A DNA stretch of 33,692 nt from Bacteroidia bacterium (GTDB taxonomy: Bacteria > Bacteroidota > Bacteroidia > Cytophagales > Cyclobacteriaceae), in assembly GCA_030425425.1 (NCBI GenBank), contig JAUIAO010000063.1, positions 1 through 33,692 on the forward strand, written 5' to 3'. A model generated the notes under the pieces. That model did no database searches. It had not been told where the DNA came from and saw only the letters and a list, made by a program, of their open reading frames with translations. Numbering within the stretch: the stretch's first letter is position 1; each line of letters starts with the position of its first letter. Made by a program: the position numbers and the translations under genes. Shown one piece after another: positions 1-33,692 of the stretch.

Positions 1-364
1 AGTTTCGTGGAGTTAAAAGGGTATCATTCTTCTTATACAGACTATCCAAAATCTATGCATAGTACAATCACTCCACAGAAATATTGCTTGATCCGGATTG
101 ATCCAATATTTGCGCCCTTCCGGGCACACAATAAAAAAACCCCGCGCTCTGCGGGGTTTGGGAAGTTATACCATGTCACTCGAGTTTCATGGTCGGTCTC
201 TTCCATTAGTTTTACCGTTAAAAAATGGATTATTCAATCTGAAAAAAAACATCAACTCTACAATCAACTTCTTGCAGATTTCCTAACCGTTTATGTAGCT
301 AAATTACACTTTGATTATTCCATAGATCATGATGAGGAACAGTATCAAACCTGACTTTCCTCAT
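1..364. other. Intergenic left edge, no gene supported
   Basis: No convincing gene is visible. Open frames here run straight through the strong hairpin at 137-159 and have no recognisable domain. The region is the 3' flank of the minus-strand sigma-factor cassette whose last gene ends at 365. The terminator is the only element I can support. Confidence 0.6.
133..159 (-). terminator. Rho-independent terminator for the minus-strand sigma cassette
   Basis: A perfect 9-bp stem pairs AAACCCCGC (137-145) with GCGGGGTTT (151-159) around a 5-nt loop. Read on the minus strand it is followed by seven T residues (139-133, partly within the stem), the classic intrinsic terminator layout. On the plus strand no T-tract follows. 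It lies about 205 bp beyond the stop of the last minus-strand gene, so it probably ends that operon. Confidence 0.8.
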
Positions 365-868
365 TTATCTGCGGTTTCTAAACTCTGGTCGATCTCTTCC
401 CATTCCGCCTCGTCCCGGGCCGAATCTCCTTCTTGCCATTTCTTCTACAATTTGATTGAACTCGGCTGCTTGCTCAGGAGTGCAGATAGATCTCACGTCT
501 TGAAAATGGACAAAGGTCAAACTGTCTTTTTGCCGCTGGAGTCTACCTATTTCTAACAAGATAGAATCAACAGGAATATTGTTCTCTGCGTCTGTTCCAT
601 CCACAAATAATTGAAGCCTGAGATTCTTTAACTCCGCTTCAATGGGCTTAATTTGAGCAAAATGATTATTCCTGAACACTTTGAGCTTTTCATGTTGAGT
701 TGGGCTAAACCCTACTCTTTGCCTCATGTATTTTTCTGGTGTAGGTCTTTTTGGAAGTTGATCTGGAATGATCCTTTCTTTCCAATAAAAACTTAAAGAA
801 AAGAGATTAATCAGAACCAGAATGCTTACTATAATTATCCAATATTTAGTTTTCATTTTATCATTCAT
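365..868 (-). CDS. Membrane-anchored Spy/CpxP-like LTXXQ protein
   Basis: 167 aa. Residues about 9-29 form one hydrophobic segment (signal anchor or uncleaved signal), so the rest should be periplasmic. The body is helical and charged. It carries two degenerate LTXXQ-type turns, FSPTQ at 54-58 and CTPEQ near 129, as in Spy/CpxP chaperones and the periplasmic heavy-metal-sensor family. The tail is rich in Arg and Gly (RRFGPGRGGMGR). It overlaps the upstream anti-sigma candidate by 8 bp and is the last gene of the cassette. By analogy with CpxP and Spy it could bind misfolded envelope protein or metal and feed back on the sigma factor; that is inference. The single Cys in the second motif is unusual and could be a redox or metal contact. 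Confidence 0.72.
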   Translation of the reverse strand: MNDKMKTKYWIIIVSILVLINLFSLSFYWKERIIPDQLPKRPTPEKYMRQRVGFSPTQHEKLKVFRNNHFAQIKPIEAELKNLRLQLFVDGTDAENNIPVDSILLEIGRLQRQKDSLTFVHFQDVRSICTPEQAAEFNQIVEEMARRRFGPGRGGMGRDRPEFRNRR

Positions 869-1154
869 TATAAGCTAAATCATAAAACTCTACATCCGAC
901 CCAAAATAGCCAGAGCTTAATACTTCTACAGGATCATTCGATTCTGAATCATTATCGGTGCTCATATAGGTCACTACATTTATGAGCACTAGCAGAGCAA
1001 AAGCCAACTTCCACATCAATTTTATTTCAGGCTGTGCACTCGATTGTTTAGCCATTAACCTTGAATAGAAATAAGGTCCGGAATCCGCTGGAGAGAGTCC
1101 ATTTATGCTCTCCATAGTCTTTTGAACTTCTTGATCTATATCTTTTTGCTTCAT
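861..1154 (-). CDS. Small single-pass membrane protein, candidate anti-sigma factor
   Basis: 97 aa: about 46 cytoplasmic residues, a transmembrane helix at roughly 47-65, and a short acidic outer tail. It overlaps the ECF sigma gene by the 4-bp ATGA junction, the usual arrangement for a translationally coupled anti-sigma factor. No HxxxCxxC zinc motif is present, so it is not a ZAS-type anti-sigma, and the cytoplasmic part is short. The assignment therefore rests on gene order and topology, not homology. An alternative is a membrane accessory protein that presents the adjacent LTXXQ proteins. Confidence 0.55.
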   Translation of the reverse strand: MKQKDIDQEVQKTMESINGLSPADSGPYFYSRLMAKQSSAQPEIKLMWKLAFALLVLINVVTYMSTDNDSESNDPVEVLSSGYFGSDVEFYDLAYNE

Positions 1155-1741
1155 ATCATTTGCTGTTGGTAATAATTCTGAAGTTTGGACTGTAAATTCT
1201 TTTTTGCTCTGACCATATATGATTCTACAGATGAGAGAGAGGTTTGCATGATTTCTGCAATTTCTTGATAGGGAAGGCCCTCTACTTTACTCAGTGTAAA
1301 TGCAATTCTCTGATTATCTGGCAGTTCATTTAGTTTTGAAAGCAACAAACTAGCTCTTTCCTTATTTTCCAGAGCGACTCCAGGGTGATTATAAGATTGA
1401 GGTTCGGTTGTAGAAAGTCCCAGACTGATAATATTTGCCCATTTAGCTCTTCGCTTTCTTTTTCTAATTTCAGTCAAACATTTATTGATCGTGATACGGT
1501 AAATCCAGGTTGAAATTTTAGAATTTCCCTCAAAACTGCCAATCTGTTTGAAACTATCCATAAATACTTCCTGGCTAATATCTTCCGCATCCTGATGATC
1601 GCCAATCATACTTAGGGTTAGATTATAAACAAGCTGTTGATTTGTTTTTACAAATACCTCAAACGCTTGTTGATCATTGGCCTTGAGCCGGGCGATCAAC
1701 TCATCCTGATTAATCCATTTTGTGTTTTCAGTGGCAATCAT
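1151..1741 (-). CDS. ECF-family RNA polymerase sigma factor (RpoE-like)
   Basis: 196 aa. Sigma region 2 spans about residues 25-95, with the typical DAEDISQEVFMDSF and ISTWIYRITINKC segments. Sigma region 4 spans about 130-190, with LPDNQRIAFTLSKVEGLPYQEIAEIM, the helix-turn-helix and SSVESYMVRAKKNL. Length and order match ECF sigma factors. It sits between two LTXXQ-type periplasmic genes and is followed by an overlapping membrane protein, so it likely responds to envelope stress and may autoregulate the cassette. A 14-bp perfect hairpin lies 10 nt upstream of its start codon. Confidence is high for the family and low for the exact regulon. Confidence 0.93.
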   Translation of the reverse strand: MIATENTKWINQDELIARLKANDQQAFEVFVKTNQQLVYNLTLSMIGDHQDAEDISQEVFMDSFKQIGSFEGNSKISTWIYRITINKCLTEIRKRKRRAKWANIISLGLSTTEPQSYNHPGVALENKERASLLLSKLNELPDNQRIAFTLSKVEGLPYQEIAEIMQTSLSSVESYMVRAKKNLQSKLQNYYQQQMI

Positions 1742-1751
1742 AAAAGTAATG

Positions 1752-1785
1752 ATGACTAAAGTAACGCAGCGGTTACTTTAGTCAT
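1752..1785 (-). promoter_or_regulatory. 14-bp perfect hairpin just before the sigma-factor start
   Basis: ATGACTAAAGTAAC (1752-1765) and GTTACTTTAGTCAT (1772-1785) are exact inverted repeats around a 6-nt loop. On the minus strand the element ends 10 nt before the sigma start codon at 1741 and is not followed by a T-tract. A simple terminator is therefore less likely than an RNA-processing, translation-masking or operator site between the LTXXQ gene and the sigma gene. Confidence 0.5.
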
Positions 1786-1797
1786 AGCTTTCAGTCT

Positions 1798-2295
1798 TTA
1801 TTTACCTCTTCGTGGGCCATCTGGGTTTCTTCCACGATTTCCTTTGTTTTGAAATTGAGTATCCAGAAACAGTCTTTGTTCGTCATCCAATTGTTTTCTT
1901 ACGTCTTGATGGGCTATCGCTCTTCTCTTTGCTATACTAGCTTTTAGTTCAGAGATCTCATCAATAGTATTATTAATTGCTTTCATATCTGGTTTAGCAT
2001 CGGTTTGCAGAGTGGTGAGAGAAGCCTCTTTTTCATTGATCTCATTCCTGAGTGGCAGTATATCTTGTTGCGCGGCTACATGAATCGCTTTTAGATTATC
2101 TTTTTGCTCATCCGAAAGATTAGGAATGTTCATAAACATCCGTTCTCCACCTTGTTCATATCTTTTTCCTCTCGGTCCCTGTCCATTTCCCTGTCCATTT
2201 CCCGAGCCTCTTTGTCCTGGTTGTGCATAAGACAATATCGGCAATATCATTACTGCCAGAAACATGATAAAATGTTGAATTCTTGACTTTTTCAT
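1798..2295 (-). CDS. Secreted Spy/CpxP-like LTXXQ protein
   Basis: 165 aa with a clear signal peptide (KK, hydrophobic core, cleavage near SYA-QP at about residue 24). A Gly/Gln/Asn-rich linker follows, then a helical region with two LTXXQ-like motifs, LSDEQKDNL near 60 and LDDEQRLFL near 137. The C terminus is basic and Gly/Arg-rich (GNRGRNPDGPRRGK). This is the Spy/CpxP periplasmic chaperone or metal-sensor superfamily. It is the first gene of the sigma cassette, 56 bp upstream of the sigma gene, and is probably both its target and a modulator. The related gene at 365-868 differs in keeping a membrane anchor. Confidence 0.75.
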   Translation of the reverse strand: MKKSRIQHFIMFLAVMILPILSYAQPGQRGSGNGQGNGQGPRGKRYEQGGERMFMNIPNLSDEQKDNLKAIHVAAQQDILPLRNEINEKEASLTTLQTDAKPDMKAINNTIDEISELKASIAKRRAIAHQDVRKQLDDEQRLFLDTQFQNKGNRGRNPDGPRRGK

Positions 2296-2409
2296 ATTCT
2301 TAATTTTTTAATGATACCCTTTAGATGCCAATACTTTTAAAAACCTGCGCTGGGATCGAAAAAAAATCAAAAAATATTTTCAGTGTTCAATTTGTATTTA
2401 GATTCGCCT

Positions 2410-2892
2410 ATGGACAAACCTGCATTTGATGATATTTTCATGGAGTTGGCGGCCAATCTTGCCAAAAGAAGCCATTGTATAAAAAGGCATGTTGGTGCGG
2501 TGCTGACCAAGGAAACAAGAATTATATCTATTGGCTATAATGGGCCACCTGCCGGCACTCACAACTGCGATGATGAGTTTCCAGAAGAAGGCTGTCCCAG
2601 AGATTCTAAAGGTGGATGTTCGCTTGCGATCCATGCCGAGCAGAATGCCATTTTATATGCCGTGAAAAATAAAGCTACGGTAGAAGGATCTACATTGTAT
2701 GTTACGCTTTCTCCTTGTCTGGCATGTGCAAGAATCATTTATACAGCAGGAGTAGAGAAGGTGATTTATCTCAATTCATATGCTGAGCATAAAGGTATTG
2801 CTCTGGATGAAGGTGTTGAGTTTTTGAAGAAGTTTGGTGTTCAGGTCCAACGATATCATGGTACCATTGACCACTTGACACCACTTATTTGA
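2410..2892 (+). CDS. dCMP deaminase (ComEB-like cytidine/deoxycytidylate deaminase)
   Basis: 160 aa from ATG 2410. It deaminates dCMP to dUMP, feeding thymidylate synthesis in the cytosol. The zinc site is complete: HAE at about 75-77 supplies the His ligand and proton-shuttle Glu, and PCLAC supplies Cys103 and Cys106. IGYNGPPAGTHNCDD and GCPRDSKGGC are typical of the dCMP-deaminase subfamily. An in-frame GTG at 2383 would add nine residues, but the family normally begins close to MDKPAF, so ATG 2410 is preferred. The 3' end overlaps the convergent T9SS gene by 8 bp. Confidence 0.9.
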   Translation: MDKPAFDDIFMELAANLAKRSHCIKRHVGAVLTKETRIISIGYNGPPAGTHNCDDEFPEEGCPRDSKGGCSLAIHAEQNAILYAVKNKATVEGSTLYVTLSPCLACARIIYTAGVEKVIYLNSYAEHKGIALDEGVEFLKKFGVQVQRYHGTIDHLTPLI

Positions 2893-4630
2893 TAATCACC
2901 TTCAGGGTTTTAGCGGATTCTCCACTCATAATTCTGATAAAGTAATTACCAGGAGTTAGATTTTCCAATTCAATATGACTTGCTGATTCAAAATTTCCAG
3001 AGGAAATCAGAGTACCGTTTATATTATAAACATCCCAATAAGTTTCCTGAACAACTTCTGAAACATGAAGTGTTCGGGTATTTATCATAGGGTTTGGATA
3101 ACAACTTACGGATGAAAGATTAACGGATTCACCATTAAGGAGAATGGTTTTGAGTATTTCCACAGTTCCGTCAAAGTCAGTTTGTGACAATCGGTAGTAA
3201 GACTTGATCGAGGAATTTGAATCAAAAAATGTATACTGATTCGTGAGCTTGGTAGTCCCCGAACCTAGCACCTTTGCGATTTCTTTGAAATTATAACCAT
3301 CATTAGATTTCTCTAAAGTGAAAAAATCATTATTTAATTCAGATGCAGTTGACCATTGAAGTTTTACAGAATTATCAGATTTTTCGACCTCAAATGACAC
3401 CAAACTTACCGGCAAAGCTATAGGTGTGGTAACTGAACAATTTTGGGTGATCGTTGCACTACCTCCTGTATCATAGCTGCAGCTGCCTCCTGTTGTCACT
3501 TCTCCATAACCACTTATTTGATCACTTCCACCATCCAGATTAAGGTCCTCACCAACCACAAAGTCTGAATGAACCGTGTAGTTAGTAGTTCCTCCTCCAG
3601 CACTAAAGCTTCCTGTAACAACAGTGGTACCGGAATTGACGGTCATGGTAGTACCTTGTCCAAGACTCACATCCCCATCAATCGTGGCATCTCCATTAAA
3701 GGTAAGTGAAGTATTGTTACCGCCGGATATACCGCCTAGTTCAAAAGCACCACCTCCGTTACCTGTGAAAATTGCTCCATTCCCCACGTCCACTACACCT
3801 TCTATGATCAAGTCATCATTGGCCGTGAAGCTCGCGTTATTTCCAGCATTAGCACCACCATAAATATGGACAACAGATCCGCCATTAGAGACAATATCCA
3901 AGTCATTGTTGCTATCCACTGTTCCAATTACATCTATGGTGCCGCTATTTCCCGTTAAAGTAATATCTCCGGAAGAAGTACTTACATCACCATCAATTGT
4001 CACTGTTCCAGTTCCGTTTTTGGTAACTGTAATGTCGTTTTTAGCCGTTATACCGCCAAAGTCTCTATCTCCATTCCCATTTAATTGCATAGTAACACCT
4101 CCTGATGCAGATGCGAGCCCACCACTTATACTAAAATCTTCATCTCCATTTGTGGTGATCGAAACGGCATTTTTACCACTAGCAGTTCCTGTCACTGTCA
4201 TTGTACCTCCATTGGTGACAGATAAAGTTCCCTGGGACGAAATGTTTCCATTTACTGTGAGGGTAGCACCACTATTAACGACAATGGTTAAATCACTATT
4301 TGACGTGAAATCTCCGTTTATCACCAAATTTGCTCCACTCCAAAGTGTAACTGTACTCGATTTTGTAAAGGCAATTCCTGTAAGAGTCAGATTGATACTT
4401 CCGTTAACAAATGTCGTTAGATTATTGACTGAAGAGGCTACATCGTCACCATCGACAGGGATATTACCCCCTTGCCAAATAGAGCTATTAACCCATTGAC
4501 CACCGCTAGTTCTAATAGTCCTGGTCGCTGCAAATGTATTACTGATGTAGAAGGTAAAAAGTATTATGGTCAAGATTAAAACCTTGCAGAACTTTCTTTT
4601 TCCTTTTAATATATAACCGGGGCTAATCAT
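2885..4630 (-). CDS. T9SS-exported repeat protein with C-terminal sorting domain
   Basis: 581 aa. Residues about 1-34 form a signal peptide with a basic N-region, hydrophobic stretch and NTFA cleavage. Residues about 40-400 are Gly/Asn/Thr/Ser-rich short beta repeats (VNG, TVNG, IDGDV patterns), resembling a right-handed beta-solenoid. A beta-sandwich segment follows from about 405 (PVSLVSFEVEKSDNSVKLQW). The end is a type A T9SS sorting domain with CYPNP and the closing GNYFIRIMSGESAKTLKVIIK pattern. It is predicted to cross the outer membrane via PorU-type T9SS machinery and be surface-attached or released. Ligand or enzymatic activity cannot be read from sequence; adhesin or matrix protein is an inference. 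The gene is monocistronic and converges with the dCMP deaminase gene. Confidence 0.8.
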   Translation of the reverse strand: MISPGYILKGKRKFCKVLILTIILFTFYISNTFAATRTIRTSGGQWVNSSIWQGGNIPVDGDDVASSVNNLTTFVNGSINLTLTGIAFTKSSTVTLWSGANLVINGDFTSNSDLTIVVNSGATLTVNGNISSQGTLSVTNGGTMTVTGTASGKNAVSITTNGDEDFSISGGLASASGGVTMQLNGNGDRDFGGITAKNDITVTKNGTGTVTIDGDVSTSSGDITLTGNSGTIDVIGTVDSNNDLDIVSNGGSVVHIYGGANAGNNASFTANDDLIIEGVVDVGNGAIFTGNGGGAFELGGISGGNNTSLTFNGDATIDGDVSLGQGTTMTVNSGTTVVTGSFSAGGGTTNYTVHSDFVVGEDLNLDGGSDQISGYGEVTTGGSCSYDTGGSATITQNCSVTTPIALPVSLVSFEVEKSDNSVKLQWSTASELNNDFFTLEKSNDGYNFKEIAKVLGSGTTKLTNQYTFFDSNSSIKSYYRLSQTDFDGTVEILKTILLNGESVNLSSVSCYPNPMINTRTLHVSEVVQETYWDVYNINGTLISSGNFESASHIELENLTPGNYFIRIMSGESAKTLKVIIK

Positions 4631-4958
4631 ACCATTAATTGCTAACAGACTTGAATTTACAAAATTAATTGAGAGTAGAGCTGTAAAATGAAATTTATTC
4701 TATGAATAGTTCAATAAACACGTTAGATATACGAGAATTCACTTTCGTTGGATGTGCTATCTATTGCATAAACCTATAATCGCTTCTAATGAGCCATATA
4801 GGCTATTTTTCACCATATAAAAAGACTGACTACAAACTCTTAATCCAAAAATCCTTTTCTCACTACCAATTATCGATTTCGCATATCCAATCATCTAATT
4901 GATCTCTGTTCACCATGTAGGCCAACCTACTTTTGGATCAACAAAAAACCAAATAACA
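4631..4958. other. Divergent intergenic region between T9SS gene and receiver operon
   Basis: 328 bp, AT-rich, without a supported gene. It must hold promoters for both flanking transcription units. A small hairpin, GTAGG-CCAA-CCTAC (4917-4930) followed by TTTT, lies in the leader 28 nt before the receiver start. A second weak one, AGCC/GGCT, is near 4793-4805. A TTG at 4899 opens the receiver frame earlier, but the extra 20 residues look non-coding. Confidence 0.5.
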
Positions 4959-5345
4959 ATGAAAAAGCAACTTTTAATCATCGACGATAATCCCATGATG
5001 GGTGGTTTTCTGACTCAGCTTTTTGGAAAGCAATACGACACTCAGTGGTGCTCTAATGCAGAAGAGGCACTGGGTTGGCTACTCAAAAAGAATATGCCTG
5101 ACCTGATCATTTCAGATTACAACCTTACAGGAATGTCCGGACTAGATTTCCTGAATCAATTAAGAAACTCCGGATTTTACCTTGATATACCAGTGGTCAT
5201 GTTGTCAGGTGATTCTAAAAGCGATAAGCGAATAGAATGCCTAAAATCAGGAGCTAGTGATTTTGTGATGAAACCTTTTAACCCAACAGAATTGGAATTG
5301 AAAGTAGATAAACTCATCGAAACTCAACTTTCAGAAACCGCCTAA
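4959..5345 (+). CDS. Stand-alone response-regulator receiver (CheY-like)
   Basis: 128 aa consisting of a single REC domain with no output domain. Acidic pair D9/D10, phosphoacceptor D53 (IISDYNLTGMSG), S83 in MLSG and K104 in MKPFNP are all present, so it should be phosphorylatable and fold as an active receiver. ATG 4959 gives MKKQLLIIDD, the normal receiver start. No kinase lies in the window. It is 11 bp upstream of, and co-oriented with, a sugar transferase that carries a degenerate receiver. Control of surface polysaccharide synthesis by protein-protein contact is therefore plausible but inferred. Confidence 0.9.
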   Translation: MKKQLLIIDDNPMMGGFLTQLFGKQYDTQWCSNAEEALGWLLKKNMPDLIISDYNLTGMSGLDFLNQLRNSGFYLDIPVVMLSGDSKSDKRIECLKSGASDFVMKPFNPTELELKVDKLIETQLSETA

Positions 5346-5356
5346 TATATAATGCC

Positions 5357-6472
5357 ATGAAAGAACTATTCGTCATTCGTCTTCCACACCTAGAAACAGC
5401 TTTACAAAGTGAAGGTTTTAAAACCTACTACTTTGAATCAGTGGAAAGAGCTTGCTTGGCTCTCTATAAAAGAAAAGAGACCGGAGGAAGGTTACCACAA
5501 GCCGTTCTTTCTTTGGCAGAAAACACTGATTCTTATATCCATCTGATTGATTTTGTCAAAAAGTATCAATCAAAAATTCATGTGATTCCTTTCACATTTC
5601 AAAAAAATAAAGGAGTCATGCAGAAAGCTCATGAGCATGGAGCTTCTGACTATTTCAATGACTCTATGAACCTGGAGCAAATTACAACTCGTCTCAAAGA
5701 ATTGGATAATTGGAGGCAATATGAGAATACCACCAAGAAATATAAGGAGTGTAAAATTCCGACCTGGAAAAGAACTTTCGATATGATGGTGGCTGGAACG
5801 CTACTACTCATACTTTCTCCTTTGTTTCTGTTTGTATCACTTGCCATCAAATTATCTTCAAAAGGCCCGGTTTTTTACTCTTCGCCCAGAGTAGGCACGG
5901 GATATAAGATTTTTCCATTTTACAAATTCAGATCTATGCGTGTGAATGCAGATAAGATGTTGGGAGACATGAAACATCTTAATCACTATGCACAGGCTAA
6001 CAAGGATATTGAAATTCCGGTAATAAAGGATGGACCATTGCTGATAGGTGATGATACCATGATCACGGAATCAGAATTTGAACACAAGAGAAAGCAAGAA
6101 GAAAAAGAAGCTTTTGTGAAAATCCAAAACGATCCCAGAATCACGAAAATTGGTCATTTCATTAGAAAAACAAGTATTGATGAATTACCTCAATTGGTCA
6201 ATGTATTGCTAGGTCACATGTCAATAGTTGGGAACAGGCCACTTCCACTATATGAAGCAGAAAAGTTGACCACTGATCAATGGACCAGGAGATTCATGGC
6301 ACCAGCAGGAATCACAGGGCTATGGCAAGTCACCGAAAGGGGAAAAGCCAGCACTTCTGAAGATAGTAGAAAGCAATTGGATATAGAATATGCTGAGAAA
6401 TTTTCTCTCTGGATGGATCTGAAAATCCTTTTCAAAACACCACTTGCAGCTATCCAACAAGAAAAAGTTTAA
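5357..6472 (+). CDS. Sugar-phosphate transferase with N-terminal pseudo-receiver
   Basis: 371 aa. Residues about 136-371 are a bacterial sugar transferase (PF02397; WcaJ/WbaP/PglC type), which moves a sugar-1-phosphate onto undecaprenyl phosphate at the inner membrane. Visible marks are KRTFDMMVAG, a membrane helix at about 142-165, FYKFRSM near 188-194, IDELPQLVNVLLG and GNRPLPLYE near 274-300, and GITGLWQV near 318-325. Residues 200-250 are a longer charged insert. Residues about 1-118 resemble a receiver fold (HGASDYF followed by a helix). The expected phosphoacceptor position reads LSLAENTD and the conserved KP is gone, so it is a degenerate receiver. It is probably the initiating enzyme for an exopolysaccharide or surface glycan and the partner of the receiver encoded just upstream. 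Confidence 0.85.
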   Translation: MKELFVIRLPHLETALQSEGFKTYYFESVERACLALYKRKETGGRLPQAVLSLAENTDSYIHLIDFVKKYQSKIHVIPFTFQKNKGVMQKAHEHGASDYFNDSMNLEQITTRLKELDNWRQYENTTKKYKECKIPTWKRTFDMMVAGTLLLILSPLFLFVSLAIKLSSKGPVFYSSPRVGTGYKIFPFYKFRSMRVNADKMLGDMKHLNHYAQANKDIEIPVIKDGPLLIGDDTMITESEFEHKRKQEEKEAFVKIQNDPRITKIGHFIRKTSIDELPQLVNVLLGHMSIVGNRPLPLYEAEKLTTDQWTRRFMAPAGITGLWQVTERGKASTSEDSRKQLDIEYAEKFSLWMDLKILFKTPLAAIQQEKV

Positions 6473-6502
6473 TCAAACAAGAAAATTCGGACAAAAAATC
6501 AG

Positions 6503-8554
6503 ATGAAGAATTACCAACTAAAATCATTTTTTCTTATCCTCTCGCTTGGAATACTTGTGAGCTGTGTCAGAACTACTGAGGATCTTAACAAGACTGCAGA
6601 TTTGGAAGATCAAGCAGCAATTTATGCAGACATTGACGTAAGGAATTTTACTGAAACAAGTATCAACATCACTTTGTCTGATGATGCAGGAAACGCCATT
6701 TCCGGTGTGAAAGTGCAGCTCTGGGATGGTGCCCCTTTGGCAGGAGGACAAGTCATTTTCAAAGCCATTACAAACGGAGATGGAGTCATCAACGCACCTT
6801 ATAATTTGGCCAATCATTTAGATTTCGTCATTCTGGAAACTGGTTATCTTGGATTGCCTTCTTTTTTGAAGATCCCTGTTGATGAATTGGATGCAGTACA
6901 AATTCAGGGTTTTTCCACCAATTATGAACCACTGGATGAATCCTTGATTCCGGGTCAAAGTACTGATGGTGACGAGTCTTCAAGAATGTCATCAAATGCA
7001 AGAACTCTTGCGGCTAGTTATGAGTATCTGAGTGACTATGATGCTAGTGGTAAACCTTTAGTGATGGAAGGAAGAGATCAAATATCCACAACACTTCTTG
7101 ATTTTGTCAACGCTTCATTAATAGAAGGTATGCCGGTACCTACATATCATCCAGGGTATCTTGCTGATGATACTGAAACCTCCTTGAACATTCAGGAACA
7201 AGCCAATGTATACATGACTTTTATAACTGAAGGAGCAGGCTACAAAAATGCACTGGGATTTTATACATATCCGACAGACAATCCACCTGCAACTCCAGAA
7301 GATATTGAAACAATATATATCGCATTGCCAAACGCCTCATTACAAGGCTATGGTGGCAGCATAGTTCCCGGTGACAAGATTCACCTTGGCGTGTTTGAAC
7401 CTGGAGTATCTATTGGGTTTGTATTGGTAGCTAATGGCTGGAATGGCACTGATGTAGGAAATGGAATTGTAAAACATTATTCAGATAATAACCTCAATAC
7501 GCATGAAGACGCGGACTTGATGCAGCATACAGTTTTGCTATGGGATGATGTAAATGAGCTATTTTTGATAGGTTTTGAAGATAAGTTTAGATCGAAAGGA
7601 AGTGATAATGACTTTAATGATGCAGTTTTTTATATCACTTCTGACCCGATAGAAGCCATCAGTAGAGAAAACGTGAAGCCAGTAGATAAGCCGGAAGATT
7701 CTGACGAAGATGGAGTGAATGATACTTATGATGAATTCCCGAATGACCCGAGATATGCCTATGAGTACAGTTATCCTGGTGAAAATAGCTATGGTACATT
7801 CGCATTTGAAGATCAATGGCCAAATTTTGGAGATTACGATTTCAACGACGTAGTAGTAGATTATAAATACAACCAGCGCGCAAATGCAACTAACAACATG
7901 GTGCTTCTTCAAAGCGAATTTGTACTTAAAGCTACAGGAGCAGGTTTTGACAATGGTTTCGGTATAGAATTGGATATGAATCCAACTCAAATCGAAAGTG
8001 TAACGGGAAATAAGATTTTTGCTGACTTTCTAACCTTCAATGACAATGGAACGGAATCTAACCAATCAAAGGCAGTAATTATTGCCACCGATAACGCGCA
8101 CGGTTGTTTCGGGTCGAATGGATTAATTAATACAACTATAGGTGCGTCTTATTACACACCAGATACAATATCAGTAAATGTAAGTTTCGCAAACCCAGTA
8201 GCCTTAAATGCTGCAGGTAGCGCACCATTCAATCCATTTATCATCATCGATCAGAATAGGGGACGTGAGCTTCACCTTCCGGGGTATAAGCCAACAGACT
8301 TAGTAGATGCAAACTATTTTGGTCAGGTCAACGATGGTTCTGATCCGGCAAATGGTGGTTATTATAAATCACAAAAAGGACTTCCTTGGGGTATGAACTT
8401 GCCGATTAGCTTCGATTACCCAGAAGAGAAAACAGATATTAGAGATGGCTACAATCACTTTGATCAGTGGGCCATCAGCGGAGGTTACAGCTATATGGAT
8501 TGGTATACCGATCAGGCAGGATATCGAAATGCTGACAAACTCTACACAAAATAG
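6503..8554 (+). CDS. LruC/DUF4842 lipoprotein with DUF4114 domain
   Basis: 683 aa. A lipobox (ILVSC, lipidated C21) marks a lipoprotein, probably on the outer membrane. Residues about 50-125 look like a carboxypeptidase-regulatory/beta-sandwich domain (TLSDDAGNAISGVKVQLWDG). A DUF4114-like block ends near FRSKGSDNDFNDAVFYI. A Ca-binding-like acidic linker, DSDEDGVNDTYDEFPNDP, leads into the LruC/DUF4842 domain, which opens with FEDQWPNFGDYDFNDVVVDY and runs to the end. The two D-x-DFND motifs are the hallmark of these domains. It is third in an operon with the receiver and sugar transferase (30 bp gap) and is followed by a strong terminator. A role in surface matrix or glycan retention is inferred from context only. 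Confidence 0.85.
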   Translation: MKNYQLKSFFLILSLGILVSCVRTTEDLNKTADLEDQAAIYADIDVRNFTETSINITLSDDAGNAISGVKVQLWDGAPLAGGQVIFKAITNGDGVINAPYNLANHLDFVILETGYLGLPSFLKIPVDELDAVQIQGFSTNYEPLDESLIPGQSTDGDESSRMSSNARTLAASYEYLSDYDASGKPLVMEGRDQISTTLLDFVNASLIEGMPVPTYHPGYLADDTETSLNIQEQANVYMTFITEGAGYKNALGFYTYPTDNPPATPEDIETIYIALPNASLQGYGGSIVPGDKIHLGVFEPGVSIGFVLVANGWNGTDVGNGIVKHYSDNNLNTHEDADLMQHTVLLWDDVNELFLIGFEDKFRSKGSDNDFNDAVFYITSDPIEAISRENVKPVDKPEDSDEDGVNDTYDEFPNDPRYAYEYSYPGENSYGTFAFEDQWPNFGDYDFNDVVVDYKYNQRANATNNMVLLQSEFVLKATGAGFDNGFGIELDMNPTQIESVTGNKIFADFLTFNDNGTESNQSKAVIIATDNAHGCFGSNGLINTTIGASYYTPDTISVNVSFANPVALNAAGSAPFNPFIIIDQNRGRELHLPGYKPTDLVDANYFGQVNDGSDPANGGYYKSQKGLPWGMNLPISFDYPEEKTDIRDGYNHFDQWAISGGYSYMDWYTDQAGYRNADKLYTK

Positions 8555-8586
8555 GTTAGGTTGGAAACTGGCGTTTAGTCAGGAAG

Positions 8587-8613
8587 GGGTGTCTGGGCGG
8601 ACACCCTTTTTTT
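8587..8613 (+). terminator. Rho-independent terminator after the LruC gene
   Basis: A 7-bp GC-rich stem, GGGTGTC (8587-8593) with GACACCC (8600-8606) and a 6-nt loop, is followed immediately by seven T residues (8607-8613). It lies about 33 bp after the LruC stop codon and touches the stop codon of the convergent aquaporin gene. Its T-tract orientation serves the plus strand only. Confidence 0.92.
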
Positions 8614-9322
8614 ATTTTCCTCCTACCAGAATATAAACTAATGCGGCAAGCACCGAACCTACAATTGGTCCAATAACCGGAATCCACGCATAGTTCCAAT
8701 TGCTCTCACGCTTTCCCGAAATGGGAGCCAGCGCATGAAAGATCCTTGGGCCCAGATCTCTTGCCGGGTTAATAGCATAACCTGTAGTTCCACCCAGAGA
8801 TAAGCCTATCCCTAAAACCAAAAACGATACGGGCAAAGCATTCAAAGATCCCAGCCCTTCTCCAGAGACCAGGTAAAATACCGCAAAAACCAATATGAAA
8901 GTCCCAATGATTTCGGACAGCAGATTGTTCCACGTGCTTTTTATCGCTGGGCCTGTACAGAATATGCCGAGCTTTTTATCTGGGTCATCAGTTGCCGAAA
9001 AATGAGGAAGAAAGTGCAAGTATGTGATCCATGAGCCGGTGAAAGCACCAATCATTTGCATTGATATATAACCAAAAACCTGATCCCAGGGAAATTTGCC
9101 AGCTACAGCCAGCCCAATTGTGACAGCCGGATTGATATGTGCGCCACTGGAGCTGCCAGCTACAAATACAGCCACAAAAACAGCAATCGCCCACCCAAAG
9201 GAAATGACGATCCAACCGGAATTTTGAGCATAGGTCTTATTAAGAGTGACATTTGCATTCACTCCATTTCCGAGCACCATTAGTAAAAAGGTGCCAATAA
9301 ACTCAGCTACGTAAATATTCAT
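8612..9322 (-). CDS. Aquaglyceroporin / glycerol facilitator (MIP family)
   Basis: 236 aa with six predicted membrane helices and two half-helix NPA loops: HINPAVTIG at about 62-70 (N64-P65-A66) and AINPARDLGPR with N185-P186-A187. Arg188 supplies the selectivity-filter arginine. Asp189 directly after it is the usual marker of GlpF-type glycerol-conducting channels rather than strict aquaporins. It sits in the inner membrane. The gene follows the secreted WD40 gene by 21 bp on the same strand and may be co-transcribed. No glycerol kinase or dehydrogenase lies in the window, so the physiological solute is not settled by context. Confidence 0.9.
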   Translation of the reverse strand: MNIYVAEFIGTFLLMVLGNGVNANVTLNKTYAQNSGWIVISFGWAIAVFVAVFVAGSSSGAHINPAVTIGLAVAGKFPWDQVFGYISMQMIGAFTGSWITYLHFLPHFSATDDPDKKLGIFCTGPAIKSTWNNLLSEIIGTFILVFAVFYLVSGEGLGSLNALPVSFLVLGIGLSLGGTTGYAINPARDLGPRIFHALAPISGKRESNWNYAWIPVIGPIVGSVLAALVYILVGGK

Positions 9323-9343
9323 GTGAAGATATTTTGGTGAAAG

Positions 9344-10651
9344 TTAATGTGATAAACACGTTGGCTGTTTTGGAATTGATTGACCAATGTAATTGTTCCA
9401 TTCATCATCTGTCATTTCTCTGTCAATAAGCCCACATATCCTGTCTGCCAATACCTGAAGATCTAAGGTCCAAAAACGAATATAGTTATCTCTGGAACCA
9501 GAAATAATTTTTTGTCCGTCGGGACTAAAAGCAGCGGTCATTACCCAGTCTTCATGATCATCTAGGACCAATGGTAACTTTTGTTGATTGTGAATTTCCC
9601 AAACTCTGACTGTTCGATCTCTACTGGCAGTCAACAATAATTCATTGTCCGGACTAAAATCTACATCAGTAATGGCTGATTGGTGGCCAGAAATTTTTCG
9701 AATAAATTTCTCTTCATTCAAGTCCCAAAGAATCACGTCACCTTTTTCGCGCCCCAAAGCCAACATGCTGAAATCAGGGCTTATTGCCAATGAATTGATT
9801 GCAAATGATTCGGGTAAATAGATTTTTGCGGCGAGCGTGTCTTCCCAAATCTGTAACTTCCCAGTTTTAGTGCCTACATATACATCCTTAGTTTTGGCAT
9901 TTAATTGGAGGCTTGTAACATCATCAGCTACATTTCCTTTGACTATGGTACGGTCAAAACCTTTGATCTTGATATTTCCCTGCTGATCCACAGTGAGAAT
10001 TTTTGCTTCTCCGGGAATAAATGCAGCAGTTTGGACTCGCTCAGGATCTTTTATTACCTCTCGATTGTTCATTTCCTTATTGGTATCATTGTTTACCAAT
10101 ATGATTCCCTGATCTTTGGTCACTACCAACACCCATTGATCATTGTTACTAAGATCAATAGATCGAATCAAATGCTTACCTTCATATATTATTTCCGGGA
10201 TTTTGCTTCTTTCAGAAAAGCTCCACTTCAATACTTTTCCATCAGAGCCTGCAGAGTAAAAGAAGTTTGGATTATCTCCGACATGTATCGAAATCACGGA
10301 CTGATTATGGCCCAATGCCTGATTATATGCTAATCGATTGATGGAGTCATAGCCTAAATATTTATTAGCATAATAAAGTGCCGAGTAAACGTTGAGATGC
10401 GACACCAACGGATTACCTTCATATTCGCTCCAAAAATTATAAGCCTGACGCGCCACCAGCGCTTTAGTTTCAGGAAAGTAAGCGGGCATCAGCAAAGATC
10501 GCTGAGACATGGATTGCACCAGCTCCATGTATTTGAGCGTAGTGTTTTGGTGTTCCAATTGCTCAATTCGGGTCGAAAGAGAATCAATTGTATTTTGAGA
10601 AATTACTTGAGAGCAAATTGAAAAAGCCAATAGGAATATTAAAACTTTCAT
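9344..10651 (-). CDS. Secreted WD40-repeat protein
   Basis: 435 aa. Residues 1-18 form a signal peptide (KVLIFLLAFSICSQVIS). A short coiled-coil-prone stretch follows (IDSLSTRIEQLEHQNTTLKY), then a helical region to about 110. A beta-propeller from about 110 to 400 contains WD40 units; the clearest are LKWSFS, VILWDL, VRVWEI and IRFWTL. The last 30 residues (CGLIDREMTDDEWNNYIGQ, then a final TC) match the C-terminal motif commonly found after the propeller in bacterial signalling ATPase-WD40 proteins. Here the propeller is exported and has no enzymatic domain, so it is probably a periplasmic protein-interaction scaffold. Partner unknown. Confidence 0.8.
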   Translation of the reverse strand: MKVLIFLLAFSICSQVISQNTIDSLSTRIEQLEHQNTTLKYMELVQSMSQRSLLMPAYFPETKALVARQAYNFWSEYEGNPLVSHLNVYSALYYANKYLGYDSINRLAYNQALGHNQSVISIHVGDNPNFFYSAGSDGKVLKWSFSERSKIPEIIYEGKHLIRSIDLSNNDQWVLVVTKDQGIILVNNDTNKEMNNREVIKDPERVQTAAFIPGEAKILTVDQQGNIKIKGFDRTIVKGNVADDVTSLQLNAKTKDVYVGTKTGKLQIWEDTLAAKIYLPESFAINSLAISPDFSMLALGREKGDVILWDLNEEKFIRKISGHQSAITDVDFSPDNELLLTASRDRTVRVWEIHNQQKLPLVLDDHEDWVMTAAFSPDGQKIISGSRDNYIRFWTLDLQVLADRICGLIDREMTDDEWNNYIGQSIPKQPTCLSH

Positions 10652-10689
10652 GTTTAAAGTATTGGTGTTATATCTGTCACATGTATTTC

Positions 10690-10740
10690 ACATAAACTTA
10701 TTCAACTGGTTCAGCAGACCGAGGGACTCTAAGTTTATGT
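10690..10740. promoter_or_regulatory. 11-bp perfect inverted repeat in a divergent promoter region
   Basis: ACATAAACTTA (10690-10700) and TAAGTTTATGT (10730-10740) are exact inverted repeats separated by 29 nt, between the divergent WD40 gene and crotonase-family gene. They could be paired operator half-sites or the stem of a leader hairpin in the WD40 transcript. A separate 12-nt palindrome, CTGATATATCAG, lies at 10786-10797. Confidence 0.4.
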
Positions 10741-10852
10741 TCATTTCAAGGATCATTTTTATTCAATATAATGATTCTTCTGCGTCTGATATATCAGTGG
10801 TTTTTTAATTGTCAAAATCATTTTAAATTGGCCGTCCACCAAACCACCTGAT

Positions 10853-11614
10853 ATGGACCCTTTTGTGAAGAGGCTTATGCTTAACAATGGTATAGCGGAG
10901 ATTACGTTTTTCCATCCAAAGTCCAATTCTTTACCTTCTGATTTACTAAACCAACTGGCAACAGAGATTCAGGTTGCAGGCTTAGATTCCGATGTGAGTC
11001 TAATCATTCTGAGAAGTGAAGGAAAGACATTCTGTGCTGGAGCCAGCTTCGATGAATTGATTGAAATTGAAGATTTGGAGAATGGTCAGGCATTTTTTAT
11101 GGGATTTGCTAAAGTGATCAACGCTATACGAAAATGTCCTAAGCTCGTAATCGGAAGGGTACAGGGTAAGGCTGTAGGTGGTGGAGTAGGACTAGCCGCT
11201 GCAGTGGATTATTGTCTGGCTTCTCAGGATGCATCTATCAAATTGAGTGAGTTGAATATTGGAATAGGACCATTTGTGATCGAGCCAGCAGTATCCAGAA
11301 AAGTAGGATTGTACAATTTCACTATGCTCACATTACATCCTGATGACTTTTTTGATGCGATTTGGGCCCGAAATGCGGGATTGTACGCCGAATTTTTTGA
11401 AAACCAGGCCGATTTGGATGTTGGTATCAAAAAGCTCTGTGAAAACCTCGCCGTTAAGAATCCTGAAGCTCGTTCAGCTCTCAAGAGAGTATTCTGGGAA
11501 GGAACTGACCACTGGGACAAACTCTTAGATGACCGTGCAGCCATGAGTGGTAAACTGGTGCTTTCTGAATTTACAAAGAAAGCACTGAACAAGTTTAAAA
11601 AAGCGAAAGCCTAA
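10853..11614 (+). CDS. Enoyl-CoA hydratase/isomerase (crotonase) family protein
   Basis: 253 aa, the usual crotonase length. The oxyanion-hole segments are visible: FCAGASFDEL near 60-69 and GRVQGKAVGGGVGLAAAVDYCLAS near 104-127. The first catalytic Glu of classical hydratases, expected in the GGG-x-E-L turn, is Gly here. A Glu is kept in the second position (LSELNIGIGPF). It may therefore be an isomerase, a lyase or a one-Glu hydratase rather than canonical EchA. It acts on acyl-CoA substrates in the cytosol, specificity unknown. The 3' end overlaps convergent yaaA by 4 bp. Confidence 0.85.
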   Translation: MDPFVKRLMLNNGIAEITFFHPKSNSLPSDLLNQLATEIQVAGLDSDVSLIILRSEGKTFCAGASFDELIEIEDLENGQAFFMGFAKVINAIRKCPKLVIGRVQGKAVGGGVGLAAAVDYCLASQDASIKLSELNIGIGPFVIEPAVSRKVGLYNFTMLTLHPDDFFDAIWARNAGLYAEFFENQADLDVGIKKLCENLAVKNPEARSALKRVFWEGTDHWDKLLDDRAAMSGKLVLSEFTKKALNKFKKAKA

Positions 11615-12378
11615 CCACCTCGTTTGAATGCCAAGAGTTCGTCTGTTGAGTTATCCTCATCAAAATAATATCCGTCATAATCAAAACCTTTGAGGTCGAC
11701 TGGATCAGAAATTCTGTTTTTAATGATATATCGAGACATCATTCCACGAGCTTTCTTGGCGAAGAAAGAAATGATTTTATACTGTCCGTTTTTGAAATCC
11801 TTAAATTCCACATCGATTACCTTGGCTTTCAATGCTTTACGATCTACAGAACGGAAATATTCCTGTGAGGCCAGGTTGATCAAAATTTTATCTCCTTGTT
11901 TTGACAGGTCACGATTGATAGATTTTGCAATAGTATCTCCCCAAAATTCATAGAGGTTTGAATATCCATTTACCTTAAGCTGGGTTCCCATTTCTAATCG
12001 ATAGGGTTGAATGGCATCAAGTGGACGCAATAAGCCATATAAGCCAGAGAGAATTCTGAAATGGTCTTGAGCAAAATCAATATCTTCTGCAGTAAAGTCC
12101 TCAGCTTCCAAACCTATATACACATCACCCTTGAAGGCAAACATGCTTTGCTTGGAATTTTTCTCAGTATGGCGAGTAGAAAATGTCCTGAATCGATACA
12201 CATTCAACTCAGCAAGAGAATCGCTGATGTCCATCAGGCTTTGCAGATCAGCTTCATTCTTTTCTTTGAGCACTTCTAATAGCTCTTTAGAGCGATCAAA
12301 AAACCGTGCTTTGGTTCTTGGAGCATCTATTGTTTGTTCGAAATCCAGCGATTTTGCCGGTGATACAATTGCGATCAT
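11611..12378 (-). CDS. yaaA: Peroxide-stress protein YaaA (DUF328/UPF0246)
   Basis: 255 aa, matching the family length. The signature N terminus MIAIVSPAKSLDFE and the internal RFRTFS, FKGDVY, LSGLYGLLRPLDAIQPYRLEMGT and INLASQEYF segments are diagnostic of YaaA. In E. coli YaaA limits intracellular iron and DNA damage during peroxide stress and has a DNA-binding fold; the same role is presumed here. The gene is transcribed divergently from the exonuclease gene, with a good Bacteroidota -7 box 58 nt upstream. Confidence 0.93.
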   Translation of the reverse strand: MIAIVSPAKSLDFEQTIDAPRTKARFFDRSKELLEVLKEKNEADLQSLMDISDSLAELNVYRFRTFSTRHTEKNSKQSMFAFKGDVYIGLEAEDFTAEDIDFAQDHFRILSGLYGLLRPLDAIQPYRLEMGTQLKVNGYSNLYEFWGDTIAKSINRDLSKQGDKILINLASQEYFRSVDRKALKAKVIDVEFKDFKNGQYKIISFFAKKARGMMSRYIIKNRISDPVDLKGFDYDGYYFDEDNSTDELLAFKRGG

Positions 12379-12435
12379 TTTTGATTTTTTGCTTTAAGAC
12401 TATAAATCAATTCAGTCCAAAAAAGTTTAAGTCGG

Positions 12436-12443
12436 CAAATATA
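12436..12443 (-). promoter_or_regulatory. Candidate Bacteroidota -7 box for yaaA
   Basis: The minus strand reads TATATTTG, an exact match to the TAnnTTTG consensus of the Bacteroidota primary sigma factor, about 58 nt upstream of the yaaA start. A T-rich stretch lies about 16-21 nt further upstream in place of a TTTG -33 box. Confidence 0.4.
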
Positions 12444-12524
12444 AATTCTGATATTAGAAAAATGTCTGTAAGAAATGGATATCGCTTTTGTGAATTGTAG
12501 CTTTACCTCTCAATTATCACAAAG

Positions 12525-13889
12525 TTGGCAGAGAAACATTACGCAATCATAGATGTAGAAACCACCGGCGGAACTCCGTACAACTCCCGTATTACGGATA
12601 TTTCCATTTTCCTGACTGACGGCACAAGGGTTATTGATGAATTTAGCTCATTAGTCAATCCAGAAATGCAGATACCTTCATTTATTACAGAATTGACGGG
12701 TATCGATAATGATATGGTGGCTGGAGCACCTACTTTCGACGAAATCGCCAGGAATATTCTTGACATCACCGAGAATGCAACCTTCGTAGCTCATAATGTC
12801 AACTTTGATTATGGAATGATCAAAGGAGAATTTCAGAGATATCAGTACAATTTTGAACGAGAAAAGCTCTGTACGGTAAGGTTAGCCAGATCGTGGATTC
12901 CTGGTCATTCGAGCTATGGTTTAGGACGTATTTGTCAGGATTTAGGAATCCCTATCAATGGAAGACACAGAGCAAGAGGAGATGCAGAAGCTACTGTGGA
13001 ATTGTTCCATCGGATTTATCAGATTTCTGATGGTGCGCTCACCATATCAGATCAAAAGTGGATCAGCCAATTGCCAGAAGGACTTGATAAATCAGAGGTT
13101 ATAAAAATTCCTGAGTCGCCTGGTATTTTCTATTTGTATGATGAAAATGGAGAGACTATCTACCTCGCTCATGCTGATAATATGTTCAAAAAGGTAGTTA
13201 GCCATATTAAAAGCAAGGCCAAAAAAAGTCAGGAAATTATTTCATTGACCAGAGATATAGATTTTGAAGAAATTGGTAGTTCACTACTTTCTTCATTGAA
13301 AGTGAGCAAAGAAGTAGAACGTTTGAAACCGCGATTTACTAAAATGTCGTCTAAAAAGGCGCAATATGTCTTGGATCAATCCACTGATCTTTTCGGATAT
13401 AGTCAGTTGAGTCTAGTCAAAACGAATGTGCCAACAATGTCCCAATCCTTTAAAAATAAAAAAGAAGGTGAAAGGTATCTGTGGAGGCTGCGAGATCAAT
13501 ACATGCTTTGCGCTAGAATGTGTGGCTTAAATCAAGAGGCATGCAGCAGTGGCCCTATCCAACAATGCCCCGGAGCCTGTCAGGGCCATGAGCTGCCAGC
13601 ATCTTATAATGATCGAGTGTCCAGGTCTCTGGCCTTGTCAGATCTTGGTGATATGATTGTCATTGATCCGATTGACGAAAATGAACAAGCCTTTGTCATT
13701 ATAGAAAACAATCAATACTTAGGATATGGAATTTATTCAGTTTATGAAGATGGATTGAATAGGATGGAGGACCTCAAACAATATTTGGTTCCTGATGATT
13801 CTACCTTCGAAAAAGTAGCATTAATACGAGATTTTATTAAAAAAAGAAGAGGTAAGACAGTCAAAGTTCAATTCCATGATGTGCAGTAA
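12525..13889 (+). CDS. DEDDh exonuclease fused to a degenerate GIY-YIG domain
   Basis: 454 aa. Residues 6-170 are a DnaQ/PolIII-epsilon-like 3'-5' exonuclease with all DEDDh residues: D10 and E12 (IIDVETTG), D95 (HNVNFD), H148 and D153 (HRARGD). Residues about 195-275 align with the UvrC/Cho N-terminal GIY-YIG fold (SPGIFYLYDENGETIYLAHA). The GIY-YIG core YVGKA is replaced by YLAHA and the catalytic Arg of NLRKR is missing, so this nuclease is probably dead. A Cys-rich stretch near 335-358 (CARMCGLNQEAC...CPGAC) may be structural. It probably trims DNA in repair. The start must be TTG 12525: an in-frame TAG lies at 12498 and the catalytic Asp is the tenth residue. Confidence 0.87.
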   Translation: MAEKHYAIIDVETTGGTPYNSRITDISIFLTDGTRVIDEFSSLVNPEMQIPSFITELTGIDNDMVAGAPTFDEIARNILDITENATFVAHNVNFDYGMIKGEFQRYQYNFEREKLCTVRLARSWIPGHSSYGLGRICQDLGIPINGRHRARGDAEATVELFHRIYQISDGALTISDQKWISQLPEGLDKSEVIKIPESPGIFYLYDENGETIYLAHADNMFKKVVSHIKSKAKKSQEIISLTRDIDFEEIGSSLLSSLKVSKEVERLKPRFTKMSSKKAQYVLDQSTDLFGYSQLSLVKTNVPTMSQSFKNKKEGERYLWRLRDQYMLCARMCGLNQEACSSGPIQQCPGACQGHELPASYNDRVSRSLALSDLGDMIVIDPIDENEQAFVIIENNQYLGYGIYSVYEDGLNRMEDLKQYLVPDDSTFEKVALIRDFIKKRRGKTVKVQFHDVQ

Positions 13890-13933
13890 TCTGGATTCAT
13901 TAACTTTGCGCACTTATTTATTAAACACTTCTT

Positions 13934-15631
13934 TTGAATAATTTCCAAAAACTCGGACTATCAGCAAACATCGCAGAAGTCCTCGATTCTATGGGTTTTG
14001 AAAACCCAACACCAATTCAACAAAAAGCCATTCCACTCTTACTCTCCAAAGATCCGACGGATTTTATTGGATTAGCACAGACAGGAACAGGTAAAACTGC
14101 AGCTTTTGGTCTACCATTAATAGATTTGATTGATCCAAATCTAACTGTAAATCAGGCAATTGTAATGGCTCCTACGCGTGAGCTAAGTCAGCAAACCGCT
14201 GATCAGTTGATGTCATTTTCTAAAAACTCTCCAGTAAATGTAGAGGTAGTGTATGGCGGTGCAAATATTGTTTCGCAAATCAAAGCACTCAAAAAGCCAA
14301 CGCAGATTGTAGTGGCCACTCCCGGTAGGTTGATTGACCTGATTAAGAGGAGAGCGGTAAAACTCGAAAATGTAGAGTATGTAGTCCTGGATGAAGCAGA
14401 TGAAATGCTGAACATGGGTTTCAAGGAAGAAATTGATGAGATATTGTCTCATACTCCTGATTTCAGGGTAACATGGTTGTTTTCTGCGACTATGCCACCA
14501 GAGATCAAAAAGATTTCGAATAGGTATATGAATTCACCTATTGAGGTTTCTGTAAACACAGAGGTGAAAAGTAACGCAGATATTACGCATCAGTTTGTGA
14601 TGACCAAAACTGCTAATAAATTACCTGCGGCCAGGAGATTTCTGGATTTGCATCCAGATATGAGGGGCATTATGTTTTGCAGAACGAAACGTGAGACCCA
14701 AGAAATTGCTGACCAACTAGGTAACATGGGCTATGGAGTAGAAGCGCTGCATGGTGATTTGTCTCAGGCTCAGCGAGATGCAGTAATGAAGCGCTTTAAG
14801 ACACGCTCTATGCAGCTTTTAATTGCAACCGATGTAGCAGCAAGAGGTATAGATGTGAATGACCTCACTCATGTCATCCATCATACCTTACCAGATCAGC
14901 TCGAAGCTTATACTCACCGAAGTGGACGTACTGGTAGAGCTGGTAAGAAAGGTATTTCGTTGGCATTTATCAACCCTAGGGAAGGAAGACGGATCAATGA
15001 ACTAGAGAAAAAAATAAAGGTGAAGTTCGAGCGCATTGAAGTACCTACTAAAGAGGAACTTCGATCTAGCAGAATGCACAACTGGGCCAATCTCATTGTG
15101 AATACTAAAGTAGACGAACAGTCTCACGAAATACTCACCGACTTACACACAACCTTTGCTCATTTGAGCAAAGAGGATATCCTTAAGAGATTGATAACCA
15201 CACAGTTGGATCACTTAATGTTTCAGGACGGAGAAGAAGATAACCTTAACGAGACTCATGGAGGAAATCCTGTTAGCAGAGATAGAGGGCAGTTTAATCG
15301 ATACTTTGTTAATCTGGGAAAGATCGATGGAATGTCAAAAGGTGACCTGCTACATTTCTTATCTGACATTTCCGATGTTGACAGGAAGTACTTTGGAGAT
15401 ATTACCATGAACAAAAACTGTTCGTATTTTGATGTAGACAAAGGATATGATAAAGGATTAAACCTGAAATTTGAAGGAATTCAAGTGGAAGATAGAAGCA
15501 TAAGGGTGAATCGGGATGACGAAAACACTGGAGGTTCTAGAAAATCAGGCAAGTCGTTTAAAAAATCTAACAGAAAAGGATCCTCAGGAAAATCATTTAG
15601 AGACAAGGGTAGGAGTAGAAGGAGGAGATAA
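13934..15631 (+). CDS. DEAD-box ATP-dependent RNA helicase (DeaD/CsdA/DbpA type)
   Basis: 565 aa. All helicase motifs are present in order: Q motif (GFENPTPIQQ), Walker A AQTGTGKT (48-55), APTREL, TPGRL, DEAD (153-156), SAT (184-186), ATDVAARGID and HRSGRTGRAG. Residues about 455-530 resemble the DbpA RNA-binding domain (FVNLGKIDGMSKGDLLHFL). The tail from about 535 is Ser/Lys/Arg-rich and disordered, typical of rRNA- or mRNA-binding helicases. It should unwind RNA in ribosome assembly or cold adaptation. TTG 13934 is the only plausible start: an in-frame TAA lies at 13922 and the next Met is inside the Q-motif helix. It follows the exonuclease gene by 44 bp. Confidence 0.93.
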   Translation: MNNFQKLGLSANIAEVLDSMGFENPTPIQQKAIPLLLSKDPTDFIGLAQTGTGKTAAFGLPLIDLIDPNLTVNQAIVMAPTRELSQQTADQLMSFSKNSPVNVEVVYGGANIVSQIKALKKPTQIVVATPGRLIDLIKRRAVKLENVEYVVLDEADEMLNMGFKEEIDEILSHTPDFRVTWLFSATMPPEIKKISNRYMNSPIEVSVNTEVKSNADITHQFVMTKTANKLPAARRFLDLHPDMRGIMFCRTKRETQEIADQLGNMGYGVEALHGDLSQAQRDAVMKRFKTRSMQLLIATDVAARGIDVNDLTHVIHHTLPDQLEAYTHRSGRTGRAGKKGISLAFINPREGRRINELEKKIKVKFERIEVPTKEELRSSRMHNWANLIVNTKVDEQSHEILTDLHTTFAHLSKEDILKRLITTQLDHLMFQDGEEDNLNETHGGNPVSRDRGQFNRYFVNLGKIDGMSKGDLLHFLSDISDVDRKYFGDITMNKNCSYFDVDKGYDKGLNLKFEGIQVEDRSIRVNRDDENTGGSRKSGKSFKKSNRKGSSGKSFRDKGRSRRRR

Positions 15632-15654
15632 GAGCATATTTCTAAATCATTTTG

Positions 15655-15703
15655 AATCAGATCAGAGATCAATATGTAAGTTTGACCTTTGATCTGATTT
15701 TTT
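15655..15703 (+). terminator. Terminator after the DEAD-box helicase gene
   Basis: AATCAGATCA (15655-15664) pairs exactly with TGATCTGATT (15690-15699), with three further weaker pairs inside and a loop of about 19 nt, followed by a T run to 15703. It ends only a few bases before the ATG of the next gene at 15708. That gene must therefore depend on readthrough or on a promoter embedded in the terminator. Confidence 0.75.
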
Positions 15704-15707
15704 GTTT

Positions 15708-16790
15708 ATGGCAATTAAAAAAGTATTCGTTTCAGGGTGTTATGATTTACTCCATAGTGGACACGTTGCATTCTTCAAAGAAGCGTCTGCATATGGTGAT
15801 CTTTATGTAGGTATCGGCTCAGATGCCACTATACAGGAATTGAAAAACAGGCCAACGGTGAACAGCGAGCAAGAGCGATTATATATGGTTCGCGCTGTAA
15901 GATATGTTACTGATGCTTTTATAAATTCTGGCTCAGGAATCATGGATTTCATGGATGAGTTGGAGCATCTAAAACCTGATTATTTCATTGTAAATGAGGA
16001 CGGATATTCTCCTGAGAAAAAGCGAGTTTGTGAGCTACTAGGTATTGAGCTTAAGGTACTCCAAAGAATTCCGGATGCTGATTTACCAGAGCGATCCACT
16101 ACGGCTCTTAGAACAAATGGTATTTGCAACCTTCCATACAGAATTGACTTGGCCGGCACCTGGATCGACCAGCCATATGTCTCAGAATTTGGAGCAGGAT
16201 GGGCTATTACCGTTTCACTTGAACCTGTAGTAGAATATAACGAGCGATGCGGTATGAGTACCTCAACTCGAAATGCTGCTAAAAAACTTTGGCCGTATCA
16301 ACTCCCAATGGAGAAACCTGAAAAACTCGCAGAAATACTTTTCAAATATGAAAATGAACCAGGTTCTGAATTGATTTCAGGGGCTCAAGACTCTATTGGT
16401 ATTTGCATGCCCGGCTTGGTCAGACACTATTATGACAAAGACTACTGGCCAAAAAAAATTGAATCAATCCATGATGAATCAATTCTCTCATGGCTGGAGC
16501 AACATATTTACATGGTTATGCTTTGGCCTAGAGAATCTGGGCTTGATTTATTAAAGGAAACGTACATAAATGAGCAAAATGTCCAAATGTTGACATCTGC
16601 GGCAAATCGTGCTTGGAATGCAATCTTAGAAAAAGATTTGGAGGTATTTGCCAAGGCATTCAAAGATTCGTTTAACGCGCAAATCACTATGTTTCCGGCG
16701 ATGGTCAATAATAAGATTAACGACGTAATAGAGAGTTACAAAGAGGAAGTTCTAGCCTGGAAACTAGCCGGTGCAGGAGGTGGCGGATAA
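15708..16790 (+). CDS. Cytidylyltransferase-like / GHMP-kinase-like fusion, stopped early
   Basis: 360 aa from ATG 15708 (an upstream TTG at 15702 lies in the terminator). Residues 4-135 are a nucleotidyltransferase of the RfaE-II/TagD superfamily: KVFVSGCYDLLHSGH with the HxGH active site (H16, H19), then STTALR near 130. From about 137 to the end it resembles a GHMP kinase: LPYRIDLAGTWIDQP near 144-158 and KLAGAGGGG at the very end. The usual GHMP ATP loop (PxxxGLGSSA) is not evident. The TAA at 16788 falls immediately after the glycine loop, where GHMP proteins continue with a beta strand. The frame continues sensibly afterwards (see next entry). The likely role is activation of a sugar phosphate to an NDP-sugar, inferred from the two domains. 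No neighbour clarifies the sugar. Confidence 0.75.
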   Translation: MAIKKVFVSGCYDLLHSGHVAFFKEASAYGDLYVGIGSDATIQELKNRPTVNSEQERLYMVRAVRYVTDAFINSGSGIMDFMDELEHLKPDYFIVNEDGYSPEKKRVCELLGIELKVLQRIPDADLPERSTTALRTNGICNLPYRIDLAGTWIDQPYVSEFGAGWAITVSLEPVVEYNERCGMSTSTRNAAKKLWPYQLPMEKPEKLAEILFKYENEPGSELISGAQDSIGICMPGLVRHYYDKDYWPKKIESIHDESILSWLEQHIYMVMLWPRESGLDLLKETYINEQNVQMLTSAANRAWNAILEKDLEVFAKAFKDSFNAQITMFPAMVNNKINDVIESYKEEVLAWKLAGAGGGG

Positions 16791-16865
16791 TTGATTCTTC
16801 TATCCGATAAACCAGTAAGAGGGGCTATGCGCATTAAGATCAGAAGAAAAAACCTGGGAATGTGA
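16791..16865 (+). pseudogene. In-frame C-terminal continuation of the GHMP-like fusion beyond TAA
   Basis: Directly after the TAA at 16788-16790 the same frame reads 24 further codons, beginning LILLSDKPVRGAM and ending in a basic stretch, then TGA at 16863-16865. The first residues match the beta strand expected after GAGGGG in GHMP kinases. The TGA abuts the stop of the convergent mlaF gene at 16866. A single TAT/TAC to TAA change (Tyr to stop) would explain it. Sequencing error or stop readthrough are the alternatives. Confidence 0.7.
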
Positions 16866-17609
16866 TTACCTAAACTCCTTCATCATTCTATTCGCAAAGA
16901 CAAAATCATCAAGTTCTTTTACACCAGAGTTGGTGATTTCGTTATTTGTGCCATCCCATAGTTTAAGACCTTTATACAGAAACATCACTTTTTCACCAAT
17001 TTCTATCACGCTATTCATGTCGTGAGTAACTATCGTAGTGGTCATTTGATATTCATCAGTAATCTCTTTGATCAGTTCATCGATCACCATACTTGTTTGT
17101 GGGTCTAGACCTGAGTTGGGTTCATCACAAAACAAATAATTAGGCTTATTTACAATGGCTCGGGCTATACCAACTCGCTTTTTCATTCCTCCGGAAATCT
17201 CTGACGGCATCTTTTTGTTGACATTCTGAAGCCCGACACGGTCCAAGCAGAAATTTACTCGGTCCAGTTTCTCTTCAGGAGACATTTTAGTAAGAACATC
17301 TAAGGGAAACAAGACATTTTCTTCAACATTCTTACTGTCAAAAAGAGCACTTCCTTGAAACAACATGCCAATTTCTCTTCGAATTTCAGTCTGCCGTTTT
17401 CGGTCTGAATTTGTGAAATCACGGTCATCATAGAGGACTTTACCTTCGTCTGGTGATACTAACCCAACTATACATTTTAGCAGTACACTTTTCCCGGTAC
17501 CACTTGAACCTATAATCAAGTTGCACTTTCCTTTTTCCATAGTACCACTGATGCCCTTGAGCACTTCCTTGCCCTGAAACGATTTTGCGATATTGTTAAA
17601 TACGATCAT
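16866..17609 (-). CDS. mlaF: ABC transporter ATPase, MlaF-like
   Basis: 247 aa. Walker A GSSGTGKS (34-41), Q-loop FQGSALFDSKNVEENV, ABC signature ISGGMKKRVGIARAI and Walker B YLFCDEPNSGLDP are all intact. The SGGMKKR signature and NSGLDP turn are characteristic of the MlaF branch (phospholipid/Mce-type importers), not of sugar or metal importers. It acts on the cytoplasmic face with the adjacent MlaE-like permease and overlaps it by the 4-bp ATGA junction, indicating translational coupling. The MlaD/Mce substrate-binding partner is not in the window. It should energise glycerophospholipid trafficking between outer and inner membranes. Confidence 0.9.
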   Translation of the reverse strand: MIVFNNIAKSFQGKEVLKGISGTMEKGKCNLIIGSSGTGKSVLLKCIVGLVSPDEGKVLYDDRDFTNSDRKRQTEIRREIGMLFQGSALFDSKNVEENVLFPLDVLTKMSPEEKLDRVNFCLDRVGLQNVNKKMPSEISGGMKKRVGIARAIVNKPNYLFCDEPNSGLDPQTSMVIDELIKEITDEYQMTTTIVTHDMNSVIEIGEKVMFLYKGLKLWDGTNNEITNSGVKELDDFVFANRMMKEFR

Positions 17610-18337
17610 CCGAGAAGTAATTGAGCTAATAAATAATCTGCTAATAGAATTCCGATACAGCTACTGGTAACTGCGGCTGTTGAAGACTTACCAACTTCGA
17701 GGGCTCCGCCAGTAGTATAATATCCTTTAAATGCCGAGATTAATGCTACAATCATGGCAAATACAAATGCTTTGATCAAAGCAAAAGCAATGTTGAATTC
17801 AATGAATTCATATCGAATACCATATATGTAATCGAAACCTGAAATAATACCTGTCGCCAAACTGGTAAGATAACCACCATAGATGGTCAAAAAAGCTGAA
17901 AGCACCACAAGCATCGGATACATAATCATCGAAGCTACGACTTTAGGTAAAACCAAATAGGAAGTAGAATTAATCCCCATCACTTCCAAAGCATCAATTT
18001 GCTCTGTTATCCGCATTGTACCAAGTTCACCGGCAATATTTGATCCGACTTTTCCTGCATAAACAATTGCGATAATCGTCGGTGATAATTCCAAAATGGT
18101 CATATCGCGAACAACCAAAGAAATCACATAATCAGGAATAAAAGGGCTCACCAGGTTATAAGCTGTTTGAATAGTAGTAACGGCACCCATAAACACGGAC
18201 ACGATTGTTACAATAAACAGAGAATTATATCCCACCTTGATACATTCATCGAGAATTAACGAAATGTAGGTGGTGAAACTTTCTCTCCGGACAAAGAGTT
18301 GCCCTGTGAAAATGAAAAACTTACCGATAGACTTCAT
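17606..18337 (-). CDS. mlaE: MlaE-family ABC permease
   Basis: 243 aa, all-helical membrane protein of about five to six segments. MlaE/DUF140 marks are VSPFIPDYVISLVVRDMTILELSPTIIAIVYAGKVGSNIAGELGTMRITEQIDALEVMGI and the following LVLPKV, cited as a pattern, not as a motif. The ELGTMR..EQIDAL segment is the family's most conserved cytoplasmic contact with MlaF. It is first in a two-gene operon with the ATPase and is transcribed divergently from the SDR gene across 149 bp. Together they form the core of a Mla/Mce-type retrograde lipid transporter. Confidence 0.9.
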   Translation of the reverse strand: MKSIGKFFIFTGQLFVRRESFTTYISLILDECIKVGYNSLFIVTIVSVFMGAVTTIQTAYNLVSPFIPDYVISLVVRDMTILELSPTIIAIVYAGKVGSNIAGELGTMRITEQIDALEVMGINSTSYLVLPKVVASMIMYPMLVVLSAFLTIYGGYLTSLATGIISGFDYIYGIRYEFIEFNIAFALIKAFVFAMIVALISAFKGYYTTGGALEVGKSSTAAVTSSCIGILLADYLLAQLLLG

Positions 18338-18363
18338 CCAATATTACCTTGCTTCAGAAATGT

Positions 18364-18371
18364 TAGCTTTG
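18364..18371 (+). promoter_or_regulatory. Candidate -7 box upstream of the SDR gene
   Basis: TAGCTTTG matches TAnnTTTG, 115 nt before the SDR start in the divergent region. The -33 element is poor (TTGC about 15 nt upstream), so this is a weak assignment. Confidence 0.25.
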
Positions 18372-18486
18372 CCGAAATTAATAAGATCACAGCAAACACA
18401 AACGTTTTGGGTATTAAAGTGATAATATGAATTGATGTTTCAATTATTGGTAAAAACTTCAAGAATAAATCAAGAAAATTCAATCC

Positions 18487-19203
18487 ATGGAAAATAAAAA
18501 GGATCAACTGGTAGTAGTAACTGGAGGTACCAAAGGGATAGGGAAGGCCATTATAGAACGGTTTTCAGCAGATGGTTACAGCATAGCTACCTGTGCAAGA
18601 AACGAAGATGATTTGGCTGATTTGAAGTCTGGTATAGAAAGTCAGTTTAAAAACAGGGTTCATGTATATCAGGCAGATGTATCTAAAAAAGAAGAAATTC
18701 AATCTTTTGTGGAGTTTGTCAACCTGATCGCAAAACAGGTGAGAGTTTTAGTCAACAATGCTGGCAAATTCATTCCGGGAGAGATTCACAACGAAGAAGA
18801 TGGGATATTAGAAAGCCAGATTGAGACCAACTTGTACAGTGCATACAGAATGAGCAGAGGATTTATTCCACAAATGATCGAAAAAAGAAACGGACACATT
18901 TTCAATATTGCTTCTGTTGCGAGCTTGATGGCTTATCCAAACGGTGGTTCATACAGTATCTCAAAATTTGCTATGTATGGTATGAGTAAAACCCTCCGTG
19001 AAGAACTCAAACCACATAATATAAGAGTGACCAGCGTAATGCCCGGGGCAACTTTCACCGCGAGCTGGGAAGGAATTGATTTACCACAAGAAAGGTTCAT
19101 AAAACCTGAAGACGTAGCTGAAATGGTTTACGCTACTTTCATTCTAAGCGAAAGATCAGTAGTGGAAGATTTAGTAATCAGACCTCAGCTTGGAGATTTA
19201 TAA
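18487..19203 (+). CDS. Short-chain dehydrogenase/reductase (SDR)
   Basis: 238 aa, classical SDR length. The NAD(P)-binding motif TGGTKGIG is at 12-19, NNAG follows near 90, and the catalytic Ser is in the NIASVASL segment. Y156 and K160 (YSISK) complete the active site. The Arg in CARNE after the second beta strand favours NADP. The C-terminal half (MPGATFTASWEGIDLPQERFIKPEDVAEMVY) is typical of 3-oxoacyl-ACP-reductase-like SDRs. Substrate cannot be assigned: fatty-acid, quinone or xenobiotic carbonyls are possible. It is a single gene 69 bp upstream of ispG. Confidence 0.9.
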   Translation: MENKKDQLVVVTGGTKGIGKAIIERFSADGYSIATCARNEDDLADLKSGIESQFKNRVHVYQADVSKKEEIQSFVEFVNLIAKQVRVLVNNAGKFIPGEIHNEEDGILESQIETNLYSAYRMSRGFIPQMIEKRNGHIFNIASVASLMAYPNGGSYSISKFAMYGMSKTLREELKPHNIRVTSVMPGATFTASWEGIDLPQERFIKPEDVAEMVYATFILSERSVVEDLVIRPQLGDL

Positions 19204-19272
19204 ATAAATTTCAACATTCTATATCAATTGATGTTTAAGTATCAAACCACATAATATTTGAGCTAAATATTC

Positions 19273-21246
19273 ATGAATTCACGATTCAATTACTGCAATA
19301 GCCTTACTTCATACAGTAGAAGAAAAACCATAGACGTGAATATAGGAGGTGTTCCCCTAGGAGGAGATAACCCAATTCGTGTTCAGTCTATGACCACAGT
19401 AGATACCATGGATACGGAAGGTAGCATTGCCCAGACTCTACGTATGGTAGAAAGTGGCTGTGAGTATGTTAGAATTACCGCTCCGAGTATTAAAGAAGCA
19501 GAAAACCTAAGGTTGATCAGAGAAGGGTTGAGAAATCAAGGTTGTGAAGTTCCTTTGGTAGCAGATATTCACTTTACACCAAATGCAGCAGAACTTGCCG
19601 CGAAAATTGTAGAGAAAGTACGTGTCAATCCGGGAAATTATGCGGACAAAAAGAAATTCGAAGAAATCGAATACACGGATCAATCTTATCATGCTGAGCT
19701 AGAGCGAATCAGGGAGAAATTCACTCCTTTAGTGAAAATCTGTAAAGAATATGGGACTGCTATGAGGATTGGTACCAATCACGGGTCATTATCTGATCGC
19801 ATCATGAGTAGGTATGGAGATACACCATTAGGAATGGTGGAATCCGCATTAGAATTCATTCGGATTTGCGAAGAAAATGATTTCTACGATTTGGTAGTAT
19901 CAATGAAGTCAAGCAATCCGCAAATAATGGTGCAAGCCTACAGGTTATTAGTGCATAAATTAAATGATGAAGGTCTTGGTCAGTATCCTTTGCATTTGGG
20001 AGTGACAGAAGCAGGCGAAGCAGAAGATGGGAGAATAAAAAGTGCACTAGGCATAGGCACTTTGCTGGAAGATGGACTGGGAGATACCATTCGGGTTTCA
20101 TTAACCGAAGAACCCGAGGTAGAGTCACCCGTGGGGAGAATATTGGTAGATCGCCTGAAAAATCGCGCCAGTCACGAGCCAGTTAAAGAGGTAAATTTCG
20201 ATGCTTTCAACCCATTTGAATATGAAAAGCGACAATCCCATGAGGTGGTCAACTTTGGTGGTGAAAACGTGCCTCGGGTTATTGCTGATTTTTCTTCAAT
20301 AGGAAAAATTCAGGTAAATGATTTGAAAGCTATCGGGCATTTTTACCTCTCAGCAACAGATAAGTGGACAATGAACGATGTGGGTGCTGACTTTGTGTAT
20401 TCTGGTAAGAATAAAATCGATTTTATGCTTCCAAATGGTCTTCGTGAGATTCTTGATTATGATATTTGGAAAAGTCTAGATGATAAGTCGAATTGCTATC
20501 CAATATTATCCAGGATAGACTTAAATAATGATTTACACGATCAGCTTAATTTTCTTAAGGTTGACACCAATGAATTGGATGATAACCTGTTAGTTGAATT
20601 AAAATCCAGAAACAATCTTGTGCTGGTTTTATCAACGACCAATGCACATGCTATGGCAGATCTTCGAGCTGCTTTCATTCGCATTAAAAATCATAAGATC
20701 AATATACCTGTTGTTATTTTCAGATCATATGATGATCTGAACGAGGATGCGATGATGATGTATCCGGCTACTGATATTGGAGGTTTGTTGATTGATGGGT
20801 TTGGAGATGGGGCAATGTTAAGCATCTCACAATTATCGGGAAATAGAGATCATTTGATATCGAAAGCACAGACTTACAATTCGATTGTTTTCGGAATTTT
20901 GCAAGCTGCAAGAACCCGAATAACCAAAACGGAATATATCTCTTGCCCCTCTTGTGGACGGACATTATTTGACCTTCAAGAGACAACAGCAATGATTCGC
21001 AAAAGAACGGATCATCTAAAAGGAATCAAAATCGGGATCATGGGATGTATTGTCAATGGACCGGGCGAAATGGCTGATGCAGATTATGGTTATGTAGGTT
21101 CGGGCAAGGGAAAAATCACTCTTTATAAAGGCAAAGAAGTCATGAAAAGGGGAGTGCCATCGGTAAATGCACTTGACGAACTCATTGACTTGATCAGAGA
21201 GGATGGTAACTGGGTAGAACCAAAAACAGCTCAAATAGAAATATGA
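19273..21246 (+). CDS. ispG: 4-hydroxy-3-methylbut-2-enyl diphosphate synthase, long form
   Basis: 657 aa. It catalyses the reductive conversion of MEcPP to HMBPP in the MEP isoprenoid pathway. The TIM-barrel N-terminal part carries NPIRVQSMTTVDTMDT and the ADIHFTPNAA and VRVNPGNYAD motifs. The C-terminal 4Fe-4S domain has C558 and C561 (CPSCGR), C592 and E599 (GCIVNGPGE). It is about 280 residues longer than the E. coli enzyme because of an extra domain between barrel and cluster domain (about 290-540). This is the known form in Bacteroidota, Chlamydiae and plant plastids. Its stop overlaps the next small gene by 4 bp (ATGA). Confidence 0.95.
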   Translation: MNSRFNYCNSLTSYSRRKTIDVNIGGVPLGGDNPIRVQSMTTVDTMDTEGSIAQTLRMVESGCEYVRITAPSIKEAENLRLIREGLRNQGCEVPLVADIHFTPNAAELAAKIVEKVRVNPGNYADKKKFEEIEYTDQSYHAELERIREKFTPLVKICKEYGTAMRIGTNHGSLSDRIMSRYGDTPLGMVESALEFIRICEENDFYDLVVSMKSSNPQIMVQAYRLLVHKLNDEGLGQYPLHLGVTEAGEAEDGRIKSALGIGTLLEDGLGDTIRVSLTEEPEVESPVGRILVDRLKNRASHEPVKEVNFDAFNPFEYEKRQSHEVVNFGGENVPRVIADFSSIGKIQVNDLKAIGHFYLSATDKWTMNDVGADFVYSGKNKIDFMLPNGLREILDYDIWKSLDDKSNCYPILSRIDLNNDLHDQLNFLKVDTNELDDNLLVELKSRNNLVLVLSTTNAHAMADLRAAFIRIKNHKINIPVVIFRSYDDLNEDAMMMYPATDIGGLLIDGFGDGAMLSISQLSGNRDHLISKAQTYNSIVFGILQAARTRITKTEYISCPSCGRTLFDLQETTAMIRKRTDHLKGIKIGIMGCIVNGPGEMADADYGYVGSGKGKITLYKGKEVMKRGVPSVNALDELIDLIREDGNWVEPKTAQIEI

Positions 21247-21455
21247 TGTCAAAAGAAAAGAATACTGAAGATAAAAAGGATGTAGGGTACTATTTTAATT
21301 TCAAAGAAGTGCTCACATACTATTTCAGAAAGAAAGATCCAGATCGTCCCACTAATATCAACTTGAAAATGATGCATGGTATCAATAAGATATCAATTTT
21401 GATGTTTTTGTTCTGTGTAATTGTGATGATTGTCAGGTTTATTACCCGTAGTTAA
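21243..21455 (+). CDS. Small single-pass membrane protein (possibly DUF6728-like)
   Basis: 70 aa. A charged N-terminal half (KEVLTYYFRKKDPDRPTNINLK) is followed by a membrane helix at about 50-67. The FRKKDPxRPTN and MHGINKISILMF pattern resembles a small conserved Cytophagales family that I recall as DUF6728, but I cannot verify the name. It is translationally coupled to ispG by a 4-bp overlap and shares a TAATG junction with the next gene, so it is clearly expressed in that operon. No function can be given. Confidence 0.75.
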   Translation: MMSKEKNTEDKKDVGYYFNFKEVLTYYFRKKDPDRPTNINLKMMHGINKISILMFLFCVIVMIVRFITRS

Positions 21456-21799
21456 TGGATATTGTCGCTTTTAGAGACTTTTGCCTTACCAAACCAGGTG
21501 TGACCGAAGAGTTTCCGTTTGATGAAAACACTTTAGTTTTCAAAGTCTTAGGGAAAATGTTTGCTCTGACCGATGTGGAAGAATTTGTAAGTATTAATCT
21601 CAAATGCAATCCAGAAAGGTCTGTTGAATTGAGAGAACAATTTGATGGTATTACTCCAGGGTATCACATGAATAAAAAACATTGGAATACTGTATTAACT
21701 GATGGTTCTGTTCCTGAAAACTTGCTAGTGGAACTGATCAATCATTCTTACGAACTTGTAGTAAAAAGTCTGCCCAAAAAACTCCAACAAAACTTATGA
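21455..21799 (+). CDS. MmcQ/YjbR-family protein
   Basis: 114 aa, matching the YjbR (DUF419, double-wing CyaY-like DNA-binding) family. Diagnostic segments are FRDFCLTKPGVTEEFPFDENTLVFKVLGKMFALTD, given here as a pattern of the family start, and the C-terminal PGYHMNKKHWNTV with LINHSYELVVKSLPKK. It is probably a small nucleic-acid-binding protein; the biochemical role of the family is poorly defined. The start overlaps the previous stop by 1 bp and its end overlaps the lipoprotein gene by 4 bp. Confidence 0.88.
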   Translation: MDIVAFRDFCLTKPGVTEEFPFDENTLVFKVLGKMFALTDVEEFVSINLKCNPERSVELREQFDGITPGYHMNKKHWNTVLTDGSVPENLLVELINHSYELVVKSLPKKLQQNL

Positions 21800-22530
21800 C
21801 GAAATTGATAACTATTATTTTGACGGCAATTCTTTTCTCTGGCTGTCAACCGAATGAAACAAGCGAAGAAATATCTGAAAATGACACTACTCACACAGAA
21901 CTTGACACGATGAATTCAACAGTTCAACCTTTAAAATTCCTTGCATTAGGTGATTCATATACAATTGGGGAGAGTGTTTTAGAATCTGAGCGATGGCCGG
22001 TTCAGCTTACCTCAAAACTTGGAGCAAACGGAATAGAAATTGAAAAACCAACAATCATTGCCAAAACGGGTTGGACAACTGATGAGTTGCAATCAGCGAT
22101 TGATAAAGAAAATCCAGTAAAGAATTACGACTTGGTTTCTTTACTAATTGGAGTTAATAATCAGTACAGAGGTTATAACATCGAACAGTATGAATCAGAA
22201 TTTAAGCAGCTTCTACTACAGGCTGTAGAGTTTGCAGGAAATAATAATGATCGGATTTTCGTAGTTAGCATACCTGATTATTCAGTCACTCCTTTTGCCC
22301 AAAATCGCGATACAGCTCAAATATCAAAGGAAATTGATCAATACAATGCAATCGCCAAAGAGATTGCAAATGCACAAAATATTAGATTTTTTAATATTAC
22401 ACCAATCTCCAGAAAAGCTAAAAACGACAGTGAATTGATAGCCGGAGATGGCTTGCATCCATCTGCTAAAATGTATGCGGAATGGGTCGATCTGATAGCA
22501 TTGGATGTGAAAAATATGCTAAATCACTGA
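21796..22530 (+). CDS. SGNH/GDSL-type esterase lipoprotein
   Basis: 244 aa. A signal peptide with lipobox (LFSGC, C17) and a Ser/Thr/Glu-rich linker precede an SGNH hydrolase. The nucleophile is S54 in LALGDSYTIG. The block III GxN reads LIGVNNQYRG, and the catalytic pair is D218/H221 in GDGLHPS. It probably deacylates a lipid, polysaccharide or peptidoglycan ester in the periplasm or at the outer membrane. It is coupled to the upstream YjbR gene by 4 bp and is the last gene of the ispG run. Confidence 0.88.
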   Translation: MTKLITIILTAILFSGCQPNETSEEISENDTTHTELDTMNSTVQPLKFLALGDSYTIGESVLESERWPVQLTSKLGANGIEIEKPTIIAKTGWTTDELQSAIDKENPVKNYDLVSLLIGVNNQYRGYNIEQYESEFKQLLLQAVEFAGNNNDRIFVVSIPDYSVTPFAQNRDTAQISKEIDQYNAIAKEIANAQNIRFFNITPISRKAKNDSELIAGDGLHPSAKMYAEWVDLIALDVKNMLNH

Positions 22531-22579
22531 TATACAGAAATTAGATTATAATTCGTTAAGCTTTTAACATTAGTAAAAT

Positions 22580-22597
22580 AAGCCTATTTTTAGGCTT
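22580..22597 (+). terminator. Weak hairpin after the esterase gene
   Basis: AAGCCTA (22580-22586) and TAGGCTT (22591-22597) pair around a TTTT loop, about 50 bp past the esterase stop. There is no T-tract after the stem, so it may be a weak terminator or a processing hairpin. Confidence 0.35.
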
Positions 22598-22619
22598 TCA
22601 AAAGAGTCAAACCGCTTGT

Positions 22620-23618
22620 ATGAGGCAATTCTTCGTCTTTGCCATTTGTGTGATAAGTCTTGTTGCTTGTCGGGATAAAGTGATGTGTCCTGCCTATCAG
22701 AGCGCCTACATTCTAGATGATTCTGTTAGAAACACCTACTATTCTTACTTGTGGAAGCTAGATGAAAATACTCGTCAGACCTATTTGGCAGGTAATTCTA
22801 ATCCTATGCAAGGGCCTAGTCGTACATTAAATAGCCCCAATATAGTCGATTCAGTAGCTGTAGCCAATGTAGCTGTTCCAGACACTTCAGGAATCACATC
22901 ACCATTAGATACTGGAGTAATGGTTGCATCTAATGAAACCAATCTCACAGATTATTTCGCTTATGTTCAACCATACATAGTAGAAACCAGAGAAGTCAAT
23001 AAAACGAAGTTTGGGATCATAAAGAACCAACCGTACTGGCTTAAAAACTATCGACTTAGAACTGCACCTAAAGAGAATATTTTAGCTCCACCTGCTCCAG
23101 ACAAAGAGGAACCTATTGAAACCGGAGAATTCATAGCCAGCGATTTTGCTGACTCTTTGAGTAGTGATTCTACTGAAATAGCACTAATCGCTGATTCAGT
23201 AATGCTCGCCCAGGCAAGCCCGAATGAAGATTCTTTCGAAATACCAAAACTAGCTCAGGTAGAACCACCTAAGCCTAAATCAGAAGTTAAGTTTCTTTAT
23301 CGTTATGACCCTGAGGATGATATGCTCAATGTAGAACAAGCATACTATAACAAACATTTTGGACATTTACTTTATGCCAGAGTTCCGGTTTCAGAACCTG
23401 TAAATGAAACTCAATCTGAGGCTGATTCCGTGACAACCAGTGGAGGTATCAAAGGGTTTTTTCAAAATCTATTTGGCGGTTTGGGTAAGAATAAATCAAA
23501 TAATCTGTTGGACGAGGAATTAACTGATGAAGAAACTCCCCTAAATGAAGAACCACCACTTGATGAGCCGACCAATAATGAAATTATAGAGGAAGACGAT
23601 GAAGATGATGGCTTTTAG
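22620..23618 (+). CDS. Acidic lipoprotein of unknown function
   Basis: 332 aa. Lipobox SLVAC gives lipidated C17, and the mature start RDKVMCPAYQSAYILDD has one further Cys. Short conserved-looking tracts (YYSYLWKLDENTR, KTKFGIIKNQPYWLKNYRL, VKFLYRYDPEDDMLNVEQAYYNKHFG) alternate with long low-complexity Pro/Glu/Asp/Ser stretches. A Gly/Phe patch (GGIKGFFQNLFGGLGKNK) and a strongly acidic tail close it. The ordered tracts suggest a real protein that binds partners through short segments, perhaps an outer-membrane or gliding-associated lipoprotein as in other Cytophagia. I do not recognise the family. Confidence 0.7.
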   Translation: MRQFFVFAICVISLVACRDKVMCPAYQSAYILDDSVRNTYYSYLWKLDENTRQTYLAGNSNPMQGPSRTLNSPNIVDSVAVANVAVPDTSGITSPLDTGVMVASNETNLTDYFAYVQPYIVETREVNKTKFGIIKNQPYWLKNYRLRTAPKENILAPPAPDKEEPIETGEFIASDFADSLSSDSTEIALIADSVMLAQASPNEDSFEIPKLAQVEPPKPKSEVKFLYRYDPEDDMLNVEQAYYNKHFGHLLYARVPVSEPVNETQSEADSVTTSGGIKGFFQNLFGGLGKNKSNNLLDEELTDEETPLNEEPPLDEPTNNEIIEEDDEDDGF

Positions 23619-23656
23619 AATACTGACTTAGTAAGCTTCACGCCCTGAACTAGTGT

Positions 23657-23677
23657 TCAAATTTCCGGGAAATTTGA
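23657..23677. promoter_or_regulatory. 10-bp inverted repeat between lipoprotein and frameshifted gene
   Basis: TCAAATTTCC (23657-23666) and GGAAATTTGA (23668-23677) are exact inverted repeats around a single G, bracketed by AAGCTT sites. No T-tract follows. The near-continuous symmetry fits a dimeric regulator's operator as well as a terminator stem. Confidence 0.35.
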
Positions 23678-23750
23678 GATTAAGCTTAGGTTAGAATCGT
23701 TCATAAATCTTTTGAACTTTCAACGAAACATTATCTGATTATAAAAATTT

Positions 23751-24140
23751 ATGAATGAGAAATTCACGCTTAGCAAAGGTGCTCTAGAGATTTTATCAGA
23801 TAATGGATACAGATTAAAATATAAGAAAGATCAGTTCTTGTTAATAAACTCAGGTTGCGTAAGAAATGCCATTGCAATCTTTGCTATTGTTCCGATCATT
23901 TTTGCTACAATACTTACAGCTATCAATCCTTATGTTGGCATTCCGTCTTTAGCATTTATTCTTTTTATCGCGATTCGGCAGTTTAGAAATAATCCAGGCA
24001 AATCAAGATTATTAATTGACACTAAAAGTTGTTTCATTGAGTTCAATAGTAATCAATTTAATATTGACGCGATTAAGTCAATCTCAATAACTTCGGAATT
24101 GGTGGATCAGTACGCTAATGCACATATAAGAAACCAATGA
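23751..24140 (+). CDS. Two-helix membrane protein, likely 5' part of a frameshifted gene
   Basis: 129 aa as read. It has a cytoplasmic N-terminal 35 residues, two membrane helices (about 37-57 and 61-78), then a beta-rich segment (SRLLIDTKSCFIEFNSNQFNIDAIKSISI) that resembles a small PH-like or sensor fold. The topology is like that of the 158-aa gene at 33112. It ends abruptly at HIRNQ. The frame one base further on continues a plausible beta-rich and helical tail to 24288, so the intact protein was probably about 178-180 aa. Function unknown. Confidence 0.6.
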   Translation: MNEKFTLSKGALEILSDNGYRLKYKKDQFLLINSGCVRNAIAIFAIVPIIFATILTAINPYVGIPSLAFILFIAIRQFRNNPGKSRLLIDTKSCFIEFNSNQFNIDAIKSISITSELVDQYANAHIRNQ

Positions 24141-24288
24141 AGAGCATCATTTCTATATCTCAATGAAAATGGATGTTTGGCCATTCGATCATACTTTATT
24201 GGTTTTGAAAAGTGATTATTCTCAACCCTCTGAAGAGATCAAAGAAATTTATGGTTGGGTTAAGAAAGTAATGATGTCTAATAGTTGA
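24130..24288 (+). pseudogene. Out-of-frame C-terminal remainder of the two-helix membrane gene
   Basis: After a one-base shift near 24125-24130 the +1 frame is open for 52 codons to TGA 24286. It begins ETNEEHHFYISMKMD and ends in a helix with GWVKKVMMSNS. The alternating hydrophobic pattern and the position directly after the first part fit a continuation of the same fold. It has an internal ATG at 24163, but independent translation is less likely than a frameshift or a base-call error. Confidence 0.55.
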
Positions 24289-24608
24289 AATATCACTAAT
24301 GAATCCAATCAGATACCTGGTCACAATTTTAACTCGAATTTGGAAATCGTAGAATCACCGTAAATAATTTGGCATTTCTCTCATAAATAAGTTGATATTC
24401 TTAGTTGGAATAATTTTTTAGATGATAGTTTTGCTACATCAATAATTAGAACATTGACAAAGCACACAAACATACCGAACGTAAACCCTAGGAGTAGGTA
24501 CTTTTTCAGGCGCTCTGCCTGATATGTTTATTTAGGACGCTTACGTAGCGACCTGCCATTCGCTTTATTTATCTCAATATTCTTTCTAATTACTTCGTAA
24601 ATTTAAAA
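24289..24608. other. Leader/promoter region of the arginine cluster
   Basis: 320 bp without a supported gene. It contains a candidate promoter box near 24426. Two short hairpins follow: TCAGGC/GCCTGA (24506-24511 with 24517-24522) and CGCT/AGCG with flanking AGG/CCT (24534-24554). They lie in what would be a 5' leader of about 170 nt before the first arginine gene, so they could be an attenuator or protein-binding structure. No leader peptide rich in Arg codons was found. Confidence 0.45.
24426..24433 (+). promoter_or_regulatory. Candidate -7 box for the arginine cluster
   Basis: TAGTTTTG is an exact TAnnTTTG match, with a TTGG -33-like element 17 nt upstream (24405-24408). It would start transcription about 170 nt before the acyltransferase gene. 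Confidence 0.35.
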
Positions 24609-25223
24609 ATGGACAAATTTGTTGTATCCGTTGCTGATGCTTCACACAAACAATATGCTAATGATATTGTAGAACTCATTGCTGATAGTGCAGCAAAACG
24701 AGGAACTGGTATCGCGCGTAGGTCACCTGAATATATAGAAACCAAAATCAATGATGGGAAGGCTATCATAGCCTTTACTAAATCTGGGAAACTTGCTGGA
24801 TTTTGCTATATAGAAACCTGGGGTGGAGGTAAATATCTCGCCAATTCTGGATTGGTAGTTCATCCTGATTTTAGAAATCATGGTTTAGCAGCAGCTATCA
24901 AAACCCGAGCTTTTAAACTATCCAGAGACAAATACCCTGAGGCCAAGTTATTTGGCCTTACCACCAGTATGGCCGTGATGAAAATCAACTCTGATTTAGG
25001 CTATCGTCCGGTGGCTTTTTCCGAACTTACTGACGATACGGAATTCTGGAAGGGCTGCTCCAGCTGTGTTAATTATGACATTCTGACCCGAAAAGATCAT
25101 AAAATGTGCTTGTGTACCGGCATGCTCTACGACCCGGAGGAGAAAAAGCGACAATGGAAGAACAGGAGTAAAAGAGTACAGGAAAAAATCTTGAAATGGA
25201 AACAAAAAGTGCAAATCAAATGA
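24609..25223 (+). CDS. GNAT acyltransferase, probable ArgA-type glutamate N-acyltransferase
   Basis: 204 aa. The GNAT fold occupies about 5-135, with the acyl-CoA pyrophosphate loop VVHPDFRNHGLAAAIKTR (84-100). It heads the arginine cluster and is coupled to argG by the 4-bp ATGA overlap at 25220, so it is the best candidate for the first step, N-acylation of glutamate. Acetyl versus succinyl donor is open. After the GNAT core a tail carries four cysteines as CxxC and CxC (C150, C153, C167, C169), followed by a Lys/Arg-rich helix. The Cys set could bind a metal or act as a redox switch and is not part of the minimal GNAT fold. Confidence 0.78.
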   Translation: MDKFVVSVADASHKQYANDIVELIADSAAKRGTGIARRSPEYIETKINDGKAIIAFTKSGKLAGFCYIETWGGGKYLANSGLVVHPDFRNHGLAAAIKTRAFKLSRDKYPEAKLFGLTTSMAVMKINSDLGYRPVAFSELTDDTEFWKGCSSCVNYDILTRKDHKMCLCTGMLYDPEEKKRQWKNRSKRVQEKILKWKQKVQIK

Positions 25224-26416
25224 GTCAGAAAAAAGTGTTGTTGGCCTTTAGTGGTGGACTGGATACTACTTATTGTACCCTATACCTTGAGCAACTCGGT
25301 TATGAAATCCATACGGTAACAGTGAATACAGGTGGCTTTTCTTTAGCAGAGTTGGAGAAATTAGCCAATAGATCCGCAGAACTCGGAGCGGTATCACATA
25401 AGAATGTAGATGTGACGGAAGAGTTCTATCAGAAGTGTATCAAATATTTGATTGCTGGGAATGTATTGAAAAATAATACATATCCACTTTCTGTGAGTGC
25501 GGAACGGGCCTTTCAGGCAAAAGCAATAGCGGAGGTGGCGATTGCCCTTGATGTAGAAGCCATAGCGCATGGAAGCACCGGAGCTGGAAATGATCAAGTA
25601 AGGTTCGACATGATATTCAATATCATGTGTCCGGAAAAGGAAATCATCACACCAATTAGAGATAACAAACTATCGCGTGAAGAAGAAATCCAATTTCTGA
25701 TTGAAAATGGTGTGAGCGGAAACTGGGAGAAATCACTTTATTCGATCAATCAAGGACTTTGGGGAACATCTGTCGGAGGAAAAGAAACATTGACTTCTGA
25801 TCAATATTTACCGGATGAGGCGTTCCCAAGTCAATTGAAAAAGGATGGTTCTGAAGTAGTTGAAATTATATTTGAAAAAGGTGAGCCTGTTGGGTTGAAT
25901 GGAGAGGCTCTGACTTCTGTACAGACTATAGAAAAACTTAATGAGATCGCTAACCAGTATGCTATTGGTAGAGATATTCATGTAGGCGACACAGTGATTG
26001 GCATCAAGGGACGCGTGGGTTTTGAAGCAGCTGCTCCGGTCATATTGATCAAAGCACATCATACACTTGAAAAGCATACGCTCACTAAAAACCAGTTATT
26101 GATCAAAGACCAATTGTCATTGACTTACGGAAACCTTCTCCATGAAGGGCATTATCTCGATCCGGTAATGCGCGATTTAGAGTCTTTTTATGACAACACT
26201 CAGCAATATGTGACTGGTGTGGTGAAAGTAAGATTGGCGCCATACCGATTCTACGTGGAAGGGATCACTTCTGAGCACGATTTGATGCAATCCTCTTTCG
26301 GAAAATATGGCGAGATGAACAATTCATGGTCAGGTGATGACGTGAAAGGGTTCTCTAAGATTTTTGGAAATCAAAATATGATTCATCACAAAGTACATCA
26401 AGGGAGCAATGGGTAA
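25220..26416 (+). CDS. argG: Argininosuccinate synthase
   Basis: 398 aa. It joins citrulline and aspartate with ATP to argininosuccinate. The PP-loop SGGLDTT is at 11-17. Further family segments are AHGSTGAGNDQVRFD, SINQGLWGTSVGGKE and the C-terminal SGDDVKGFSKIFGNQN. ATG 25220 is chosen because it forms a 4-bp ATGA overlap with the acyltransferase stop and puts the PP-loop at the normal distance. An upstream ATG at 25196 would add eight residues. In a Bacteroidota pathway the citrulline it uses is released by the deacylase encoded downstream. Confidence 0.94.
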   Translation: MSQKKVLLAFSGGLDTTYCTLYLEQLGYEIHTVTVNTGGFSLAELEKLANRSAELGAVSHKNVDVTEEFYQKCIKYLIAGNVLKNNTYPLSVSAERAFQAKAIAEVAIALDVEAIAHGSTGAGNDQVRFDMIFNIMCPEKEIITPIRDNKLSREEEIQFLIENGVSGNWEKSLYSINQGLWGTSVGGKETLTSDQYLPDEAFPSQLKKDGSEVVEIIFEKGEPVGLNGEALTSVQTIEKLNEIANQYAIGRDIHVGDTVIGIKGRVGFEAAAPVILIKAHHTLEKHTLTKNQLLIKDQLSLTYGNLLHEGHYLDPVMRDLESFYDNTQQYVTGVVKVRLAPYRFYVEGITSEHDLMQSSFGKYGEMNNSWSGDDVKGFSKIFGNQNMIHHKVHQGSNG

Positions 26417-27380
26417 ACTAAGAGTAGGAATATACGGGGCGGCAGGTTACACAGCTGGAGAATTGATTCGTATTCTGCTGAATCACCCAAATGCTGAGAT
26501 TGTGTGTGCGCAAAGTGAAAGTCAGGCTGGTAAACAGGTGACAGAAACGCATACAGACCTGATTGGAGAGACTAACCTTACTTTTGAAAAGGAACTGAAT
26601 TTTGACGAATTAGATGTTCTTTTTATGTGTAAAGGCCACGGAGAATCTAAAGTTTACCTTCAACAAACTAACATTCCTTCTCAAGTCAAGATCATCGATT
26701 TGAGTAACGATTTCAGGTTGAAGGCTGATGCGGATGGATTTGTTTATGGACTTCCAGAGGTTTTCAGATCAGAAACACAAAACACTTCAAAAGTGGCTAA
26801 TCCGGGTTGTTTTGCTACTTGTATTCAGGTTGGCTTACTTCCTGCTGCAAAAGCTCGAGTGATCCAGTCTGAAGTTCATACAAGTGCGATTACGGGTTCT
26901 ACAGGTGCTGGTCAGAAACTGTCGCCAACTTCTCATTTTTCCTGGAGAAACAATAACATGAGCGTATACAAAGCTTTGACGCATCAACACTTAGGGGAAA
27001 TCGGTGAGACGCTCGAAACACTGGCAGGTGAGATGATCGAATTAAACTTCATTCCTTACAGAGGCAACTTCACCAGAGGAATCATTGCTACTTCTTATTT
27101 CAATTGTGATTTGAGCTTGGAGGAAGCATACAAACTGTATGAAGACTATTTTGCTGATCAGGCCTTTACGTTTGTTGCTAGAAAGAATCCTGATTTGAAA
27201 ATGGTGGTGAATACTAACAAAGCAGTTGTGCACCTTCAGAAAGAGGGAAACAAACTCATAGTGATTTCAATGATAGATAATCTGCTGAAAGGTGCTTCAG
27301 GTCAGGCTGTTCATAATATGAACCTGATGTTCGGACTTAATGAAAAGGCAGGATTGAATTTAAAACCCGGAGGGTTTTAG
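26409..27380 (+). CDS. argC: N-acyl-gamma-glutamyl-phosphate reductase
   Basis: 323 aa. NADPH-dependent reduction of N-acylglutamyl phosphate to the semialdehyde. The Rossmann motif GIYGAAGYTAGELIR is at 7-21 and the catalytic Cys is C134 in NPGCFAT. The segment STGAGQKLSPTSHF follows, and the C-terminal KGASGQAVHNMNLMFG is the family hallmark. The start overlaps argG by 8 bp. The length equals the short Bacteroidota ArgC. After it the operon is interrupted by an AT-rich orphan gene before proC. Confidence 0.93.
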   Translation: MGKLRVGIYGAAGYTAGELIRILLNHPNAEIVCAQSESQAGKQVTETHTDLIGETNLTFEKELNFDELDVLFMCKGHGESKVYLQQTNIPSQVKIIDLSNDFRLKADADGFVYGLPEVFRSETQNTSKVANPGCFATCIQVGLLPAAKARVIQSEVHTSAITGSTGAGQKLSPTSHFSWRNNNMSVYKALTHQHLGEIGETLETLAGEMIELNFIPYRGNFTRGIIATSYFNCDLSLEEAYKLYEDYFADQAFTFVARKNPDLKMVVNTNKAVVHLQKEGNKLIVISMIDNLLKGASGQAVHNMNLMFGLNEKAGLNLKPGGF

Positions 27381-27383
27381 AAT

Positions 27384-27414
27384 TGGTTAATAGTTAATTA
27401 GTTATTGGTTGATT
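27384..27414. repeat. GTTATTGGTTAAT-type intergenic repeat, copy A
   Basis: A run of overlapping GGTTAATAGTTAATTAGTTATTGG-type units sits directly after argC. ATTAGTTATTGGTTGATTT here is nearly identical to ATTAGTTATTAGTTGATTG after proC (copy B). The TTG start of the orphan gene lies inside it. Confidence 0.6.
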
Positions 27415-27836
27415 TGGAGAACTATATCTATATATCGGAAGACTTAATTTCAATTAATAAACAAGTTGTAATCGAAGAGGACAAGTATTCTATTTGGGCT
27501 TATGTAGTTGATAAGGTCGAAAATAAAATAGTTTTGGATTGTTTTTTATGTACCAGGGGAACACAAATTTTAAATTCCTCAAAAGTTCAGGAATTCATAA
27601 ATCAAGGGTTTGCACCTCCATTAAGTAAAATGTATTCAAATAGTTTTTCAATTATTGAAGATTTGGCAGAAGAGGATATTAAAATTAATTACGATGAAGG
27701 TTTAATTAGACTAAATATCAAAGACATTGAATATGCAATCTTGGATTTGAAAAACAAAAAATCATATTCAAAGTCAATATCTAATTCAGGACCATATGGT
27801 CATGAATTAAATGGTTACTATAACTCAATAACCTAA
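27405..27836 (+). CDS. AT-rich orphan protein inserted in the arginine operon
   Basis: 143 aa, unrecognised. It reads as alternating beta strands (YIYISEDLISI, YSIWAYVVDKVENKIVLDCFL, IEYAILDL) with a central PPLSKMYSN turn and no signal or membrane segment. It could be a small single-domain protein such as an immunity- or Imm-like fold, but no motif supports that. Codon and base use are visibly more AT-rich than argC and proC. The only starts are TTG at 27405 (in repeat A) or 27414. Repeat units flank it on both sides, so it looks like a later insertion between argC and proC. Confidence 0.55.
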   Translation: MVDLENYIYISEDLISINKQVVIEEDKYSIWAYVVDKVENKIVLDCFLCTRGTQILNSSKVQEFINQGFAPPLSKMYSNSFSIIEDLAEEDIKINYDEGLIRLNIKDIEYAILDLKNKKSYSKSISNSGPYGHELNGYYNSIT

Positions 27837-27847
27837 TAACGAGTAAC
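27818..27847. repeat. Inverted-orientation repeat units after the orphan gene
   Basis: AACTCAATAACCTAATAACG reads on the minus strand as GTTATTAGGTTATTGAGTT, the same unit type as copies A and B but inverted. It spans the orphan's stop codon, so the orphan gene lies between oppositely oriented repeat units. Confidence 0.45.
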
Positions 27848-27856
27848 AAATCAAGG

Positions 27857-28663
27857 ATGGATTATTTAGATAATAACATAGCGATACTAGGAGCAGGAAA
27901 CCTTGGGATTTCCATAGCTAAGGGAATCGTTCATCAAGGGATTAAAAAAGCCGAGGAAGTTTACCTCACTCGCAGAACACTTGAATTAGTTAACTATCTG
28001 GAAAAGGATGGTTTTCAGCTGACGAAAGACAATTCAGAAGCAGTTGCTAATTCAGGGATTGTTCTGCTGTGCGTGCAGCCAAAGCAGTTGGCAAAGCTCA
28101 TGGAGCAGATCAATCCGGTGCTTTCTGAGCAACATATTTTGGTTTCGGTCATCACAGGAGTTCCCATTGAGGAGATCAAAAGCCATCTGCAAAAAGACAT
28201 TCCTGTAGTAAGAGCTATGCCGAATACTGCAATTGCCATTGGCGAATCGATGACTTGCATCAGCTGTAATGATAGTCCAGATTATGCCGTCATGATTCAG
28301 AAGATTTTTAATTCGGTAGGACGAACTTTGATCATCGATGATAAGCTCATGCAGGCGGCTACTGTGCTTGGTGCAAGTGGTATAGCGTTTTTCTTAAGAT
28401 TCTTAAGAGCAGCTACCCAGGGAGGAGTGCAGATGGGTTTTCATAGCGACGAAGCTCAGCTAATTGCAGTACAAGCTGCAAAAGGAGCTTCTTCTTTGAT
28501 TCTTGAGAATAAACAACACCCGGAAGTAGAGATCGACAAAGTGACCACTCCGATGGGGTGTACCATTTCTGGTTTGAATGAAATGGAGCACCAGGGATTG
28601 AGCTCAGCTTTGATCCGCGGACTTATGGCCTCCTATGAGAAGATTGCGAATATTAAGAAGTAG
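27857..28663 (+). CDS. proC: Pyrroline-5-carboxylate reductase
   Basis: 268 aa. It reduces P5C to proline with NAD(P)H. The Rossmann motif ILGAGNLGISIAKG is at 10-23. Middle marks are CVQPKQL and VRAMPNTAIAIGESMT, with the C-terminal P5CR dimerisation signature AATVLGASGIAFFLRFL and VTTPMGCTISGLNEME. Placement within an arginine operon is common in Bacteroidota and links proline and arginine formation from glutamate. Its stop codon begins repeat copy B. Confidence 0.93.
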   Translation: MDYLDNNIAILGAGNLGISIAKGIVHQGIKKAEEVYLTRRTLELVNYLEKDGFQLTKDNSEAVANSGIVLLCVQPKQLAKLMEQINPVLSEQHILVSVITGVPIEEIKSHLQKDIPVVRAMPNTAIAIGESMTCISCNDSPDYAVMIQKIFNSVGRTLIIDDKLMQAATVLGASGIAFFLRFLRAATQGGVQMGFHSDEAQLIAVQAAKGASSLILENKQHPEVEIDKVTTPMGCTISGLNEMEHQGLSSALIRGLMASYEKIANIKK

Positions 28664-28705
28664 TTATTGGTTAATTAGTGTCTGGTTATTAGTTATTAGT
28701 TGATT
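28661..28705. repeat. GTTATTGGTTAAT-type intergenic repeat, copy B
   Basis: Starting in the proC stop codon, the sequence runs through TAGTTATTGGTTAATTAG, GGTTATTAG and TTATTAGTTGATTG units. It is the second direct copy of the repeat seen after argC and is typical of degenerate AT-rich intergenic tracts in Bacteroidota. Confidence 0.55.
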
Positions 28706-28755
28706 GAAAACTGGATTAATTTCCTGAATATCAGAATTTTGAATTATTTATTGAA

Positions 28756-29697
28756 ATGAAAAACTTTACTTCAGTAGCGGATGTAGCAGATGTGAAAGCA
28801 TTGATTAAAAGCGGACTTTCACTAAAGCAAAACCCTTACGCACATAAATCACTTGGTCAAAATAAGACCATAGGTTTATTATTTTTCAACTCCAGTCTGA
28901 GAACGAGAATGAGCACTCAAAAGGCCGCTGCAAACCTTGGAATGGATGTTATGGTAATGAATGTGACTCAGGATTCCTGGCAGATAGAAATGGAAGATGG
29001 TGTGGTCATGAATGGCGGTACTGCCGAACACATTCGTGAAGCGGCAGCAGTTTTGGGAACTTATTGTGAAATACTAGGAGTGCGGTCTTTTCCATCGCTG
29101 AAGGATAGAGAAAAGGATTATCAGGATCATATCATCAGGGCATTTATGCAGCACGCAGGTGTGCCTATAGTAAGCTTAGAATCAGCCACACTACACCCAC
29201 TACAGTCATTGGCAGATATGATTACGATCACTGAGCTAAAGCAAGTGGCCAGACCAAAGGTAGTCATGACCTGGGCACCACATGTGAGAGCTTTGCCACA
29301 AGCAGTTCCGAATTCGTTTGCACAATGGATGCCACACATAGATGCAGATTTCACCATCGTACAGCCTAAGGGTTTTGAACTGAATGAAGAATTTTCTAAC
29401 GGGGCTCAAATCATGCATGATCAGGAAGCGGCTTTTGAAGGAGCAGACTTTATCTATGTAAAGAATTGGTCTTCTTATCAGAATTATGGTGAAATCGGAA
29501 CTGATCAGAGCTGGGTGGTGAATCAGGATAAATTGAAAAATACGAATGCTGCAAAAGTGATGCATTGCCTTCCGGTGAGAAGAAATGTGGTCATTGCAGA
29601 TGATGTTTTAGATTCTGATTCTTCTCTTGTAATCCAGCAAGCAGGCAACCGGGTATATAGTGCTCAGGCTGTTTTAAAAGCAATTTTGGAGCATTAA
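28756..29697 (+). CDS. argF': N-acylornithine carbamoyltransferase (AOTCase/SOTCase)
   Basis: 313 aa. It transfers carbamoyl phosphate to N-acylornithine, giving N-acylcitrulline. The carbamoyl-phosphate site reads FFNSSLRTRMST (43-54) instead of the STRTR of ordinary OTCases, with HPLQSLADM and MHCLPVRRN completing it. The proline-rich TWAPHVRALPQAVPNSF segment is specific to this family. Residue 90, which is Pro in the B. fragilis succinylornithine enzyme and Glu (92) in the Xanthomonas acetylornithine enzyme, is Ala here (GGTAEHIREA). Absence of Glu leans toward succinylornithine, but that is inference. About 90 bp of repeats separate it from proC. Confidence 0.93.
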   Translation: MKNFTSVADVADVKALIKSGLSLKQNPYAHKSLGQNKTIGLLFFNSSLRTRMSTQKAAANLGMDVMVMNVTQDSWQIEMEDGVVMNGGTAEHIREAAAVLGTYCEILGVRSFPSLKDREKDYQDHIIRAFMQHAGVPIVSLESATLHPLQSLADMITITELKQVARPKVVMTWAPHVRALPQAVPNSFAQWMPHIDADFTIVQPKGFELNEEFSNGAQIMHDQEAAFEGADFIYVKNWSSYQNYGEIGTDQSWVVNQDKLKNTNAAKVMHCLPVRRNVVIADDVLDSDSSLVIQQAGNRVYSAQAVLKAILEH

Positions 29698-29709
29698 TTG
29701 ATATTTAGG

Positions 29710-29876
29710 TATGATCACTATAGTTTGGCTTGGAGGTGAACAGCGAGACCGAAATGGCTAAATTGCGCTGGGAGGCTCGCTGCACCGCGAGGTGGATAAG
29801 TGGGCTTGGCCAATGGGAGGGTAGTGTGATACTGAAAAAACAACCGATGGCTCTACAAATGGAGTTGACTATTTAA
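29710..29876 (+). other. GC-rich structured element between argF' and argB
   Basis: The roughly 200-bp gap between argF' and argB holds a block with clearly higher GC than its surroundings. Pairings include CAGCGAG (29741-29747) with CTCGCTG (29776-29782), CACC-GCGA-GGTG (29783-29794, a GNRA tetraloop), the palindrome TTGGCCAA (29806-29813), and near-complementary ends around 29711-29720 and 29821-29832. It also contains a 40-codon frame, ATG 29754 to TAA 29874 (MAKLRWEARCTARW...), without a recognisable domain. It may be a structured RNA, a mobile-element remnant or a small peptide gene; nothing decides between them. Confidence 0.4.
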
Positions 29877-29896
29877 GAATAATTACGAACAGAATT

Positions 29897-30676
29897 ATGA
29901 GTAAAGAACAACTAAGTGTAATCAAAATAGGCGGAGCTGTGATAGAAGACCCTGAAAAGAAAGCAGCATTCATAGAGGGTTTTTTGGCAGTGGAAGGAAA
30001 GAAAATTTTGATACATGGTGGCGGTAGAGTAGCAACAGAAATCGGTAATAAACTGGGCATCAAAGCCAATATGGTGGATGGTAGGCGTGTGACAGATGAT
30101 GATACGATAGATCTGGTGACGATGGTTTATGGAGGGCTGGTAAACAAGCAAATGGTAGCCGAACTGCAAGGCAAAAACGCGAATGCTATTGGTTTGACTG
30201 GAGCAGATGCTTCCATTATCACTTCAGTGAAACGCCCGGTAAGAGATGGTGTGGATTATGGATGGGTTGGTGACCCGGTTAAAGTAAATGATGCGTTTTT
30301 AGCTGATATTCTTACCGCAGGAGCCGTACCTGTAGTTGCGCCGCTTACTCATGATGGTAAGGGCCATATTTTCAATACCAATGCAGATACCATGGCTGGA
30401 ACGGTAGCTTTGGCAATGGCTGAGCGATATGATGTCAACCTCATGCTGACTTTTGAGCTGGAGGGGGTGATGAAAGATGTAGATGACCCTGATTCTCTGA
30501 TTACGGAATTCAAAGAGCCATTTTTTAAAGAAATGAAAGCTTCTGGAGCTATTCATAGCGGTATGATTCCTAAATTAGAAAACTCTTTTGAGGCACTTCA
30601 TAATGGAGTAAAAACCGTGAGAATTTGTAAATACGACCAAATACATACCACAAATGGCAGCTTCCTTCAGATATAA
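29897..30676 (+). CDS. argB: N-acetylglutamate (N-acylglutamate) kinase
   Basis: 259 aa. Phosphorylates the gamma-carboxylate of N-acylglutamate with ATP. Amino-acid-kinase motifs are KIGGAVIEDPEK at the start, ILIHGGG near 35-41, MVDGRRVTDDDT near 55-66, and the NTNADTMAGTVALAMAER substrate/ATP region near 156-173. IHSGMIPKLENSFEA is the conserved C-terminal lid. The protein lacks the N-terminal helix linked to arginine feedback inhibition in hexameric NAGKs, so it may be feedback-insensitive. It overlaps the deacylase gene by 23 bp. Confidence 0.93.
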   Translation: MSKEQLSVIKIGGAVIEDPEKKAAFIEGFLAVEGKKILIHGGGRVATEIGNKLGIKANMVDGRRVTDDDTIDLVTMVYGGLVNKQMVAELQGKNANAIGLTGADASIITSVKRPVRDGVDYGWVGDPVKVNDAFLADILTAGAVPVVAPLTHDGKGHIFNTNADTMAGTVALAMAERYDVNLMLTFELEGVMKDVDDPDSLITEFKEPFFKEMKASGAIHSGMIPKLENSFEALHNGVKTVRICKYDQIHTTNGSFLQI

Positions 30677-31736
30677 CACCGATCAGCTCCACAACGAAGC
30701 TGTCACTCTGCTAAAACGTCTCATTGAAACGCCCAGCGTGAGCAGGGATGAGGAGAAAACAGCCGATGTTATTCAAGTATATTTTGAAGATCATGATGTG
30801 AATGTAGAGCGCAAAGGCAACAATGTATGGGTGAAAAACCTTCATTTTGATGCAGACAAGCCTACCATTCTACTCAATTCCCACCATGACACAGTGAAGC
30901 CTAATGCAGGTTATACGAATGACCCTTTTGAGCCTATAGAAAAAGAAGGTAAGCTCTATGGGCTTGGCAGCAATGACGCTGGAGCTTCTTTGGTTTCTCT
31001 GATAATGACCTTTCTATATTTCTATAATACACATGATATTAAATACAACCTCATTTTGGCCGCTACAGCAGAAGAAGAAATCTCTGGTGCAGGAGGAGTG
31101 AGAAGTATTTTGAGAGAGATCGGTGAAGTGGATTTTGGAATAGTAGGTGAACCTACACAAATGGCCATGGCTATCCATGAAAAAGGACTCATGGTCTTGG
31201 ATTGCCTGGTAAAAGGAAGAGCAGGACATGCTGCCAGAAATGAAGGGGAAAATGCCATCTATAAAGCTATGGGTGTCATAGAGTGGTTTAAGACTTTCGA
31301 ATTCCCTGAAAAATCTAAAACACTTGGACCTATCAAAATGTCGGTGACAATGATAGAGTCGGGCACTCAGCACAATGTGGTACCAGATACCTGTAAATTG
31401 GTGGTGGACGTTCGAACAACAGATGCATACACTAATGAAGAAACGCTAGAAATCATCCGTCAGAATGTGGACTGTGAAGTGGAGGAGCGTTCAACGAGAT
31501 TACAACCTTCCCGAATTACCGACGATCATGTCATAGTACAAGCTGCTAAGGCCTTGGATACCGAAACTTTTGGCTCCCCAACTATGTCTGATCAGGCACT
31601 GATGCCTTTCCCAACGGTGAAAATCGGTCCTGGCGATTCAAACAGATCTCACATGCCCGATGAATATGTGTTCGTGGATGAAATTCGTGAAGGCATCATG
31701 GGTTATCTGATGTTATTAAATAAAGTAATTCACTGA
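30654..31736 (+). CDS. argE: M20-family deacylase, probable N-acyl-citrulline/ornithine deacetylase
   Basis: 360 aa zinc peptidase-fold enzyme of the ArgE/DapE group. Metal and catalytic residues are visible: H77 and D79 (NSHHDT), D108 (GSNDAG), Glu cluster 140-142 (AEEEISG), E166 (GEPT), and a late His in NRSHMPDEY. A dimerisation domain lies between about 180 and 290 (KGLMVLDCLVKGRAGHAARNEGENA, given as a pattern). In this N-acylated pathway it should remove the acyl group from N-acylcitrulline, since argF' acts on acylornithine. It overlaps argB by 23 bp and precedes argH, fitting that position. The gene symbol is by role; true DapE activity is an alternative. Confidence 0.85.
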   Translation: MAASFRYNTDQLHNEAVTLLKRLIETPSVSRDEEKTADVIQVYFEDHDVNVERKGNNVWVKNLHFDADKPTILLNSHHDTVKPNAGYTNDPFEPIEKEGKLYGLGSNDAGASLVSLIMTFLYFYNTHDIKYNLILAATAEEEISGAGGVRSILREIGEVDFGIVGEPTQMAMAIHEKGLMVLDCLVKGRAGHAARNEGENAIYKAMGVIEWFKTFEFPEKSKTLGPIKMSVTMIESGTQHNVVPDTCKLVVDVRTTDAYTNEETLEIIRQNVDCEVEERSTRLQPSRITDDHVIVQAAKALDTETFGSPTMSDQALMPFPTVKIGPGDSNRSHMPDEYVFVDEIREGIMGYLMLLNKVIH

Positions 31737-31754
31737 GCGATAGGCGAATAGCTA

Positions 31755-31768
31755 AAAGCGTAAAGCGT
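31755..31768. repeat. Tandem AAAGCGT heptamer before argH
   Basis: AAAGCGT occurs twice in tandem (31755-31761, 31762-31768), followed by AAAAC and the argH ATG at 31774. It fills most of the short argE-argH gap and might affect translation initiation or be a degenerate intergenic repeat. Confidence 0.5.
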
Positions 31769-31773
31769 AAAAC

Positions 31774-33105
31774 ATGAAACTTTGGCAAAAATCAACAGAC
31801 GTCAATAAACGAGTAGAAACATTCACCATAGGAAACGATCAGGCATTGGATCTTTTATTGGCACCTTATGATGTGTTGGGATCGTTGGCACATATCACTA
31901 TGCTGGAGAGCATTGGGCTTTTGACAGCTGATGAGTTGGTAATTCTGACCAAAGAGCTGAAAGCGCTATACCAAAAAGCCAAAAACAATGAACTGACCAT
32001 CGATGAAGGAATAGAGGATATTCACTCGCAGGTAGAGTTGTTGTTGACACAGAAGCTTGGGGATGTTGGTAAGAAAATACACAGTGGTCGATCAAGAAAC
32101 GATCAGGTTTTGGTGGATTTGAAAATGTACTTCCGTGCGGAGATAGAAGCTTTAGTTGGTCAGGTCGAGGAATTGGCTCAGACACTTCTGAAGCAAAGTG
32201 AAGCTTACAAACACGTCTTGATTCCAGGTTATACACACATGCAGGTGGCCATGCCAAATTCTATTGGGATGTGGTTGGGAGCGTATGCGGAGAGTCTTTC
32301 GGATGACTTGATTGCGCTCAGAGCCGCTTATGACATCATCAATAAAAACCCGCTCGGTTCAGCTGCTGGTTATGGTTCGTCTTTTCCATTGGACAGAATG
32401 AAGACTACTGAGTTGTTAGGTTTTGAAGAGCCGAATTACAATGTGGTGTATGCTCAAATGACGCGCGGTAAGTCCGAAGTTGCTTTGGCCAATGCGATGG
32501 CTTCAGTGGCTGCTACATTGAGCAAGTTTTCGATGGACGTTTGCATGTATGCCGGTCAGAATTTTGGATTCATTTCTTTCCCAGATGAGTTGACAACCGG
32601 TTCGAGCATTATGCCGCACAAGAAAAATCCTGATGTGTTCGAATTGGTAAGAGGTCGCTGCAATCAGTTGGTGGCTTTGCCAAATGAATTGCAATTGATT
32701 CTGAGCAATCTGCCAAGCGGGTATCATAGAGAGCTACAGCAGTTGAAAGAGCATCTTTTCCCGGGCATTCAAACTTTAAAGCAATGTCTGGACATTGTGG
32801 AGTTTAGCATCAGTCAGATAAAAGTGAATGAAGATGTCATCAATGATCCGCGATATGATTATTTGTTCACCGTAGAATTGGTCAATCAACTGGTGCTGGA
32901 CGGTATGCCTTTCAGAGATGCTTATAAGGAAGTGGGAAGACAAGTAGAATCAGGAGATTACAAGTCAGACCGAAACATCAATCACACACATTTAGGAAGT
33001 GTTGGTAATTTGGCCAATGATCATATTGCTGCCAAAATCAAAAGAGAAGTGGCTAAGTTTTCTTTCGAGAAAGTAGCGGAGTGTTTTAAGGTGTTGGGGG
33101 AATAG
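31774..33105 (+). CDS. argH: Argininosuccinate lyase
   Basis: 443 aa. It cleaves argininosuccinate to arginine and fumarate, the last step of the cluster. Fumarase/lyase superfamily motifs are EDIHSQVE and GKIHSGRSRNDQV near the N terminus, PGYTHMQVAMP in the middle, and the signature TTGSSIMPHKKNPDVFE at about 274-290 with the catalytic Ser pair at 277-278. It is shorter than the E. coli enzyme (457 aa) but complete. The 158-aa membrane gene starts 6 bp after its stop and may be co-transcribed. Confidence 0.95.
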   Translation: MKLWQKSTDVNKRVETFTIGNDQALDLLLAPYDVLGSLAHITMLESIGLLTADELVILTKELKALYQKAKNNELTIDEGIEDIHSQVELLLTQKLGDVGKKIHSGRSRNDQVLVDLKMYFRAEIEALVGQVEELAQTLLKQSEAYKHVLIPGYTHMQVAMPNSIGMWLGAYAESLSDDLIALRAAYDIINKNPLGSAAGYGSSFPLDRMKTTELLGFEEPNYNVVYAQMTRGKSEVALANAMASVAATLSKFSMDVCMYAGQNFGFISFPDELTTGSSIMPHKKNPDVFELVRGRCNQLVALPNELQLILSNLPSGYHRELQQLKEHLFPGIQTLKQCLDIVEFSISQIKVNEDVINDPRYDYLFTVELVNQLVLDGMPFRDAYKEVGRQVESGDYKSDRNINHTHLGSVGNLANDHIAAKIKREVAKFSFEKVAECFKVLGE

Positions 33106-33111
33106 AGCCTC

Positions 33112-33588
33112 ATGAAACTGAATGAAAGTACTGAAATTTTCTTTGAATCTAAGATTAAGTGGAGCAGTGTAATAATTCCATTTTTTACCTTTTTGATTCT
33201 TACCTTGTTTCTTCCTAAATACTATTGGATCTATGGTGCAATAGTTTCGACAACTTATTTATTGATTACTCTTATCCGAACGAAGAAAATGCAAATCACT
33301 TCGGATCGGCTAATTGTAACATATCCTTTCTTTCCAAATGGAAGAAACTACTTCATCCGAATAAACAAGGTTAAGTCAATTACTTATGTTGATCACTCTT
33401 TGAGTAAGTCTGACAGAACACATATCAATATCCACAAAAAAGGCAATTTAAAACCGTCCAAAATTGATCACTATTTAAGTGATGAGGAGTATAATCGATT
33501 CGAAAGAGCAGTGAAGAATTTAGGAATTGAATTCAAGTACACCAACCATTCTGAAGATATTGTAAAATCGAGTAGGAAACAAAGATAG
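33112..33588 (+). CDS. Two-helix membrane protein, 3' end replaced by intron sequence
   Basis: 158 aa. It has a short charged N terminus, two membrane helices (about 18-35 and 38-55), then a beta-rich PH-like segment (MQITSDRLIVTYPFF, RNYFIRINKVKSITYVD) and an amphipathic helix (SDEEYNRFERAVKNLGIEF). This is the bacterial PH-domain (YdbS/DUF-type) topology also suggested for the frameshifted gene at 23751. The first 151 codons are native. From the third base of codon 152 (33567) the frame runs into the group II intron, so the last six residues (SSRKQR) and the TAG come from intron domain VI. Function unknown. Confidence 0.68.
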   Translation: MKLNESTEIFFESKIKWSSVIIPFFTFLILTLFLPKYYWIYGAIVSTTYLLITLIRTKKMQITSDRLIVTYPFFPNGRNYFIRINKVKSITYVDHSLSKSDRTHINIHKKGNLKPSKIDHYLSDEEYNRFERAVKNLGIEFKYTNHSEDIVKSSRKQR

Positions 33589-33617
33589 GTGATCAAACCT
33601 ATCTTTGTTGTCCTCTC
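33570..33617 (-). ncRNA. Group II intron domain VI with bulged branch-point A
   Basis: The basal helix GAGAGG/CCT-A-CTC encloses a long perfect stem, AACAAAGATAGG (33578-33589 on plus) with CCTATCTTTGTT (33598-33609) and a T-A closing pair. The unpaired A in CCTACTC (plus 33573) is the predicted branch point, 7 nt from the 3' splice site. Without the domain V context this hairpin would be mistaken for an operon terminator. Confidence 0.75.
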
Positions 33618-33618
33618 A

Positions 33619-33651
33619 CACCACCCAGCGTACTCTCGTACTGGGCGGTTT
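33619..33651 (-). ncRNA. Group II intron catalytic domain V
   Basis: The plus strand shows CCACCCAG (33621-33628), CG bulge (33629-33630), TAC, TCTC loop (GAGA on minus), GTA and CTGGGCGG (33641-33648). On the minus strand this is a domain V hairpin with CGC catalytic triad and CG bulge, as in IIC introns. The compensatory 8-bp helix with a G-U wobble argues that the RNA structure is maintained. Confidence 0.82.
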
Positions 33652-33692
33652 CTCTAAAGACATGTCGATAGTAGTCAGTGGGTAGTTTAAGT

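Follow-up and report, generated by a model that had tools for sequence, protein, structure and literature searches.

The closest described systems are the group IIC introns, known representatives of which are Oceanobacillus iheyensis O.i.I1, Geobacillus GsI-IIC and Thermoanaerobacter italicus Ta.it.I1. Class C introns need their own protein for branching (PMC7161350), and bacterial class C introns are described as inserting at terminators (PMC8919778).

The DNA analysed here, referred to as the window, is a stretch of 33,692 nucleotides that makes up contig C9, one of the 121 contigs in the 5.85 Mb draft genome of a marine member of the Bacteroidota whose genus is taken, from its congeners, to be Marinoscillum. 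Its right edge almost certainly carries the 3′ end of a mobile retroelement, a group IIC intron. The element is like O.i.I1, GsI-IIC and Ta.it.I1 in the design of domains V and VI; its subfamily shares with them, at the readable 5′ junctions, the GTGYG start and the site just after terminator-like hairpins, and the reverse transcriptase (RT)/maturase of a related intron (genome G190) is closest to the GsI-IIC RT. The subfamily spans three species, comprising the introns of the window genome, of Marinoscillum furvescens DSM 4134 (G001) and of a metagenome-assembled genome of Marinoscillum sp. MSM7 (G005). Unlike the known group IIC introns, these Marinoscillum copies carry a tract of 9-14 T in a domain I loop, with a hairpin before the tract. 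In other respects the intron is an ordinary member of group IIC, of a known kind, that has multiplied recently.

Domains V and VI at the right edge of the window

The initial annotation placed the 3′ end of a group IIC-type intron at 33567-33692 on the minus strand, with an intact domain V (CGC triad, CG bulge and GNRA loop) and a domain VI whose bulged A lies seven nucleotides from a CGAT end. The interval is correct for the part that lies within the window, the element running on past the contig end. The coordinates and motifs of domain V check out, and the placement of the bulged A is borne out by the sequence, the fold and the covariation of domain VI. The features are as follows.

33567..33692, minus strand: 3′ terminal 126 nt of the group IIC intron, clipped by the contig end at 33692; 12 genomic copies, Rfam RF00029
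33620..33649, minus strand: domain V, from sequence and fold; 12/12 pairs kept in 7/7 aligned copies
33647-33645, 33637-33634 and 33630-33629, minus strand: domain V motifs, respectively the CGC triad, the GAGA tetraloop and the CG bulge
33570..33617, minus strand: domain VI, a long hairpin, from the fold; 6/19 pairs double-changed among relatives
33567, minus strand: 3′ splice site; the last intron base is T33567 (...CTCGAT) and the 3′ exon begins with the T at 33566

The bulged A of domain VI is base 33573, seven nucleotides from the 3′ end, and the terminal AT occupies 33568-33567. The 89-nt piece that spans both domains folds at -44.3 kcal/mol, compared with -19.9 +/- 3.1 kcal/mol for shuffled versions (z -7.9), and none of 200 shuffles was as good. 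The minimum-energy fold shifts the bulge of domain V two bases from the canonical position, and the pair counts given here use the canonical bulge. In an alignment of seven copies from five genomes the pairing of the two domains is present in 96.8% of cells, falling to 40-50% when the partner is slid by one to three columns. Six of the 19 pairs of domain VI are altered on both sides among these copies, against a mean of 3.4 after column shuffling (6 or more in 16 of 500 shuffles). One pair of domain VI forms in a single copy of the seven. Further pair types, one of five measures applied to the alignment, number 6 and do not exceed the shuffles (9.1); the 12 pairs of domain V are invariant in the seven copies, so that this domain gives no covariation information.

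At gathering thresholds, Rfam returned no match in the whole window. Below them, RF00029 (Intron_gpII) matches 33579-33650 on the minus strand with 28.9 bits (E 7e-4 in a 393-base search; gathering threshold 40), and the covariance-model match predicted earlier for 33570-33651 is thus present, weakly, beneath the cut-off.

The intron end is repeated and breaks the assembly

The 3′ end and its multiplicity can be read directly from the assembly. It is present at 12 places in the window genome, all of which run to contig ends, and the 11 copies outside the window add up to 1147 nt (29 to 126 nt each, one copy giving 29 nt) with 0 mismatches to the window sequence. The boundary is equally direct: at 33567/33566 all 12 copies diverge, and the flanks are unrelated beyond this point apart from the first T, which is the first 3′ exon base in 12/12 copies. 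The window contig ends at 33692 because the intron is a repeat and the assembly broke at each copy; the element accounts for where this and other contigs of the assembly stop.

The 5′ ends were located with a full-length homologue from G005 as a DNA query, which gave 25 matches in the window genome, namely 12 5′-end places, the 3′ ends and domain V of another intron. Eleven of the 5′-end places are of full type. Each of these reaches a contig end or stops no more than 5 nt short of one, and they are mutually identical outside the T tract over the assembled 96-165 nt; the remaining one is a truncated relic on contig C55. For the middle of the intron (about 1.6 kb, positions 134-1782 of the G005 query) the DNA search found no match among the 121 contigs, and the 5′ and 3′ ends in the window genome are therefore linked only by homology to G005. 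The relic (locus L074, about 261-393, plus strand) is an intron 5′ part that is cut after about 130 nt and lies beside 5S rRNA-like sequence. The G005 copy sits in the same kind of place, as Rfam marks a 5S gene beside it.

The absence of a single mismatch among 12 3′ ends in the window genome supports the earlier description of the element as recent, and on this sequence evidence the intron appears to have reached its dozen or so genomic sites in recent times. A different reading is that the window holds a truncated, dead 3′ remnant, in which domains V and VI alone were left at the site, much as a 5′ part was left on C55. Truncation does occur in this subfamily, both at C55 and in G005, where a match on contig C41 is limited to the last ~47 nt of the intron, but the window sequence equals 11 other 3′ ends, has no internal break up to the contig edge and keeps the RT frame, and 11 full-type 5′ ends are available to pair with the 12 3′ ends. 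We consider a dead remnant very unlikely. The preferred reading is that of a mobile intron whose window copy is probably full length and situated behind a terminator, probably encodes an intact RT and, as far as its sequence allows a judgement, may splice and move today.

The reverse transcriptase reaches into the window

The RT had been expected to lie just outside the window. Its last 30 codons can in fact be read directly inside it, where they overlap domain V; the remainder, which would lie beyond the contig end, was not found in the assembly.

33599..33691, minus strand (codons 33691-33602): C-terminal 30 codons and stop of the RT/maturase (LKLPTDYYRHVFRETAQYESTLGGVRGQQR, then stop), which run across domain V into the first bases of domain VI

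The frame was assigned by likeness to the G005 copy and to the two copies in M. furvescens (G001), whose RT runs into the same frame. In the window, domain V can be read through in a second frame as well, and that frame resembles the end of the RTs of related introns in G190 and G148, genomes of one genus (g47) in the same family. This likeness arises because domain V is conserved, and the frame was therefore taken from the nearer relatives, G005 and G001. The passage of the RT frame over domain V was considered as a novelty and rejected, since in G190 and G148 too the RT ORF passes through domain V; annotated class C RTs likewise have a frame that overlaps this domain.

The complete homologue on contig C107 of G005 (L032 8525-6600, minus strand) is 1926 nt long from 5′ GTGCG to 3′ CTCGAT, its start being placed from the alignment, and it is the sole full-length close relative. 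It matches RF02001 (group-II-D1D4-3) with 118.6 bits. The RT frame of this copy is broken into two pieces, one ORF of 203 residues and another of 271, in which RVT_1 and GIIM domains are found. Unbroken RTs of 482 and 501 residues are present in the related introns of G190 and G148. The G190 RT is 54% identical to the 271-residue piece from G005, matches TIGR04416 above the cut-off and has the GsI-IIC RT (6ar1) as its best match among solved structures, with an E value of 1.2e-111. The introns of G190 and G148 are like the G005 copy in sequence, with 84-85% identity over the last ~90 nt; unlike the subfamily, they have an apparent GTTTG start in place of GTGYG and a loop without a T tract. The loci L114, L115 and L116 show this apparent GTTTG start rather than GTGYG, directly after host terminator-like hairpins.

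Insertion behind terminator-like hairpins

At all 15 readable 5′ junctions of the subfamily, in three species, a predicted hairpin is followed by a T-rich stretch and then by GTGCG or GTGTG. The junctions comprise the 11 full-type ends and the relic in the window genome, two in M. furvescens and one in G005. In the window genome the terminator-adjacent GTGYG ends are seen directly, GTGCG being present at 11/11 full-type 5′ ends and at the C55 relic. In seven of the 11 copies the intron is preceded, at a distance of no more than 310 nt, by the end of a co-directional ORF of 90 codons or longer; in three the closest ORF of this length lies on the opposite strand, and one flank is mostly N (C43, locus L141, 4027 of 4373 bases).

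In an element of this kind, the intron RNA would fold around domain V and its splicing would be aided by the intron's own RT/maturase. The RNA-protein complex would then reverse-splice into DNA sites that immediately follow intrinsic transcription terminators, and the RT would copy the reverse-spliced intron.

The assignment to group IIC made in the initial annotation gains support from the GTGYG 5′ ends after terminator-like hairpins, from the RF02001 match and the RVT_1 and GIIM domains of the G005 homologue and from the proximity of the G190 RT to that of GsI-IIC. Domains V and VI are insufficient to fix the class, and for the window copy the assignment rests on relatives, which leaves some room for a group II intron from a different class (IIB or class D/E), placed near terminators by chance. 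Chance is hard to reconcile with a hairpin and T-rich tract before every one of the 15 readable junctions, and with the RF02001 match in G005 and a G190 RT that is nearest the GsI-IIC RT among solved structures; we regard membership of another class as highly improbable. That the sequence is some other repeat with a strong hairpin, such as an insertion sequence end, a REP-like element or a plain terminator, has a negligible chance of being correct, for although domain VI by itself is a strong hairpin, insertion sequences break contigs too and the Rfam score is under gathering, the domain V motif, the domain VI covariation, the linkage of RF02001 and RT in G005 and the GTGYG 5′ ends all speak against it. 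A group IIC intron is the reading adopted here.

Genomic surroundings of the window copy

The window copy faces a convergent arginine operon, so placed that the 3′ exon of the intron lies antisense to an EbsA-like ORF and argH.

33112..33566, plus strand: genomic part of the EbsA-like ORF, convergent with the intron; PF17255 with 26.2 bits, cut-off 25.9

By translation this ORF spans 33112-33588 on the plus strand, its last codons and stop being supplied by intron DNA. Genes for an acetyltransferase, argG, argC-like, proC-like, argF-like, a kinase, an M20 peptidase and argH occupy 24609-33105 on the plus strand and abut the intron. Among the arginine/proline genes, a 143-residue ORF with a TTG start (27405-27836) had no Pfam match.

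argH was found in 5/5 congeners, with 4.3 to 8.8 kb of adjacent DNA in each. Beside it, in these five genomes, we found neither the EbsA-like protein (tblastn, E 1e-3; the G005 stretch stops at a contig end) nor the ORFs of the 11 5′ flanks (E 1e-10; 10 usable, C43 being mostly N). The C7 flank has a similar gene in genome G004 (70% identity), which is followed there by a hairpin and T's without an intron; the 12 3′ flanks gave nothing better than E 0.012 for the downstream side of this G004 site. In the same search for empty sites the C59 flank matched a multi-copy gene. Neither the argH neighbourhoods of the five congeners nor the C7 flank showed an empty site for the window copy or revealed which of the 5′ exons belongs to it.

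A poly-T tract in the domain I loop of the Marinoscillum copies

The first small hairpin has a sequence like GGGTGCAAGTCCC in ordinary class C introns of the order. The Marinoscillum copies differ in the loop of this hairpin, which holds an insert with a poly-T tract that starts at intron position 37-44. The tract measures 9 T in six of the 11 full-type copies of the window genome, 13 T in one and 14 T in four, counts that are subject to the misjudgement of homopolymer length to which draft assemblies may be prone; the relic has 6 T, the M. furvescens copies have 9 and 10 and the G005 copy has 10. Elsewhere, neither the remaining 33.6 kb of the window nor the 42.8 kb of 5′ flanks (N's excluded) contained a run of nine or more A or T.

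A T run of at least 8 in the same 5′ region was found in none of 41 other introns of the order, in which the longest run was 6. These comprise 28 of the 30 loci listed among 106 matches in 54 of 390 genomes, and 13 more; they include two other introns of Marinoscillum genomes, L036 and L170, and L114 and L115 are copies within one genome. L163 and L181 were left out (contig ends), as were L126 and L127 (no 5′ end) and L121 (which repeats L157). For L177 the 5′ end was set too far in, and its whole segment is without a run of 5 T. A scan for the T-tract pattern across 84,980 species, with one genome for each, gave six loci, three of which are introns of the Marinoscillum subfamily; GGTG, 8 T and AAGTCCYGARC are the fixed parts of the pattern, and the window genome's own records may be absent from the set. 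Another locus, L154, is an apparent intron relic whose T's belong to the host terminator, and the remaining two look like chance.

A hairpin stands directly before the T tract in all three species, with a different make in M. furvescens, and the minimum-energy folds of 4/4 typed 5′ ends contain it. Folded alone, the piece gives -7.0, -8.9 and -10.6 kcal/mol, and in a simple scan it comes up as terminator-like. The upstream host hairpins are stronger, with 60-nt folds that range from -15.6 to -25.5 kcal/mol, some of them including a second hairpin. Shuffled upstream sequence equals the pre-tract hairpin in 7, 9 and 0 of 300 cases, in three relatives that are not independent tests. Of the three pairs in the domain I helix, the outer one has changed from species to species, with G-C in G005 and M. 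furvescens but A-T in the window genome, so that the ribozyme helix still seems to be maintained.

The leading functional idea for the poly-T hairpin, possible but unproven, is a built-in terminator or attenuator. The hairpin would take the G's that pair with CC in the domain I helix, so that the nascent RNA would either terminate or fold into the ribozyme, and such an attenuator would limit both the expression of the element and read-through into its neighbours. Copies made through RNA would inherit slippage in the T tract, which could explain the presence of 9, 13 and 14 T among otherwise identical copies. We hold this proposal as a whole, an intrinsic terminator in domain I that competes with the helix G's as an attenuator of element and read-through, with T slippage passed on by RNA copying, to be tentative and rather doubtful. 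The tract is more probably neutral or mildly regulatory, and the sober alternative is neutral growth of the loop with slippage. The competition is claimed for the GG of the GGG/CCC helix only; a further competitor of the terminator hairpin, a CTC-GAG stem, was dropped, as it is not visible in all relatives.

In the open-licence literature, judged by titles and the starts of abstracts, we found no description of a terminator inside a group II intron, and open-licence papers likewise yielded nothing on group II introns in Marinoscillum or on such introns with an intrinsic terminator in Bacteroidetes. If the poly-T hairpin works as a terminator, it would give a retroelement whose sites are behind terminators a simple means of throttling itself, and the variation in T length would be a record of RNA-mediated copying. 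It is the sole point of the intron worth an experiment.

Other introns and reverse transcriptases

A second, divergent group II intron is present in the window genome (L036, G000:C10, about 1808-3694, plus strand; RF02001 with 78.2 bits). Its RT/maturase is unbroken, with 388 residues and RVT_1 and GIIM domains, and is 40% identical to the G190 RT. In G261, a short class C-like intron (L120, about 663-1030, plus strand) measures about 370 nt from its 5′ end to the end of domain VI, a length that leaves no room for an RT. A search of the 121 contigs of the window genome with the RVT_1 family found three RTs, none of which belongs to the copies of the window intron. Two loci of this genome encode anti-phage RTs of the Drt2 kind, L040 at 3984-5486 on the minus strand (G000:C119; PADLOC Drt2 E 2.4e-132) and L041 at 2772-4364 on the minus strand (G000:C73; PADLOC Drt2 E 7.3e-138), which score 362 and 357 bits, respectively, against an NCBIfam cut-off of 390.
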